Source: Actinomycetota bacterium
GTDB lineage: Bacteria > Actinomycetota > Geothermincolia > Geothermincolales > RBG-13-55-18
Assembly: GCA_014360655.1 (NCBI GenBank)
Contig: JACIXC010000001.1
Location: forward strand, 81,173-145,172
Direction of reading: 5' to 3'
DNA length: 64,000 bases
The position numbers and the translations under genes are program-made. Positions 1 through 64,000 of the stretch are shown piece after piece. Positions within the stretch are counted from its first letter, which is position 1, and each line of letters begins with the position of its first letter. Below the pieces are notes generated by a model, which worked only from the letters and a program-made list of their open reading frames with translations, was not told the origin of the DNA and did not search any database.

Positions 1-107
1 GCACGAGGCCGTCATGGCGATGATGATGAGAAGAAAGCGCCGCGAAACGCCCTCGTCCCTTCCCCTCTTTCCCCCGTACATGGCATCACATGGGATGATC
101 CGCCGTA

Positions 108-1415
<1,308 letters not shown>

Positions 1416-1521
1416 CTAGTGAGCGCCTTCCCGCAAGGATCGCGTGAACCCCGCAACGCCACGGGAAAACCACGCCGCCCGGGAGTCTTGCTCCCCTGCG
1501 CCTCACGGGAACGCCAGGATT

Positions 1522-1527
1522 ATTGTA
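1522..1527 (-). promoter_or_regulatory. Candidate -10 box upstream of eno
   Basis: The minus strand reads TACAAT here, about 140 nt upstream of the eno start and in the only AT-richer patch of the gap. No convincing -35 hexamer lies 16-18 nt upstream, so this is a weak call. Confidence 0.25.
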
Positions 1528-1554
1528 AACGAAACTTCCCGCAATCCCATAACC

Positions 1555-1573
1555 CGCCGGTCTTTCACCGGCG
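1555..1573 (-). terminator. Hairpin downstream of the SpoIID-like gene
   Basis: A perfect 7-bp GC-rich stem (CGCCGGT / ACCGGCG) with a 5-nt loop lies 24 nt after the stop codon of the gene ending at 1597. It is not followed by a clear U-tract, so it may be a weak or factor-assisted terminator. Confidence 0.35.
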
Positions 1574-1596
1574 ATACGGGGGCGCACCGTCCCTGC

Positions 1597-3888
1597 TCAA
1601 CTGCCCGTATAACCCTCGGCGAAGTACCAGGACCTGGAAGGAGAGTCCGTCCCCTGGGCGCAGCTGCCGCCGTCCCTGCCGCGGTAAAGGAAATACATGA
1701 CGCGTTCGGCCGCCAGCGGCCCCGAGGCTTCCACGCGCGTGGAGAACTCGGTCTGCGCCATGCCCGGGAGGGAGTCCACGAAGACGGTGAAACGGCTGCG
1801 GGGCTCGATGTTCACCACCAGCTGCCGCGTGCTCCCGTCGGGGAGCATGAAGGTCAGGCGGGCTTCCACGGCATAGCCGTTGGGGTTCACCAGCGGTATC
1901 CAGGTGTCGAAATCTTCGGCGGTGTAACCTTCGGCGAAGTACCAGTCCTTCCTGTACTCGCGTATGCCTATAGCGTCGTGCCCTCCTTTTCTGCCGCCGT
2001 ACGAGAAATACATGGCGCGCTCCGCCATCACCGGGCGGACGCTCTCCACCTGGGTGGAGAACTCCGTGTTCCCCATGCCCGGGAGCTCGTCCACGTGCAC
2101 GGTGGCGCGTCCGCGGGCCGGCACCACGACGTTCAGCTCCCGCGTGGTGCCGCTGGGGAGCATGAAGGTCAGCTTCGCCGGCGTATCGCCCTGCTCGGGA
2201 TTGGCGAGCACCAGCCAGGTGTCGAACTGTCCTCCCGTGTATCCCTCCGCGAAAAGCCACCTTGTCGCGGGCTCGGGTGCCCCCTCCGCCGCCGACCCGC
2301 CGGCCCTGTCACCGTAACCGAAGTACATGGCCCGCTCCGCCACCACCGGCCGGTCGCAAACCAGCTCCGCCGTGAACTCGCCGTCGCTCAGGCTCGGCTC
2401 CTGGTCCATCCAGATGGTCATGCGGGAGTTGGGGGCCAGGGTGTAATAGAGCTCGTCAACCTCGCCTTCCCTGCCGAGGAAGGAGGCCGTGAGGTGCGCC
2501 TCTGCGGGGTTGGGGTTCTGCACCGTGAAGAAGGTGTCGAAAGCGCCGGAGGTATACCCTTCGGCGAAATACCAGCTTGTGCTTGCCTCCTTCACCCCCA
2601 TGCAGGCATGGCCGCCTTTGCGCTCGCTGCCCAGGAAATTGAAGTACATGGCACGCTCGGCCACCACCTCCCTGTCGCTGGAGATCCTCACTGAGACCTC
2701 CTCGTTCTGCACCACGTCGTTCACGAAGACGGTGCGCCGGCTGTGCGCAGGCACCAGGCAGGAACCCTGCACCGTGCCGCCCCCCTTGAGCATGTAGGTG
2801 ATCTCGCAATGCGCGTCCTCTTCGCGCGGGTTCTGGATGCATATGTACTCGTCGAAGTTCTGCGAGGCCACGTAGAAGAAATGGGTCTTCAGCCCTACCA
2901 CGGAGGCGAACAGGGTGCCCGAGACCACCTTGCTTCCCCCGCTCCCGTTCACGCGGACCTGCTTCACCCGCCCCGAGGTCCAGCGGGAGAGGATCTCGAA
3001 GCCGTAGAGTTCTCCCACCGCCGTCTCGGCGCGGGAGTTGAGCCTCGCCTCCAGCTCGGCCCAGCTCAGGGTGACCTTCCAGTCATGGTTCTGGTCGGGC
3101 GCGCATGCGTCGTCGGGGACGGGCCGCAGGTACGGATACGAGGCGGGGTTCCCGCCCCAGGCCTCGTCCACGCCGGCCGTGTACCCCCCGCAGCAGGAGC
3201 TGTAGGCGGCCACTACGGGCTGGCCGTTGTAGGTGATGATCTCTCCCGCGGTGGCGTTCACCGCGGCCACCGTGTTGGGCCGCGTCGCGGGGTTTATCTG
3301 CTCGTTGAAGGCCTGGCAGCAGCTCCCGTAGGGGCAGATGTCGTAACCGTCGCCGGCGTGCTTTCCCCGGGCTATACAGGAGAGGACGTAGGTCCTCGCC
3401 GCCACCATGAGCACGCGCAGGCCCTGCTGCGGCCAGCTGTCGGGCTCCTCCTGCAGGCGGTAGAGGTATTCCCGCATGGTGTACTGGCGCACCACCCCGT
3501 CGCGGCAGAGTACCCTGATCACCCTGTCGTCGCTGTCGCGGGAGAAGGAGATTCCGGTGTAGTAGGTGCGGATGATCTGGTGGTATTCCTCCCCCCGCAG
3601 GGCACGGTAATAGACGCCCGCCATGCACAACCCCACCCCGTGCCCGTAGCCGTGGCCGATGAAGGTGACGCTTCCGCCGCGGGCCGAGGCGGTACGCGCC
3701 CCCGGGAAGGGCTGCAGTCCCAGGCAGAGGAGGATCACGGCGACCGTCAAGGCCAGCATGAAAAGGGGCTTGCGCCGGCCACGCGGCCCCCTTTCCGGGG
3801 TGACATGCATCCCTCCCGGTGCGGCATGCGCCCCTATCCTACTCGCCTCGATCCTTCTCCCCGTCCTCAACCTCATAAACATCCTCAT
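1597..3888 (-). CDS. Secreted SpoIID/LytB-domain protein with C-terminal WYFAEG repeats
   Basis: 763 residues. A hydrophobic segment at about residues 44-62 acts as signal peptide or anchor. The SpoIID/LytB features follow: a glycine/histidine motif GHGYGHGVG, then SWPQQGLRVLMVAARTYVLS, CPYGSCCQAF and SSCCGGYT. In classical SpoIID the GHGVGMSQ-like motif is C-terminal; here it comes first, so the domain is circularly permuted. SpoIID proteins are lytic transglycosylases acting on denuded peptidoglycan, so a cell-wall role is inferred. The C-terminal half holds four copies of a ~105-residue module ending in a (V)AERAMYF strand, and the protein stops just after a fifth WYFAEGYTG. The ATG at 3888 is chosen because GGAGG lies 4 nt upstream; the frame is open to 3996 without a better site. 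Confidence 0.85.
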   Translation of the reverse strand: MRMFMRLRTGRRIEASRIGAHAAPGGMHVTPERGPRGRRKPLFMLALTVAVILLCLGLQPFPGARTASARGGSVTFIGHGYGHGVGLCMAGVYYRALRGEEYHQIIRTYYTGISFSRDSDDRVIRVLCRDGVVRQYTMREYLYRLQEEPDSWPQQGLRVLMVAARTYVLSCIARGKHAGDGYDICPYGSCCQAFNEQINPATRPNTVAAVNATAGEIITYNGQPVVAAYSSCCGGYTAGVDEAWGGNPASYPYLRPVPDDACAPDQNHDWKVTLSWAELEARLNSRAETAVGELYGFEILSRWTSGRVKQVRVNGSGGSKVVSGTLFASVVGLKTHFFYVASQNFDEYICIQNPREEDAHCEITYMLKGGGTVQGSCLVPAHSRRTVFVNDVVQNEEVSVRISSDREVVAERAMYFNFLGSERKGGHACMGVKEASTSWYFAEGYTSGAFDTFFTVQNPNPAEAHLTASFLGREGEVDELYYTLAPNSRMTIWMDQEPSLSDGEFTAELVCDRPVVAERAMYFGYGDRAGGSAAEGAPEPATRWLFAEGYTGGQFDTWLVLANPEQGDTPAKLTFMLPSGTTRELNVVVPARGRATVHVDELPGMGNTEFSTQVESVRPVMAERAMYFSYGGRKGGHDAIGIREYRKDWYFAEGYTAEDFDTWIPLVNPNGYAVEARLTFMLPDGSTRQLVVNIEPRSRFTVFVDSLPGMAQTEFSTRVEASGPLAAERVMYFLYRGRDGGSCAQGTDSPSRSWYFAEGYTGS

Positions 3889-4480
3889 CTCACCTCCAGG
3901 AGCCCATCTCATCTCCCGGAGTCCATCACCCGGAAAGCGTCGCACTCTCTTTACGCCCATGCTCTCATGACTCTCATAAGGTACACAATATTCCATCAGA
4001 ATTATTCAATCGCTTAATATTAAAACAATAATATTATCTATCAACAATAATATAATTGCAACACAGGAAAATGGGCGCAAGAAGCGAGTCCGGTCCGTTT
4101 TCTCCACCTATCACCTTTTCTCCACCTTGTCCGTCATCCCCACCGCTTACATGGGGCTCAAAACCGGGCTTGGGGCGCGAAAGCCCCCCTCTTTCCCCTT
4201 TCGGTTTCGAGTCCTGCGGGTATGACGGGCCAGCCGCCCGCAATGTTGCATCCCGCGACACGCACGTCGCAACGACTTTGCACGAGGATGTCCCGGAAAC
4301 AGCGGCCCCGGGGCTTGCATGCGGCAAAACGAGGTAAATAAATGAGGGTGGTTAAGCGCATGGACGGTGATCGAAACAGATGGTGCGCTTACAGAAAGGA
4401 CGCCCCACGGAAAGCGCGCCCACGGCCGGATCCGTCGGGTGAACGCGAGCGCCCCCTCCTTCCGCCGTGACGGGTCTTCC
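3889..4480. other. Intergenic region with an AT-rich promoter zone
   Basis: 592 bp without a supportable gene. Positions 3965-4062 are strikingly AT-rich for this genome and hold the promoter candidate at 4033-4061. The rest (4063-4480) is GC-rich; its short frames in all phases show no recognisable protein. Confidence 0.6.
4033..4061 (-). promoter_or_regulatory. Sigma-70-type promoter for the SpoIID-like gene
   Basis: On the minus strand, TTGCAA (4056-4061) and GATAAT (4033-4038) are separated by exactly 17 nt inside an AT-rich stretch. The predicted start site lies about 140 nt upstream of the ATG at 3888. Confidence 0.55.
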
Positions 4481-4711
4481 TCAGCGGGACGACCTCTCCC
4501 CGGCCATCCACAATCCGACCAGGGTATCCTCGTCCCTGCGCTCCAGCAGGCCCTCATCCTCGAGGGCCCTCACAGCCTGCCGCACCATGTGGGTGGGGCG
4601 GCAGAGCAGCACCGCCAGCCTGCTCTCGCTCACCAAGAGGAAGGGGTTGGCGGAAAAGAAATCCCTCACCTCTTCCTTCACCAGGGTGACAAAGAACGGG
4701 TTCTCCACCAT
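4481..4711 (-). CDS. Small winged-helix DNA-binding protein
   Basis: 76 residues. The C-terminal two thirds read like a winged helix-turn-helix: a helix with the sequence SRLAVLLCRPTHMVRQAVRA (recognition helix), then LEDEGLLERRDEDTLVGLW, typical of the helix-wing junction in ArsR/MarR-like folds. No metal-binding cysteine pair or ligand domain is present. The frame is open to 4792, but the ATG at 4711 has GGAG 5 nt upstream and starts just before the recognisable domain. The gene is isolated, with about 500 bp of non-coding sequence on either side, so no operon partner suggests a regulon. The family assignment comes from pattern only. Confidence 0.6.
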   Translation of the reverse strand: MVENPFFVTLVKEEVRDFFSANPFLLVSESRLAVLLCRPTHMVRQAVRALEDEGLLERRDEDTLVGLWMAGERSSR

Positions 4712-5206
4712 CCTATCTCCGCATGTTCCATGTGATCCAAGCAAGCCCTCGGAAATCAGCACCACGGGGGAAACCGGCAAGACAACGTTCATGTCGGCAG
4801 GACGTTACTCTTGAAGCCCCTGTGTCGTGTCGCGCCGCTTGTCGCCCTCGCTACACAACAAGATCCATGGCGAAAAATATATCACCAGTCGCGGCGCTTG
4901 TCCATCATATTTCCCCAGCTCGCATGCCGGCTTCGCTACTTTCCCTCGACCTCGTTGGAGTATACCGCTCTCTCAACTGACATGAGCATCAGAAAACAGG
5001 TTGAACGCTTGAGAGATCACCCTTTCTTCGTCCAGGTTTGGCTTGCTTTGCCAGGATGATGGGGTGGCCTCTCGATCCTTTTCGATCCCGAAGCGCCTGC
5101 CGGAACGTCACGGCACCCCTGAACCCGGACAGCGATATGGAGATGCGTACCCCCGGGGCGGCATCTTCTACGCGCGGGACGAACGGCGCGGAAGCCATTC
5201 CGTGCT
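4712..5206. other. Intergenic region containing a dispersed repeat
   Basis: 495 bp between the winged-helix gene and the response regulator. It holds one copy of a repeat (5001-5120) that recurs at 62711-62830. No supportable gene is seen in the rest. Confidence 0.55.
5001..5120. repeat. Dispersed intergenic repeat, copy 1
   Basis: 120 bp that aligns end to end with 62711-62830 with only compensating single-base shifts. The best conserved core (5041-5070) matches the other copy at 28 of 30 positions. Both copies are intergenic and on the same strand. No open frame is conserved between them, which suggests a non-coding or mobile-derived element. Confidence 0.75.
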
Positions 5207-5875
5207 TCAGATGATACCCTGCTTGATGGCCTTGATGATGAGATGAGCGCGGTCCTCCACCTCCATCTTGCGGAAGACGTTTCGCAGGTGGGTTTTCACC
5301 GTGCTAAGGCTGATGTTGAGCTCGCGGGCGACCGCCTTGTTGCTGTATCCCTTGGCGACCAGCCTCAGCACCTCGTACTCCCTTCCCGTCAACGACATGC
5401 GGTCATCCCCGCCCTCTTCCGTCTCCCCCGGCAACCTGTCGCTGCGGTAGAAGGCGCTAAGCAGTTTCCCCGCAATGGCCTTGGAGACCAGGGGTACGCC
5501 CCGGGATGCGGACGTCACGGCCTCGAGGACCTGCTCCCTGCCGGAATCCTTCAAGAGGTAGCCGATGGCGCCCGCACGCAGCGCATCGGCCGCTATCTCC
5601 AGGTCATCGTAAACGGTCAGCATGACGCACTGGATGTGGGAGGTCCTGTGGTCGCTCTTGAGCCTGCGCACCACCTCCACGCCGCTGATGTCGGGGAGCT
5701 TGACGTCCACCAGCATCACCTGAGGCTGCACGTCGCTTGCCAGGCGCAGTGCCTCCTCCCCGCATTCCGCCTCCCCGACCAGCCGTATGCCGTCCTGCCC
5801 CTCCAGGAGACGGCGGATCCCCAGGCGAACGATCACCTGGTCGTCCACGACGGCCAAGCTTATCGCCTCTTCCAA
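5207..5875 (-). CDS. NarL/FixJ-family response regulator
   Basis: 222 residues. An N-terminal receiver domain (about 5-125) has the acidic pair D11/D12 and the phospho-acceptor D57 in LVDVKLPD. A C-terminal LuxR-type helix-turn-helix (about 155-215) contains LTGREYEVLRLVAKGYSNKA and STVKTHLRNVFRKM. It should be a phosphorylation-controlled transcription factor paired with the kinase immediately upstream. The TTG at 5875 is chosen because GGGAG lies 5 nt before it and the protein then has normal length; a GTG at 5890 overlapping the kinase stop is the alternative. Target genes cannot be deduced. Confidence 0.92.
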   Translation of the reverse strand: MEEAISLAVVDDQVIVRLGIRRLLEGQDGIRLVGEAECGEEALRLASDVQPQVMLVDVKLPDISGVEVVRRLKSDHRTSHIQCVMLTVYDDLEIAADALRAGAIGYLLKDSGREQVLEAVTSASRGVPLVSKAIAGKLLSAFYRSDRLPGETEEGGDDRMSLTGREYEVLRLVAKGYSNKAVARELNISLSTVKTHLRNVFRKMEVEDRAHLIIKAIKQGII

Positions 5876-5886
5876 AGCTACTCCCT

Positions 5887-6792
5887 TCACGCTTGCCTCA
5901 ACGGCATATCGAACACCAGCCGCGTCCCCATTCCCGGCGCCGTCTCGACATGGAATACGCCCTGGCTCAACTCCGCCCTCTCCATCATCCCCTTCAACCC
6001 CAGGCACTCCCCGGCGGCCATCCTCTCCCTTATCTCCTCCCAGCGGAAGCCGACCCCGTCATCCTCGACCCTCAACTCCACGTGACCGTCGCTCCCTCCC
6101 AGGGACAGCCGCACCGCCCCGGCATGCGCGTGGCGTGCCACGTTGGAAAGCGCCTCCTGCGCCACCCGGAAGAGGGTGGTTTCCGAATAGGGATCCAGTT
6201 TTTCGAAGCTTCCCCAGGCATGGAAAGAAGTCCGGACACCGTTTTCGACCCCGAAGCGTTCCAGGTAGGAGGAGAGCGAGTTGCTCAGCCCCAGGACTTC
6301 GAGCGAAGAAGGGCGCAGGTCGGAGACGATGCGCCGCAGGTCCCTCATGCCCTCGCGCGCCTTTTCCCTTATTTCCTCCACGCATTCTTCCGCCCCCGGC
6401 AGCCCGAGCGCCTCCCCCCGCAGCCCGTCCAGCCGGTAGATGATATCGAGGAAGTGGGGAGCAAGCCCGTCGTGCAACTCCCTGGACACGCGTATCCTCT
6501 CCTCCTCCTGCGCCGTGGAGACTCCCTGCGCCAGGCGTCTCAGGCGCTCGCTCTTCTCCTGAACCTCCCGCATGAGCTGGGCGTTGCGCAGGGAAACGGA
6601 CACCTGGGCGCTGAGGGCGACGACGTTGTCCAGCTCCTCCAGGCTGAAGGGGGTGCGGTCGAGTTTCCCTCCCAGCCACAAGATCCCCACCCTTTCCCCG
6701 CCCACCTCGAGGGGCACGGAGATGACCTCCCTGTGCCTGTTCCTCTTCCAGGTCGTCTCGCGTATCACGTCTCCATCGCGCACGCGCAGCAC
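5887..6792 (-). CDS. Histidine kinase, C-terminal catalytic part (separated by a frameshift)
   Basis: 301 residues covering the end of a GAF-like sensor region (about 1-75), a HisKA_3 dimerisation helix with phospho-acceptor H107 in RELHDGL, and a HATPase_c domain with N-box QEALSNVARHAHA, G1-box VEDDGVGF and G2 region GLKGMMERAE. It has no membrane segment of its own. Reading upstream in this frame through CPLSYVDFG reaches the G8 run at 6821-6828, where the frame of the membrane part meets it. Most likely this is the second half of one 722-residue kinase, not an independent gene. The GTG at 6792 is only the first start codon in the frame and has no good ribosome-binding site. Confidence 0.85.
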   Translation of the reverse strand: MLRVRDGDVIRETTWKRNRHREVISVPLEVGGERVGILWLGGKLDRTPFSLEELDNVVALSAQVSVSLRNAQLMREVQEKSERLRRLAQGVSTAQEEERIRVSRELHDGLAPHFLDIIYRLDGLRGEALGLPGAEECVEEIREKAREGMRDLRRIVSDLRPSSLEVLGLSNSLSSYLERFGVENGVRTSFHAWGSFEKLDPYSETTLFRVAQEALSNVARHAHAGAVRLSLGGSDGHVELRVEDDGVGFRWEEIRERMAAGECLGLKGMMERAELSQGVFHVETAPGMGTRLVFDMPLRQA

Positions 6793-6820
6793 GCCGAAGT
6801 CGACGTAGGATAAGGGGCAG

Positions 6821-8056
6821 CCCCCCCCGGATCACCGTCTTGCCCAATTTCCAGTAGCTGGTAAAGTTGCCGTTGCGCGTCTCCATGAAAAAGGAGTCTT
6901 TCCACTCCCATACCATGATCCCCTCCCGCGCATTCTCATGATAGCGCGTGGAAGCGTGACCGGGGTGCGAGGAGAGCCCCAGCACGCGGTAGAACCCGCG
7001 CCCTTCGCCGCCCATGAGGGCGCAGACGGTGAGCCCGATGGACTCCCTCACCACGCGCACGACTTCCCTGGAAAGTAATTCCAGGTCGCCGACCGTGCGT
7101 ATGGAGCGGCCCAGGTCCTGCAGGCATTTTCCCGCCCTGTCCTCGCTCTCGTACACGTAGCGCGAGACGAGGCCGCGCAGCCACGCCACCTCCACCGGGT
7201 AGGCCACGACCAGCGGCACCGCACAGGCGAGGAAGAGGAAAAAGGTGGTCCAACCGCGCGGCAGCCGCAGCCCGTAGGCGAAAAACGCGTAGAGCAGGCA
7301 GCACGCCGCCAGGTTGAAGACCAGGGCCGCGGCGTGGGCCATGGCCCCCTTGGCCGCCAGCCGAGAATCGAGGAAAAGCCCGTGGCGCATGATGCCGTAG
7401 GCGAGAAGGGCGACGGTGAGGATGCTCGCCTGGGGAGTGGTCACGCTGCCGCTCCAGCGCAGGTTCTGCACCAGGTTGGCCGCGAGCATGGGAAGCGGCG
7501 AGAGGGCGAGGAAGAGGAGGCCGCGTCGCGCGGGAGTGGAATCGCCGCGCATGCCTTCCCGGGCGAAGAGGAAGGACGAGAGGCCGATATAGGCGAAGCC
7601 CAGGGCGGTCAGGAACCAGAAGAACGGGGTGCGCTCCACCTCCATGCCGTGCAGGTTTTCCCAGGGGACGTAAGCCGTGTAGACCAGGTCGGTGGCGTAT
7701 AGAAAGACCAGCCCCAGGAGAAAGGGCGCGTAGATCGCCGCGACGGCCGCTGCCGCCCTCCGCGGGGTCGCAAGGACACGCCTGGTGCGCGGGAAGAAGA
7801 GCGCGAGGACCAGGAAGGTGGGGATCAGGGGGAGCTCTCCCAGGCCCTGGAACCTTGTCCAGAATATCTTCCCCTGCAGGGACGAGGCGGTCGCGGTCAT
7901 GGCGTCGCCGACGGCCCATAATGCCAGGCACACGGCCACCACGAGGAAGAGGGCGTTCGCAACCTGGCGTCGACCCCTGATAAAGACGTACAGGCCAATG
8001 GCCAGGCTGAGCAGTCCGGAAGCCGTGGTTATCGCCCTCGGTATATCGCCGCCCAT
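6821..8056 (-). pseudogene. Histidine kinase, N-terminal membrane-sensor part (frameshifted)
   Basis: This frame encodes about 412 sensible residues: eight or nine hydrophobic helices (residues 8 to ~285), as in 7TM/MASE-type sensor kinases, then the start of a GAF-like domain up to WKLGKTVIRGG. It then enters a run of eight G at 6821-6828 and continues in a nonsense arginine-rich frame to 6059. Removing one G joins it in frame to the catalytic half, giving 722 residues. Either the assembly carries a homopolymer error, or the gene is disrupted, or slippage restores the frame. The ATG at 8056 has no Shine-Dalgarno but sits 6 nt after a perfect TATAAT. Confidence 0.8.
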
Positions 8057-8062
8057 GGGAAG

Positions 8063-8068
8063 ATTATA
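8063..8068 (-). promoter_or_regulatory. Consensus -10 box giving a leaderless kinase mRNA
   Basis: The minus strand reads TATAAT, 6 nt before the A of the kinase ATG at 8056. Normal -10 to start-site spacing puts the first transcribed base at or next to the start codon. No ribosome-binding site is present and the -35 region is poor. Confidence 0.5.
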
Positions 8069-8166
8069 TCATCCGGCGCCTCCGTCCGGAGACGGACCCT
8101 TATCAGTGGCTTGCCATACCTTCTCCCGCTGCGTTCCCGAAGGCGAGCGGATCATGCAACCCGTTA

Positions 8167-11133
8167 TCACCAGGGCGGAGGCGACATAGGCCTGCTGGGT
8201 GGAACGTAGATCTCGGCCCTCCGGAACTGTATGACCGTGGGAATGAGCAACAGTATATTGCTCGCCCTGTAACCCTGGATGGTGATCCAGAGGTTTTTCA
8301 ATGCGCCGTTGATGTCGCTCTGGTTGACCAGTTCCTTCACGAAATAGGGGTTCATCCAGGCAACCAGTTCCCCCACGAGATCTACGGCCCCGGGGTTGCC
8401 GTTGATGGCCCCGGCGATCACGGTGCCGTCCAGGTTGGCGATGAGGTCCCTCAGGAAGTTGTAACCGTATGCGTCCAGGGAATTGGCCAGGTTGGCCCCG
8501 CTCATGAACGGCGAGCCCAGTATCCTCTCGATGAGGGAGTTTCCGGGATGCCGTGCGTACTCGGCGTTGATGGCGTCCGCGATGACCTTACCGTCCAGGT
8601 GCGGCAAGAGGTCGGAGATCACCTGCGGGTTACTGTTGAGCAGGCCGGCCACCACCGCGGGATCCAGGGCCTGCAGCAGCCACGTGGTCATCTGGGGGTT
8701 GGCGTTAAGGGCGAGGGCGATGGTGGCCGCGGTATCCGCGTCGAGCTGCGCCATCACCGAACGTATCATATCCTGCGCGGTTGCGTTCTCGTTGACCCCC
8801 TGGGCGATGAGGGGGGCCACCACGGACGCGTTCATGGTGTTGATGAGCATGGCCACCAGGCCCTGCCTGTCGGGATTGGCCTCCAGGCCCGCGGCCGACG
8901 CCTCGGCCACCTCCGGTCCCAGGTTTGCCAGCATGTTGCGCAGGAACTGGTAATAAGACGCCGGGTGCTCCGCGGTGCCGTTCTGCGCCCGGTAGCACGA
9001 GAGGTTCACGGCGTTGGCCAGGGCCACGGCGGTGTCCGGTGAGATGTTCTCGATGACCACGCGGAGGAAGTCCATGTTGTTGTTGATGCCGGCCGCCAGG
9101 GCGACTCCCACGTCCCCGCTGGTGTTGGCCAGAAGCCCGGTGAGAAGGTTGTCCGCCGGGTCGGGGGCCACGTTCTCGTTGATGCCCTGGGCCAGGGCCG
9201 CCGCAGTGTCCTCGCTGAGGTTGGCCACCAGCACGGAGACGATGTCCTGCCCCAGGGGATGGGTGGCCACGTGGAGGTTTATCCCGTAAGCCAGGTACTC
9301 CGCCGTGGTGCTGCTGGTATTGGCCAGGAATCCCCGCAGGAAATCCCGGTTCGCGTTCACCGCCGCGGCGATGACCGCCGGGTCCAGCGCCCCGACCAGG
9401 GCGGGGAGGAAATTCCTCCCGGCGTTGTAATTGTCGGTCATGCCCAGGGCGGAGTAGGTCCCCATGTCCCCACCCAGGTCGGCGAGGAGCGTCCGCAGGA
9501 AATCCGCGTTGTCGTTGAGCGCCCCGGCGACGGTGGCTGGATTCAAGTGCGAGATCACCGAGGCCAGGAAAGCCGGGTTGCGGTTGGAGCCCCTCACCAT
9601 GGCCGCGGCCACAGGGGGAGAGATCTGCGAGAGGAGGTCGTAGACGAAGCCGGCGTGATCGCCCAGCGCCGCGGCTATGGGGGCCGGGTCGAGGTTGGCC
9701 AGCAGCGCCCCGATGAACTCCGGGTTATCGTTGAGCCCCCACGCCACCGGGCTTCCCAGCGAGGGAGGAAGCAGTCGCGAGAGCTCCTCGCTCACGCCCG
9801 GGTGGGCGTTGAGGGCGTTGGCCACGATGGCCGGGTCCAGGGCGTTCAGCGCCTCCACGATGAGGGCCGGGTTGGCGCCTATGCCCGCCGCCAGCCCCGC
9901 CCCCACCTGCGGGGAGAGCAGGGGGAGGATGTCGGCGGTCAGGCCCGGGTTGGCGTTGACCACGTTGGCCAGCACGCGCACGTCCAGGAGCCCCAGGATG
10001 CGCGAGAGCATGGATTGGTTGGAGATGAGGTCGGCCACGAAGCCGGGGTCGACGTAATCGGTGCTCTTCTTCACCAGGTCTATGGAGGAGTTGATGATGT
10101 CCGCCACCACCGCGGGGTCCAGGAAGTTCATGAGGTCGTTCACGAAATCGGTCGCGGACATGAGGGCCTTCGCCACCGGCAGCGGCTGCATGTAGGGAGC
10201 GGTGGCGGTGAGCATGGTGCTGCTGTTGAGTATGTCGGCTATGTATTCCGGCGAGATGGAGCGGGTGACGCGCACGGCCGTCGCCACGTTGGCGTTGAGC
10301 GCTCCCGCGAGCACGGCGGGGTTGAGGTAGCGCATGACGGAGGCCAGGAAGGGCCCGTTCTGGTTTATCACCCCCGCGATCACCGCCGGGTTGATGTAAC
10401 CGAGGGAGGCGGTGAGCATGTTGCCGTTCTCGTTCACCACCCGGGCCACCACCACCGGGTCCAGTCTGGCCACCAGCGACGAGAGGAAGGGTCCGTTCTC
10501 GTTCACCACCCGCGCGGTGCCCGCCGGGTCCAGGAGCCCCATCATAGCGGTGAGGAAGGGCCCGTTCTGGTTTATCACCCCCGCGATCACCGCCGGGTCC
10601 AAATAGGACATGACGGCGGAGAGGAAGGGGCCGTTGGCGTTGATCCCCGCGGTCATCTTCTCCGCGTCCAGGTGGCCCAGGAGCTCGGCGAGGAAAGGTC
10701 CGTTGTCGTTCACTACCTGCGCGATCACCCTTGGGTCGAGCGAGGCCAGAAGGCTCGTGACCAGCTCGGTGGCGTTGTTGACCACGTAGGCCACCGCCTC
10801 CGGGTCCAGGTAAGGCATGACCGCCGAGGTGAAGTCGGGGTTCTCGTTGATCACCTGGGCGATGACGGGCAGCGTGCCCTCCTCCACCATGGCCGCCAGC
10901 AGCCGGGAGATGAACTCCGGGTTCTCGTTGAGGGCCTCGGCCACCGCCTTGGGCTCGGTGTTCTTGAGCATGTTGGAGAGGAGATCCACGTCCGAGGCCA
11001 CCTTGCCCAGCAGGGGACCAAGGGGGCTCCGGGAGGGAAGCACCATGACCGCCCCCACCGCGAGGAAGCCCACCAGCAGGGCCACCACGGCTATGTTCAC
11101 CACCAGCTGCACCGGTCTCTTCAGGAGGAACAT
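8167..11133 (-). CDS. Membrane-anchored helical-repeat (solenoid) protein, paralogue C
   Basis: 988 residues; third gene of the three-gene operon, 30 nt after paralogue B. Residues about 9-31 form one hydrophobic anchor after a short basic N-terminus (LLKRPVQ), followed by a conserved linker LPSRSPLGPLLGK. The rest is almost entirely tandem repeats. In the first half the unit is 23 residues with pattern A-x-x-(V/I)-N-x-N-x-x-F-L-x-x-(L/M)-(L/M)-x-x-L-D-P-x-V-I. In the second half many units are 26 residues and begin A-x-x-x-A-x-G-(I/L)-N. I count about 35 units. The non-repeat tail is aromatic and proline-rich. Anchor orientation suggests the solenoid is outside the cytoplasm. No enzymatic motif and no named family is recognised; function unknown. 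Confidence 0.85.
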   Translation of the reverse strand: MFLLKRPVQLVVNIAVVALLVGFLAVGAVMVLPSRSPLGPLLGKVASDVDLLSNMLKNTEPKAVAEALNENPEFISRLLAAMVEEGTLPVIAQVINENPDFTSAVMPYLDPEAVAYVVNNATELVTSLLASLDPRVIAQVVNDNGPFLAELLGHLDAEKMTAGINANGPFLSAVMSYLDPAVIAGVINQNGPFLTAMMGLLDPAGTARVVNENGPFLSSLVARLDPVVVARVVNENGNMLTASLGYINPAVIAGVINQNGPFLASVMRYLNPAVLAGALNANVATAVRVTRSISPEYIADILNSSTMLTATAPYMQPLPVAKALMSATDFVNDLMNFLDPAVVADIINSSIDLVKKSTDYVDPGFVADLISNQSMLSRILGLLDVRVLANVVNANPGLTADILPLLSPQVGAGLAAGIGANPALIVEALNALDPAIVANALNAHPGVSEELSRLLPPSLGSPVAWGLNDNPEFIGALLANLDPAPIAAALGDHAGFVYDLLSQISPPVAAAMVRGSNRNPAFLASVISHLNPATVAGALNDNADFLRTLLADLGGDMGTYSALGMTDNYNAGRNFLPALVGALDPAVIAAAVNANRDFLRGFLANTSSTTAEYLAYGINLHVATHPLGQDIVSVLVANLSEDTAAALAQGINENVAPDPADNLLTGLLANTSGDVGVALAAGINNNMDFLRVVIENISPDTAVALANAVNLSCYRAQNGTAEHPASYYQFLRNMLANLGPEVAEASAAGLEANPDRQGLVAMLINTMNASVVAPLIAQGVNENATAQDMIRSVMAQLDADTAATIALALNANPQMTTWLLQALDPAVVAGLLNSNPQVISDLLPHLDGKVIADAINAEYARHPGNSLIERILGSPFMSGANLANSLDAYGYNFLRDLIANLDGTVIAGAINGNPGAVDLVGELVAWMNPYFVKELVNQSDINGALKNLWITIQGYRASNILLLIPTVIQFRRAEIYVPPSRPMSPPPW

Positions 11134-11163
11134 CTCCCGCCTACCTCTTTCAAACCTCGCATG

Positions 11164-14061
11164 TCAGTAGATCTTTCCCGTTCCTGCGTCGGTTACGTAT
11201 GTCCACAACCACTCGTAGGTCATCCCCAGGAAGTTGATGACCATGTACGTCTTCATCCCCAGGCGCCTCATGAGTGAATTGGTATAACCGGCGAGGCAGT
11301 TGTCGATGGCGTTCGCCATCTGCTGGTCCAGGCCGGGCACGGCCATGAGGTCCAGGCTCATCTGCAGGCCGTGCCCCAGATCCGACGAACTAGTGCCCGA
11401 CATGATCTCCGATGTCTGCCTTCCGTCCAGGCCACCGATGAGGTCCGCTATGAAGCTCTGCGCGCCGCTTCCCAGGGCCTGGGCCACCCTCTGGCCGCTC
11501 AGCCCCGCCAGCAGTTCGTTGGTCAGCCCCTGCCCTTCCGCGCCGTTCATGATGCGCGCCATCATGTCGGCGTCGGTTGCCGCCAGGTTGTCCACAAGGA
11601 AGTCGGAGACCGCCGGGTCCAGTCCGGCGTTCAATCCCACGGCCAGGGCCGCGCCGTCCAGGTTCTTTATCACCGCGTCCAGGAATGCGGTGTTCATCTC
11701 CAGGGCGTCGGCTATGGCGCGTACCGTGTGCTCCTCGGTGTTGTCGAGTATGGCATAGAGGGCAGAGTCCGCACCGGCCGCGGCCATGGCGTTGAGGCCC
11801 CTGCCCACGGCCGCCCCCGTGGCCGAGTCCAGGCCGGCGAGGAGGTTCGTGAGGAAGGCTCTCTTTGACGGGTCGGCGCTTCCCGCGCTGGCGTTCAATC
11901 CTTCCGCCAGGGCCTCCGCGGTGGCCGGTGCCAGGTTGGCCATGAGCACCTCCATGAGGTCCGGGTTGGCTTTCGCGGCCTTGCCCATTACCGTGCCCGT
12001 GTCCGCGTTGAGGTTGCCCACCAGCTCCGCAAGGAAACCCGCGTCGGCGTATTCCAGGGCCTGACCCACGGCGGCCGCCACGTCGGCGTCCAGGTATCGC
12101 AACACGTTCTCCAGGAATCCACGGCCCTCCCGCGCGTTGAGATTGGTCCCCTCGGCCATGGCCTGGCCGGTAGTGTAGCCGAGGTTGGCCAGAAGTTCCA
12201 CGATGAAAGTAGGGTCCGTGTTGATGGCCTGCGCCACCGCCTCCCCCAGGCTCCCGTCCAGGGCGGCGATGAGGTCCCGGGTGAGGCCGGGGTTCACGTC
12301 CAGGGCCTGGGCGATCACCGCCGGGTCCAGGTAGGAGATGAGCCAGGTGAGGAAAGTGGCACCGTTGTTCAACCCCCCCGCTATCCCGGCCGCAAAGTGG
12401 GTGTCGAAATAGGCGGCGAGCTCACGCGCCGTCTCCGGGTGCGCGGTTAGCAGGTCGGCGAGCATGCCGGCGTCAAGCTCCCCTATGAGAGTGGAGAGGA
12501 AATCCATGTTGTTGCTGAGGCCCAGCGCCAAGCCCGCCCCCGCCAGGGGCGAGAGGTGCGCCGAGAGCTCCTCGCTGAAGCCGGTGGTATGTTCCAGGAT
12601 GTAGAGCAAGGAGTCCACGTCCAGGTTGTCCAGCGCGGCGTCTATGAGGTCCGTGTTGTTGTTGATGCCCTGCGCCGCCGCCTGGGCCGCCACGGTATCC
12701 AGGTTGGCGAGCAGGGAGGTGAGAAAACTCCCGGAGCTCTCCAGCACCCCGGCCAGGAAGGCGGGGTCGGAGGAGCCCACCATGCGGTCGATGAAATCAG
12801 GGTTGAGGTTGAGGCCCAGGGCCGCCGCCCGGCCCAGCGAAGGGGGCAGGTCGGCGACCAGCGACTTTATGAAGCCGGCGTTGACGTTGAGCGCCCCCGC
12901 CAGGGCCGACTCGTCTATCAAGGGGATCACCTGGTCGAGGAAGGCCTCGTCGTTGGCCAGGTAGGTTATGTAGTCGTCGCGCAGGTAGCTTATGATGGCC
13001 GCCACGTTGTCGCCCGTGCCGTTGAGGGCGGCGGCCGCCCCTTTCGGGTCGAGCTGGCCCACCACCGCCTTCAGGAACCGCGCGTTGGCGTTGAGGGCCG
13101 CCGCGATGGGCGCGGGGTTGAGCAGCCCCAGCAGGCGGGTGAGGATCACCTGGTCGGAGGCGATCTCGGCCGAGGCGCGCGGGTCCATGCGGTTGACCAC
13201 CCCGATGAGGAAGGACTTGTTCTCTTTGACCGCCCGCACCACCACGTCGGGGTTGAGGTATCGGGTGAGCCCCGCCAGCAGTGCCCCGTTGGCGTTCACC
13301 GCCCCCGCGAGCACCCGCGGGTTCAACCTGCGCATGAGGTTGGAGACGAAGGCGGGGTTGCCGTTGATGGCCTGCGCGGTGGGCGCGGGGTCCAGGAAGG
13401 AGAGCAGGGCGGAGAGCCAGCTCCCGTTGGCGTTCACCGCGGAGGCGATCACGCCCGCGTCCAGGTTGGCGAGGAGCCGCACGGTGAAGTCCACGTTGGC
13501 GTTCATGGAAGCCGCCACCACCACCGGGTCCAGGAAGGAGAGCAGGGCGGTGATGAAGGGCCCGTTCTCGTTTACGATCCCCGCCACCACCGCCGGGTCG
13601 AGCTCGGGCAGGAGGGCGGCGGTGAAGTCGCTGGAGGCGTTGACCGTCCCCGCCAGCAACTTGACGTCGAGCAGCGGCAGCAGGTCGGAGATGAGGTCCC
13701 CGTGCTGGTTCACCGCCTGCGCAACAGGCGCGGGGTCGAGCTCCCCCACCAGGGCCACGAGGAACTCCGGGTGCTCGTTTACCGCCTTGGCGGTGGCCTC
13801 CAGGTTCCCGGGGTTTTCCAGCTCCGCGAGAAGGGCGGCCAGGAACTCCGGGTTCTCGTTGATAGCCTTGGCCACCTCGTGGGGATCGAGCCCCGAGACG
13901 ATCCCGGCGAGGGTCTTGCGCTGGGAACCCATCTTGCCCAGGATGGTGCCCATGGGACCCTTGACCGGCAGCAGCATGACCACCCCCGCGATCACCAGCC
14001 CCACCAGGAAGATGATGACCAGGATGTTCACCACTATCTGCACCGGCTTGCGCAAAAGCAT
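11164..14061 (-). CDS. Membrane-anchored helical-repeat (solenoid) protein, paralogue B
   Basis: 965 residues; middle gene of the operon. It starts with basic residues and an anchor (MLLRKPVQIVVNILVIIF onward), then the linker LPVKGPMGTILGK matching the other two paralogues. Tandem 23-residue units follow, for example AQAINGNPAFVSNLMRRLNP, shifting to 26-residue units in the second half (A-x-x-x-A-x-G-x-N). The C-terminal tail is non-repetitive and aromatic (FLGMTYEWLWTYVTDAG). The ATG at 14061 is preferred to the GTG at 14070 because GAGGAG lies 8 nt before it; the upstream gene ends at 14074, so translation is probably coupled. No catalytic or ligand motif is seen. Function unknown. Confidence 0.85.
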   Translation of the reverse strand: MLLRKPVQIVVNILVIIFLVGLVIAGVVMLLPVKGPMGTILGKMGSQRKTLAGIVSGLDPHEVAKAINENPEFLAALLAELENPGNLEATAKAVNEHPEFLVALVGELDPAPVAQAVNQHGDLISDLLPLLDVKLLAGTVNASSDFTAALLPELDPAVVAGIVNENGPFITALLSFLDPVVVAASMNANVDFTVRLLANLDAGVIASAVNANGSWLSALLSFLDPAPTAQAINGNPAFVSNLMRRLNPRVLAGAVNANGALLAGLTRYLNPDVVVRAVKENKSFLIGVVNRMDPRASAEIASDQVILTRLLGLLNPAPIAAALNANARFLKAVVGQLDPKGAAAALNGTGDNVAAIISYLRDDYITYLANDEAFLDQVIPLIDESALAGALNVNAGFIKSLVADLPPSLGRAAALGLNLNPDFIDRMVGSSDPAFLAGVLESSGSFLTSLLANLDTVAAQAAAQGINNNTDLIDAALDNLDVDSLLYILEHTTGFSEELSAHLSPLAGAGLALGLSNNMDFLSTLIGELDAGMLADLLTAHPETARELAAYFDTHFAAGIAGGLNNGATFLTWLISYLDPAVIAQALDVNPGLTRDLIAALDGSLGEAVAQAINTDPTFIVELLANLGYTTGQAMAEGTNLNAREGRGFLENVLRYLDADVAAAVGQALEYADAGFLAELVGNLNADTGTVMGKAAKANPDLMEVLMANLAPATAEALAEGLNASAGSADPSKRAFLTNLLAGLDSATGAAVGRGLNAMAAAGADSALYAILDNTEEHTVRAIADALEMNTAFLDAVIKNLDGAALAVGLNAGLDPAVSDFLVDNLAATDADMMARIMNGAEGQGLTNELLAGLSGQRVAQALGSGAQSFIADLIGGLDGRQTSEIMSGTSSSDLGHGLQMSLDLMAVPGLDQQMANAIDNCLAGYTNSLMRRLGMKTYMVINFLGMTYEWLWTYVTDAGTGKIY

Positions 14062-14073
14062 CGTCAACACTCC

Positions 14074-17000
14074 TCAAGGTGCCCACTCGAAACCGGCGAA
14101 ATTGATCCATGCCGGTAAGGGCAGTATGCCAAGAGCCTTGGCCGCGATATCGAACCACATGCATTCGAGCATGTTGTGGTCGGGTATGACCATGTCGGGG
14201 TCGTGGGTGGCCAGCGCCTGGTTCAGGGCCGCCGCTATGGTATTCGCGTCCAGCGTCCCGAGAAGCTGCGTGAGGAACTTCCCCGCTCCCCCGGCATCGG
14301 CCGCCACGATAGCCTGCCCGATGGTGGTACCCAGGCCGTTCGCAGCCGCCGCGTCCAGCAACTCCTCGGTGACGCGGGGATTCGCGTTCAGGGCGTTGGA
14401 CACGATATCCGCGTTCAGGTTGTCAAGCAGGTCGTTGATGAATTTCTTCCCTCCGGTGGTGGCCAGCGCGTTGTTGACCGCGCCGGCCAGCGCGCCCCCG
14501 TCCAGCGCCCCCACCAGGGCGGTAATCCACGCCTCGTTCTGGTTCAATTGCAAGGCCATGGCCTCTCCGTCCAGGTTGCGCAGCAGGTACTCAACGAAGA
14601 CGGGGTTGCCGTTGAGCCCCTCGGCCACATCCACGGCGGTGTGGAAACCGGGATCCCCCTTGTCCAGGTTGGCGATGAGCTGCGAGAGGAAGCTGTCCAT
14701 ATTGTACGGTGCCGAGTTGATGACGCTTGCGATCACCCCCGCGAACTCCTTGGAGGTGGCTCCCAGCATGGCCTCCAGGAAGGACCTGGGGAGGTCCGGG
14801 TTGGCCGCGTTGGCGTTGAGTCCCGCGGCGACCTCCTTGCCCACGTTGCCGTCCAGGTTGGGCAGGAGGTTGGTCACCAGGTTGTCGTGGGGGTTAGCCG
14901 CCACGTGCGCGTTGAGTCCACGGGCGATATATTCTCCCACCTCGGGATCGAGGTTGGACATGAGCTGGTAGGCCAGGCTGGACTCGACCTCCGTGTCCTC
15001 GAAGATCCCGTTATGGTTGGCGTCCAGGTTTGCAGTGCTCTGGTTGAGCCCCTCGGCGATGGCCTTTCCCACGTCGGGTGAGAGGTTCTCCAGCAGGGGC
15101 TTGATGATCTCCGGGTTGAGGTTCAGGGCTTCGGCGATGCGCCGCCCCGTGCCCGCGTCCAGGTAGCGTGCCACGACGCGGGTGGTGTCGGGGTTGGCGT
15201 TGAGGCCCTCGGCGACGGCCTGGGCCGCGGTCTCGTTAAGGCGCACCAGGAGCCCGGCCACGAATCCCGAGTTCTGGTTGACGGCCGCCGCCACCACCTC
15301 GGCGTCGGAGTACTTCAGCAGGGACTTGATCATGGAATCCTCCGTCGCCTCCCCCGCGTCTGTGTTGACCCCCTCCGCGATGGCCTGGGCGACGCCCTCG
15401 CTGAGCAGCGGTATGAGCCCCGCGATGAGGGCGTCGGCCGCCCCCTTGTTCAATATCTCCTCGGCCAGCACCCGGGGGTCCGCCGTGGCGAGCACCGTGT
15501 CGATCAGGTCCGGGTTGTCGTTCAGGGCATGGGCCGCCGCCTCCGCGACGCTTTCGGGCAGCAGGGCCAACAGGGTGGGAATGAAATACCCCGAGAGGTC
15601 CACGGCCAGGGAGACGGCGGAGGCGTCCAGGGCGTTGGTCAGGTTGATCAGGAAGTCCGGATTGTCCTTGGAGCCTTCGAGTATGGCCTGCACCGTGACC
15701 GGCTCTATCCCCTCCACCAGGGCCCTGAGGAATGAGGGCGCCTGGGAGAGGGCGGAGGCGATCTGGGCCCCGTCGAGGTTGGCCAGCACCGCCTTCACCA
15801 GCTCCGGGTTGGTCTCGAGGGCGTTGTTGGTGATCTCCGCCAGCGCCGGGTCCAGGAGGGGCAGCAACTGCGTGACGAAGTCGGTGTGCTCGCCCAGTGC
15901 GGCCCCGATGGCCGCGGTGTCGACGAGCGGCAGCACGCGCGCCAGCAGGCTGCCGTTGTTGAGCATGGTGGCCACCAGTTCCGGGGAGATGGCGTCCATC
16001 ACCTTGTACACGAAGTCGGGGTGGGCGTTGGCGATCCCCGCCACCCAGGCGGGGTCCAGCGCCTTCAGCAATCCCGCCGTGAAGGGGGAGGCGTTGTTGG
16101 CCATGGCCGCGATCACGGAGGGGTTGAGGCTGTTCAAGAGCCGGTTCATCCAGGCCGTGTCGTGCACGGTCACGGCCAGCACGTTGATGAGCAGGTTGTC
16201 CGAAAGGCTGGCCACCAGGTCCGCCGTGGAATCGGCGTTGGCGTTGAGCACCGAGGCGATGGTAGCGGGATTGAGGTGGGACATGAGGCGGGAGAGGAAG
16301 GTGGGATGCGCGTTCATGCCCGCCGTGAGCACCTGCGGGTCGAGGTTCCGCATGAGCCCGGTTATGAAGGACCCGTTGGCGTTCACCACCTGGGCCACCA
16401 CCGCCGTGTCCAGGTATCCCATGAGGTTGGAGACCATGGTGGGGTTGGCGTTCATGGCCGCCGCAAGCACCGCCGGGTCCAGCAGGCCGATGAGGGCGGT
16501 GACGAATGCGCCGTTCTCGTTCACCGCCTTGGCCAGCACGGCCGGGTCCATGGCCGCGGTGGAGGCGGTGAGGAACTCGCCGTTCTGGTTGACGGCCCCC
16601 GCCACCACCTGGGGATCGAGGTACCCCACGAGGGCGGAGACGAAGCCCCCGTTCTCGTTCACCGCCGCGGCTATGGCCGCGGGGTCGAGGTGATCCATGA
16701 GGGCGGTGGTGAAGGCGGCGGCATCCGGGTCGTTGAGCGCCGCCGCGAGGGTGGCCGGCTCCAGCTCGCCCAGGAGTACTGAGAGGAACTGCGGGTTCTC
16801 ATTGACCGCCTCGGCGATCATGACCGCCCCCTCCTCGCCCAGCTCGGCGAAGAGGTCGCTCATCATGTTGGGGTTCTCCCGCAGGGCCGCGGCCAGCTCC
16901 ACCGGGTCCAGGTTGGCGAGAAGGCCCGAGAGGTTCTTCTTTGCGGAGAGGATCTTCCCGATGAGGGGACCGGCCGGGTTGCGGGAGGGGATGAGGGCGT

Positions 17001-17079
17001 ATGCACCCATCGCCACCGCCCCTACCAACACGACGATGACGATGATGTTGATGGCCGTCTGGACTGAAGACCTCAGCAT
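14074..17079 (-). CDS. Membrane-anchored helical-repeat (solenoid) protein, paralogue A
   Basis: 1001 residues; first gene of the operon. A hydrophobic anchor at about residues 9-30 is followed by the shared linker LIPSRNPAGPLIGK and about 35 tandem repeats of 23-26 residues, such as AAAVNENGGFVSALVGYLDP. Uniquely among the three, one repeat is interrupted at residues 686-697 by DANHNGIFEDTE, which fits the spacing of an EF-hand or dockerin-type calcium loop. The tail is non-repetitive and aromatic (LPAWINFAGFEWAP). The start is preceded by GAGG 6 nt upstream. The ~640-bp gap to the protease gene upstream should contain the operon promoter. Repeat geometry suggests an alpha-solenoid scaffold or binding surface; this is inference. 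Confidence 0.85.
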   Translation of the reverse strand: MLRSSVQTAINIIVIVVLVGAVAMGAYALIPSRNPAGPLIGKILSAKKNLSGLLANLDPVELAAALRENPNMMSDLFAELGEEGAVMIAEAVNENPQFLSVLLGELEPATLAAALNDPDAAAFTTALMDHLDPAAIAAAVNENGGFVSALVGYLDPQVVAGAVNQNGEFLTASTAAMDPAVLAKAVNENGAFVTALIGLLDPAVLAAAMNANPTMVSNLMGYLDTAVVAQVVNANGSFITGLMRNLDPQVLTAGMNAHPTFLSRLMSHLNPATIASVLNANADSTADLVASLSDNLLINVLAVTVHDTAWMNRLLNSLNPSVIAAMANNASPFTAGLLKALDPAWVAGIANAHPDFVYKVMDAISPELVATMLNNGSLLARVLPLVDTAAIGAALGEHTDFVTQLLPLLDPALAEITNNALETNPELVKAVLANLDGAQIASALSQAPSFLRALVEGIEPVTVQAILEGSKDNPDFLINLTNALDASAVSLAVDLSGYFIPTLLALLPESVAEAAAHALNDNPDLIDTVLATADPRVLAEEILNKGAADALIAGLIPLLSEGVAQAIAEGVNTDAGEATEDSMIKSLLKYSDAEVVAAAVNQNSGFVAGLLVRLNETAAQAVAEGLNANPDTTRVVARYLDAGTGRRIAEALNLNPEIIKPLLENLSPDVGKAIAEGLNQSTANLDANHNGIFEDTEVESSLAYQLMSNLDPEVGEYIARGLNAHVAANPHDNLVTNLLPNLDGNVGKEVAAGLNANAANPDLPRSFLEAMLGATSKEFAGVIASVINSAPYNMDSFLSQLIANLDKGDPGFHTAVDVAEGLNGNPVFVEYLLRNLDGEAMALQLNQNEAWITALVGALDGGALAGAVNNALATTGGKKFINDLLDNLNADIVSNALNANPRVTEELLDAAAANGLGTTIGQAIVAADAGGAGKFLTQLLGTLDANTIAAALNQALATHDPDMVIPDHNMLECMWFDIAAKALGILPLPAWINFAGFEWAP
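14989..15024 (-). other. EF-hand/dockerin-like calcium loop in paralogue A
   Basis: Encodes DANHNGIFEDTE: acidic or amide side chains at loop positions 1, 3 and 5, glycine at 6, and glutamate at 9 and 12, as in 12-residue calcium loops. It is inserted in a long repeat linker. Neither other paralogue has it. Confidence 0.5.
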
Positions 17080-17723
17080 CCCCCGCCTCGCTTCCCCTGC
17101 TTCAGTCTATCCCTCTTTCCCGACCCGCTCCCGACAGTCCCTGAACCTCACATCCCTCATCCGCCGAGTGTGCCGCCTGCCGCCTGCCTGTTTCCGTGCC
17201 GCAAGGGCCCTTCCATCCCCCAAAGGTCTCCCGGTCGCTCCTGCTCCTTTCGACGACGTGCCCCCTCTCGATGAGGTGTTCTCCCCGACGGTATTTTTCT
17301 TCTTCCTGCCCCGGCTTTCCTCTTATCCCGACCAGATAATCCCGGTAAATCCGAGACGGGTCCGACAGCCAGTGCGTTCACCGCTCTACAGTCTATATAT
17401 AAATTAGGATTTTATACAATGCCTTAGCAAGACATCGTCGCGCTTTTTTGCACCATTTTCACAGGATGGTAACATACGCGTAACATTGCAAGCCCGCGGC
17501 GGCTGCCGCAAAACGCGTTGCGACTCGCGAAGGATTGGGAATCTGGTTTACATACGGTTAACATGACTATGCGCGCATATGCCTGCGGGAATCCCTGCCC
17601 GCGACCTCACCCAGGGAGATCATCCCCCGCGGACCCTCCGCCACGTGGCCTTACGCAACCTTGACACAACCTGTAACACGCCTCAGGAAACAGGGACGCG
17701 ACCCGGGATATCCGCAAGCCGGC
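17080..17723. other. Intergenic region upstream of the solenoid operon
   Basis: 644 bp without a supportable gene. An AT-rich island (17390-17425) holds the promoter candidate. Positions 17455-17575 contain several copies of the short string TAACAT/ACATACG, which may be regulatory or chance. The part next to the protease stop shows nothing clear. Confidence 0.5.
17392..17419 (-). promoter_or_regulatory. Candidate promoter of the solenoid operon
   Basis: On the minus strand, TTGTAT (17414-17419) and TATAGA (17392-17397) are 16 nt apart in the only strongly AT-rich patch before the gene starting at 17079. The -35 match is poor (3 of 6), so the AT-rich island is better supported than the exact boxes. 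Confidence 0.3.
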
Positions 17724-20618
17724 TCAGGGTTGCAGCACGCCCACGGTGTCCGTGCCTCCCTCCCTGCCGGACCAGTACATGGCCCGCTCCACCACCAGGG
17801 GTCGATCGGAGCTCACCCATACCGAGGCGTCCCGTCCGGGATCCAGGCTGTTGGCGTAGACCGTGTAGCGCGCCCCCGCGTTTATGGAAACCGCCTGGGA
17901 GCGCGTGCTCCCGTCCTTCCGCATGAAGGTGAGGGTCGCGTGCGCTATGTACCCGGATACGTTGGCGAGGGGGACGTACTCCTCGAAACCCCAGGCGGTG
18001 GAGCCCTCGGCCAGGTACCAGGTCTTGCAGGCGGTGACGGACCCGGTGCTGCAGTGGCCGCCGGCGCGCGCGCGCCCGTTGCGGGACCAGTACATGGCCC
18101 GCTCCGCGATGACGGGGAGGCTGGCACGCACGAAGGCGGAGACGTCGCTCTGCGGCGTCACCTGTGAGACGTTCAGCGTGTAGCGGGCATAGGGAGGAAC
18201 GGCGTCCGTCCTGCGCGCCCGCGTGCCGCTCGCGTTCACCAGGTCTATGTCCACCGTGGCCGTCGCGGGGTTGGGGTTCTGCACCACGATCCATTCTTCG
18301 AAGCCCCAGGCGGTGGAGCCCTCGGCGAAGTACCAGGTGGCCGCGGGTTGCAGCACCCCCAGGGCGCCGTGCCCCCCGTCCCTGCCAGCCCAGTACATGG
18401 CCCGCTCCGCGATGACGGGGAGGGAGGCATGGATGTGGGTGGAGACGTCGCTCGCGGGGACCAGGTCATTGACCTTGATGGTGAGGCGGGCGTATCCGTC
18501 GATGGGGAAGCTGAAGGGCGTGGTGCCGCCCCCCGGTTTCATGAAGGTGACCTGGAGGGTAGCAGGCTCCGGGTTGGGGTTCTGCACCGCGATGTACTCC
18601 TCGAAGCCCCAGGCGGTGGTGCCCTCGGCCAGGTACCAGTCGGTATTCTTGCGGTTAGAGCCCACGGAGGCATGCCCATCCGTCCTGCCTCCCCAGTACA
18701 TGGCCCGCTCCGCGATGACGGGGAGGGCGGCATGGATGTGGGTGGAGACATCGCTCGCGGGGACGAGGGAATTGACGTAGAGGGTGAGGCGCGAGTTGGC
18801 CACCATGAGTACCTCGATATGCTGGGTGGCCCCTCCCGGCTTCATGAAGGTCACCTGCGCGGTCACGGGGGCGGGGTTGGGGTTCTGCACGCAGACGTAC
18901 TCCTCGAAGCCCCAGGCGGTGGTGCCCTCGGCCAGGTACCAGTCGGTGGAGGGCTGCGGCTGGGTCCGGTTGCGGAAGAGGGTCACCGCGTGCTCTCCGT
19001 CGTAGGCGCCTCCGGAGGTCACGGCTCGCACCGTCACCTCATGCGTCCCCTCGCCCAGGGCGGAGAGGTCCCAGGCGAAGGTGTGGCTCACGCTTCCCGA
19101 TGGCGCAGGGTAGTGAGATTCGACCACGTCCCCGTCCACCACCAGGTGCAGGGCCACGATGTTTTCGTTCGCCGAAAGGGCGGTGGCGGAGACCTTTCCC
19201 GAGGCGGGGTAGGAATAATCGGCGGGGGCGGTCACGCGCACCAGGGGCACGCGCAGGGAGGCGTTGATGTCCAGCAATCCCCAGCCGTATTCGTAATCGT
19301 ACCCGGGGGTCCCCAGGTCGCGGGCGCCGTCCCGCAGCAGGCGGAAGACCTCCTCGGGCGAAAGGTCGTAGGAGGAGTACTCCGACAGCACCAGGAGGGC
19401 GGCGGCGGAGACGTGGGGGGCGGCCTCGGAGGTGCCGTTGCCCTGCGCGCTGCCGCCTCCCAGCTTCAGGCCCCAGATGCCCTCGCCCGGGGCCACCAGG
19501 TCCACGCTTGAGTTGCGGTTGGAGAAGGAGGAGCGGGAGCCTCCCGGACCCGTTGAACCCACCCCCAGCACGTAGGTCATGCCGGCCGGGTAGTTGACCA
19601 GCGTCGATCCCTCGTTGCCCGCCGCGGCGGCCACCACGCAGCCCTGGGCATGCGCGAACTCCAGGGCGTCGGCGAGCATCTGGGAGTAGGCGGAGGAGGT
19701 GAGGCTCATGTTGATGACGTCGGCATCGTAACTCGCGGCGTAATAGACGCTGTTCACCACGGCGTCCAGGTTGCCCGCGCCCGCCGAGTTGAGCGCCTTT
19801 AGGGGGATCACCTTCGCGTACCAATCTATGCCGGCGATGTCCATGAGGTTGTTGGTGTTGGCGCAGGCGATACCGGTGACCAGCGTGCCGTGTCCGCTGT
19901 CGTCATAGGGATAGGGATCGTTGTTGTAATAGTCCCATCCCGGACGCGACGGATCTATCCTGCCCGCCAGGTCGCCATGGCCGTGGTCCATGCCGGTGTC
20001 GATGACCGCGAGGGCGAGGGAGGCGGAGCCCCTCTGCAGGTCCCAAGCCTGGTCGGCGCGCACCCCGTAGGCCCCGTGAAGGTTCCACTGCTGGGAGAAC
20101 AGGGGATCGCTGGGGGTCGTCACGGCCGCGTGAAAAATAATGTTGGGTTCCGCCGCCTCCACCAGGTCCGACGACAGCAGCTCGCGGCAGGCCTCCAGCT
20201 CGTCCACGCCCTCGCGCAGGCGCAGGCTTACCGCCCGTTTCACGGGGTCTGCAGCGAAGGCGGCGAAAGTCCGTGCCATGTCGTCCTCGAGCCACATGGA
20301 ATATTCTTCCACCAGCCCGGCGAGACCCGCAAGCGAGCGCCCGCGCAGGAGCACCACCACCTCGCCCGCGCGGTAAGTCTCCCGCGGGTAATGGGCGGCG
20401 TCCAGCCGGCGCAGCAGGGAGAGCTTGGCGGGCGAGAGGAGGTTACCGCCCCCGGCCCCCACGGCCGGGGGTAGCCCATGCGTGATAAACAGCGCCGAGA
20501 GGATGAGCAGCAGCGTCGCCGCCAGGCACCCATGTGACCCGCAGAGCCTTCGCCTCCCGCGCCGCGGCGCCCCACGAGGCCGCGCGTCCACCGCTTTTCC
20601 GGCCAAGTCCACCGCCAC
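17724..20618 (-). CDS. Secreted subtilisin-like serine protease (S8) with four WYFAEG repeats
   Basis: 964 residues. A twin-arginine-free basic start and a hydrophobic segment (about 32-52) form a signal peptide. A propeptide-like region follows (to about 195), then the S8 catalytic domain with D207 (AVIDTGMDHGHG), H243 (SGHGTLVTG) and S397 (GNGTSEAAPHVSAAALL). A beta-rich linker leads to four ~100-residue modules, each beginning W-(Y/F)-(L/F)-AEGTTAWGFEE and ending in (V)IERAMYW or VAERAMYW-type strands; they resemble those of the SpoIID-like protein at 1597-3888. It is predicted to act outside the cell on peptides or proteins. The GTG at 20618 has GGAG 5 nt upstream; a GTG at 20624 touches the same site. 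Confidence 0.9.
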   Translation of the reverse strand: MAVDLAGKAVDARPRGAPRRGRRRLCGSHGCLAATLLLILSALFITHGLPPAVGAGGGNLLSPAKLSLLRRLDAAHYPRETYRAGEVVVLLRGRSLAGLAGLVEEYSMWLEDDMARTFAAFAADPVKRAVSLRLREGVDELEACRELLSSDLVEAAEPNIIFHAAVTTPSDPLFSQQWNLHGAYGVRADQAWDLQRGSASLALAVIDTGMDHGHGDLAGRIDPSRPGWDYYNNDPYPYDDSGHGTLVTGIACANTNNLMDIAGIDWYAKVIPLKALNSAGAGNLDAVVNSVYYAASYDADVINMSLTSSAYSQMLADALEFAHAQGCVVAAAAGNEGSTLVNYPAGMTYVLGVGSTGPGGSRSSFSNRNSSVDLVAPGEGIWGLKLGGGSAQGNGTSEAAPHVSAAALLVLSEYSSYDLSPEEVFRLLRDGARDLGTPGYDYEYGWGLLDINASLRVPLVRVTAPADYSYPASGKVSATALSANENIVALHLVVDGDVVESHYPAPSGSVSHTFAWDLSALGEGTHEVTVRAVTSGGAYDGEHAVTLFRNRTQPQPSTDWYLAEGTTAWGFEEYVCVQNPNPAPVTAQVTFMKPGGATQHIEVLMVANSRLTLYVNSLVPASDVSTHIHAALPVIAERAMYWGGRTDGHASVGSNRKNTDWYLAEGTTAWGFEEYIAVQNPNPEPATLQVTFMKPGGGTTPFSFPIDGYARLTIKVNDLVPASDVSTHIHASLPVIAERAMYWAGRDGGHGALGVLQPAATWYFAEGSTAWGFEEWIVVQNPNPATATVDIDLVNASGTRARRTDAVPPYARYTLNVSQVTPQSDVSAFVRASLPVIAERAMYWSRNGRARAGGHCSTGSVTACKTWYLAEGSTAWGFEEYVPLANVSGYIAHATLTFMRKDGSTRSQAVSINAGARYTVYANSLDPGRDASVWVSSDRPLVVERAMYWSGREGGTDTVGVLQP

Positions 20619-21049
20619 GCGCACTCCTTTCCTCTCCTCCGCCTTCCTCTCCTCCGTCTCCCCGCGGCGGCCGCTTACGCTTCCATCACCCCGCGGCGGT
20701 TGTTCATATCCGCCTCACACGGATGCGGCTGCTTTGTGCGCCACATCCCCCCGCAGCGCCCCCGTCTTCAACACCCCCGTCTTCCAGCGCCTCCCGTGCT
20801 CGCTTCCCGCTCATTATCGTCATCTTGCCTCGACTCCCTTGAACCCCTGCCGGGCTCGCCGCAGGGCCGGCCGCGACCGCGGGACTTCCCCCCGCCGCGC
20901 GACCCGCCGCTGCCGCCTGCCATCGCCTCGAGAGAAAAACGCGCAGCCCCGCAGGCGCCGCTCTCCCCCCTTCCCGTAACGCGCGCGGTCATGCCGATAG
21001 GGTTTGTTGGCAATAGTTACCAGGATGCGCTGCTGCAGCTGTCAGCGCC
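20619..21049. other. Intergenic region, nothing recognised
   Basis: 431 bp of very GC-rich sequence between murA and the protease gene. No promoter, terminator, RNA gene or coding signal stands out, although the protease promoter should lie here. Confidence 0.5.
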
Positions 21050-22315
21050 TCAGGCGCCGTTCTCCACCCTCACCAGGTCGGCGCCCAGTTGCGCCAGCTT
21101 TTCCTCCAGCCTCTCGTAACCCCGGTCGATGTGGTGTACTTCCAGCAGTCGCGTCTCCCCCTCCGCTGCCAGCCCCGCCAGCACCAGCGCGGCCCCGGCA
21201 CGGAGGTCGGTCGCGCAGACCTCCGCACCGCTCAGGCGCCTCCCTCCCCTCACGATGGCGTGATGACCCTCGATGGTGATGTCGCAACCCATGCGGTTGA
21301 GCTCGTCCACGAACATGAAGCGGCTCTCGAAGACGTTCTCCGTCACCACCCCTATGCCCTGCGCCAGGCTCAGCAGGACCATCACCTGCGGCTGCATATC
21401 CGTGGGAAAACCGGGAAAGGGCAGGGTGGCGACGTCCACCGCCCGGTACTCGCCGCCGCCGCGGATCTTGATGGCGTTTTCTTCCTCCTCGATCCCCACC
21501 CCGATCTCGCGCAGTTTCTCCAGCGGCAGCCCCAGGTGCGCGGGAACCACCCCCTGGATGCGCACCTCCCCTCCCGTCACCGCGGCGGCAACGGCAAAGG
21601 TCCCCGCCTCTATGCGATCGCCGATGGTGGCATGGCGCGCGCCGTGCAGGTCGCCCTTTCCCCTTACCTCCAGGACCGGGGTACCCGCGCCCTCTATCTC
21701 GGCCCCCATGGAGACGAGAAAGGAGGCGAGGTCCACGATCTCCGGCTCACGCGCGGCGTTCTCTATGAGCGTCGTGCCCTTCGCCCCCACCGCCGCCATC
21801 ATGAGGTTCTCCGTCGCGCCCACGCTGGGAAAATCGAGGGCGATGCGCGTGCCCCGCAGGGAGGGGGCGCGCGCGATGACGTAACCGTGCTCGGTGGTTA
21901 TCTCCGCGCCCATCTCGGCCAGTCCCCTGAGGTGCATGTCGATCTTGCGCGAACCGATATTGCAGCCGCCGGGGATGGCCACCCTGGCCTCGCCGTAACG
22001 CGCCACCAGGGGGCCGAGGACGACGATGGATGCGCGCATGAGGCGCACCAGGTGGTAGGGAGCTTCCCGCGATGACAGCTCGCCGGCGCGGATGCGCAGC
22101 GTCTCCCCGTCCCGCTCCACCACCGCGCCCATGTGGCGCAGCACCTGGCACATGATCTCCACGTCGGTGATGGCGGGAACGTTCTCCAGCACGCACTCCT
22201 CGGGCGTGAGCAGGCTGGCGGCCATGAGCTTGAGGGCGGAGTTCTTCGCCCCGCTCACCCGCACCTCTCCCCGCAGGGGATTCCCCCCGACGATACGGAA
22301 CGCGTGTTCTCCCAT
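21050..22315 (-). CDS. murA: UDP-N-acetylglucosamine 1-carboxyvinyltransferase
   Basis: First committed step of peptidoglycan synthesis: transfers enolpyruvate from PEP to UDP-GlcNAc in the cytoplasm. 421 residues, normal for MurA. The N-terminal SGAKNSALKLMAASLL, the catalytic loop PGGCNIGSRKIDMH with the active-site cysteine, and DFPSVGATENLMMAA, TDMQPQVM and ENVFESRFMFVDEL are all present. The cysteine predicts fosfomycin sensitivity. The frame is open far upstream (to 22957), but that part has no similarity to the family and overlaps the divergent dehydrogenase gene. I use the ATG at 22315; the ATG at 22324 is equally possible. The 268-bp gap upstream is shared with the divergently transcribed dehydrogenase. 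Confidence 0.95.
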   Translation of the reverse strand: MGEHAFRIVGGNPLRGEVRVSGAKNSALKLMAASLLTPEECVLENVPAITDVEIMCQVLRHMGAVVERDGETLRIRAGELSSREAPYHLVRLMRASIVVLGPLVARYGEARVAIPGGCNIGSRKIDMHLRGLAEMGAEITTEHGYVIARAPSLRGTRIALDFPSVGATENLMMAAVGAKGTTLIENAAREPEIVDLASFLVSMGAEIEGAGTPVLEVRGKGDLHGARHATIGDRIEAGTFAVAAAVTGGEVRIQGVVPAHLGLPLEKLREIGVGIEEEENAIKIRGGGEYRAVDVATLPFPGFPTDMQPQVMVLLSLAQGIGVVTENVFESRFMFVDELNRMGCDITIEGHHAIVRGGRRLSGAEVCATDLRAGAALVLAGLAAEGETRLLEVHHIDRGYERLEEKLAQLGADLVRVENGA

Positions 22316-22583
22316 ACCCGCCATGATACCATGCACCCGGCCCCCGCAGATCGCATCGCGCGAGCGACGGCGCCGCCCGGAAATGGAGAGCACGTTTCTC
22401 AACACCCGGCGCGCGAAAGGCATAATATACGGGTGGAGTTGCGGGTGAAGTATCGAGAAGGGGCCGGGAGCGGCGGGAGCCGGGAAGGTCTCGCCGGGCG
22501 GCGGGAGAGGGCATCCGGCCGAGACGGCCATCGCCCAGGGGAAGACCGACCAGGAAGGAGAGGAGCGGGAAAGGAGCCATATC

Positions 22584-24059
22584 ATGGAAGGGGAAAACGG
22601 CGTGCCGGTCATCGCCTCGCGGTGGTCCTCGACACGCGAGGAAGACCGCTTCGTGGTGGAGAACCCCGCCACGGGGGAACCCATCGCCATGGTGCAGGGG
22701 GGAGGAGAGGCCGAGGTGGACGCGGCGGTGCGGGCGGCCCACCACGCCTGGGAAGAAGGCTGGCGATGGCTCCCGGCACGAGAGCGGGGCAGGCTCCTGA
22801 TGGAGGCGGCGAGAGTCGTCGGTGAGCACCGCGCCGAGCTTGCCCAGCTGGAATGCAGGGAAAACGGCAAGCCGCTGTTCCAGGCGTTCATCGACGTGGA
22901 GATGTGCGCCTCCCTCTTCGAGTATTTCGCGGGCCTCACGGGCGACATCCCCGGCACGTTCCTGGACCTGGGACCCGTTCACTGCGCCTCCCGGCTGGAG
23001 CCTTACGGCGTGGTGGGAGGGATACTGCCCTTCAACTGGCCCCCCATTCACGCGGCCGGCAAGGCGGCACCGGCGCTGGCCGTCGGGAACACGGTGGTGC
23101 TGAAGCCGAGCGACCAGGCGCCCCTGACCGTGTTGCGCATCGTGGAGCTCCTGGAGGAGGTCTTCCCGCAAGACGTCATCCAGGTCGTGCCGGGCCCGGG
23201 CGCGGCTGCGGGCGCGGCCCTTGCCTCCCATCCCCTGGTACGCAAGCTCTCCTTCACGGGTGCCAGCGAAACGGGCGCCGCCGTGCTCAGGCTGGCGGCG
23301 GACAACCTCACCCCGGCCATGCTCGAGCTCGGCGGCAAGAACCCGTTGCTCATCTTCGACGACGCGGACATCGAGGCGGCCGTCGCCGCCGCCATCGAGG
23401 GCGCTTTCTACAACAAGGGCGAGGCGTGCACCGCGGCCTCGCGCATCCTGGTGCAGGACACCGTGCATGACGAGGTGGTGGGGCGCCTGTCGGAGGCCGT
23501 GGAAAACCTGCGCACCGGCGACGGGAGCGATCCCGCCACCCAGGTCGGCCCCCTCGTCAGCCGCCGCCAGCAGCGGCGCGTCCTCGCATACATCGAGCTG
23601 GGGAAGGAAGAGGGCGCGGTGGTGGCGGCGCAGGGAAAGCTCCCCGAGGACCCGCGCCTTGCGGGCGGCTTCTTCGTGCCGCCCACCCTGTTCACAGGCG
23701 TACGCCCGGACATGCGCATCGCGCGGGAGGAGATCTTCGGCCCGGTCACCTGCGTCATCCCGTTTGCGGACGAGGGCGAGGCGCTATCCATCGCCAACGG
23801 CACCGAATACGGCCTCGTGGCCGCGGTTTATACCGGCTCACAGGAACGCGCCGCCCGCATCGCGCAACGGCTGCAGGCAGGCATGGTCTACGTCAACAAC
23901 TACTTCCGGGGTGGCGTGGGCGCTCCCTTCGGTGGCGTGAAGGCCAGCGGCTTCGGACGCGAGCACTGCGCGCAGACGCTTTACGAGTACGGGTGGATAA
24001 AGACGGTGAGGTACCCTTCCGGGGTAGGCCGCATCCCGCGCTGGACCGTCGATTACTGA
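22584..24059 (+). CDS. NAD(P)-dependent aldehyde dehydrogenase
   Basis: 491 residues, the only plus-strand gene. It oxidises an aldehyde to the acid (or a semialdehyde to the dicarboxylate) with NAD(P). Motifs are standard for the superfamily: PFNWPPIHAAGKAAPALAVGN and VLKPSDQAP for coenzyme binding, SFTGASETGAAV, the general-base glutamate in LELGGKNP, the catalytic cysteine in NKGEACTAASR, and EEIFGPVTCVIPF. The start has AAAGGAG 7 nt upstream. It is flanked by murA (divergent) and the ATPase operon (convergent), so no neighbour indicates the substrate. Closest in pattern to betaine/succinate-semialdehyde-type dehydrogenases; specificity is open. Confidence 0.93.
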   Translation: MEGENGVPVIASRWSSTREEDRFVVENPATGEPIAMVQGGGEAEVDAAVRAAHHAWEEGWRWLPARERGRLLMEAARVVGEHRAELAQLECRENGKPLFQAFIDVEMCASLFEYFAGLTGDIPGTFLDLGPVHCASRLEPYGVVGGILPFNWPPIHAAGKAAPALAVGNTVVLKPSDQAPLTVLRIVELLEEVFPQDVIQVVPGPGAAAGAALASHPLVRKLSFTGASETGAAVLRLAADNLTPAMLELGGKNPLLIFDDADIEAAVAAAIEGAFYNKGEACTAASRILVQDTVHDEVVGRLSEAVENLRTGDGSDPATQVGPLVSRRQQRRVLAYIELGKEEGAVVAAQGKLPEDPRLAGGFFVPPTLFTGVRPDMRIAREEIFGPVTCVIPFADEGEALSIANGTEYGLVAAVYTGSQERAARIAQRLQAGMVYVNNYFRGGVGAPFGGVKASGFGREHCAQTLYEYGWIKTVRYPSGVGRIPRWTVDY

Positions 24060-24287
24060 AAGGCCCCTTACTCCCCGCCGCTCGCGAGGCGTGCGCCGAG
24101 ACGCAGACGAAGCGCGCGGCCGCTTCCATGAAAACATCCCCGCATCGAAACCATCCCTGGATCTGGCGTCACTACCGGGCAGGAGCAAGGCGGGCGAGTG
24201 TCGCGTCCTGGTTTACATGGGGCGGAAAACGTGTCACGGGCGGCCATGTTGCTCGATCATCCGCGATCGTATGCGGGACCACGGCGC

Positions 24288-24947
24288 TCACGATCGCAGG
24301 CGCTCCAGGCGGGCTTCCTCCTTGCGCTCCAGCGCCTTCTTCACCTTCTTGAGCCGGAAGATGTCCTCGCGCATGCGCTCCTCCAGGCTCATCTCTATGA
24401 ACTTGATCTGCTCGTCGAAGTCGGGGATGACGATGTTCTCGAGGGCGTTCACGCGGCGGTTGGTCTTGCGCAGCTCCTCCCCCAGGCGTCGCAGGCGGGT
24501 CTCGATGTCGGCGCTCTCGATGATGACGTCGATGATCTCCTCGAACTTCTCCGCCGCGGAATCCACCCGGCTGGACACCCCGGTGATGCCGAAGCCGCGC
24601 TTGAGCTTGCTGCGCATGGTGCTCTGGCCCTTGCGTATGACGGGTATGGGCACCCCCATGACATGGGTGCCGGTGATGTCCACCAGCACGTCGCCCTGGG
24701 AGGCGAAGGAGGCCGACCTCACCTCGGTGCCACCCTCCTTGGCCTTGGCCATGGCCAGGTCGTACTGGGCGTCCGCTGTGACCCGTTCCAGGCGCAGGGA
24801 GAGGCGCATGGTTTCGTCGATGATGGGCATGAACTCCTGCAGCAGGGCGTCGCGCTTGCGCTTGAGCAGGTTCATGCCCTGCTCGGCAAGGGCGCGGTTG
24901 GCCTTGCGCTTGAGCAACTCGCTGCGCGTGGGGTGGACCTGTTCCAA
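24288..24947 (-). CDS. atpD: V/A-type ATP synthase subunit D
   Basis: 219 residues, the usual length for the central-stalk subunit D that rotates inside the A3B3 head. It is almost wholly alpha-helical, with the conserved start PTRSELLKRKANRALAEQG and a C-terminal coiled coil (NRRVNALENIVIPDFDEQIK). Last gene of the operon, 40 nt after atpB. The TTG start at 24947 is supported by GAGGT 6 nt upstream. A convergent, gene-free 228-bp gap separates it from the aldehyde dehydrogenase. Confidence 0.95.
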   Translation of the reverse strand: MEQVHPTRSELLKRKANRALAEQGMNLLKRKRDALLQEFMPIIDETMRLSLRLERVTADAQYDLAMAKAKEGGTEVRSASFASQGDVLVDITGTHVMGVPIPVIRKGQSTMRSKLKRGFGITGVSSRVDSAAEKFEEIIDVIIESADIETRLRRLGEELRKTNRRVNALENIVIPDFDEQIKFIEMSLEERMREDIFRLKKVKKALERKEEARLERLRS

Positions 24948-24987
24948 CCAGCCACCTCTTTCCGCTCCGCCGCGCTCTCGCGCGGGA

Positions 24988-26409
24988 TCAGCTCTCCGCG
25001 GCGGCGAACTCCCTCGCCGCCTCCGGGTTATAATACTTATCTATGTATTCCGTCTTTATACGCTTGATGGACTCCCGGGGCATCATGCTGATCAGCCTCC
25101 AGCCCAGCTCCAGGGTCTGCTCCAGCTCGCGGTTCTCGTCCTTCTGGTCCAGGTAGTTCTGCTCGAAGGCGTCCGCGAACTTGAGGGCCATGCGGTCCAT
25201 GTCCGTCAGGGCCTCCTCCCCCACGATGGCCACCAGGCGCCGCAGGTCCACTCCCTCCGCGTAGTAGGCGTAGAGCTGGTCCGCCACGCCGCGGTGGTCC
25301 CCCCGCGTCCGTCCCTCGCCGATGCCCAGGTTCATGAGGCGCGAGAGGCAGGGGAGCACGTCGATGGGTGGGAAGATGCCGCGCCGGTGCAGCTGGCGGG
25401 AGAGCACGATCTGGCCCTCCGTGATGTACCCCGTGAGGTCCGGGATGGGGTGCGTTATGTCGTCGTCGGGCATGGAAAGGATCGGCAACTGGGTCACCGA
25501 GCCCGCCTTGCCCTTGATCCTTCCGGCCCGCTCGTAGATGCTCGCCAGGTCGGTGTACATGTACCCCGGGTAACCGCGCCTCCCGGGAACCTCCTCGCGC
25601 GCGGTGGATATCTCGCGCAGGGCCTCGCAGTAGTTGGTCATGTCTGTGAGGATGACCAGCACCTGCATGTCGTGCTCGAAGGCCAGGAATTCCGCCACCG
25701 TGAGCGCGCAGCGGGGGGTGAGCAGTCGCTCCACCGTGGGGTCGTCCGCCAGGTTGAGGAAGAATACCACGCGTTCCAGCGCCCCGGAGCGGGCGAAACT
25801 CTCCTGGAAGAAGGAGGCCTCGCGGCGGGTGATTCCCATGGCGGCGAAGACGATGGCGAACTCCTCGCCCCCCAGGATCTTGGCGTTCTTCACGATGGCC
25901 GCCGCCAGCTCGTTTCCGGGCAGCCCCGCCCCGGAGAAGATGGGCAGCTTCTGGCCGCGCACCAGGGTGTTCAGGCCGTCGATGGCGGAGATGCCGGTCT
26001 GGATGAAGTCGCGCGGCTCCTCCCTGCTCCAGGGGTTGATGGGCGAGCCGGTGACCTCCCTCTCCTCCTCGGGGAAGACCTCCGGTCCCCCGTCGATGGG
26101 ATGGCCCATGCCGTTGAGGATGCGTCCCAGCAGGTTCACCGAGCAGGGCATCTTGGCCACCTCGCCGCGGAAGCGCACCCTGGTGCGGTCCACGTCCAGC
26201 CCCGCGGTGGGCCCGAACACCTGCACCACGGCCAGCTCGCCGTAAAGCTCTATCACCTGCCCGTACTTCACGGACCCGTCCACGGCGTATATCTCCACCA
26301 TCTCGTTGTAGGCGGCGCCCCTCACCTTGCTCACGAAGAGCAGGGGGCCCGCCACCTCCCCCACCGTGCGGTACTCGGTGGTCGCCAGGAAAGACCTTCC
26401 ATCTGCCAT
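24988..26409 (-). CDS. atpB: V/A-type ATP synthase subunit B
   Basis: 473 residues; the non-catalytic nucleotide-binding subunit alternating with subunit A in the head. It contains [16 protein letters not shown] in place of a catalytic P-loop, as expected for B subunits, plus [20 protein letters not shown] and [20 protein letters not shown]-like elements (here [20 protein letters not shown]). The ATG at 26409 is chosen over 26436 because GGGAG lies 7 nt upstream and the protein then begins at the conserved beta-barrel. It starts 57 nt after atpA ends. Confidence 0.96.
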
Positions 26410-26465
26410 TTTTCTTCTCCCGTTTCCTCTCTCCATACGCGTACGGGGTCAGGCTTCGTTCACGC

Positions 26466-28214
26466 TCACCATTCCCCCAGTGACCGCAACTCGCTCTGCA
26501 CCCTCTCCAGCAGCTCGGAGAGCTTTTCCTCCGCTTCCTCCGAGGGGATCTCCTTCATGCGCGCTATCTCGTTCTTGATGGGGTGCTCCGTGGCCTGCCG
26601 CAGGGGCACGCCCTGCACCAGCACCTCCTCCAGGCAGTCGTAATAGGTGAGGATGACCTTGAGCATGAGGTACTGCTTGCGCAGGGAGCAGAAGGCGTCC
26701 ACGTCCGAGAAGGCGAACTGCTGCAGGAAATCCTCCCTCAGCATGCGCGTGGTCTCCAGCACGGCCTTGGCGAAGTCCGGCAGGGCGTCCGGCCCCACCA
26801 GTTGCACGATCTCCTGCAGCTCCACCTCCTTCTGCAGCAGGCTCATGGCCTTGTCCCGTAGCGCCCTCCAGTCCTCGGCCACGTTCTTGGTGTACCAGTC
26901 CTGTATCTGGTCCAGGTAAAGGGTGTAACTCTTCGTCCAGCTGATGGCCGGGAAGTGGCGCCGGTACGCGAGGGACGTGTCCAGGGCCCAGAAAGCGCCG
27001 GTTATGCGGAGGGAGTTCTGGGTCATGGGCTCGGAGAAATCGCCGCCGGGCGGCGATACCGCGCCGATGGCGGTGATGGAGCCCACGCGGTCGTCCTTCC
27101 CCAGGCAGACGGCGCGCCCGCAGCGCTCGTAGAAGTCGGCCAACCTGGTGGCCAGGTAGGCGGGATAGCCCTCCTCGCCCGGCATCTCCTCCAGGCGGCC
27201 CGACACCTCGCGCAGCGCCTCTCCCCAGCGGGAGGTGGAATCCGCCATGAGGGCGACGTTGTAGCCCATGTCCCGGTAATACTCCGCCAGGGTGATGCCG
27301 GTGTAGATGGAGGCCTCGCGGGCGGCCACCGGCATGTTGGAGGTGTTGGCCACCAGTATGGTGCGCTGCATGAGGGGAACGCCCGTCTTGGGGTCGATGA
27401 GGCTGGGGAACTCCGCCAGCACCTCGGTTATCTCGTTGCCGCGCTCCCCGCAGCCGATGTAGATGACGATGTCCGCATCCGCCCACTTCGCCAGCGTGGT
27501 CTCCGTCACCGTCTTGCCGGTGCCGAACCCCCCGGGGATGATGCTGTATCCCCCCTGGGCGATGGGGAAGAAGGTATCCAGGATGCGGGTCCCGGTGATG
27601 AAGGGGATGTTGGGGTTCTCCTTGCTCTTCACCGGGCGGGCGACGCGGGCCGGCCACGTCTGGTGCAGCTTTATCTCCGTGCCGTCCTCGAGGATGACCA
27701 CCGCCTCGTCCACGGTGAAATCCCCCTCCTTCACCTGGGCGACCCTGCCGGAGACACCCGGGGGCACCATGATGCGGTGGGCGATGTGCGCGGTCTCCTG
27801 CACCTCGCCGACTATATCGCCCTCCACCACCTCGTCGCCCTCCTCCACCACGGGCTGGAAGGTCCAGAGCCGGTCGCGGGGGAGGGCATCGGTGGAGACC
27901 CCGCGCACCACGAAATCGCCGTACTGTTCGGCGATGTCGGTCAGCCTCCGCTGGATGCCGTCGTAGATGGAGGAAAGCAGCCCGGGGCCCAGCTCGAGGA
28001 GAAGAGGCTCCTCCGTGCACAGAACGCGCTCTCCCACCCGCAGCCCCGAGGTGTCCTCGTAGACTTGCACGATGGCCGTTTCCCCGTCCAGGCGCACGAT
28101 CTCACCGATGAGGCCCAGCTCTCCCACGCGCGCGATGTCGTACATCTTGGCGCCGGCCATACCCTCGGCGCTGACCACGGGGCCGGATACCTTCACAATG
28201 GTTCCCTCGATCAT
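26466..28214 (-). CDS. atpA: V/A-type ATP synthase catalytic subunit A
   Basis: 582 residues. Hydrolyses or makes ATP in the peripheral head, coupled to ion flow through subunits I and K. The P-loop GGFGTGKT lies in [20 protein letters not shown], and the ~90-residue non-homologous insert typical of V/A A-subunits is present between the barrel and the P-loop (region with [19 protein letters not shown]). Other conserved parts are [22 protein letters not shown] and [15 protein letters not shown]. The ATG at 28214 has GGGAG 9 nt upstream. The gene follows atpF after a 102-nt gap. Confidence 0.97.
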
Positions 28215-28316
28215 ATGCGCACTCTCCCGTCTTCAGATCTCCGTTCCATGTGTTTCCTCATATTTATATTCACACACGCTCGCAAACAGTGGACAGGCAC
28301 CCTACCGCCCGCGGCA

Positions 28317-28658
28317 TCACTCGCCCTCGCGCCCCCTCAAGGTTATGTCGAAGCCGATGGCACGGTGGATGAGGCGGGCCAGGTAGGCGCGCCTCTCCCC
28401 GGCCATCTCCACCGATTCCTTGATGGGCAGGGGGATGACTATGGGCCGGTAGATGCTGTCTATCTTCTCCTGCGTCTTCTCGTCGATGGCGTTGTAAAAG
28501 CTCTCGTTGACCGCCAGGATGCCGGCGTCCGGGTCGTCGAGGAGGCTCCTTATCTTCTCCCGTGCCTCGTCCGCGTTCTCCACCTCGACCACGCTCACGC
28601 CGGCGAGGCGGAAGCCGTCCGCCGTCTCCGGGTCGGTTATCACGATGGCTTTGTACAA
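28317..28658 (-). CDS. atpF: V/A-type ATP synthase subunit F
   Basis: 113 residues, matching the small CheY-like subunit F that binds the central stalk. It begins MYKAIVITDPETADGFRLAG, with the typical nucleotide-like fold start, and contains GILAVNESFYNAID and a C-terminal helix. The start is TTG at 28658, preceded by GGGGTGA. It lies between atpC (25 nt upstream) and atpA, exactly where the family order predicts. Confidence 0.93.
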   Translation of the reverse strand: MYKAIVITDPETADGFRLAGVSVVEVENADEAREKIRSLLDDPDAGILAVNESFYNAIDEKTQEKIDSIYRPIVIPLPIKESVEMAGERRAYLARLIHRAIGFDITLRGREGE

Positions 28659-28683
28659 GCGGCATCACCCCGCAACGCGTCTT

Positions 28684-29775
28684 TCAGGAAGCATCCTCCC
28701 ACAGCAACAGCTCTTTGCGTATCTGGGACTCGATGAGGCCTATGCTCTTTCCGCGCATGATCACGCGCAGGTTGGTTATCTCCAGGTACTTCCTCCACAT
28801 GTAATCGATTATCACCCCTATGCCCAGGGGGTCCTTGGACATGCCGAGGCAGCGCTCTATCACGTGGACCTCAAGCTCGTCCTCGAAGGCCCCCTCGCCC
28901 TTCTCCTCGAAGTTCCGCCACGCCTTCTGCAGGGCCGCGCGGTATTCGGGAAGGCGGCGCAGCAGGGCCTCGCATACCGCCTCCGGCTGGCCCAGGGCCA
29001 TGATGCGCGCGAACTCGGCGCCTTCCTCCAGCGTCCCGCCCGGGATGAAGTAATCCTCGGCGCGCGCCGCCTGCAGGTCCAGGCCGCAGATGCGGATGAG
29101 GTTGACGATGTTGATGGAATCCACCTCCATCCTCGCCACCTCGCGCACCAGGGCCGTGTTGGCGTCGCCACCCCTCAGCTTGCCCGCGATCTCCCGGTAA
29201 TGCAGCTTGTCCAGGGCTATCTCGAGGACGGAGAGGTCGTGTTCGCGCAGGTACTCCGTGAGGTGCTCGCTTATGGCCCTCCCGTAAGGTATCCACCACT
29301 CCCGGCTGAAGACCATGATGGCGTCCAGGGATGCCCGCAGGTCCGGCTGGTTGATTATCTCCCCCAGCACCACCTCGTCCAGGGCGCCTATGGGCACCAG
29401 GTTGCGGGCGATCTCCTGCTTGGGGACCAGCGCGCGCATGCCCCGCATGATGGTCTTCAGGTTATAGGGATCCCAGCGCGAGAGAAGGGCATTGACCAGT
29501 TCGTGCGGCCTGCCGATGAAGAAATCCTTTATCTTGGCGAAGTTGCGGGCAAGGTTACGGTTGAAGGCCCGGTCGATTATGGTGGGCCTCGCGCCCTCCA
29601 GCATGAACTGCTCGATGTCCTCGCCGTATTCCGTGTCCTCGAGCACGCCCAGGGCGCGGTTGTAATCCGGGGCCGCGAGCAGCTCCTTGAAGACGCCGCG
29701 GTCGAGCAGGCGCGAGGTCATCGCCCGCACGCGAGCGTTGGCGTAGCTGTAATCTTTCAGGGGGACCTGGACCAT
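28684..29775 (-). CDS. atpC: V/A-type ATP synthase subunit C
   Basis: 363 residues, usual for the funnel-shaped subunit C (Thermus V-ATPase C / yeast d homologue) linking the central stalk to the membrane rotor. All-helical; conserved stretches are YANARVRAMTSRLLDRGVF near the N-terminus, NLKTIMRGM in the middle and YLEITNLRVIMRGKSIGL near the end. The gene lies 36 nt after atpE. GGAGG is only 2 nt from the ATG at 29775, so the start is slightly uncertain, but the N-terminus fits the family. Confidence 0.94.
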   Translation of the reverse strand: MVQVPLKDYSYANARVRAMTSRLLDRGVFKELLAAPDYNRALGVLEDTEYGEDIEQFMLEGARPTIIDRAFNRNLARNFAKIKDFFIGRPHELVNALLSRWDPYNLKTIMRGMRALVPKQEIARNLVPIGALDEVVLGEIINQPDLRASLDAIMVFSREWWIPYGRAISEHLTEYLREHDLSVLEIALDKLHYREIAGKLRGGDANTALVREVARMEVDSINIVNLIRICGLDLQAARAEDYFIPGGTLEEGAEFARIMALGQPEAVCEALLRRLPEYRAALQKAWRNFEEKGEGAFEDELEVHVIERCLGMSKDPLGIGVIIDYMWRKYLEITNLRVIMRGKSIGLIESQIRKELLLWEDAS

Positions 29776-29811
29776 ATCCTCCGCCTTGCCGTCCAGATGG
29801 AAAGAGGGGGT

Positions 29812-30420
29812 TTACCCCCCTCCCGCCGCGGCTCCCACCTCCTCCCCGAAGAGGATCGCGGAAACCTGCATGCGCAACTTCTCCCTGGCGCGATTGAGCC
29901 TCTCCTCCACGGTGTTGACGATCCTCACGCGCTCATCCGCATCGGCGATCACCGCCCCGCCGAGCGTGCTTATATCCGGATGGATCTCGTATGCGAGGCC
30001 CTTCTCCCTCATGATCTCGTCGGCCAGCCTCTCGTCGGCGGGGTCCACGTGCAGGACCACCTTGCCGCTGACGCGGTAGAGTCCTTCCTCGATGAGGCCG
30101 GCGAGTATCTCCCGGTAATCCTCCCGGGAGCGCAGGCCTTCCATATGCGTCACCGCCTCCGCGAGGGCCTTCTCCACCACCCTCTCCTTGGCCTGGATGA
30201 CCTCGTTCTTGGACTTCAACCGCGCCGAGTAGAGCAGGGCCGTGGCCTCGCTTTCCGCCTCGGCCCTTACCTTCGCCAGGCGCGCGCGGCGGATCTCCTC
30301 CGCCTCCGCCTGCGCCTTCTCGATCACCTGCTTGGCCTCCTGCTCGGCGCGCCGGAAGATATCCTGGCACTCCGCGCGGCACTCGTCGTCAAGCGCCTGC
30401 AGGATGTCCTCTATAGACAT
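29812..30420 (-). CDS. atpE: V/A-type ATP synthase subunit E
   Basis: 202 residues. Peripheral-stalk subunit E: an N-terminal charged coiled coil (about 10-105, rich in E/A/K/R) and a C-terminal globular part with LHVDPADERLADEIM and GGAVIADADERVRIVNTVEERL, characteristic of the family. It pairs with the subunit G/H product encoded first in this operon to form the stator. The gene starts 49 nt after atpK; GAGG lies just before the ATG at 30420. Confidence 0.94.
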   Translation of the reverse strand: MSIEDILQALDDECRAECQDIFRRAEQEAKQVIEKAQAEAEEIRRARLAKVRAEAESEATALLYSARLKSKNEVIQAKERVVEKALAEAVTHMEGLRSREDYREILAGLIEEGLYRVSGKVVLHVDPADERLADEIMREKGLAYEIHPDISTLGGAVIADADERVRIVNTVEERLNRAREKLRMQVSAILFGEEVGAAAGGG

Positions 30421-30469
30421 GCCCTCACTTCCCGATGAAGAATCGAACGGCGGCGCTCAACCGCCGGAC

Positions 30470-30694
30470 CTACTCGCCGGGTTTCAATCCGGTGATGAGG
30501 AAGCCGATAACGAACCCCAGCACGACCATGGTCTCGGGGATTGCGATCATGATGATGGCGTTGCCCGCCAGCTCCGGCTTCTCCGCGAGGGCTCCCGCCA
30601 TGGCGGCCCCGATCTTGGACTGAGACCAGCCGGTCGCCAGGGCGGACAATCCGATGGCCAAAGCTGCCCCGATGGCGATGAGTCCTAGTTCCAA
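30470..30694 (-). CDS. atpK: V/A-type ATP synthase subunit K (membrane rotor ring)
   Basis: 74 residues, two transmembrane helices: residues about 2-24 and 45-70. The second carries the ion-binding glutamate in IAIPETMVVLGFVIGFLI, and the loop SKIGAAMAGALAEKPEL is typical of c/K proteolipids. The single-hairpin form (not a duplicated 150-residue one) suggests a synthase-type rotor. The TTG at 30694 is chosen because GGAGG sits 8 nt upstream and one nucleotide separates it from the atpI stop; the open frame runs further upstream only as out-of-frame overlap with atpI. Ion specificity (proton or sodium) cannot be settled by eye. Confidence 0.92.
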   Translation of the reverse strand: MELGLIAIGAALAIGLSALATGWSQSKIGAAMAGALAEKPELAGNAIIMIAIPETMVVLGFVIGFLITGLKPGE

Positions 30695-30695
30695 A

Positions 30696-32714
30696 CTATT
30701 CACCTCCTGATCGTTTGAAGGGCTTGTAGACCACGTCGGTCTCATGGTAAAACTTGGTAAAGCTCTCAACCAGGTTGAGACGCAGGGACTGGATGGAGGG
30801 GCTGAGCACCCCGAGGGCGATGTTCAGGACGTGCAGCAGGGCGGCCACGATCACCCCGAGGAAGACCATGGCGCCGCCGCCGAACTCCGCCCCCAGCTCG
30901 TTGGAAACCTCGGCCAGGATGACCGAGGCCAGGCCGATGCCGTAAAGACGGGCGTAGGAGAGGAGGTTGCCGAAGGTGAGCGCGGCCTCCAGGCCGCCGC
31001 CGAATCCACCCCCGTAGCCCGCCAGGCCGATGCCCACCACGGCCATCACCGCCCCCACGGGCATCATCACCGACTTGGCGCTCTTGATCCCCCACACGCC
31101 CCCGAAGATGACCACCAGGCCCAGCAGGAAGAGGAGGTAGCCCAGCTTCTCGAGGGCGTGCTTGCGATCGTGATGGCGTATGCCGTCGATGAGGCCGATG
31201 AGCAGGGCGCCTCCCATGTGCAGAACGCCGATCAGGACCACGATGATGAGCAGCAGCTTGAAGAGGTCCGGGTTGGCCTGCGCGATGCGCTCCAGGGGCC
31301 ATCCCCAGGGCTTGCCGCTCGAGGTGTATCCCCATATCCACTGCACCTGCAGGTGCCCGGCGGCGTCCTTCCAGCCCAGGAGACGGAAGAGAAGGTCGCC
31401 GAAGAACTCGAAGTAGAGCAGGCCGAAGACGAACGACGATATGGAACATATGAGGAGCACGTTGGTGAAAAGCTGGAAGAACAGGCTGCGCGACCCCTTT
31501 TTCTTCAGCAATCTCTTCATGAGGAAGACCACGCCCAGGAGCACCAGGGCGTATCCCATGTCCCCCAGCATGAAGCCGAAGAGGAGGGGGAAGAAGATGG
31601 CCACCAGGAAGGTGGGGTCTATGTAACCGTACTTGGGTGGGTTGATGAGCATGTAGATGAACTCGAAGGGCCTTACGGCGGAAGGGTTGCGCATGGCCGT
31701 GGGCGCCTCTTCCATCTCCTCGTGGGTGGGTACCTCCTCGGTGAGCTCCACCTTGCCCTCGAATTTCTCCTCCAGTATGCGCCGTGTCTCCTCCACCCTG
31801 TCGGAGGGCATCCACCCGGTGATGACGAAGACGTGGCCGCTCTGCCCGAACTTCGGGATGGCGTTGAGGGACTCGATGCGGTCGGCCAGGTACTCCTTGA
31901 GGGCCACGAGGGTTATGTACCACTCGTTGGAGATCTTTTCCAGGTCCTCCTTCACCTTCGCCAGCTTGGGAGGGATCTCCTTGTAGCGGGTCTCGATCTC
32001 CTTGAGGGCCTCGTCGTAAGGCCTGTCGGCCAGCTCGCTGGGGAGGCGCACCTGGTTCACGTTCTCCGACGCCAGGAAATTGTGCACCTGCTCGGAGAAA
32101 CGCCTGTGGAAGACCAGGATGGCGGCGTGGGTGTTCTCGTCCACGCGGGCGGAGAAGACCTCGCACTGGCCTCCGGTGATGCGCTCCAGCTCCTTCTCGA
32201 TGTAGTCCAGGACCTGCTTGTAGCGCTCCTCGATGAGCAGCGCCACCGAGGTGTAGTTCTCCGTGGCGGTCACCTTGCTGGCCAGGGGGTAGACCTTCTT
32301 GATGATGGGCTCGTACTTGGAGAGGCGGGATAGCTCCACCTCCAACTCGTGCTTGTAGTTGATGAGCTCCCGGGTGGCCTTCTCCTCCTCGTCCACCATG
32401 CCCGAGATGTCCGCCAGGGTCTTCCCCTGGAAAGACCTGTATTTTTCCTCTATCTCCGCGCGGGTTATCTTCCGCTCCGGCGGCGCCAGCTCGGAGAGGA
32501 TGGCGTTGTTGCGCATGGCCAGGTTCTGCAGGAGGTTGCGTTCCTCCTCCAGCGCGGGGTCCATCTCCATGGGGATGAGGTCGGCGTAGCGCGGGCCCTT
32601 CTTCTTGGTTATATCCTCCAGGTGCAGGACGCCCAGGTCCTGCAGGGTTTCCAGTACCTGGAAGAAGAGGGTCTTGAGCCCCACGATCTCCACTTTAGAC
32701 ATGGTAAGAAGCAT
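30696..32714 (-). CDS. atpI: V/A-type ATP synthase subunit I (membrane stator, 'a' subunit)
   Basis: 672 residues. The N-terminal half (1-330) is cytoplasmic and coiled coil-rich. The C-terminal half has about seven or eight membrane helices and the ion-channel region, including LLSYARLYGIGLASVILAEV with the essential arginine. The start MLLTMSKVEIVGLKTLFFQV fits the family, and GGGAG lies 6 nt before the ATG at 32714. The gene is followed after a single nucleotide by atpK, implying translational coupling. Confidence 0.95.
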   Translation of the reverse strand: MLLTMSKVEIVGLKTLFFQVLETLQDLGVLHLEDITKKKGPRYADLIPMEMDPALEEERNLLQNLAMRNNAILSELAPPERKITRAEIEEKYRSFQGKTLADISGMVDEEEKATRELINYKHELEVELSRLSKYEPIIKKVYPLASKVTATENYTSVALLIEERYKQVLDYIEKELERITGGQCEVFSARVDENTHAAILVFHRRFSEQVHNFLASENVNQVRLPSELADRPYDEALKEIETRYKEIPPKLAKVKEDLEKISNEWYITLVALKEYLADRIESLNAIPKFGQSGHVFVITGWMPSDRVEETRRILEEKFEGKVELTEEVPTHEEMEEAPTAMRNPSAVRPFEFIYMLINPPKYGYIDPTFLVAIFFPLLFGFMLGDMGYALVLLGVVFLMKRLLKKKGSRSLFFQLFTNVLLICSISSFVFGLLYFEFFGDLLFRLLGWKDAAGHLQVQWIWGYTSSGKPWGWPLERIAQANPDLFKLLLIIVVLIGVLHMGGALLIGLIDGIRHHDRKHALEKLGYLLFLLGLVVIFGGVWGIKSAKSVMMPVGAVMAVVGIGLAGYGGGFGGGLEAALTFGNLLSYARLYGIGLASVILAEVSNELGAEFGGGAMVFLGVIVAALLHVLNIALGVLSPSIQSLRLNLVESFTKFYHETDVVYKPFKRSGGE

Positions 32715-32855
32715 CTCGTTCTCCCTCTACCTACAAACGCCTGCGCGCACTTTCTCCCTATCCACGTCCTCTCGGTGCCGGTACGCGTTACGTACCCGGT
32801 ATGGTTTTACCCTTGCTGGTTTCCTCCGGTATATCCCGCGATCAACGTCCCGGCC

Positions 32856-33275
32856 TCACTTCCGTGCGGCAGCCGGAGCGACGACCGCGCCTATTATATA
32901 ATCGACCGCCTGCTGCAGTCGCTCTTCACCCATCCGCTTCACGGCATCCACCTCGCGCGCGGTGGATGCTTCGATATCCGCCACTTCCTTCCGGGCAGCG
33001 GCGATCACTTGCTCGTATGTGTCCTTTCCGATTTCCTCGAGGGTGGCCTTGCGCTTGATGGCGGCCGCCTCTCCCTTTGCGTCCTCCAGCAGGCGCTCCG
33101 CCTTGGTTCTTTCGGCGTTTACCTTGGAGCGGATCTCGGCTTCTTTAGCGGAAATACGGCTGAAGACCTCGGTCTTGGCTCCGACGAACTTCTCCTCAAG
33201 CTGATCGGATAAGTGCTTTCCTTCCCTGCCCTTCCCGCGGAACCTTTCCTTTATCTTCCCTTTCGCTCCTGCCAT
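32856..33275 (-). CDS. atpH: V/A-type ATP synthase peripheral-stalk subunit G/H
   Basis: 139 residues. A strongly charged helical coiled coil (about 15-120), rich in alanine, glutamate and lysine, as in AtpH/subunit G, which pairs with subunit E in the stator stalk. Sequence conservation in this family is low, so the assignment rests on helical composition, length and its place as first gene before atpI, the same position as in Thermus-type operons. The ATG at 33275 lies about 110 nt below a very good promoter. Confidence 0.85.
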   Translation of the reverse strand: MAGAKGKIKERFRGKGREGKHLSDQLEEKFVGAKTEVFSRISAKEAEIRSKVNAERTKAERLLEDAKGEAAAIKRKATLEEIGKDTYEQVIAAARKEVADIEASTAREVDAVKRMGEERLQQAVDYIIGAVVAPAAARK

Positions 33276-33384
33276 GGTGTTTCGACCTCTTGCTTCGACT
33301 CTGGCCGGTACTCTTTCCGCCGGATCCTCACCGAGCTTACGAGCGATGATAACACTTTAAAGGGCCGCTTTTCGACCCCGTAAC

Positions 33385-33413
33385 ATAATATATGCCGGCA
33401 ACAGGGGTGTCAA
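33385..33413 (-). promoter_or_regulatory. Near-consensus sigma-70 promoter of the V/A-ATPase operon
   Basis: On the minus strand, a perfect TTGACA (33408-33413) and TATTAT (33385-33390) are separated by exactly 17 nt. This is the best promoter in the window. It lies about 110 nt upstream of the first ATPase gene and after the end of coaX. Confidence 0.8.
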
Positions 33414-33526
33414 TAAATCCCCGGTAGTAATCACCTGAGCGATCTTCCACCTTCCGGACGCCGTGACCCCGGGGAAAATAGGGGTCGCCCCGCTGCCGCA
33501 CCGGGAGGCGCGGGCGACACCGCCGC

Positions 33527-34294
33527 TCACCGGCCCACCTGCTGGTAGACGAGGAGCAACCCGTAAAGGGTGAGCAGGGGGTCGTGATGTTGCACCGTAC
33601 GGCACTCGGAGACCACCACCTCCGCCAGGCCCCCCGTGGCGATGACCGCGGTTTCCCCGCCCAGTTCCTCCTTCATCATGTCCACGATGCGGTCCACCTG
33701 GCCGGCGAAGCCGAAGACGATTCCCGACTGAATGCTCCACGAGGTGTTCTTGCCGATGACGGAGGGGGGGCGCTGCAGCTCCACCTTGGTGAGGCGGGCC
33801 GCGGCGGAGAAAAGGGCCTTGGAGGATATCTCTATGCCGGGGGCGATGGCGCCCCCCAGGTACTGCCCCTGGCCCGAGACGGCGTCGAAGGTGGTGGCGG
33901 TGCCGAAATCCACCACTATGCTCGGCCCCCCGTAGCGGCGGAAGGCGGCGACGGCGTTCACCAGGCGATCCGGACCCACCTCGCGGGGGTTCTCCACCAG
34001 CACCTCGATGCCCACGTCCAGGTTGTGTCCCAGGATGAAGGGCTCGAATTCCCAGTATTCCCTGGTCATGTGCTCCAGGGCGGTGGTGGCGGAGGGAACC
34101 ACCGAGGAGATGATCACGGCGTCGAAGCTGGCGAATGACAGTCCCTTCAGACCCAGGAAACCCTGGTAATAGAGCGCCAGCTCGTCCCCCGTCTTGTTGG
34201 CGTCGGTGGAGATGCGCCAGTGGCCCACCAGTTCCTCTCCCTCGTATGCGCCTATGACCGTCTGCGTATTGCCCACGTCGATGGCCAGCAGCAT
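33527..34294 (-). CDS. coaX: Type III pantothenate kinase
   Basis: 255 residues. Phosphorylates pantothenate, the first step of coenzyme A synthesis. ASKHA-fold motifs: phosphate-1 loop AIDVGNTQTVIGAY, phosphate-2 VVDFGTATTFDAV and GGAIAPGIEIS. The GAYEGEELVGHWRISTDANKT region also fits. The ATG at 34294 has GGAGG 6 nt upstream and begins at the conserved strand; the frame opens 13 codons earlier. It ends the nadA-nadB-nadC-coaX cluster, while panC and panD, which make its substrate, lie just upstream of nadA. Confidence 0.96.
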   Translation of the reverse strand: MLLAIDVGNTQTVIGAYEGEELVGHWRISTDANKTGDELALYYQGFLGLKGLSFASFDAVIISSVVPSATTALEHMTREYWEFEPFILGHNLDVGIEVLVENPREVGPDRLVNAVAAFRRYGGPSIVVDFGTATTFDAVSGQGQYLGGAIAPGIEISSKALFSAAARLTKVELQRPPSVIGKNTSWSIQSGIVFGFAGQVDRIVDMMKEELGGETAVIATGGLAEVVVSECRTVQHHDPLLTLYGLLLVYQQVGR

Positions 34295-34346
34295 TTCCTG
34301 CCTCCCCCTTCCCTTCCTGTACCTCGTCCTCACCTGTCGCCGCTCG

Positions 34347-35192
34347 TCACAGCTCCAGCTCCAGGGCGATGTCCAGGGCGCGCGCGCTGTGCGTAAGCGC
34401 GCCCACGGAGATGTAATCCACGCCGGTCGCCGCGTAAGCGGCCACGTTTTCCAGGTTTATGCCCCCCGAAACCTCCAGTTTCACCCTGCCCGCCGCGGCG
34501 CGCACCGCTTCCTCCACCTCCTCCACGGACAGGTTGTCCAGCATGACCACGTCCGCTCCGGAGCTTATGGCGTCCTCCAGGTCCGCAAGGTCTTGCACCT
34601 CCACCTCTATGCTCATACCGCCGTCCAGGTTCTCGCGTGCCCGCCGCACCGCCTCCGCAACCCCGCCCACGGCCGCGATGTGATTGTCCTTGATGATGAC
34701 GCCGTCGTAAAGGCCGAAGCGGTGGTTCCTCCCCCCGCCGGCACGCACGGCGTATTTCTCCAGCACGCGCAGCCCCGGCGTGGTCTTGCGCGTGTCCAGC
34801 ACAGCCGCACCGTGCGGCGCGGCGAGGGCAACGAACGCCGCGGTCAGGGTGGCGATGCCGGAGAGCCTCTGCAGGAAGTTGAGGGCCGTCCTCTCCCCCT
34901 CGAGGATGGTGGATGCTTCTCCCTCCACCACCGCCAGCTCGCTGGCCGGCGACACGCGTTCTCCGTCGCTGACCAGGGACTGGAACCTCACCCTGGGATC
35001 GAGCAGGCGGAAGGTCATGGAAGCCAGGGGCAGGCCGGCCACCACCCCCTCCTCACGCAGTAGGATGACGCCCTTGGCGCGCCGGCCCTCCGGGAGCACG
35101 GCGCGGGTGGTTATGTCCCCCGTGCTCTTCAGGTCCTCGTCCAGCGCACGCCGCACGATATCAAGGCACGCGTGCTTGAATTCCTCGTCCAT
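34347..35192 (-). CDS. nadC: Nicotinate-nucleotide pyrophosphorylase (quinolinate phosphoribosyltransferase)
   Basis: 281 residues. Converts quinolinate and PRPP to nicotinate mononucleotide, CO2 and pyrophosphate. Family motifs: EDLKSTGDITT, NFLQRLSGIAT, VLDTRKTTPGLR, GGGRNHRFGLYDGVIIKDNH (substrate-binding Arg/His/Lys) and IEVEVQDLADLEDAI. The ATG at 35192 has GGAGG 6 nt upstream and follows nadB by 14 nt. The frame is open to 35225 inside nadB without a better site. Confidence 0.97.
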   Translation of the reverse strand: MDEEFKHACLDIVRRALDEDLKSTGDITTRAVLPEGRRAKGVILLREEGVVAGLPLASMTFRLLDPRVRFQSLVSDGERVSPASELAVVEGEASTILEGERTALNFLQRLSGIATLTAAFVALAAPHGAAVLDTRKTTPGLRVLEKYAVRAGGGRNHRFGLYDGVIIKDNHIAAVGGVAEAVRRARENLDGGMSIEVEVQDLADLEDAISSGADVVMLDNLSVEEVEEAVRAAAGRVKLEVSGGINLENVAAYAATGVDYISVGALTHSARALDIALELEL

Positions 35193-35206
35193 GCCGGGCC
35201 TCCACG

Positions 35207-36877
35207 CTAGGCATCCTTCTCCCACCGGTAACCGGAGGCGGTCAGGCTCCCCACCGGCCTCAACTCCCAGGATAAACCATGTTCCTTCCAGGCGAAAACG
35301 ATGTGGCGCCTCCAGAACTCCGCCATGCCGGGGAAATCCACGCGGAAATGGCAGCCGCGGCTCTCCTCGCGCATGCCCGCCGCCTTCACCATGAGGGAGG
35401 CGAGCATGATCATGTTCTGCAGCTCGAACCCCTGCGGGTTAAGGTACTCCACCCCGAGCACCTCGCGGTTCTTGTCCAGGAAATCCTCCGCCTCCTCGAG
35501 GCTCTCACGGCTGCGGCGGAAGCCCACGCAGTCCTGCATGACCTGCTGGAGGGTACGCCGCAGGAGGACTATGTCCACGGGCACGTGCCGCCTTCTCCTG
35601 CGGAAAGACACCGTTTCCGCCGCGCCGGGAAGCTCCCGCGTTTCCTCCAAGGCCTTCTCCAGGTCCTGCATTATGCGCCATCCGAACACGAGGCCCTCGA
35701 GGAGGGAGTTGGAGGCGAGGCGGTTCGCGCCGTGCACGCCGGTGCATGCCACCTCGCCGCAGGCGTACAGTCCCCTCACGCGCGTGCGTCCGTACAGGTC
35801 GGTGACCACTCCTCCGCTCATGTAATGGGCTGCGGGAGAAACGGGTATGGGCCTCTCGGTTATGTCCAGTCCCGCCTCCAGGCAGTGGCGGTATATGGAG
35901 GGGAAGCGGTCGCGCAACTTATCGGCAGGGATGCGCGTGGCGTCGAGGAAGAGGTGGTCGCGGTCGAGTTCTTTCATGACCCGCACCATCTCGTTGACCA
36001 CCACGTCGCGGGGCGCCAGGTCCTTCAGGGGATGCACCCCCTCCATGATCCTCCTGCCCCTGTGGTCCACGATCACCGCGCCCTCGCCGCGCAGGGCCTC
36101 GCTGATCAGCCAGCGCGGCGTCTCCGGTATATGCAGGGCCGTGGGGTGGAACTGCAGGAACTCCACGTCTGCCACCTCCGCGCCCGCGCGCAGGGCCATG
36201 GCCACGCCGTCCCCGGTGCATATCTCGGGGTTGGTGGTGACCGCGTAGAGCTGCCCCATCCCTCCCGTGGCCAGCACCACGCAGGAGGCCCGCAGGAAAT
36301 GCAGGGTCCCCGTCTCGCTCTCCATGACCAGGACGCCCAGGCAGGACCCTCCCGATGTCACCACGTCTATGGCGAAGAAATCCTCGTAGGTCTGCAGGCG
36401 CTTGTTGTAGAGAAGCCTGCGGTTGAGGCAGGCCTCCAGCTCGCTCCCGGTGGCATCCCCCTGCGCATGGGCCACCCGCCTCCTGGAGTGCCCTCCCTCC
36501 ATGGTGAGGTCGAGGTGACCGTCGCTCGTGTCGAAATGGGCCCCCACCTCCTCTATGAGCTCGGTGATGCGGCGGGGCCCCTCGCGCACCAGGGCCCACA
36601 CGGCCTCCTCCTCGCAGAGCCCCTTGCCGGCCTCGATGGTGTCCCGGAAATGCAGCTCCGGCGAATCATCGGCGCCCAGGGCGGAGGCTATGCCTCCCTG
36701 GGCGAACTTGGTGGTGGTGGCGGTGAGGGTGGTCTTGGTCACCAGGGCCACGCGCAAACGGCGGGCTGCCCGCAAGGCCGTGGAAAGCCCCGCCACGCCG
36801 CTTCCAACCACCACCAGGTCGAAGGAAGCCGCGGGCAGGTTGTCGAGGTCGAAGTCTATGAGGTAGCGGGGAAACAC
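35207..36877 (-). CDS. nadB: L-aspartate oxidase
   Basis: 556 residues. FAD enzyme oxidising L-aspartate to iminoaspartate for quinolinate synthesis. FAD motif VVVGSGVAGLSTALRAAR, then the family features TKFAQGGIASAL, HSRRRVAHAQGDATGSE, VLATGGMGQLYAVTTNP, AAHYMSGGV and NRLASNSLLEGLVFGWR. A succinate dehydrogenase flavoprotein is excluded by context and by the N-terminal pattern. The GTG at 36877 has GGAGG 7 nt upstream. It lies 36 nt after nadA and 14 nt before nadC. In anaerobes the electron acceptor is likely fumarate, a family property not visible here. Confidence 0.97.
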   Translation of the reverse strand: MFPRYLIDFDLDNLPAASFDLVVVGSGVAGLSTALRAARRLRVALVTKTTLTATTTKFAQGGIASALGADDSPELHFRDTIEAGKGLCEEEAVWALVREGPRRITELIEEVGAHFDTSDGHLDLTMEGGHSRRRVAHAQGDATGSELEACLNRRLLYNKRLQTYEDFFAIDVVTSGGSCLGVLVMESETGTLHFLRASCVVLATGGMGQLYAVTTNPEICTGDGVAMALRAGAEVADVEFLQFHPTALHIPETPRWLISEALRGEGAVIVDHRGRRIMEGVHPLKDLAPRDVVVNEMVRVMKELDRDHLFLDATRIPADKLRDRFPSIYRHCLEAGLDITERPIPVSPAAHYMSGGVVTDLYGRTRVRGLYACGEVACTGVHGANRLASNSLLEGLVFGWRIMQDLEKALEETRELPGAAETVSFRRRRRHVPVDIVLLRRTLQQVMQDCVGFRRSRESLEEAEDFLDKNREVLGVEYLNPQGFELQNMIMLASLMVKAAGMREESRGCHFRVDFPGMAEFWRRHIVFAWKEHGLSWELRPVGSLTASGYRWEKDA

Positions 36878-36913
36878 CCTGCACCCTCCTCGTAAGGCCC
36901 GCGCAATCCCGCC

Positions 36914-37825
36914 CTATCCCAGGCTCAGCATGCGCTCCACCGCCAGAAGCGCCCGCTTCCTTATGTCCTCGGGCACGGTCACCCGCGGCCGCATCTCCGC
37001 CAGCGACCTCTCCACCTTCTCCAGGGTGATGAGCTTCATGTCCGGGCACAGGGGTTCCGCCGAGGGGAAATGGAAGGCGCGGTCCGGAAACCTCTTGCGC
37101 AGCGGGTACCCCATGCCCGCCTCGGTGAGGATGATGAACTCGTCCCCCCCGAGCCGCTCCACCGCCTGGAACATCCCCGAGGTGCTGCTCACCACGTCGG
37201 CGAGGTCGATCACCTCGGGGCGGCACTCGGGGTGGGCGATGACCGGGGCCGCGGGATGCCGCTCGCGCAATTCCTCCACCATCTCCGCCGTTATGCCGTC
37301 ATGTATGGGGCAGCAGCCTTCCCAGACGATGAGCTCCCTGCCGGTCACCTTCTGCACGTATAGGGCGAGGTTGCGGTCGGGGGTGAAGATGATCTCCGGG
37401 GCGGAGATGGAGCGCACCACCTCCACGGCGTTGCCGGAAGTGCAGCAGTAGTCGCTCTCCGCCTTCACCGCCGCCGTGGAGTTCACGTAGGTCACCACCA
37501 CCGCCTCGGGATGCAGTTTCTTCAACGTGCGCAGCCCCTCCGGCGTGACGGTGTCCGCCAGGGGACAACCCGCCCCGGGCTCGGGCAGCAGGGTAACCTT
37601 GTCCGGGTTTATGATGGCCGAGGTCTCGGCCATGAAATGCACACCGCAGAAGACGATGACCTCCGCATCCACCGCCGCCGCCTGGCGGGCGAGGCCCAGG
37701 GAATCGCCCACGAAATCGGCGATGTCCTGCACCTCCGGCCGCTGATAGTTGTGGGCGAGGATGACCGCATTGCGTTCCCTGCGCAGCACGTCTATGCTGC
37801 GCGAGATGTCGCTAAGATCTTCCAT
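36914..37825 (-). CDS. nadA: Quinolinate synthase A (4Fe-4S)
   Basis: 303 residues. Condenses iminoaspartate with dihydroxyacetone phosphate to quinolinate. The three cluster cysteines appear in IVFCGVHFMAETSAI, in the YCCTSGNAVEV region and in AHPECRPEV; ILAHNYQRPEVQDIADFVGD and WEGCCPIHDGI are also diagnostic. First gene of the nad-coaX cluster, starting about 80 nt after the terminator that ends the pan genes, so a promoter is expected in that short gap. Confidence 0.97.
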   Translation of the reverse strand: MEDLSDISRSIDVLRRERNAVILAHNYQRPEVQDIADFVGDSLGLARQAAAVDAEVIVFCGVHFMAETSAIINPDKVTLLPEPGAGCPLADTVTPEGLRTLKKLHPEAVVVTYVNSTAAVKAESDYCCTSGNAVEVVRSISAPEIIFTPDRNLALYVQKVTGRELIVWEGCCPIHDGITAEMVEELRERHPAAPVIAHPECRPEVIDLADVVSSTSGMFQAVERLGGDEFIILTEAGMGYPLRKRFPDRAFHFPSAEPLCPDMKLITLEKVERSLAEMRPRVTVPEDIRKRALLAVERMLSLG

Positions 37826-37907
37826 GCAGACCTCCGTGAAGGGTTTTATCCGTAAATCCTTCCGGCCCGGGGCCGGCGTCGCGGACGGCTTTCAAAGTGT
37901 AGTATAT

Positions 37908-37930
37908 AAAAAATGGGGGCATAATCCCCC
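37908..37930 (-). terminator. Intrinsic terminator after panD
   Basis: On the minus strand a GGGGG stem pairs with CCCCC across a 6-nt loop and is followed by A and six T. It lies 24 nt after the panD stop and separates the fol-pan transcript from nadA. Confidence 0.75.
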
Positions 37931-37954
37931 GCCCGTTCCCCCGGACTCGCGCGT

Positions 37955-38344
37955 TCAGCATATGTCGTCCGCAGCCACGTGATCCTCGACGTGGCTCACG
38001 CGGTTGAGCTCGTCGACGTAGACGATGCGGGGCCGGAAAAGGTGGGCCTCCTCCTCGTCCACCATGCTGAAGGAGAAGATGATCACCTTGTCGCCCCTGT
38101 GGATGAGTCGCGCCGCCGCGCCGTTCATGGTGATGGTACCCGAACCCGGCACGCCCCCGATGACGTAGGTCTCGAGGCGGTTGCCGTTGTCCACGTCCAC
38201 CACCATCACCTTCTCGTAGGGAAGGAGGTCGGCCTCCCGCATGAGTTCCTCGTCGATGGTGATGCTGCCCACGTAGTGCAGGTCGGCGTCCGTGACCGTG
38301 GCCCTGTGGATCTTGCTCTTGAGCATGATGCGCTGTCTGGCCAT
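37955..38344 (-). CDS. panD: Aspartate 1-decarboxylase proenzyme
   Basis: 129 residues, normal for PanD. Decarboxylates aspartate to beta-alanine for pantothenate. It carries the self-cleavage site Gly-Ser in [12 protein letters not shown], which creates the pyruvoyl group, and the conserved [15 protein letters not shown] start. It follows panC by about 155 nt and precedes a clear intrinsic terminator, so it is the last gene of that transcript. Confidence 0.97.
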
Positions 38345-38500
38345 CCCTCGACCCTCTCGCGCTCTCTCCTAACCCTCTCCTCTCCGCATCCCGCACACCG
38401 ATTCCGCATTCAATATAACATAAACGCCGCTCCTTTTCAGGCGCGCCACCACCCCGCCGTTCAATGGATCGGCGTGTCGCGTCTCGCGGTTTAACCGCGT

Positions 38501-39391
38501 TCAGGAGAGGTCCAGGAGGACGTTGTCAATGAGGCGCGCCCTGCCCACGCGCGCCGCCACGGCGATGAGCACCCTGCCTCTCATCTCCGCGACCGGGCGC
38601 AGGTCCGTCCAGTCCACCGCCTCCACGTATTCCGGCCGCACCAGGGGCTCCCCCTCCAGCACCCTTCGCACGGCGGCCAGCACGGCGGCGGCGTCCCTCT
38701 CCCCCTCCCGCGCCATCTCCTCGGCCAGCCGCAGGGAGCGGTAGATGGCGGTGGCGGCCTTCCGCTCCTCCTCACCCAGGTAGATGTTGCGCGAGCTCAT
38801 GGCCAGCCCGTCCTCCTCACGCACGGTGGGGCAGACCACGATGTCGATGTCGAAGTTGAGGTCCTCTACCATCTTCTGGATGACGCGCACCTGCTGCGCG
38901 TCCTTGAGGCCGAAGTAGGCGCGCTGGGCGGGGACGATATGGAAGAGCTTGGCGACCACCGTGGCCACGCCGCGGAAATGCCCCGGTCGCGACGCGCCGC
39001 ACAAGCCCTCCGTGATCCCCTCCACTTCCACGTAGGACAGGTAGGGTTGCGGGTACATATCTTCCACGCCGGGGTGGAAGATATAATCCACGCCCACCTC
39101 CTCGGCCATCCTCGCGTCGCGGGCGAGGTCGCGCGGGTAATCCTCCAGGTCCTCTCCCGGCGCGAATTGCGTGGGGTTCACGAAGAGGCTCACCACCACG
39201 CGATCGTTTTCCGCGCGCGCGGCCTTCATGAGGGAAAGATGGCCGGCGTGGAAGAAGCCCATGGTGGGCACGAGGCCCACCGTCTCTCCCCCGGCGCGGT
39301 GGTCCAGCACCAGGTTCCTCATCTCCCGCGGCGAGGCGATCACCCTCACCCGCGTCCTCCCTGCCTCGCGAGACTTTCCATATCCTTCCAT
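38501..39391 (-). CDS. panC: Pantothenate synthetase
   Basis: 296 residues. ATP-dependent ligation of pantoate and beta-alanine. Family signatures: GLVPTMGFFHAGHLSLMKAA (HIGH-type nucleotide motif as HAGH), VVVSLFVNPTQFAPGEDLEDYP, YFGLKDAQQVRVIQKMVEDL and LAMSSRNIYL. The gene lies 3 nt after the DUF2520 gene stop, indicating coupled expression. The first 15 residues are variable and may be shorter in reality. Confidence 0.97.
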   Translation of the reverse strand: MEGYGKSREAGRTRVRVIASPREMRNLVLDHRAGGETVGLVPTMGFFHAGHLSLMKAARAENDRVVVSLFVNPTQFAPGEDLEDYPRDLARDARMAEEVGVDYIFHPGVEDMYPQPYLSYVEVEGITEGLCGASRPGHFRGVATVVAKLFHIVPAQRAYFGLKDAQQVRVIQKMVEDLNFDIDIVVCPTVREEDGLAMSSRNIYLGEEERKAATAIYRSLRLAEEMAREGERDAAAVLAAVRRVLEGEPLVRPEYVEAVDWTDLRPVAEMRGRVLIAVAARVGRARLIDNVLLDLS

Positions 39392-39394
39392 ACC

Positions 39395-40282
39395 TCAGGC
39401 GTAATGCTCCAGGAGCTCGGCGATCTCCTCGCAGCGGGAGCGGCTCAGGTCCGCCTCGGCCAGGTCGAGGGCGTAGCGGCTCAGGGAGACGTAGACCCGC
39501 ATGAGCTGTTCTCTCCCCTCCCCCTGCATGAACTCCAGGTGCCTTCGCAGCACGCCTATATCCCCCCGGGCCACCGGGCCCGTCAACGCTTTTTCCGTCC
39601 CCAGGCGGCGCAGGTTGTCCACGGTGCCCTCGACAAGGGGTAGAAGGGCCTTGAGGGCCCGCCCGCCCTCCATGCCGATCTCCTGGTACACCAGCTCCGC
39701 GGCGTGCTCGAGGGCCACCAGCAGGTTGCTGGCCACCACCGCCCCTATATGGTAGAGGACCTTATCCTTCTCCTCGAGGTAAACCGGTTCGCCGCCCAAC
39801 CTGCGCACCAGCGACTCCGCCCAGGCGACGGTCCCGGCATCGCGCGCCGTCACCGCGAAGACGGAACCGGGCATCCTTTTAACCGCACCCCGCACGTCCG
39901 CGAAGGTCTGCAGGGGGTGTACGCAGGCCACGCTCGCGCCCCGTTCCTCCGCCGCCCTCAACACGTCCAGCCCCAGGGCCCCGCTCATGTGCACCACGTG
40001 GTCCCCCCTACCCACCGCGCCGGCGCTGCTCAGGGTGAGGCAGGTATCGGCGATGAGGTCGTCGGGGGTGGTGATGACGAGGACGTTGCCCTTCTTCGCC
40101 GCCTTCACCACGTCGGTGGTGAGAGAGACGTCGCGAAGGTAAGCGGCGGCCCGCGCCAGGGATTCCTCGCTGCGACAGGCCACGGCCCTGACGTCCTCGC
40201 CGCGCCGCTGCAGGAGGTGGCCGACCGCGGTCCCCACCCTGCCCCCGCCGATGATCACGAACCGGTCAGCCCTCTTCGCCAT
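39395..40282 (-). CDS. Rossmann-fold and DUF2520 domain protein
   Basis: 295 residues. An N-terminal dinucleotide-binding fold with FVIIGGGRVGTAVGHLLQRRG is followed by a helical DUF2520 domain (about 150-290; GAVVASNLLVALEHAAELVYQ, ALTGPVARGDIGVLRRHLEF). This family resembles F420/NADP oxidoreductases and ketopantoate reductases, and is often found between folK and panC in bacteria, as here. A missing ketopantoate-reductase role is attractive but unproved. The ATG at 40282 has GGAGG 6 nt upstream and lies inside the end of folK. Confidence 0.88.
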   Translation of the reverse strand: MAKRADRFVIIGGGRVGTAVGHLLQRRGEDVRAVACRSEESLARAAAYLRDVSLTTDVVKAAKKGNVLVITTPDDLIADTCLTLSSAGAVGRGDHVVHMSGALGLDVLRAAEERGASVACVHPLQTFADVRGAVKRMPGSVFAVTARDAGTVAWAESLVRRLGGEPVYLEEKDKVLYHIGAVVASNLLVALEHAAELVYQEIGMEGGRALKALLPLVEGTVDNLRRLGTEKALTGPVARGDIGVLRRHLEFMQGEGREQLMRVYVSLSRYALDLAEADLSRSRCEEIAELLEHYA

Positions 40283-40796
40283 GCCATTCCTCCTCCTCGA
40301 ACCTCCCGAACCATCGGAGCCCGCCCTCTCCTCCTCCCGGACACGTGTCGCCGTCGCCCGCGGGGGCGTTTCCGCCCTGCCTCCCGCGCAGTTCCGCCAG
40401 GGGAACGGTAACGAAGTCCCGCTCATGCATGAGCGGATGCGGTATCACCAGGTCCTCCTCGTCCCACTCCAGGTCATCATAAAGCAGGATGTCCACGTCG
40501 ATAACCCGCGGGCCCCACCTCACGTCCCGCACCCTGCCCAGGGCATCCTCCACCTCCCGGCAGGCCTCCAGCATACCCCTGGGGTCTCGCTCGGTGATGA
40601 CCAGGGCCACCATGTTGAGGAAAGGGGGCTGTTCCAGGAAACCCCAGGGCTCGCTCTCGTAGAGGGAGGAGACCTCGCTCACCCTCACCCCCGGTTTGGC
40701 CTGCAGAAGCCTCAGCGCCGCGAGGAGGTTCTCCCTGCGGTCCCCGAGGTTGCTCCCCAATCCCAGGTATACCCGGTGTCGCTCAGGACCGCTCAT
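40266..40796 (-). CDS. folK: 2-amino-4-hydroxy-6-hydroxymethyldihydropteridine pyrophosphokinase
   Basis: 176 residues. Transfers pyrophosphate from ATP to hydroxymethyl-dihydropterin in folate synthesis. Motifs: VYLGLGSNLGDRRENL, SSLYESEPWGFLEQPPFLN, RWGPRVIDVDILLYDD and LVIPHPLMHERDFVTVPL. The last ~40 residues are a low-complexity Gly/Glu-rich tail that also overlaps the start of the next gene by 17 nt. Its own start overlaps the end of folB by 14 nt. Confidence 0.96.
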   Translation of the reverse strand: MSGPERHRVYLGLGSNLGDRRENLLAALRLLQAKPGVRVSEVSSLYESEPWGFLEQPPFLNMVALVITERDPRGMLEACREVEDALGRVRDVRWGPRVIDVDILLYDDLEWDEEDLVIPHPLMHERDFVTVPLAELRGRQGGNAPAGDGDTCPGGGEGGLRWFGRFEEEEWHGEEG

Positions 40797-41160
40797 CGCG
40801 CCCGAAGGACATCTCCACCGCCACCTCCCCCACCTCGCATCTCATGGGGGCTTCCGGCTTGCGCACGCGCACCAGCGCGGAGATGGCGGAAGTTTTTTCC
40901 ATGATGTGTTCGCCTATCCTGGCGGCCAGGGTCTCGATTAGATCGTGACGGTCACCGGTGACGATGGCGTGAACATCGCCCGCAAGCGCGTCGTAATCCA
41001 CGGCCCGGGAGAGGTCGTCCTCGCGTACGGCCGCGTCGGCGTCGTATTCCAGCTCGATGTCCACGAGGAAGACCTGGCCCCGCTCGCGCTCCCGCGGCGT
41101 GCAGCCATGGTAGGCGAAGGCACGCAGCCCGCTGACGACGACCTTTGCCGTGCGTTTCAT
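40783..41160 (-). CDS. folB: Dihydroneopterin aldolase
   Basis: 125 residues, usual length. Cleaves dihydroneopterin to hydroxymethyl-dihydropterin. Typical elements are VVVSGLRAFAYHGCTPRERE, VDIELEYDADAA, AVDYDALAGDV, LIETLAARIGEHI and the lysine-containing VRVRKPEAPMRCEVGEVAVE. The ATG at 41160 has GGGGAG 4 nt upstream; the frame is open eight codons further. It overlaps folK by 14 nt and follows the cyclophilin gene by 100 nt. Confidence 0.95.
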   Translation of the reverse strand: MKRTAKVVVSGLRAFAYHGCTPRERERGQVFLVDIELEYDADAAVREDDLSRAVDYDALAGDVHAIVTGDRHDLIETLAARIGEHIMEKTSAISALVRVRKPEAPMRCEVGEVAVEMSFGRDERS

Positions 41161-41260
41161 GCCTCTCCCCTCGTTCCACATCATAACATCCGGCCCGCGC
41201 GGCGGGCAGCCCGCCCTCGCGGCCGCCTCCCTGCGGCGGAATCCGCACTGGGTCCCGCGC

Positions 41261-41941
41261 TCACTCTATCCTCGCCGCCGTCAGGGTGTCCGTGCTCTCC
41301 AGGGAGTCCACCACTTCCATGCCCTTGATGACCTTGCCGAAGACGGTGAAGTAGGCGTCCAGGCCCACCGCGTCCTGCTTGAGGATGTAGAAGTCGGTGG
41401 TGGCGGAATCCGCCTGCGGCTGCTGCGTCTGGGGGTCCGTGGGCTTGTACATACCTACCATCCCGCGCAGGTTGGAGAGGCCTGTCTCGTCCTGAACCGG
41501 CGTTACTTCCTGGTCCTTCGCCATGGCCTCCTGGAGTGCCGCCTGGTCCGGTTCCGACTCCCCGTACGCGGCCATGAGGGACTGGTAGTGGCTGCCGGTC
41601 TGCACCACGAAGTCCTCCACCCTGTACCAGAGGAGGCCGTCGTAGAAACCCCGGCTCGCCAGGTCGCTCACGTGCTGCACGGTGAGCGGCGCCTCGTTGC
41701 CGTAAAGGCCTATGACTATCTCGCCCTTGCTGGTCTCCAGCACCAGCCTGGAGGTGACCTTTGGGCCCGCTTCCTCCTTCTTGAGGTGGTTCACCAGCAG
41801 CACCAGGGCCACGGTGATGCCGATGGCCGCGATGAAGAAGACGATCATCATCACGCGGCGCAGCAGCTCCTTCTTTTCCTCCTTGCGGCGCCTGGCCTCT
41901 TCCTCCTTCCTCTGCTGCTTGAGCTTCTGGGCTCTACCCAC
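41261..41941 (-). CDS. Membrane-anchored cyclophilin-type peptidyl-prolyl isomerase
   Basis: 226 residues. A very basic, charged N-terminal stretch (about 1-30) precedes one membrane helix (about 32-53), so the cyclophilin domain should lie outside the membrane. The domain has VLETSKGEIVIGLYGNEAPL, FYDGLLWYRVEDFVVQTG, and near the end FTVFGKVIKGMEVVDSL. It speeds proline isomerisation during folding of exported proteins. The canonical FHR active-site triplet reads W-Y-R here, so activity may be altered. The GTG at 41941 has GGAGG 7 nt upstream. It sits in the folate operon without an obvious functional link. Confidence 0.9.
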   Translation of the reverse strand: MGRAQKLKQQRKEEEARRRKEEKKELLRRVMMIVFFIAAIGITVALVLLVNHLKKEEAGPKVTSRLVLETSKGEIVIGLYGNEAPLTVQHVSDLASRGFYDGLLWYRVEDFVVQTGSHYQSLMAAYGESEPDQAALQEAMAKDQEVTPVQDETGLSNLRGMVGMYKPTDPQTQQPQADSATTDFYILKQDAVGLDAYFTVFGKVIKGMEVVDSLESTDTLTAARIE

Positions 41942-42007
41942 TTGCGCTCCTCCCTCGCTCCTTCCCGGGACGTGTCTCCGGACTTCCGTGCGGGTCCTGA
42001 TCATATG

Positions 42008-43234
42008 TCAATCGTTTCCGGGTAACTCCCCCTTGCCCACAAGGGCGTCGGCGACCCGCACCACGCGAACCATCTCCCTGACGTCGTGCACGCGCACGAT
42101 GTCCGCGCCTCCCGCCACCCCCAGGGCGACGCTGGCCGCCGTGCCCTCAAGCCTCTCCTCCACGGGCAGGTCGAGGATCATGCCGATGAAGGACTTGCGG
42201 GAGGTGCCGAGCAGCAGCGTGTAGCCGAGGGACTTCAGCTCCGGCAGCCTCCTCACTATCTCCAGGTTATGCCGGAGGGTCTTGCCGAAGCCTATACCGG
42301 GGTCCACGATGACGGCGGCGGGATCGGCGCCCGCCTGCACCGCCGCCTCCGCCCTCTCGCGCAGGAAGGCGGCGATCTCTCCCACCACGTCCTCGTAATG
42401 GGGCTGTGCCTGCATGTCCTTGGGCAAGCCCTGCATGTGCATGAGGCAGAACGGCACCCTCCTCTCCACCACCAGGGGAAGCATCTCCGCATCCAGGCGC
42501 ATGGCGCTGATGTCATTGACCATGGCGCAGCCGGCATCGAGGGCGCGGCGGGCCACCTCCGCCTTGGTGGTGTCGATGGAGACCGGGACCCCGGCGCGCT
42601 CCGCCAATCCCTCCACCACCGGCATGACGCGGCGCAGCTCCTCGTCGAGGGATATGAAGTCGGAGCCTGGCCGCGTGGACTCGCCTCCCACGTCGAGGAT
42701 GTCCGCCCCCTCCTCCACCAGGCGCAGCCCGTGCTCCACGGCGGCCCGATGCTCGAAGAACCTCCCGCCATCGGAAAAGGAATCGGGCGTGACGTTGACC
42801 ACGCCCATGACCAGGGTCCTCTCGTCCAGGCGGTATTCCCTGCCCCCCAGTTTCAGCACCCTCTCGCCCTGCTGCCGGGTGAGCCCCAGCACCTCCTCCA
42901 GTTCCGCGGCAAGGGCCTTGAGGCCGAAGGGCTGCTCCTTCAGCCTGGCCACGAGCAGGCGGAAGTGCTTGAGGGTCCCCGAGATGAGCGCCGGGACATC
43001 CTTATTCCCGTAGTCGAAAACATCGCGGGGCAGGCTCACCTCGCCCCCCAGCGCGAGCATGTTCTGCTTGAGGATGTTCGCCGCACGCGCGTCCAAACCG
43101 TCCACGCGCACCACCCTGTGCACCAGCTTGGGCGCCATGATGGCGCGCCCCCTGTCGCTGGGCGCGATCTCGTCCAGGCGGGCAAAGGCCTCCCGCATGT
43201 CGCGCACCTGGAGCAGGCGCGGATTGTATCTCAC
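42008..43234 (-). CDS. folP: Dihydropteroate synthase with N-terminal extension
   Basis: 408 residues; the catalytic TIM barrel occupies about 130-400. It condenses hydroxymethyl-dihydropterin pyrophosphate with p-aminobenzoate, the sulfonamide target. Motifs: VMGVVNVTPDSFSDGG, LDVGGESTRPGS, VSIDTTKAEVARRAL, MVNDISAM, VDPGIGFGKT and LLGTSRKSFIGMI. About 130 residues before the barrel form an extra region known from some Clostridia-type and actinobacterial homologues, of uncertain role. The start is GTG at 43234; the ribosome site is weak (GGGGTGGTG). Confidence 0.95.
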   Translation of the reverse strand: MRYNPRLLQVRDMREAFARLDEIAPSDRGRAIMAPKLVHRVVRVDGLDARAANILKQNMLALGGEVSLPRDVFDYGNKDVPALISGTLKHFRLLVARLKEQPFGLKALAAELEEVLGLTRQQGERVLKLGGREYRLDERTLVMGVVNVTPDSFSDGGRFFEHRAAVEHGLRLVEEGADILDVGGESTRPGSDFISLDEELRRVMPVVEGLAERAGVPVSIDTTKAEVARRALDAGCAMVNDISAMRLDAEMLPLVVERRVPFCLMHMQGLPKDMQAQPHYEDVVGEIAAFLRERAEAAVQAGADPAAVIVDPGIGFGKTLRHNLEIVRRLPELKSLGYTLLLGTSRKSFIGMILDLPVEERLEGTAASVALGVAGGADIVRVHDVREMVRVVRVADALVGKGELPGND

Positions 43235-43491
43235 TTCACCACCCCGGGTCGTTTGTTTTCATCCCCTCGTTCTTATCCCGCCCGTAAAAGGCGCGGGTTA
43301 TGTCTCGCTCCACCACCTCGCCGCCGCGATCATTTCCTTCCATGATTTACCATACAACGCCGACCTCGCGGTGAGAACCCGGAGGCCGCGGGCCATCCCG
43401 TCCTGCTGCAGGCGGAACGCTGCCCCCTCCGCGGACTCCCTCTCCTTCACTACCACGAAAAACCCCGCACGGCGAAAGGCCGCGTCTCGCC

Positions 43492-44058
43492 TCAGCTCTT
43501 CTGGCGGATGAGGGACATGGCCTCCGCCCGGGAGGCGGCGTTGGTGTGGAAGGTCCCCCTCACCGCCGAGGTGATGGTAAGGGTCCCGGGCTTCTTGACC
43601 CCCCGCATGGACATGCAGAGGTGCTCCGCCTCGATGACCACCAGCACCCCGCGGGGGCGCAGGGCCTTGACCAGCGTGTCCGCGATGGTGGTGGTCAACC
43701 GCTCCTGCACCTGCAGGCGCTTGGAAAGGACGTCCACCACCCTGGCCAGCTTGCTGATGCCGGTGATCTGCCCCTCGGGACCGGGGATGTAGGCCACGTG
43801 GGCCTTGCCCAGGAAGGGCATCATGTGGTGCTCGCATATGGAATAGAGCGGGATGTCCTTGACCACGATCATCTCCTCGTGCTCCTCGGTGAACATGGCC
43901 TGGATGACGCTGATGGGATCGACGTCCATGCCGCAGAGGATCTCCTCGTACATCTTGGCCACGCGCTCCGGGGTGTCAAGCAAGCCCTCGCGTTCCAGGT
44001 CCTCCCCGATCCCCTCCAGGATCAAGCGCACGCCCTGCTTTATCTTTTCCCTGTCCAC
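43492..44058 (-). CDS. folE: GTP cyclohydrolase I
   Basis: 188 residues. First step of tetrahydrofolate synthesis, GTP to dihydroneopterin triphosphate. Zinc ligands and active-site residues appear in [21 protein letters not shown] and [11 protein letters not shown], with [20 protein letters not shown] between them. The open frame runs to 44223, but GTG at 44058 has GGAGG 5 nt upstream and gives the normal length. First gene of the folate set, with a 257-nt gap before folP in which I see no feature. Confidence 0.96.
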
Positions 44059-44257
44059 GGCCACCTCCTTCGGGATTTTCCCGCCTATTATATCGCAAAC
44101 GTGCCGCGGGAACCTCCGCGGCAGGGGCCGCGGCAAGGACCGGGGAAAGATGCGCTCCCGCGGCGGTGCGCGGCAAGGATATCCGGGTGATCCGGCGGGA
44201 AGCGGGTGGTCGCCGAGCATCACGCCGTGCGCGTGCCCGGCGCCGGGGCGGCGCGCG

Positions 44258-46306
44258 TCACTCCGGCTGCGGGAGGGGCTTTCCCCGGAAGGGGGAGGGG
44301 GCCCTGGACTCGTCCTTCACCGTGGAGGGGACCTCCGCCTCGGCGGCCTCGCCCCCGCCCTGCGGCGCCAGCTCCCTTCCCTCGAGCAGGGCGACGAGCT
44401 CTTCCTTCTCCAGCGTCTCGCGCTCGATGAGGGCCCTCGCGATGTTGTCCAGCTTCGCCCTGTTCTCGCTCAAGATGACCCCGGCGCGCGCGTAGGCCTC
44501 GTCCACGAGGCGCCTCACCTCGCGGTCGATCTCGTAGGCGACGTGGTCGCTGTAGTCCTGGTGGGTCACAAGGTCCCTTCCCAGGAACACCTCGCCCTGC
44601 TTCTGTCCCAGGGTGAGGGGCCCCAGCTTCTCGCTCATGCCGAACTCGCACACCATCTTGCGGGCGAGCTTGGTGGCCTTCTCGATGTCGTTCTGGTCGC
44701 CGGTGGTGAGCTCCCCGAAGACCATCTCCTCCGCCACGCGCCCGCCCAGCAGCATGGCCAGCTCGTCCACCAGCTCCGACTTGGTCACCAGGTACTTGTC
44801 CTCGGTGGGCAGGGTGAGGGTGTAACCGAGCGCCTGGCCGCGCGGGATGATGGATATCTTGTGCACGGGGTCGGCGTTGGGAAGCTCGTGGGCCACCAGG
44901 GCGTGCCCGGCCTCGTGGTAGGCGATGATCTCCTTCTCCTTGTCGCTGATGAGGCGGGTGCGCCGTTCCGGGCCGGCCACCACGCGGTCGATGGCCTCCT
45001 CCATCTCCTCCATGTCCAGCTTCTTCTTGCCGTGGCGGGCGGCCAGCAGGGCGGCCTCGTTGACCAGGTTGGCCAGGTCCGCGCCCGTGAAGCCGGGCGT
45101 GCGCCGCGCCAGCACCTCCAGGTCCACGTCTTCCGCCAGGGGCTTGTCCCGCGTGTGTACCTTGAGGATGTCGATGCGCCCCTGCAGGTCGGGCCGGTCC
45201 ACCACGATCTGGCGGTCGAACCTGCCCGGGCGCAGCAGCGCCGGGTCCAGTATGTCGGGCCGGTTGGTGGCGGCGATGAGGATGACGCCGGTCTTGGTGT
45301 CGAAGCCGTCCATCTCCACCAGGAGCTGGTTGAGGGTCTGCTCGCGCTCGTCGTGCCCTCCGCCCAGGCCCGCCCCGCGGTGCCTGCCCACGGCATCGAT
45401 CTCGTCCACGAAGACGATGGCGGGGGCGGAGGCCTTGGCCTGCTCGAATAGGTCGCGCACGCGGGAGGCGCCGACGCCCACGAACATCTCCACGAAATCG
45501 GAGCCCGAGATGGAGAAGAACGGCACCCCGGCCTCGCCCGCCACCGCCTTTGCCAGCAGGGTCTTCCCCGACCCGGGCGGCCCGTAGAGGAGCACGCCCT
45601 TGGGGATCTTCGCCCCCAGGGCCTGGAACTTGGCGGGGTTGGCCAGGAAGTCCCGGATCTCGCGCAGCTCCTCCACCGCCTCGTCCACCCCGGCCACGTC
45701 CTTGAAGGTGACCCGCGGCTGGTCCTTGCTCATCAGCTTGGCGCGGCTCTTGCCGAAGGACATCACCTTGCTCCCCCCTCCCTGCATCTGCTGGAAGAGG
45801 AAGAAGAAGAGCACCACGATGAGCAGGAAGGGCAGCAGGTTGAGCACGATACCCAGGAAATCGAACCCTCCCTGGTTGTCCACCTTTACCTCGAGGTTGC
45901 GGTAGGAGGCGTACTTCTGCATCTCCTCGGCGCTTCCCGACGTGGCCCTTGCACGGTAATCGTTTATCTTGTTAACCAGGTCGCTGGTGTAGTCCGCCGG
46001 GAAGTTGACCTCGAACTCCTCGCCTCCCTGCAGGGTGCCCACCACCACGTGGTCCTTGTCCTTGATGGTCAGGGTAGCGATCTCCCCCGCCGCCAGCTTG
46101 TCCTCGAACCAGCTCAGGTCGTGCGTCTTCTTGGTCCCGAAGATGCTGGGGGACTTGGTCCACACCAGGATGATCACGAAGGCTATGACCAGGTAGAAGA
46201 TGGCCGTGCGCCATACTTTCTTGTTTCCGGGGTTCAATTCCCGCCCGCTCTCCTTTCTTCCACGCTTTCCTCTCCGTCTTTCACCGCGCTTTCCCTCCCC
46301 GACCAA
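44258..46306 (-). CDS. ftsH: ATP-dependent zinc metalloprotease FtsH
   Basis: 682 residues. Membrane-bound hexameric AAA protease degrading misfolded membrane and regulatory proteins. Two membrane helices (about 33-50 and 150-168) flank an extracytoplasmic segment. The AAA module has Walker A GPPGSGKT, Walker [12 protein letters not shown] and the second region of homology [10 protein letters not shown]. The zinc site is HEAGH with the distal aspartate in [11 protein letters not shown]. The C-terminal tail is Pro/Glu-rich. Start uncertain: TTG at 46306 has GGGGAG 9 nt upstream, and TTG at 46237 is possible. Its place after tilS and hpt matches the common tilS-hpt-ftsH order. Confidence 0.96.
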
Positions 46307-46444
46307 GGGCTTTCTCTCCCCGTCCGCCGCCTCTAACCACCCATGTTATCCCGGCCGCCGACGGGACCCCCTGATATGCATCCTCGACCCTTACTATAAT
46401 GTCGGCATATTTCCGCGCAAGGTGAGCCCGGCGCCCCGCAGCCG

Positions 46445-46966
46445 CTATTCCGAACCCGCCTCCTCCAGCACACCCACGAAGGGAAGATGGCGGTAACGTT
46501 CCGCGTGGTCCAGGCCGTAACCCACCACGAAGACCATGGGGATGTCAAAGCCGCAGTACTTTACCTCCAGGTCCACCTTACGCGCCTCCGGCTTGTTGAG
46601 CAAGGCGCATATCTCGAGCGAGGAGGGCTTTCTCTGCCGCAACATGTCCGCGATGTAACTCAGGGTGAGGCCGGTATCCACGATGTCCTCCACCAGGAGG
46701 ACATCCCTTCCCCCGATGTCCAGGTCGAGGTCCTTGACGATGCGCACCACCCCGGAGGACTTGGTGTCCTTGCCGTAGCTCGATACGGCGACGAAGTCCA
46801 CCTCCAGGGGAAGGTCGACCTGGCGTGTGAGGTCGGCCATGAAAACGAAGGCGCCCTTGAGCACCCCCACCATGACCAGGTCGCGGTCCCGGTAATCGCG
46901 GGTTATCTGCTCCGCCATCTCCCTTACCCGGGAATGGATCTCCTCCCGGGTGATGAGCGCCTTCAT
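46445..46966 (-). CDS. hpt: Hypoxanthine phosphoribosyltransferase
   Basis: 173 residues. Salvages hypoxanthine/guanine with PRPP. The PRPP loop is VLLVEDIVDTGLTLSYIAD; VGVLKGAFVFMADL and FVVGYGLDHAERYRHLPFVG are also typical. No Shine-Dalgarno precedes the ATG; instead a perfect TATAAT lies 6 nt before it, so the mRNA may be leaderless. It lies between the amidohydrolase and ftsH. Confidence 0.95.
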   Translation of the reverse strand: MKALITREEIHSRVREMAEQITRDYRDRDLVMVGVLKGAFVFMADLTRQVDLPLEVDFVAVSSYGKDTKSSGVVRIVKDLDLDIGGRDVLLVEDIVDTGLTLSYIADMLRQRKPSSLEICALLNKPEARKVDLEVKYCGFDIPMVFVVGYGLDHAERYRHLPFVGVLEEAGSE

Positions 46967-46972
46967 GCTTCG

Positions 46973-46978
46973 ATTATA
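46973..46978 (-). promoter_or_regulatory. Consensus -10 box giving a leaderless hpt mRNA
   Basis: The minus strand reads TATAAT, 6 nt before the hpt ATG. The geometry is identical to the box before the histidine kinase gene. No clear -35 box; the upstream sequence lies partly in the end of the amidohydrolase gene. Confidence 0.5.
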
Positions 46979-46993
46979 AAGGCGTGGGCCCTT

Positions 46994-47875
46994 TTATCCC
47001 AGCCCGCAGACGGCCTCGAAGTTGGCGTGGAAGATCATCTCCCGCTCGCGTTCGGACAGGGGCAGGGATTCTATCCGGCCCTTGATCCACCCGTAATCGT
47101 AATCCTCGCCCGGGCGCTGCTCGCCGTAAGGGCCGTCGGTGCCGTAGAGGCATTTTTCCGCTCCCAGGAAATCCACCGCCTTCCTCACGAGGTTGCGGTC
47201 CAGGTACGGGCTGGAAAGGTCGACGAAGAGGCCCTCCCTGTCCCTGATATAGGCCCACAGTTCCCTGTAATAGGGAATCCCGGCGTGGGCATAGACGATC
47301 CTCACGCCCCGGTATCTCTCCGGAAGCCTTCGGTAATCGCCGCTGCCCTTTCTCGAACCTAGGTGCACGAGCAGCGGACGCCCGTTGTCGCGGCACCATT
47401 CAGCCACCGGGTCCAGCTTCTCCACCGCGTAGCGGTGCCAGAAGGGATGGGCCTTGACCCCAACCATCCCCGGCCGCTCCATCCACCTCTCGATCTCCCG
47501 CACCGGGTCCCCGTCCGCTGCCGGGTTTACGAAGACCCAGCCGTAGAACCTGTCGGGGTATTTCTCAACCACCGCGGCCACCTCGGCGTTGTCCGGCCTT
47601 TCGATGATGCGGTACTTGTCCCAGAGGATATGAAAGTACCCCTTGCTGTCGATGAGAAAGGCGTGGTACATGAAGCGCCCCAGCGGGTTCAGATAGAGAA
47701 GGTTGTACCTGAGGAACGCGTTGCTCAGGCGTTTCACCCTGTTGCGCAGGGTGAAGGGCTCGACCATGGTAGCGATGAGGGCCGTCCTGTCGATGCCATG
47801 CCTGTCCATGGCGGCGAGCATCCTCTCCGCGGGAAACATCTCGGCGTCGTAATGCATGTGGCAATCGATGATCAT
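46994..47875 (-). CDS. Amidohydrolase-2 family metal-dependent hydrolase
   Basis: 293 residues. TIM-barrel amidohydrolase: the metal motif is DCHMHYD near the N-terminus (H-x-H), then VGVKAHPFWHRY, RPLLVHLGSRKGSG, IVYAHAGIPYYRELW and the terminal catalytic aspartate in LYGTDGPYG. Members include decarboxylases and lactone or amide hydrolases; the substrate cannot be told. The ATG at 47875 is preferred to the ATG at 47923, because the latter is only 3 nt from a TATAAT that is probably its own -10 box. It separates tilS from hpt, which are usually adjacent. Confidence 0.85.
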   Translation of the reverse strand: MIIDCHMHYDAEMFPAERMLAAMDRHGIDRTALIATMVEPFTLRNRVKRLSNAFLRYNLLYLNPLGRFMYHAFLIDSKGYFHILWDKYRIIERPDNAEVAAVVEKYPDRFYGWVFVNPAADGDPVREIERWMERPGMVGVKAHPFWHRYAVEKLDPVAEWCRDNGRPLLVHLGSRKGSGDYRRLPERYRGVRIVYAHAGIPYYRELWAYIRDREGLFVDLSSPYLDRNLVRKAVDFLGAEKCLYGTDGPYGEQRPGEDYDYGWIKGRIESLPLSEREREMIFHANFEAVCGLG

Positions 47876-47926
47876 CGCGCACCCCTTTCCGGATACCTCT
47901 CGGCCGTGCCGTCTCCTCCACATAGA

Positions 47927-47959
47927 ATTATATCCCCACGAAATGAAATTATCCCCACG
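47927..47959 (-). promoter_or_regulatory. Promoter region with direct repeats upstream of the amidohydrolase
   Basis: The minus strand has TATAAT at 47927-47932. The 10-mer CGTGGGGATA occurs twice, at 47931-47940 and 47950-47959, 19 nt apart, so the repeat overlaps the -10 box. This looks like a binding site for a regulator, but no regulator is identified. Confidence 0.45.
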
Positions 47960-48011
47960 GCAAGAAGCGGGGTCAGCCCGCTTTCATGCCTGCCCCGACG
48001 CCCCGGCCCCC

Positions 48012-49427
48012 TCACTTGGAAGCGGCTTCTATGCGTATCACGGCCAGACGCCGCGTGTCGCCGGTGACCTTGAAGCGGTCGTCGATGCGATGGCCGATCA
48101 CCCAGGCGATGCCGCGTCCGCATTCCAGCACCCGCACGCGGCCCCTCGCGCCGCGCGGCACCTTGCAGTCCACCAGGAAATCCTGCAGCTTGCGCATGCC
48201 CGGGGCCCCCAGGGGATGAAAGCGGTCCCCCGGCCTCACGCATCTCACCTTGAGGGGGAAGGAAAGGAGGTCGGCGTCCAGGACTGCGGTCAGGCGTTCC
48301 TCTCTCCCGGGCAGGCGGGGCGGGCCGCTGCGCGGCCTTACGGTAAGGTGCAGTTCCGCGCCCTCTTCCGGCAAGGGATAACGCCCCTCGCCCGTGACGA
48401 GCAACTCGCCCGGCGCCGTTCCTCCCGTCGCCGGCTCCGTGACTTCCCGATCGGCCAGCACCAGGCGTCCGTACTCGCGCCGCAACACCTTGTCGCCTCC
48501 CACGTCAAGGGAGGCGCAGCCGCCGGCCGCCCCCGCAAGCTCCGTGATATTTTCCATAATATGGCAATCAGGCTCCACGCCGGCGCGCCGCAGCAATCGG
48601 GCCAGGACCTGTCTCCGTACGGCGGGGTGAAGGGAGAGCAGGGGCTCGAGCGCGACCTCCACGCCCTGCCTGCTCTCCACGAGCAGCTCTCCCTCCGCCT
48701 CCACCGCGAGGCCTTCGAGGAGCTCGCCCACCTCGCGCAGCGCCTCGGCCTCGCGCAGGAGCACCCGCCTCACCGCCGGGTATCTCTCCTCCAGGAACGG
48801 CAGGAGCACATGCCTCACGTAGTTGCGGGGTACGGCAAGATCGCGGTTGGTGGGATCCTGCAACGGCGTGAAGGGCAGGAAGGGAACGTAAGCCTCGATC
48901 TCCCGCCTCCAGACCTCGATCAGTGGCCGGATATAGCGGTCCCGCCGCGGAGGTATGCCGCCCAGCCCCCCGGGGCCCGCGCCCGCGAAAAGGCGCAGGA
49001 GCACGGTCTCCACGCGGTCGTCCGCGGTATGGCCGGTGGCCAGGCCCTGCGCTCCCGTGCGCTCCATCTCCCTTGCGAAGGCGCGGTAACGCGCCTCGCG
49101 CGCGGCTTCCTCGGGGCTCATGCCACTCTCCCGCGCCGGCACGTCCACCTTCTCCGCGTGGAATGGGAGCCGGTAACGCGCGGCCACCTCCTCCACGAAA
49201 GCGGCCTCCTCACCGGACCGCGGGCGCAGGCCGTGGTCAACGTGCAGAACGGTGAGGGTCACACCCTCCAGCGGGGCGAGCTCGTTCAGCACGTCGAGGA
49301 GCACCAGGGAGTCGGCCCCACCGGACACGGCCACCACCACCCGGTCGCCTGGCCGCAACATGGACCAGCGGCGCAGCGTCATGCTCACCCTGTGTATGAC
49401 GGCGAAACGCTCTTTCTCCCAGCGCAA
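48012..49427 (-). CDS. tilS: tRNA(Ile)-lysidine synthase
   Basis: 471 residues. Adds lysine to the wobble C34 of tRNA-Ile (CAU), changing it to read AUA. The PP-loop is VVVAVSGGADSLVLLD; LHVDHGLRPRSGEEAAFVEE, GLATGHTADDRVETVLLRL and RPLI follow, with a C-terminal TilS domain (MRKLQDFLVDCKVPRGARGR). The frame is open to 49487; the TTG at 49427 is chosen because GGAGG lies 6 nt upstream and the family N-terminus fits. No Shine-Dalgarno-supported ATG is available nearby. Confidence 0.93.
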   Translation of the reverse strand: MRWEKERFAVIHRVSMTLRRWSMLRPGDRVVVAVSGGADSLVLLDVLNELAPLEGVTLTVLHVDHGLRPRSGEEAAFVEEVAARYRLPFHAEKVDVPARESGMSPEEAAREARYRAFAREMERTGAQGLATGHTADDRVETVLLRLFAGAGPGGLGGIPPRRDRYIRPLIEVWRREIEAYVPFLPFTPLQDPTNRDLAVPRNYVRHVLLPFLEERYPAVRRVLLREAEALREVGELLEGLAVEAEGELLVESRQGVEVALEPLLSLHPAVRRQVLARLLRRAGVEPDCHIMENITELAGAAGGCASLDVGGDKVLRREYGRLVLADREVTEPATGGTAPGELLVTGEGRYPLPEEGAELHLTVRPRSGPPRLPGREERLTAVLDADLLSFPLKVRCVRPGDRFHPLGAPGMRKLQDFLVDCKVPRGARGRVRVLECGRGIAWVIGHRIDDRFKVTGDTRRLAVIRIEAASK

Positions 49428-49870
49428 GGTCCGCCTCCCATCCCCCGTTCCGCTCGGCCGGCCCCGCAGGGCAACCCGCGGGGGCAAACCGCCTCGCGTG
49501 AAGAACGGGGCGCCCCGCAGGCCGGTCCCGCGACGCGGGCCCCCGGCGACAGCGGTGAGCCGCCCTCCGTTCCCTCACGTACTCCGTTCATTTATGTAGC
49601 CCGCCCCCTTACGTGGACTGTCCCCTTACGCCCCCTTGCGTAGACTGTCTCCTTATCGCTCAGTCAAGGTGTTCTCTTGTCAACAATTATTATCCCATTA
49701 TCCCATTACCTCACCATGCGTTCGTGATCTTCCGATCATCCTCATCAGAACGTCATCAGAACGCGACGCAGTCCGCGTACCAGGGGCCGCACGCCCGATA
49801 CCCGGCGCCACGAAGGGGTTTTCTCGAAACGGTGACGGGGAGGCGACCGCCGTCGGTTACCGCGGCCGGC
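49428..49870. other. Intergenic region with a short tandem repeat
   Basis: 443 bp between the CapA-like gene and tilS. It contains the tandem repeat at 49604-49658 and an AT-richer stretch (49675-49745) that could hold the tilS promoter. No supportable gene is seen. Confidence 0.5.
49604..49658. repeat. Two tandem ~27-bp direct repeats
   Basis: Imperfect copies at 49604-49630 and 49631-49658 share the pattern CCCCCTT-x-CGT-x-GACTGTC-x-CCTTA. The core of the first copy, GGACTGTCC, is a near-palindrome. Similar GGACAGTCC strings occur in REP-like elements of other bacteria; that link is a suggestion from memory, not shown here. Confidence 0.55.
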
Positions 49871-51052
49871 TCAGTTCCCGCTCCCCATCATGAGAACGGC
49901 GGAACCGGCACGCCCGGCAACGCGAAGGGGCATCCCGGGAGAGGCCGCCATGAATGCGGCGAGGAAGCCCTCCGCCTCCTCGCGCGGCAGCAGGCGGGGC
50001 CTGCCGTCCTCGACCAGCAGGGGTTGGATCTCCACGCCCGCCAGCTCCCCTCCCGAGAAACGACAACCCAGCAGTATCCCCCTTTTCCCCTCCTCGCTCC
50101 GGGGCGAGAACACCAGGTTTCCCAGGGAATAGAAGACGGGGGTTCCCTCGACCATCTCCGCTCCCTGCACCAGGTGGGGGTGGCATCCCACCACCAGGTC
50201 GGCGCCCGCTCCCGCGCACAGCTCCGCCAGTTCCCTCTGTCGAGGACTCACCTCCGCGCAACCCACCTCGCCCCAGTGGAGGAAGACCACGACGTAGGGG
50301 TTCTCCGCGACCGCCCTCGCGACCGCCTCACTTACGCGGGCGGGATCCGCGCAGGCTATCCCCGGCGTGGATTCACCCGCGCCGTAGGAAGCCGGCGCCA
50401 CGTCGCAGAAGGCAAGGAGGGCGAGGCGCGTGCCGTCCTTTCCCTTCAGCACCAGGGGCTGCTCGGCCGCCTGCAACGATGGCCCCGCTCCCACCGAGGA
50501 GACCCCCACCCCGTGCAGTATGTTCAAGGTCTGCTCGAGCCCGGGGGAACCGTAGTCCATGACATGGTCGTTGGCCAGGCACACCGCGTCCACCCCGGCT
50601 TCCGCCATGGGGGGCGCGCAGGCGGCATCGCCGCGCATGAAGCTCGCGTCCTGGTCGGGGTTGGCCTGTCCCGGGCGGCACAGCGGCCCTTCCAGGTTGA
50701 CCACCGTGAAATCGTAGTCCCGCAGCAGTGACGATATCCCCTCCCACGGGTAGGCTTCCCGCCCTCCCGCCACGAGGTCCTCCACCCCCAGGCAGAAAGC
50801 AACATCACCCCCCAGCGCCAGGGTGATACTTCCCGGGGCCGCCGTATCCTCCCCGGTCCCGTCCGGCTCCTGCGGCAGCGCCACCTGTCCCCGGGTCACG
50901 GTCTCCCCTCCCCCCTCCTTCCGGGAGGTGGCCATGAAAACGAGGAAAACGAGGAGGAACAGGCACAAACAGGAAGTGGCGAGAAAGACCGCCTGCCTGC
51001 GGGCTATGCGCCTCTGCAACCGGCTCCTGGCCGTCCTCCTCCCCGCCGTCAA
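49871..51052 (-). CDS. CapA-family metallophosphatase-like membrane protein
   Basis: 393 residues. A basic N-terminus and one membrane helix (about 21-42) anchor an extracytoplasmic domain. CapA/PgsA signatures: LALGGDVAFCLGVEDL, TVVNLEGPL, CLANDHVMDYG, YVVVFLHWGEV and CHPHLVQGAEMVEGTPVFYS. In Bacillus the family acts in poly-gamma-glutamate anchoring or synthesis; many members have unknown roles. No pgsB/C partners are present, so a capsule role is not supported here. The TTG start at 51052 has GGAG 6 nt upstream. It follows cobQ by about 235 nt, and the two may be unrelated. Confidence 0.85.
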   Translation of the reverse strand: MTAGRRTARSRLQRRIARRQAVFLATSCLCLFLLVFLVFMATSRKEGGGETVTRGQVALPQEPDGTGEDTAAPGSITLALGGDVAFCLGVEDLVAGGREAYPWEGISSLLRDYDFTVVNLEGPLCRPGQANPDQDASFMRGDAACAPPMAEAGVDAVCLANDHVMDYGSPGLEQTLNILHGVGVSSVGAGPSLQAAEQPLVLKGKDGTRLALLAFCDVAPASYGAGESTPGIACADPARVSEAVARAVAENPYVVVFLHWGEVGCAEVSPRQRELAELCAGAGADLVVGCHPHLVQGAEMVEGTPVFYSLGNLVFSPRSEEGKRGILLGCRFSGGELAGVEIQPLLVEDGRPRLLPREEAEGFLAAFMAASPGMPLRVAGRAGSAVLMMGSGN

Positions 51053-51287
51053 CCCTCGCTCCCTTCTCCCGCCGGCCCGCCCGGCCCTTTCCCCACTACG
51101 CCAGTCCGCTTACGGGACCGCGAAAGGCCGCCTTCCCCATCAATGATAACGCAAAACCGCCTCCTTTTTCCCGTGGGAGCCTCCCCTGGGATGCTTCCCC
51201 GGCGGGGCTTCCCCGCCATGGATTCCCCCTGGATGCGGCCCGCGGAAGATCCCCCACGGGGGCGGCCCCGCCCGCGTGCTACTGACT

Positions 51288-52922
51288 TCACTGCCGGCGG
51301 GCGCCCCGCCGCACCGACCTCCCCGCGCCACGGCCGGGCCTTTCCATTCCCAGCATGGAGTAGATCCCGTCCACGTCCAGCGCCGCGCGCACCTCGTCGG
51401 CCAGGAGGTCGAGCTGTCCTTCCCGCTGCCGCGACCAGTCCTCCCCCACGCCCACGGGCTCCATCCCCCTCCTCCCGCGCAGGAAGTCGAGGAAGGCCTC
51501 TCTCAGGAAGCGGTTCTCGAAGAGCCCGTGCAGGTAGCAGCCGAAAACCGGGAGTTCCCCGTGCACCGCCCCATCCTCCACCCGTGCCGCCGAGCCGCCG
51601 CGCTCCACGATGAGGAGGGGCGCCTCGCCTTCCACGCGTGTACGCCCCATGTGGATCTCGTACCCGTAAAGCGGCGGCCGCGAGGGGCCCAATCCCAGCC
51701 ATGGCACCTCCTTCCTCGCCACCGCCTTCACGAGGTGCGTGCTCTTGCGGCGCGCCATCACCGTATCCACGGGCAGCAGGCCCAGTCCCTCCCTGCGCGC
51801 GGCATTTCCTTCCACTCCACCGGGATCGCTGATGCTTCTCCCCAGCATCTGGTAACCACCGCAGATGCCCACCACGGGGACCCTCCAGGAGGCCAGGCGC
51901 ACCGTCGCCGCGGCCAGGCCGCTCTCCTCGAGGAAGGAGAGGTCGCTCGCGGTGTCCTTGCTGCCCGGGATGACGACGGCATCGGGGACTCCCAGGTCGG
52001 AAGCGCGCGCCACGTAGCGCACCCTGACGCCGGTTTCCGCCTCCAGCGGCTGGAAATCCGTGGTATTAGAAATATACGGCAACCTCAGCACGGCGATATC
52101 CAGGCAGCCGGGTCCCTCCTCCCGGCCCGCTCCGCGGCGACGCGCGGCCTCCACTGCGACGGAGTCCTCCTCTTCGAGGGCGAGGTCCTCGAGGTAGGGT
52201 ATGACCCCGAGCACGGCCTTGCCGGTCCTTTCCTCCAGCCAGCGCAGGCCGTCTCCCAGGAATTCCCTCTCGCCGCGGAACTTGTTTATCACCAGCCCGC
52301 GCACCAGTTCCCTCTCCCACGGCTCCAGGAGCTCCAGGGTCCCCACCAGGGAGGCGAACACCCCGCCGCGATCGATATCCCCCACCAGTATCACCGGCGC
52401 GTCGGCCTCCCTGGCCATGTGCATGTTGGCGATATCCCCCTCTTTCAGGTTCACCTCGGCCGGGCTGCCCGCCCCCTCCATGACCACGATGTCATGCGTT
52501 GCGCGCAGCCTCCCGAGCGCCGCGAGGACGCGGGGGAGGAGATCCCGCACCCGCTCACGGTAAGCCATCGCGTCGAGGTGACCCACGGCCCTGCCCTCGA
52601 GGACCACCTGTACCCGCCCCCCGGAGGCGGGCTTGAGCAGGAGGGGGTTCATGTCGGTATGGGGGCGCACGCCGGCCGCCTGCGCCTGCAGCACCTGGGC
52701 CCTCCCCATCTCCCCTCCCTCATCCGTGACGTACGAATTGAGGGACATGTTCTGGGACTTGAAGGGCGCCACCCGCCACCCGTCCCGGGCGAAGATGCGG
52801 CACAGTGCCGCCACCAGCACGCTCTTTCCCACGTGGGAGGAGGTCCCCTGGACCATCAGGCAACGCGCCGCAAGACGTTTCCCGTCCAACCTTTCCCCTT
52901 GGCCATTACCGGCTCTTACCAT
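51288..52922 (-). CDS. cobQ: Cobyric acid synthase (glutamine-dependent amidase)
   Basis: 544 residues. Amidates four peripheral carboxylates of adenosyl-cobyrinate a,c-diamide using glutamine. N-terminal P-loop region MVQGTSSHVGKSVLVAALCR, then FKSQNMSLNSYVT and VMEGAGSPAEVNL; the C-terminal glutamine amidotransferase domain has the nucleophilic cysteine in VGICGGYQMLG and the histidine in LHGLFEN. Because no earlier ring-synthesis genes are present, it may act on imported incomplete corrinoids, or the rest of the pathway may be elsewhere. The start is uncertain: ATG at 52922 has a weak site, and a TTG at 52889 has AAGGGG 5 nt before it. Confidence 0.95.
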   Translation of the reverse strand: MVRAGNGQGERLDGKRLAARCLMVQGTSSHVGKSVLVAALCRIFARDGWRVAPFKSQNMSLNSYVTDEGGEMGRAQVLQAQAAGVRPHTDMNPLLLKPASGGRVQVVLEGRAVGHLDAMAYRERVRDLLPRVLAALGRLRATHDIVVMEGAGSPAEVNLKEGDIANMHMAREADAPVILVGDIDRGGVFASLVGTLELLEPWERELVRGLVINKFRGEREFLGDGLRWLEERTGKAVLGVIPYLEDLALEEEDSVAVEAARRRGAGREEGPGCLDIAVLRLPYISNTTDFQPLEAETGVRVRYVARASDLGVPDAVVIPGSKDTASDLSFLEESGLAAATVRLASWRVPVVGICGGYQMLGRSISDPGGVEGNAARREGLGLLPVDTVMARRKSTHLVKAVARKEVPWLGLGPSRPPLYGYEIHMGRTRVEGEAPLLIVERGGSAARVEDGAVHGELPVFGCYLHGLFENRFLREAFLDFLRGRRGMEPVGVGEDWSRQREGQLDLLADEVRAALDVDGIYSMLGMERPGRGAGRSVRRGARRQ

Positions 52923-53079
52923 GTACTACCCGCCATTATCCGGCGCCGTCGGCAGCTGCCGTCATCCTTCGCGGCGAAAGCGGCGCCGCCGGCTTCCCCG
53001 CCTCGAAAAACGCCCTTCGGGTAAACGCCCTTCGTCGTCCTGGCTTCCGCTCATACGACGTCCGAACGGTCGCACCCGG

Positions 53080-54411
53080 CTATTCCCCTTCCCCGCCGTC
53101 CTTTTCGCCATCGCTCGCTCCCCTTCCCGCGCCGGCTCCCCCGATGGGGTCACTTTCCACGCGCATGAGCGCCTCGGCGAGCGCGCCCCTGTCCCGCAAC
53201 TCCACAGCGCCTTCCTCCACCAGGCGCCGGTACGCCCGCGAGGCCGCGCCTCCCGTGTGGTCCCGCTCCGCGATGGGCGTGGGGGAGTAGAGGAAGACCT
53301 TCTTCCCCCAGAGCAGCGCCTGCAGGGCGGCCTCCAGGTTGACCAGGTTGCCGGGCCCCACGTGCAGGTCGGTGACCACCACCGCGTCCGCCTCCCGCAT
53401 CGCCTCCAGGTTCGCCGCATGCGCCTCCTGGGAAATGCGGGAGAAGGGCGCCTCGGTGACCAGGCGCAAGCCCAGGGCCCTCCCCACCTCCTCGTCCCCG
53501 TCCCCCAGGTTGAGGACCCCGGCGGAGACGTAGCATCCCGCCTCCAGCAGCTCCCGCATGAGGGAGGCGCCGCTCGCACCCCCGCAGACCAGGTGCACGC
53601 GCGGGCCGGTGAAGCGGGCGCCCTCGGAGACGGGCAGGAAGATGACGTGGGGCTTCTCGGTGACCGCGTGCCGGGTGACGATGGCCTCCACCCCGAAGAC
53701 CTCCCTGAGGTTGGCGGGGGTGAGCACCTCGGCCGGCGTTCCGCGCGCGAACTCCCTGCCGCGGCGCAGGATGATCAATTCCCGGCAGTACTGCGAGGCC
53801 AGGTTGACGTCGTGCATGACCATGATCACGGCCAGGCCCTCCTCGCACATGGCGGCGAGCAAAGCGAGTAGGGAGAGCTGGTGGTTGATGTCCAGGTGCT
53901 GGGTGGGCTCGTCCAGGAGCAACAAGCCGGTCTCCTGGGCCAGGGCCTGGGCGATGACCACACGCTGGCGTTCCCCTCCCGAGAGCTCGGTCACGGGGCG
54001 GTCCGCGAGGTGCCAGACGTTGGCCCTCTCCATGGCCAGCCTGGCCGCCTCAAGGTCGCGGGGCCCGACGCCCTGCAGGCGCCCCAGGTGGGGATTCCGC
54101 CCCATGAGCACCACCTCCAGGGCGGTGAAGGCGAAGGAGACGTTCGCTTCCTGGGGGACCATGGCCAGGTCCCTGGCCACGCTCTTCGCCGGCAGGGAAT
54201 AGATGTCCTCTCCCCCCAGGAGCACCATCCCCTCCCTCGGCCGCAGGGCGCGGGAAAGCGCCCTGAGGAAGCTGGTCTTCCCCGAGCCGTTGGGCCCCAG
54301 GATGCCGATGAAATCCCCGGACCGCACCGTCAGGTCGAGGCCGTCCACCACGTCCTCTCCGCCGTAGGCGGCGTGCACCTCCCGCGCTTCCAGGGTCTTC
54401 CATGCGCGCAA
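53080..54411 (-). CDS. btuD: Corrinoid/iron-type ABC transporter ATPase with extra C-terminal domain
   Basis: 443 residues, about 170 longer than usual. Residues 1-255 are a FecE/BtuD-like ATPase: Walker A GPNGSGKT, Q-loop, signature LSGGERQRV, Walker B GLLLLDEPTQHLD and H-loop VMHDV. Residues about 270-420 form a second Rossmann-like domain (VHLVCGGASGASLMRELLEA, ADAVVVTDLHVGPGNLVNLE, ALLWGKKVFLYSPTPIAERD), then a low-complexity acidic tail. The TTG at 54411 has AGGAGG 7 nt upstream. It works with btuC and btuF just upstream; corrinoid specificity is inferred from the surrounding cob genes. Confidence 0.88.
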   Translation of the reverse strand: MRAWKTLEAREVHAAYGGEDVVDGLDLTVRSGDFIGILGPNGSGKTSFLRALSRALRPREGMVLLGGEDIYSLPAKSVARDLAMVPQEANVSFAFTALEVVLMGRNPHLGRLQGVGPRDLEAARLAMERANVWHLADRPVTELSGGERQRVVIAQALAQETGLLLLDEPTQHLDINHQLSLLALLAAMCEEGLAVIMVMHDVNLASQYCRELIILRRGREFARGTPAEVLTPANLREVFGVEAIVTRHAVTEKPHVIFLPVSEGARFTGPRVHLVCGGASGASLMRELLEAGCYVSAGVLNLGDGDEEVGRALGLRLVTEAPFSRISQEAHAANLEAMREADAVVVTDLHVGPGNLVNLEAALQALLWGKKVFLYSPTPIAERDHTGGAASRAYRRLVEEGAVELRDRGALAEALMRVESDPIGGAGAGRGASDGEKDGGEGE

Positions 54412-54736
54412 AAGAGGACCTCCTCGCTATCTCCTTGCCCGCGCCAGGCCCGCTCGGCCCTCCGCGGTCCCCGCGCTCCGGCGGCCAAAGCGTCTCCCGC
54501 GAAACCCGCCGGATGATCCTCCTCCCGGGCCCCCTTCTTGCTTCTTCCCGTCACCTTCGCGATGCATCCTCTTCCCGACTCCTTCCAACGTCTTCCTTTT
54601 CCCGCCTCGTCCCCATTCACCGTCTCAGCCGGGCGGCCCCTGATGGTTCCCGCCTTGAGACGCCTTTTCCCCGCCCCGCGCACGCGGTCTTTTCCCCGCC
54701 CCGCGCACGCGCAGCATCCTTAACTCCTTCATTCCA

Positions 54737-55810
54737 TCATAAGACCGCGCGCCTCCTCCGCTTGAGCAGGTAGATGAAGAACGGGGCCCCGAAAAACGCG
54801 GTCACGATGCCCACCGGGAGCTCGTTGGGGGCGATGACCGTGCGCGCCAGGGTGTCCGCGAGCACCAGGAACAGCCCTCCCCCCAGGAGGGACCCGGGCA
54901 CCAGGTACCGGTGGTCGGGCCCGGTGAGAAGGCGCACGATGTGCGGGGTCATGAGTCCCACGAAGCCGATGATCCCGGAGACGGAGACCGCCGCCCCCAC
55001 CACCAGCGAGGCCACGCCTATCATCAGCCACTTGAACCGCTCCACCTCCAGCCCCAACTGGGCGGCGCGCTCCTCACCCAGCAGTAACAGGTTGAGGTCC
55101 TTGCCGTAGAGGATGCTCACAGCCGACCCCACCAGCACGAAGGGCAGGACGGCGACGACCATGTCCCAGTTGCCTGTCCCCAGCCCCCCCATGAGCCAGA
55201 AGAAGATGTTGTGCATGCGGTCCTCGCTCACCACCATGAGCAGGGAGACGATGGAGGCCAGGAAGGAGGAGAGCGCGATACCCACCAGGAGCAGGGAGGA
55301 GATGGAGACCCTGCCCCCGGAACGGGCGATGAGGTACACCACGATCACCGCTCCCAGCGACCCGGCGAAGGCGAAGAGGGGTACGGCGCTCAGCCCTCCC
55401 CATCCCGCCTTTATCCCGAAGAAGAAGGCGATGGTGGCGCCCAGCGCCGCCCCCTGGGAGGAGCCGATGATGCTCGGGTCGGCCATGGGGTTACGGAAGA
55501 GCCCCTGGAAGATGGCCCCGGCCACCGCCAGCCCCATGCCCACCAGGAGGGCGAGCACGACGCGGGGTAGGCGCACGGAGATGATGATGGTCTCCTCCGT
55601 GGGCGTCCAGGTTACGCCCACCAGGCGGCCCAGTAGCGGCAGGCGCTTGAGGATGATCCTGGCCGTGGTGAGCAGGGGTACGCTCACCGCCCCGAGGGCC
55701 ACGGCGACCACCACCACCAGGAGAAGGACCAGCCCCAGGGCGACGAGCACCGCGGCGCGCCGCCGCTGCAGCGCCGCCAGCCGTTGGGAGACCGTGAGGG
55801 TTCCTTCCAT
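54737..55810 (-). CDS. btuC: Corrinoid/iron-type ABC transporter permease
   Basis: 357 residues, about ten membrane helices, FecCD/BtuC family. Characteristic segments: RLPRVVLALLVGMGLAVAGA, IFQGLFRNPMADPSIIG, LLLVGIALSSFLASIVSLLM, FVGLMTPHIVRLLTGPDHRY and ELPVGIVTAFFGAPFFIYLL. It forms the channel between the lipoprotein BtuF and the ATPase. The frame opens far upstream (56008), but the non-hydrophobic part there looks spurious; the ATG at 55810 precedes the first helix. The gap of ~325 bp to btuD shows no separate feature. Confidence 0.9.
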   Translation of the reverse strand: MEGTLTVSQRLAALQRRRAAVLVALGLVLLLVVVVAVALGAVSVPLLTTARIILKRLPLLGRLVGVTWTPTEETIIISVRLPRVVLALLVGMGLAVAGAIFQGLFRNPMADPSIIGSSQGAALGATIAFFFGIKAGWGGLSAVPLFAFAGSLGAVIVVYLIARSGGRVSISSLLLVGIALSSFLASIVSLLMVVSEDRMHNIFFWLMGGLGTGNWDMVVAVLPFVLVGSAVSILYGKDLNLLLLGEERAAQLGLEVERFKWLMIGVASLVVGAAVSVSGIIGFVGLMTPHIVRLLTGPDHRYLVPGSLLGGGLFLVLADTLARTVIAPNELPVGIVTAFFGAPFFIYLLKRRRRAVL

Positions 55811-56069
55811 TATTTTCCTGTTCACTCCAAAATCGCCATACCTTGAAGGGCTTTCCCGGCGACCCGACACGTTCCTGCCGCCCGCGCCCTCTCCACCCTG
55901 CCGCCCGCGCCCGTTCCCGCGAGGCCCGCAGATCGGCGCATGGCGCCAACGCAGCATCGCCTCCTTCCCGAGCGCGCGCCGAGGGCCTGCCTTTCCTCCA
56001 CCGGCCATGCGGTCCGGCGGCGGAGCCCTCCGCCGCCGGAACCATGATAACGCCGATCACCGGGAAAGG

Positions 56070-57002
56070 TCAGGGATAAATGGCGCGGTGGATCGCCTCC
56101 AGGCCCTCGATGAGCCGTGGGCCGGTGCGGTAGACGAGGTCCTCGTCGATGACGTGGACCCTCTTCTCGCGCACCGCGTCCATGCGGTCCCACCCGGGGC
56201 GTTTGGTGATGTCGCCCGGCTCGAACATGGAGCCGCTTCCCACCAGGTAGACCTGGGGGTTCTCCGCCATGAGCCGCTCCACGCTGAACTCGTAGTAGTC
56301 GCTGTCCTCCACGTCCCCCAGGTTCTCGCCGCCCGCCAGGGACACGAGGTCGGAGATGATGCTGCTCCTCCCCGCCGTCCACACGTTGTTCTCATAGTAT
56401 ATCTCGTAGAAGACGCGCGGCCGCTTCTCGCCCGCCGCCTCCTTCTCGCGCACGCGGGCGGCGACGGCCTCCGCGCGGCGCTCCATGTCCTCCGCTATGC
56501 GCTCCGCCTCCCCGCTCGCGCCTGTTATCTGCCCGATGAGGCGGATGTCATCCACCGTCTGCGCGAATGTCCCGGGGTTGACGGCGAACACGGTGAGGCC
56601 CAGTTCCTCCATGCGCCCCAGCACCTCCGCCTGCACCCCCCCGGTGGCCAGCACCAGGTCGGGGTCGAGCGCCAGGATGGCCTCCAGGTTGGGGGTGGTG
56701 AAGGTGCCGATCTTGGGCTTCGCCTTGGCCTCCTCGGGGTAGTCGCAGTATTCCGTGACCCCCGCCACCCTGTCCCCCAGCCCCAGGGCGAAGAGGATCT
56801 CGGTGCAGGAGGGGGCGATGGAGACGATGCTCTGCGGCACCGCGGCGATCTCCACCTCCCGGCCCAGGTCGTCGACGAAGACCGTGGGGCGCGCTTCCCC
56901 GGCTTTCTCTCCCGTTCCGCCGCACCCGGCCGCCAGGGCCAGGGACAGCAGCAGGGCGACCAGGACGGCCGCCGTTCCCGTTCCGACACTTCTGCGTCTC
57001 AA
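56070..57002 (-). CDS. btuF: Corrinoid/iron-type ABC transporter substrate-binding lipoprotein
   Basis: 310 residues. A signal peptide ends in the lipobox LALAAGC, with the lipid-bearing cysteine at 27. The periplasmic-binding (helical backbone) fold follows: EVEIAAVPQSIVSIAPSCTE, ILFALGLGDRVAGVTEYCDY, ALDPDLVLATGG and NPQVYLVGSGSMFEPG. Class III binding proteins of this kind bind corrinoids, haem or siderophores; the cob context suggests corrinoids. The start is ATG-like at 57002. It is followed by btuC and btuD in the same direction, and cobD lies 150 bp upstream. Confidence 0.9.
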   Translation of the reverse strand: MRRRSVGTGTAAVLVALLLSLALAAGCGGTGEKAGEARPTVFVDDLGREVEIAAVPQSIVSIAPSCTEILFALGLGDRVAGVTEYCDYPEEAKAKPKIGTFTTPNLEAILALDPDLVLATGGVQAEVLGRMEELGLTVFAVNPGTFAQTVDDIRLIGQITGASGEAERIAEDMERRAEAVAARVREKEAAGEKRPRVFYEIYYENNVWTAGRSSIISDLVSLAGGENLGDVEDSDYYEFSVERLMAENPQVYLVGSGSMFEPGDITKRPGWDRMDAVREKRVHVIDEDLVYRTGPRLIEGLEAIHRAIYP

Positions 57003-57151
57003 GTGCTATCCCTCCTTCTCTCCTTTTCCCTTGGTTCCTTCCTTTTTGTCTCCCCGTTCCTCGTTTTTTTACTTCCTTTTCCGCCTGCTCCCGCCTTTGC
57101 CGGCCTTTCCGGGGCAAGGCCGCGCTTCCGCGCCTGTCCCGGGGCGAACGG

Positions 57152-58240
57152 TCAGGGGGACGTCTCCCGCAGGGCATCCAGCAACCTGCGGTTATCGCCC
57201 GGGCGGCGCACCGCCACGCGGAGGAAGCTCCCGTCGAGTCCCGCGAAATCGCCGCAGGGGCGTACCAGTATCCCCCTCCTTCCCAGCCTTTCCACCAGCT
57301 CGCCTGCCGCCGCCGCACCCGCCCTCGCGCGCAGCAGCAGGTAGTTGGCATGGGATGGAAACACCTGGAAAATACCGGTCTTTTCCAGCTTCACCGAGAG
57401 CTCGTCTCTCCACCTCCGCACCGCCTCGCGCGTGCGGCGCAAGTACCCCGCATCAGCGAGGCAGGCGCGCGCCGCCGCCGCGGCCACCGCGTTCACCCTC
57501 CAGGGGATGCCGCTCTCCTCCAGGCCCGCGACCAGCCCACGCGGTCCCGCCAGCCATCCCGGTCCCCGCAGGCCGGCGAGGGCGTAGAGCTTGGTGAAGG
57601 TGGAAAACACCGCCAGCCCCTCCCCGCCGGCCATCTCGAGAAGGCTGCACTCCGCCGCCTCCTCCTGCGCGCAGAAACCCATGAAGCTCTCGTCAACCGC
57701 CAGGAAGACACCCATGCGTCGGCATGCCTCGAGCAGGGGAAGGAGCTCGTCCCTCCGGTAAAGGGCGCCCGTGGGGCTGGCGGGGTTGCAGAAAAAGACC
57801 GCATCCGCCCGCGCCGCCTCGCGCGCCAGCTCCTCCGCGCGCAGACGGAAACCGTCCGCGGGGGAAAGGAGGTGATGCGCCACCCTCGCCCCCGCCAGCT
57901 CCGCCGCCCGCGCGTACTCCGTGAAAGCCGGCGCCACCACCAGCACCCGGCGCGGCGCAAGCGCCCGCGCCAGGTTGTGGATGAGCTCCGTGGAGCCGTT
58001 TCCCAGCGTGAGGAGGGAAGGGTCCTTCCCCAGGAAGCCCGCGAGCTCCGCCCTGAGAGACTCCGCCTGCGGCTCGGGGTAGGCGGGCAGCCCGCGCAGG
58101 GCCCGCCGCGCCGCCTCCAGCGCGCCGCGAGGGGTACCCAGCGGGTTCACGTTGGCGCTGAAATCCAGGAATTCCTCGGGGCGCAGGCCGTAACGGTCCG
58201 CCGCCCAGCGCAGGTCCCCCCCGTGCGCGGGATATTTCAT
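57152..58240 (-). CDS. cobD: L-threonine-O-3-phosphate decarboxylase (CobD-type aminotransferase fold)
   Basis: 362 residues. PLP enzyme making (R)-1-amino-2-propanol O-2-phosphate, the nucleotide-loop linker of cobalamin. It starts HGGDLRWAADRYGLRPEEFL, then LDFSANVNPLG, GNGSTELIH, FFCNPASPTGALY and the PLP lysine in STFTKLYALAGLRGPGW. Histidinol-phosphate aminotransferase has a similar fold, but the HGGD start and FSANVNP are typical of CobD/CobC and the neighbours are cob genes. The ATG has GGAGG 9 nt upstream. Confidence 0.92.
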   Translation of the reverse strand: MKYPAHGGDLRWAADRYGLRPEEFLDFSANVNPLGTPRGALEAARRALRGLPAYPEPQAESLRAELAGFLGKDPSLLTLGNGSTELIHNLARALAPRRVLVVAPAFTEYARAAELAGARVAHHLLSPADGFRLRAEELAREAARADAVFFCNPASPTGALYRRDELLPLLEACRRMGVFLAVDESFMGFCAQEEAAECSLLEMAGGEGLAVFSTFTKLYALAGLRGPGWLAGPRGLVAGLEESGIPWRVNAVAAAAARACLADAGYLRRTREAVRRWRDELSVKLEKTGIFQVFPSHANYLLLRARAGAAAAGELVERLGRRGILVRPCGDFAGLDGSFLRVAVRRPGDNRRLLDALRETSP

Positions 58241-58400
58241 CTTCCGCTCCCTCCTCGTCCCCCGTCTCGGGATGGCCCACGGGATGGCGCCCTGCGAGGC
58301 GCCTCCTCCCTCCGGTGGCGATGCGGTGACTTTTCCTCCCCCGTTCGCTGCCCCGGAAAAGCGCTGTGCGTGTACTCTTCCTTTCCCCGACAGTGATGCA

Positions 58401-59357
58401 TCACCCTCTCCCTCCCCGTTCCGAAACCGTCGCGAGGAGAAGGGCCAGGAGAAGACCCAGGTGCGAGGCTGCGTTGAGCAGCCTCACCGCCTCCCGCACG
58501 TGGCGCGGCGTAAGCCCGCGCGTCCCCTCCCCTATCTCGGGCAGCACGCGGACCTTCCCCCGGTAGGTGTCCCGCCCCCCCAGGCCGACCCCGAGCGCCC
58601 CCGCGAAGGCGGCCTCGGGGTGGGCGCTGTTCGGGCTCTCGTGGCACAGGCGGTACCTCCATCCCGTCCTCCACGCCTCGCGGCCGTCCAGGCCGCAGAG
58701 GAAGGCGGCCGCGGAGACAAGCGGGATGGACATCCGGGCAGCGGGGAAGACGAAAAGGTCGTCCAGGCGCGCGCTGCACCATCCGGGCACGAGATGCCTC
58801 TCGTCGCGGTGGCCGAGCATGGAATCCAGGGTGGACGCCGCCTTGAAGGCCGTGGCCGCCGGCGCGCCGCCCAGGGCCATCCAGAGGAGGGGCGCAAGCA
58901 CGCCGTCCACGTAGTTCTCCGCCACCGACTCCACCGCCGCCCGGCAGACGCCATGCCCGTCCAGGACCTCCGTGTCGCGGCCCACCAGGTCCCCCAGGAG
59001 ACGGCGGGCGCGGGGGAGGTCCCCCGCCTCCAGCGCCTCCGCCACGCGCAGGGCGCTTCCTTCCAGATCCTTCCTGGCCAGGCAGGTGTAGAGCACGAGG
59101 GTCTCCAGCCACGTCCCGCCCGGCAGGGAGAGCAGGGCACGGGCGCAGAGCCACGACCCCGCCACCACCATGCCCGTCAGGGCGCAGCCCGCCCGCCGCG
59201 CCCTCTCCCCCGCGCGGTCCGCGGGTATCATCGCGCGGTCAAGAAAACCGATGCAGGCTCCCATGGCGCGCACCGGGTGCGGATAACCCCGCGGATCGCC
59301 CCACAGGGCGTCCAGCAGGTAGGCGGCGGCGATCTTCAGCGGCCTGGCCGGGCGCAT
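58401..59357 (-). CDS. cbiB: Adenosylcobinamide-phosphate synthase
   Basis: 318 residues; several membrane helices. Attaches the aminopropanol linker to adenosylcobyric acid. Family landmarks: AAYLLDALWGDPRGYPHPVRAMG at the start (spanning about 23 residues), ESVAENYVDGVLAPLLWMALG, AFKAASTLDSMLGHRDERH and ALGVGLGG. It begins just one nucleotide after the cobS stop, indicating coupled expression. It acts together with the cobD product made by the next gene. Confidence 0.95.
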   Translation of the reverse strand: MRPARPLKIAAAYLLDALWGDPRGYPHPVRAMGACIGFLDRAMIPADRAGERARRAGCALTGMVVAGSWLCARALLSLPGGTWLETLVLYTCLARKDLEGSALRVAEALEAGDLPRARRLLGDLVGRDTEVLDGHGVCRAAVESVAENYVDGVLAPLLWMALGGAPAATAFKAASTLDSMLGHRDERHLVPGWCSARLDDLFVFPAARMSIPLVSAAAFLCGLDGREAWRTGWRYRLCHESPNSAHPEAAFAGALGVGLGGRDTYRGKVRVLPEIGEGTRGLTPRHVREAVRLLNAASHLGLLLALLLATVSERGGRG

Positions 59358-59358
59358 A

Positions 59359-60225
59359 TCACCCTCCCTTTAGCAGCAGGGGGACGCGACTGGCGCAGAG
59401 CAGGAGCACGCAGGCCTCGCAGAGGAAGCCCGTGGCCCCGATCACGTCCCCGGTGACCCCACCCAGGGAGCGGTGGAAATAACCCCCCAGGAGTTCGGCC
59501 AAGGCCAGCGAAAAAAGCGCGATCACCGGTACCATCATGGGAATCCTTGCCAGCAGGGCGAAGGCGGCGGCCAAAACCGCCAGGGCCAGCGCGCCGGCCC
59601 ATGCCAGGTGCGCCGCCCGTGACTTCTTCACCATGGCGGCTCCCGTCCCCTCCTCCCTGGCGTAGGGGAAACGCACGCAGAGGTAGGACATGACCCATCT
59701 CCCCGCCACCGGGAAGGAGAGCAGGACCGCCCAGCGGAACCTCCCGCCCGCGCCGTCCAGCCGCGACGGCAGGGCGTAGAGGGCCGCCAGCTCGACCAGG
59801 AGCACCAGCACCAGGGCCGTCACCCCCAGTGCCCCCACCCGCGAGTCCTTCATGATGCGCAGCCTCTCCTCCCGTGACCTCCGTCCCCAGAAGGCGTCCG
59901 CGGCATCCATGAGACCGTCGTGGTGCAGCCCGCCCGTGAAGAGGGCATAGACGGCGAGGACCAGAGCGGCGGAGAGGAAGTGGGACACGCGGGGAAAGGC
60001 GCGCCCGCAGGCCCAATCCGTGGCCACCAGCGCTCCCCCCAGGACCGCGCCCGCCAGCGGAAACCAGGCGACCGCTGCGGCCAGTTCCCCCTCGCCTCCG
60101 TGCGACGCCCCCGGCAGCGGAAGCGCAGTCAGGAAGCGGAGGGCCGTCGCGGCGGCAAGCAGCGGCCGTGCGGCGCGCATCCTCCCTGCACGGTCGTTAC
60201 CCGGTTCACCCTTATCGACCCGCAT
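59359..60225 (-). CDS. cobS: Adenosylcobinamide-GDP ribazoletransferase (cobalamin synthase)
   Basis: 288 residues, multi-spanning. Joins alpha-ribazole (from CobT) to AdoCbi-GDP (from CobU). It has LRFLTALPLPG near the start, GGLHHDGLMDAADAFWG (catalytic acidic motif) and RIMKDSRVGALGVTALVLVL. The open frame runs to 60285; the ATG at 60225 lies before the conserved part, but its ribosome site is weak and an ATG at 60180 is also possible. It ends one nucleotide before cbiB. Confidence 0.94.
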   Translation of the reverse strand: MRVDKGEPGNDRAGRMRAARPLLAAATALRFLTALPLPGASHGGEGELAAAVAWFPLAGAVLGGALVATDWACGRAFPRVSHFLSAALVLAVYALFTGGLHHDGLMDAADAFWGRRSREERLRIMKDSRVGALGVTALVLVLLVELAALYALPSRLDGAGGRFRWAVLLSFPVAGRWVMSYLCVRFPYAREEGTGAAMVKKSRAAHLAWAGALALAVLAAAFALLARIPMMVPVIALFSLALAELLGGYFHRSLGGVTGDVIGATGFLCEACVLLLCASRVPLLLKGG

Positions 60226-60452
60226 GGTCCCGCCCCCGTCTCCGCGCGCCGTACGCGCAGGTCGTCGTAATACGCTGATTACCATAAATTACCATGAAGC
60301 GCTCTGCCGTGCCTGTTCTCTCCTTCTTTTCCCCGTGCCCGGCGCCGGGCGGGAAGCCCGTCCCGCCCCGGAGACCCGGGGTGTGCCGCTTCCGTCCCTT
60401 CCTTTCACGCCTTTCCGTGCCTCCCGTCCGGACCCTTATCCCCGCAACCTCC

Positions 60453-61505
60453 TCACTCCGGCCCGGAGACGCCCGCCTCCGCGAAGGTGGCCATCTCGTC
60501 CAGTATCCTCATCGCGGCGTCCACGATGAAGAAGGCCAGGGCGGCCCCCGTCCCCTCCCCCAGCCTCATGTTGGCGCGGATGACGGGGTGCAGGCCCAGC
60601 CTCTCCAGCTGCACCGCATGGCCTCTCTCCACCGACAGGTGGGAGGCGATCATGTAATCCCTCGCCCCGGGCTGCAGTCCCGCGGCGACCAGGGCCCCCG
60701 CACCGGAGATGAAGCCGTCCACCAGCACGGGGACGCGGTCGGCGGCCGCGGCGAGCATAACCCCGGCTATGCCTGCGATCTCCAGGCCTCCTACCTTGTG
60801 GAGCACGTCCAGGGGGTCGCGGGGGTCGGGACGGTTGATCTCCAGAGCCATGCGCACCACCGCCACCTTGCGCTCCAGCCCAGCGTCGTCGATCCCCGTG
60901 CCGCGGCCGGTGACCTCCGCGGGATCGCGACCGCAGAGGCAGGCGGTTACCGCGCTCGCGGCGGTGGTGTTGCCGATGCCCATGTCTCCAGTCGCCAGCA
61001 CCCTCGCGCCTTGCTCTATCTCTGCCCGCGCCACCTCCATGCCCACCCGCAATGCCTGCAGGGCCTCCTCCCGCGTCATGGCCGGTCCGCGGGCCATGTT
61101 GGCGGTGCCGGCTCTCACCTTGCGCGAGATGAGCCCCTCACCCCGCACCGGCACCTTGACCCCGATGTCCACCACGCGCACCTCGGCCCCCGCGTGGCGG
61201 GCCAGCACGTTGATGGCCGCCCCGCCGGCGAGGAAGTTCAGCACCATCTGCGCGGTGACCTCCGCGGGGTAGAGGCTCACCCCCTCCTCGGTGACCCCGT
61301 GGTCGGCGGCCATGACGATCACCGCCTTGCGGCCGGGAAGAGGGCGGGGGTCCCCGTAGATCCCGGCCAAACGCACCGAGATCTCCTCCAGGACCCCCAG
61401 GGACCCTCGCGGCTTGGTGAGCTGATCCTGGCGCTCGCGCGCCTCCCGCATCGCCTCCCGGTCTAGCTCCGGCACCGCGGCCGGGGCGGCCTCGCTGGTT
61501 CCCAT
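60453..61505 (-). CDS. cobT: Nicotinate-nucleotide-dimethylbenzimidazole phosphoribosyltransferase
   Basis: 350 residues. Makes the alpha-ribazole phosphate lower ligand from a base and nicotinate mononucleotide. Conserved segments: [70 protein letters not shown] and [13 protein letters not shown] with the catalytic glutamate. It may use nicotinate mononucleotide from the nad genes also in this window. It follows cobU by about 200 bp. Confidence 0.96.
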
Positions 61506-61708
61506 TATCTACCTCCTACGGGTACGCTGACCGCTTATTTCCAGAATATTCCTTTGCCGCTATTCGGCCTTTCCGCTTTCTCGCTCTTTCGCTTTTCCGC
61601 CTCTGTCGTTTCCCGATGCCGCACCTGCCTTCCACGCCTCCAACCCTGTCCCCCATCCCCGCTCCTTCGTCACTACGCCCGTATCCCTGCCACCGCCTTG
61701 CGGCGCCC

Positions 61709-62278
61709 CTATTTCAGCCGCAGCGGCAGGCCCGCCGTCACCAGGTAGACCTCGTCCGCCCGCTCCGCCAGGCGCTGGTTGAGCCTACCGGCCGTGTCAC
61801 GGAAGATGCGCCCCAGCCGGTAGGGGGGGACCACGCCCATGCCCACCTCGTTGGAGACCACGATGAGCGCCCGCGCGCCCTCCCGCAGCCCGTCCACCAG
61901 GGAGAGGGCTTCCTCCTCAATCTCCCGCGACCTGCGCTCCACCTCTTCCCCGGGCATGGCGTCCTCCTCCTCCACCGGCCAGTCCAGCCCGTGCGCCGCC
62001 ATGAGGTTGGAGAGGTACACGGTGAAGCAGTCCAGGAGCACCACGCGGCCCTCGCGCGGCCGCGGCTCGAGGCGCACCCCGTCCGCCAGCTCCAGGGTCT
62101 CCCAGTCGCGGGGACGGTCCCTGCGGTGGCGGAGTATGCGCTCCTCCATCTCCCCGTCCCCCGCCTCGGCGGTGGCCAGGAAAGAGACGTCGCCGCCCAT
62201 CTCCGCGGCGAGGCGCTGCGCGAAGCCGCTCTTGCCGCTGCGCGCCCCGCCGAGAACCAGTATCATCCTCCCCGCCAT
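61709..62278 (-). CDS. cobU: Adenosylcobinamide kinase/guanylyltransferase
   Basis: 189 residues. Phosphorylates adenosylcobinamide and adds GMP. P-loop LVLGGARSGKSGFAQRLA, then FLATAEAGDGEMEERILRHR, VLLDCFTVYLSNLM and VVSNEVGMGVVPPYRLGRIF. First gene of the B12-regulated operon, about 100 nt downstream of the riboswitch terminator. Confidence 0.96.
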   Translation of the reverse strand: MAGRMILVLGGARSGKSGFAQRLAAEMGGDVSFLATAEAGDGEMEERILRHRRDRPRDWETLELADGVRLEPRPREGRVVLLDCFTVYLSNLMAAHGLDWPVEEEDAMPGEEVERRSREIEEEALSLVDGLREGARALIVVSNEVGMGVVPPYRLGRIFRDTAGRLNQRLAERADEVYLVTAGLPLRLK

Positions 62279-62375
62279 GTAGGAATCCTCCCTTCGCCTT
62301 TCCGGCGTGCTCCTTCCTCGTGCGACCTTCGCCGCGCATCCCCGCTCCCCGCCTCCCCGGCGGGTCTTCTGCGAA

Positions 62376-62409
62376 ACGAAAACCCCGCTCTCCGACCGGA
62401 AGAGCGGGG
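62376..62409 (-). terminator. Intrinsic terminator below the cobalamin riboswitch
   Basis: The minus strand has a 9-bp perfect stem (CCCCGCTCT / AGAGCGGGG, at 62401-62409 and 62383-62391) with a 9-nt loop and a following T-rich run. It sits between the riboswitch and cobU, so it is the likely attenuator. Confidence 0.75.
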
Positions 62410-62459
62410 CAGGTTCCCTGCTCGCCAGGTTTCTCCCTGGAGCGGAGAGCTCTCTGGCA

Positions 62460-62614
62460 CCGTCCGGGCAGGTCTTCTGACTCCTGGATCTTCGCTCCGC
62501 CCCTCCTTCCCGACTTTCGTCAGTGGTCTTGCGGGGCCTCGCTCCCCAGTCACAGCGGCGCCACCGTGCCGGATTCTCACCGGCTTCCCTCTTAGCCCCG
62601 AGGGACCCGAACGG
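62460..62614 (-). promoter_or_regulatory. Cobalamin (B12) riboswitch
   Basis: The minus strand contains the B12-box pattern: GCCGGTGAGAATCCGGC near the 5' side, the GCCGCTGTGACTGGGG element, the CCACTG element followed by GTCGGGAAGG, and a 3' AGACCTGCC. The ends, CCGTTCGGG (62606-62614) and CCCGGACGG (62460-62468), pair over nine positions as the closing P1 stem. Adenosylcobalamin or a related corrinoid should repress the cobU operon through the terminator just downstream. Confidence 0.93.
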
Positions 62615-62649
62615 CAGCTATGCGATTGTCTCAAGGTGCGAACGGAAGT

Positions 62650-62678
62650 ATACTATCATCCCCCCCGGGCGTAGGCAA
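62650..62678 (-). promoter_or_regulatory. Candidate promoter of the cob operon
   Basis: On the minus strand, TTGCCT (62673-62678) and TAGTAT (62650-62655) are 17 nt apart. The predicted start site is about 30 nt upstream of the P1 stem of the riboswitch, as expected. Confidence 0.5.
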
Positions 62679-62710
62679 CCCACCTTATACGAGGTACCGT
62701 ATAGCCCAGA

Positions 62711-62830
62711 TCGAACGTTGGGGAGATCATCCCTTTCCTTTTGCCGGATCAGCGTGCTTTGCCAGGATGACGGGGTGGCCTCCCGACTTTTCCACCCGGA
62801 AAGCGCCCGCCGACACGACACGGCATCCTT
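62711..62830. repeat. Dispersed intergenic repeat, copy 2
   Basis: Partner of 5001-5120 with the same length and orientation and only compensating small gaps. It lies upstream of the cob promoter candidate and downstream of the thiolase terminator. Confidence 0.75.
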
Positions 62831-62880
62831 CCGTTGGATCGTGCCCATTGGATCGTGCCCACCCGGGTTGCACGCTCCCT

Positions 62881-62902
62881 AAAACGGGGACCGGCTTCCC
62901 CG
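62881..62902 (-). terminator. Intrinsic terminator after the thiolase gene
   Basis: The minus strand has CGGGGA, a 6-nt loop and TCCCCG followed by four T, 78 nt after the thiolase stop. Confidence 0.6.
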
Positions 62903-62979
62903 GTGCAGCCTTCCCCGGGGCGGCCCTTCCCGACCGAGACGGTTTTCCCGAGCCGCATCCTTCCGCTCAGGCTGCGACG

Positions 62980-64000
62980 TCACATCCTCTCGATGACCAT
63001 GGCGATGCCCTGGCCGCCGCCGCAGCAGAGGGAGGCCAGGCCGTAACGTCCGTTCCTGTCCTTCAGCGCGGTCATGAGGGTGACCAGGATGCGTGCCCCC
63101 GTGCATCCCACCGGGTGGCCCAGGGCGATGCCGCTCCCGTAGATGTTGGTCTTTTCCGTGTCCAGCCCCAGCTCCCGGATGCAGGCCACCGCCTGCGCGG
63201 CGAAGGCCTCGTTGAGCTCGATGACATCGATGTCCGCGAGCTGCAGGCCCGCTTTCTTCAGGGCTTCCGGCACGGCGTAAACGGGCCCTATGCCCATGAT
63301 GTCGGGATCCACGCCCACGTAGGAATAGGAGATAACCCTGGCCATGGGCCGAAGCCCCAGTTCCTGCGCCCGGCTCGCGGAAGCGAGCACCAGGGCGGCG
63401 GCGCCGTCGTTTATTCCCGAGGCGTTGCCCGCGGTCACCGTCCCCCCTTCCTTGAAGGCCGGCTTGAGGGAGGCCAGCTTCTCCGGGGTGGTGTCGGGCA
63501 GGGGATGCTCGTCGGTGTCGAAGACCGCCGTGCCCTTGCGGGTCTTCACCTCCACGGGAACGATCTCCTCCCTGAACTTCCCCTCCGCGATGGCCGCCGC
63601 GGCGCGTCGCTGGCTCATGAGCGCGTACTCGTCCTGGTCCTCGCGGGATACGTTGTATCTTTCCGCCACGTTCTCCGCTGTGAGGCCCATGATCAGCCCG
63701 TTGTAGGGGTCGGTGAGGATGTCCGTGAGGCCGTCCTTCATCACGCTGTTGCGCATGCGCCTGCCCCAGCGCAGGTCGTCGTTGTAGTAGGGGATGGAGC
63801 TCATGCACTCCACGCCGCCGGCGATGACCACGCCGGAGTCGCCCATCTTTATGGCCCGCGTGGCGTCCACCACCGCCTGCATCCCCGAACCGCAGGCGCG
63901 GCCCACCATGTTGCAGGGGACGGTATACGGGATGCCGGCCTTGAGGGACCCCAGTCGCACCGGCATGCACAGCTCGTCGAAGCGGTCCGCCACCTGGCCG
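62980..64000 (-). CDS. Acetyl-CoA acetyltransferase (thiolase), N-terminus beyond the window
   Basis: At least 339 residues; the frame continues off the right edge, so roughly the first 50 residues of a ~390-residue thiolase are missing. It condenses two acetyl-CoA or cleaves 3-ketoacyl-CoA. The nucleophilic cysteine is in [11 protein letters not shown], and the other active-site segments [24 protein letters not shown] and [13 protein letters not shown] are complete. A GTG at 63993 could be read as a start, but the catalytic domain would then lack its first strands, so the gene is partial. Degradative and biosynthetic thiolases cannot be told apart without the neighbours. Confidence 0.93.

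Follow-up and report, generated by a model that had tools for sequence, protein, structure and literature searches.

A triad of membrane-anchored repeat proteins conserved in Geothermincolia and its possible assembly into a surface stalk

Three neighbouring genes and their products

The window, i.e., the whole stretch of 64,000 nucleotides that was analysed, carries three neighbouring genes on the minus strand, here called Rep1, Rep2 and Rep3 (Table 1). Their products are paralogues with a pairwise identity of about 35%, and the intergenic gaps are 12 nt (taking the ATG of Rep2, which agrees with the starts of its orthologues) and 30 nt. An earlier note on this DNA had described paralogues of 1001, 965 and 988 residues, each with one N-terminal membrane helix, a common post-membrane linker and some 35 tandem repeats. 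All three open reading frames are present, and each protein consists of one N-terminal membrane helix, the common linker, a repeat array and a variable C-terminal end.

The Q-x3-N face of the transmembrane (TM) segment is invariant in all 70 family members compared, and in the same members a glycine at +18 (83%) and a proline at +24 (99%) are widely kept. The linker that the earlier note had pointed out follows the pattern P-x3-P-x-G-x3-G-K and is conserved over these members (P 99%, P 83%, G 94%, G 94%, K 80%). The repeat unit is 23 residues long, alternating between 23 and 26 residues beyond approximately residue 385. A position-specific matrix scored 26–29 units per protein, against 0–2 in shuffled sequences, while the predicted structure of Rep1 contains about 70 helices, equal to about 35 helix pairs, in line with the number previously given. 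Residues at the exposed positions of the repeat are small, polar or acidic rather than hydrophobic, and orthologue conservation at positions 4, 8, 15, 18, 19 and 22 is 0.47–0.66, compared with 0.81–0.95 at core positions.

Table 1 Features of the Rep locus, in window coordinates
Feature	Position	Strand	Details
Rep1	14074..17079	minus	1001 aa, membrane-anchored repeat protein; orthologues in tree clade with support 100/99
Rep1 membrane helix	16990..17061	minus	residues 7-30; Q7 and N11 invariant
Rep1 post-membrane linker	16954..16989	minus	residues 31-42, PSRNPAGPLIGK
Rep1 repeat array	14254..16911	minus	residues 57-942; 28 scored 23-aa units; helical in AlphaFold2 model
Rep1 C-terminal module	14077..14244	minus	residues 946-1001; least conserved part
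Rep2	11164..14070	minus	968 aa with GTG start, or 965 aa with ATG start at 14061
Rep2 membrane helix	13969..14040	minus	Q-x3-N face
Rep2 repeat array	11287..13890	minus	29 scored units
Rep3	8167..11133	minus	988 aa
Rep3 membrane helix	11038..11109	minus	Q-x3-N face
Rep3 repeat array	8365..10959	minus	26 scored units
Rep3 C-terminal beta-hairpin (predicted, low confidence)	8209..8286	minus	residues 950-956 and 968-975
Subtilase (Peptidase_S8) with DUF5719 repeats	17724..20624	minus	upstream neighbour kept in families f1-f3
7TM histidine kinase gene	5887..8056	minus	two frames: N-terminal part 6059-8056, C-terminal part 5887-6792
LuxR-type response regulator	5207..6007	minus	

Predicted fold and relation to known families

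Two single-chain AlphaFold2 models show solenoids built entirely of helices, each repeat contributing two short ones of 8–10 residues, at modest confidence (mean pLDDT 69–70) and with 3-10 and alpha helices not separated. Foldseek matches to these models are HEAT-type solenoids at E about 1e-6, yet with TM-scores of just 0.1–0.2. Both lines of evidence back the alpha-solenoid reading of the earlier note, which had also recognised no named family and had set the proteins apart from leucine-rich-variant (LRV) repeats. Profile searches of Pfam, NCBIfam, PHROG and PDB sequences likewise returned no family covering Rep1–3, and the LRV profile (PF01816) had no match at E<=1 in any of the three proteins, and LRV membership was rejected. 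Common to both are N-P and D-P turns in a unit of about 24 residues, whereas the Rep models place two short helices in each repeat; LRV units alternate alpha and 3-10 helices, types that the model output does not tell apart.

Other helical-repeat families were also compared. The HEAT/ARM solenoids, e.g., karyopherins and CAND1, also stack helix pairs into a long superhelix, but Rep units measure 23/26 residues rather than about 40 and are membrane-anchored, and the low TM-scores are accompanied by no sequence relation: no HEAT/ARM profile matched in Pfam and the PDB sequence search gave no notable match. The MgtE_N (PF03448) and FliG-type alpha-superhelices have comparably short two-helix repeats and an L-D/P-P-x-x-A-A-x-x-L-L pattern, and one longer paralogue, Rep4 of genome G013, exceeds the MgtE_N Pfam cut-off by weak matches summed (42.3 vs 25.9 bits). 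However, MgtE_N is a short domain within an ion transporter, and none of the three window proteins matches it in the Pfam search; profile-profile comparison (hhalign) gave 14.5% probability, and homology was not established. The XPC-binding/STI1-like profile (PF09280) was set aside because Rep1 (23.7 bits) and Rep3 (18.3 bits) fall below its gathering cut-off of 26.4, which only one distant short paralogue exceeds. NCBIfam matches, such as those to BglJ and XopAD/skwp, were weak, far below their own cut-offs, and were read as repeat composition. A literature search found no paper on the Rep family, which seems to be previously undescribed.

Distribution, synteny and the link to ECF sigma factors

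Relatives were identified by scanning genome contigs with an alignment, a single-protein scan having found none. The family is present in 26/26 sampled Geothermincolia genomes and in 0/270 other Actinomycetota sampled, making it a candidate defining feature of this deep class. Wherever contigs are intact the three-gene order is conserved across families f1–f7, so that the synteny the earlier note had proposed to look for in related genomes is found; across f1–f3, Rep1, Rep2 and Rep3 form separate clades. The adjoining HisKA_7TM kinase is conserved in f1 and f2. In four genomes (G001, G008, G010 and G011) the subtilase, and the kinase where found, lie at contig ends, which places the triad in a gap of the assembly, and its apparent loss was rejected. 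A mobile-element, phage or plasmid origin was rejected on the absence of tblastn matches to Rep in phages and plasmids and of PHROG matches.

In other orders the first triad protein, RepA, bears an extra N-terminal domain and its gene follows an ECF sigma-factor gene. This arrangement holds in 7/7 triads (f4–f7) whose upstream sequence is intact, and a separate ECF gene precedes the short triad of G015. The TM segment of RepA lies at residues ~109–144, and its N-terminal 84–90 aa gave no Pfam match at a useful E-value and no known anti-sigma profile. RepA is placed as an anti-sigma factor would be, and may act as one. It resembles membrane-bound anti-sigma factors of the RsiV and RsgI type, which have an extracellular sensor, in gene position behind an ECF sigma, an N-terminal domain, one TM and a large domain beyond it, but differs in matching no anti-sigma profile, and Rep1–3 have just a few residues in place of such a domain. 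The RepA domain and its ECF adjacency suggest a topology with the repeats beyond the membrane; together with the near absence of cysteine, the acidity and the N-terminal TM, this suggests that the repeat domain lies outside the cell. The sigma-factor link also offers a route to the signals to which the structure responds, in organisms whose biology has hardly been described.

Such adjacency raises the question of whether the rods are mainly sensory antennae, reporting envelope state through the ECF sigma factor in f4–f7 or through the adjoining 7TM kinase and response regulator in f1–f2. We consider this very unlikely: the consistent ECF adjacency, the extra ECF gene in G015 and the retention of the kinase beside the triad are as expected, but a sizeable pre-TM domain occurs only in RepA, the kinase is frameshifted in the window genome, and a sensor would not need three length-matched rods of 1000 aa.

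Matched ectodomain lengths and a candidate stalk

Ectodomain length differs between lineages, from about 408 to 1048 residues, while in every complete triad the three paralogues agree within 1–2%. The standard deviation within triads is 14 aa, whereas between lineages it is 150 aa (permutation p about 5e-5, an optimistic value since lineages are not independent). Furthermore, the lengths change together. Compared with the window's family, Rep1, Rep2 and Rep3 of G016 are each ~98 aa shorter, within residues ~385–550, and all three proteins of G017 are ~89–105 aa longer, within ~467–610, the length of G017 Rep2 being taken from two contigs joined over a 56-aa identical overlap. Approximately 98 residues correspond to two 49-residue double repeats. 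In G017 the extra segments of Rep1 and Rep3 are only 26% identical and are thus not recent copies of each other, and the separate clades across f1–f3 place the length changes after triplication. Gene conversion is disfavoured as the source of the matching, given this value and the ~35% identity of the paralogues. The earlier note's argument for a function needing three related subunits draws strong but indirect support from the matched lengths and shared indels.

These lengths also bear on whether the proteins could be fast-evolving surface adhesins or receptors, triplicated without joint function and free to vary in repeat number. Tandem repeats and paralogy fit such proteins, and Rep4 does vary (1261–1532 aa), but the repeat number of the triad is stable and coordinated, and presence throughout the class with conserved synteny is unlike variable adhesins; we regard this explanation as scarcely credible.

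A tube for lipid or other hydrophobic cargo, supplied by an ABC transporter together with lipid-binding lipoproteins, would have a precedent in Mce1 of mycobacteria, where six paralogues with stacked helical repeats make up a tunnel (PMC9882608). As in that needle, the Rep triad comprises several paralogues from an actinobacterium, each with one N-terminal TM and an equal number of stacked helical repeats. ABC-2 transporter genes follow Rep3 in six genomes (G002, G003, G006, G014, G015 and G016), the sole LppX_LprAFG lipoprotein of five f1 genomes adjoins Rep4, and six f4/f5 genomes have their best DUF6612 lipoprotein near small Reps. However, an MCE/MlaD domain was not found in Pfam or NCBIfam, there are three genes rather than six, no YrbE permease was found alongside, and in the window genome, G005 and G009 no ABC genes lie between Rep3 and the kinase. 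Given also that the exposed repeat positions are not hydrophobic, an Mce-like conduit appears improbable.

Gene lengths that change together suggest three rods standing next to each other in a single surface structure. We favour, by a modest degree, a reading of these sequences in which Rep1, Rep2 and Rep3 assemble in register into a membrane-anchored hetero-oligomeric stalk on the outside of the cell. Each rod would be anchored in the cytoplasmic membrane by its N-terminal helix, with the helices associating through the polar Q-x3-N face that is conserved, while the solenoids would run parallel, in register and to equal height, each ending in its C-terminal module. Such a stalk would probably span or structure the cell wall, with something presented or positioned at the tip. 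For the other orders of the class, an equivalent complex would be wired to transcription through the presumably cytoplasmic N-terminal domain of RepA and the ECF sigma factor.

Another possible source of the matched lengths is that each rod on its own spans the same envelope layer and tracks its thickness, with no mutual contact. A common thickness accounts for the matching within triads, and the poor conservation of exposed repeat positions speaks against a tight lateral interface. A mere length requirement, however, would not call for the changes of ~98 aa to coincide in position across the three proteins, and the invariant polar TM face suggests association; we think independent rods unlikely.

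More tentatively, and with doubt outweighing confidence, the stalk may be a hitherto undescribed envelope organelle universal to Geothermincolia, in which three length-locked alpha-solenoids are bundled outward from the membrane into a stalk or tube whose height depends on how many 49-residue double repeats there are, and whose expression is tied in most families to an ECF sigma factor via a giant anti-sigma subunit. Indels coordinated over three paralogues are a rare kind of sequence evidence that an assembly is locked in register, and they yield precise testable predictions.

Gene order and distribution of the Rep triad

The three paralogues, Rep1, Rep2 and Rep3, lie head to tail in a 2.97-Mb genome (99.96% complete) whose named relatives in an alignment scan are Candidatus Solincola and Candidatus Geothermincola MAGs, a lineage of Actinomycetota for which we take Geothermincolia to be the class name. 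The protein lengths (1001, 965 and 988 residues) and gaps (about 12 and 30 nt) given in the earlier note are correct, provided that the ATG at 14061 is taken as the start of Rep2. Profile searches recovered the family from 26 of 26 genomes of the class and from none of 270 other Actinomycetota; an earlier single-protein search had found it in all class genomes bar one, which is 62% complete.

Within the class, families f1-f3 have a subtilase gene (S8 and DUF5719) ahead of Rep1, Rep2 and Rep3, in that order. An ABC-2 transporter pair comes next in several genomes, and f1 and f2 have genes for a 7TM histidine kinase and for a response regulator downstream. The corresponding genes of f4-f7, RepA, RepB and RepC, stand in this order behind an ECF sigma factor gene, and in several genomes a B-box zinc-finger protein gene follows; this protein also recurs beside Rep4, a longer paralogue, in f1. 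The six triad proteins formed separate clades in a tree of 70 N-terminal regions, with RepB sister to Rep1 (99/94) and weak deeper pairings. Genomes G002 and G012 each carry two complete triads (loci L074, L071, L068 and L072), and the second triad of G015 consists of half-length Reps, with 12-13 repeats each, behind a different ECF sigma factor.

Around the window triad, the kinase gene is broken into two reading frames near 6790, its orthologues in G005, G001 and others being intact, and is either a pseudogene or an assembly error. DUF5719-type WYLAEG-x-AWGFE repeats are massively expanded, with 39 window-genome matches to the subtilase and up to 59 in relatives, and a nearby SpoIID-domain protein with a DUF5719 region hints at a cell-wall context.

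Coordinates of the triad genes, their neighbours and related loci (L, locus handle; plain positions are in the window)
Feature	Position	Strand	Remark
SpoIID-domain protein	1597-3996	minus	
7TM histidine kinase	5887-8056	minus	downstream of Rep3
Rep3	8167-11133	minus	
Rep2	11164-14070	minus	between Rep1 and Rep3
Rep1	14074-17079	minus	
Subtilase	17724-20624		
ECF sigma factor then RepA	L078:9181-12702		equivalents in G018, G020, G021, G023, G024, G030
B-box zinc-finger protein	L055:12946-14595		
B-box zinc-finger protein	L078:2235-3899		
Doubled triads	L074:4761-13680		
Short triad, G015	L049:3061-8012		
LppX_LprAFG lipoprotein	L042:5339-6058		also contigs C27/C12 of the window genome

Repeat unit and predicted fold

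Scanning with an iterated 23-column matrix detected 28 units in Rep1, 29 in Rep2 and 26 in Rep3, against 0-2 in 50 shuffles per protein, with the consensus L-D-P-x-(V/A)-(I/V/L)-A-x-(A/G)-(L/V/I)-N-x-N-(P/G)-x-F-(L/I/V)-x-x-L-(L/V/M)-x-x. Unit spacing is 23 until about residue 385 and thereafter alternates between 23 and 26, so that each pair makes a double unit of 49 residues. Searches of the three proteins against Pfam, NCBIfam, PHROGs and PDB sequences gave nothing above curated cut-offs, in agreement with the earlier note, which recognised no named family. LRV repeats, with which that note compared the pattern, were not found in Rep1-3. No relatives were found in phage and plasmid collections. 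Paralogues gave weak solenoid-type signals (XPC-binding, MgtE_N and FliG_C), and direct profile comparison with MgtE_N reached only 14.5% probability.

AlphaFold2 predicted all-helical solenoids for Rep1 (pLDDT 69, 11 orthologues) and Rep3 (pLDDT 70, 10 orthologues), each repeat in the regular parts comprising two helices of 8-10 residues. Foldseek matched these models to HEAT-type solenoids (E about 1e-6, TM-scores 0.1-0.2), which are alike in general architecture but different in family. A low-confidence two-stranded hairpin was predicted at the Rep3 end (residues 950-956 and 968-975), and paralogue C-termini, judged by eye, look similarly strand-like.

Matched ectodomain lengths

The main new result is that the lengths of the three paralogues are locked together. 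Measured from the linker proline, ectodomains are nearly equal within each triad, e.g., 970/933/955 in the window genome, 876/853/870 in G016, 799/828/794 in G019 and 411/405/409 in the short triad of G015, and the mean SD is 14 residues within triads and 150 between them. Within-slot permutation never reached the observed match (p about 5e-5, an optimistic value since the lineages are related). Pairwise alignments located shared length changes: relative to f1, all three Reps of G016 are shorter by about 98 residues within ~385-550 (net 72-100 in single alignments), and those of G017 are all about 89-105 longer within ~467-610, its Rep2 having been joined from contigs across a 56-residue identical overlap. 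The step corresponds to two of the 49-residue double units. In G017, the added stretches of Rep1 and Rep3 share only 26% identity, which means that neither is a recent copy of the other.

On balance, we lean slightly towards a membrane-anchored stalk in which the Reps assemble in register as a hetero-oligomer, a physical complex that would serve in the envelope. The poor conservation of exposed repeat positions is a genuine difficulty for tight lateral packing; it would fit better with an alternative that we consider rather unlikely, namely independent rods that each span the same layer.

Membrane anchor, topology and lipoprotein neighbours

All 70 membrane segments compared have Gln at position 0 and Asn at +4, together with Val at +7 (94%), Gly at +18 (83%) and Pro at +24 (99%); positions 0, 4, 7, 11 and 18 share one helix face. 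Buried Gln and Asn promote membrane-helix association, and the Rep helices may associate through these residues. In RepA, about 110 residues precede the helix, and the gene lies directly behind an ECF sigma gene in 7/7 triads with intact upstream DNA, in genomes holding 5-7 similar sigma factors. This undescribed N-terminal domain, which matched no known anti-sigma profile, is possibly a new anti-sigma domain; if so, it would be cytoplasmic and the repeats hence outside. The Reps are also acidic, with 0-4 cysteines per 420-1532 residues, features consistent with exposure outside a Gram-positive-type cell, and we infer that the repeats lie there.

Rep4 (1261-1532 aa, in f1) is probably in two pieces in the window genome, one at the end of contig 27 and the other at the end of contig 12. 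The sole LppX_LprAFG gene adjoins Rep4 in each of G000, G001, G002, G004 and G008; the window genome shares this adjacency with four other f1 genomes. Since mycobacterial LppX/LprG proteins carry lipids, an envelope-lipid role for the Reps is a live rival. The small Reps of f4 and f5 (283-302 aa) have neither membrane helix nor signal, and in G018, G019, G020, G021, G022 and G024 a lipoprotein that is the genome's best or sole DUF6612 match is encoded within a few kb of them. Their loci (L056, L058, L062, L106 and L107) hold this lipoprotein with a TIG/DUF5719 protein, and L056 also holds a phasin-like protein.
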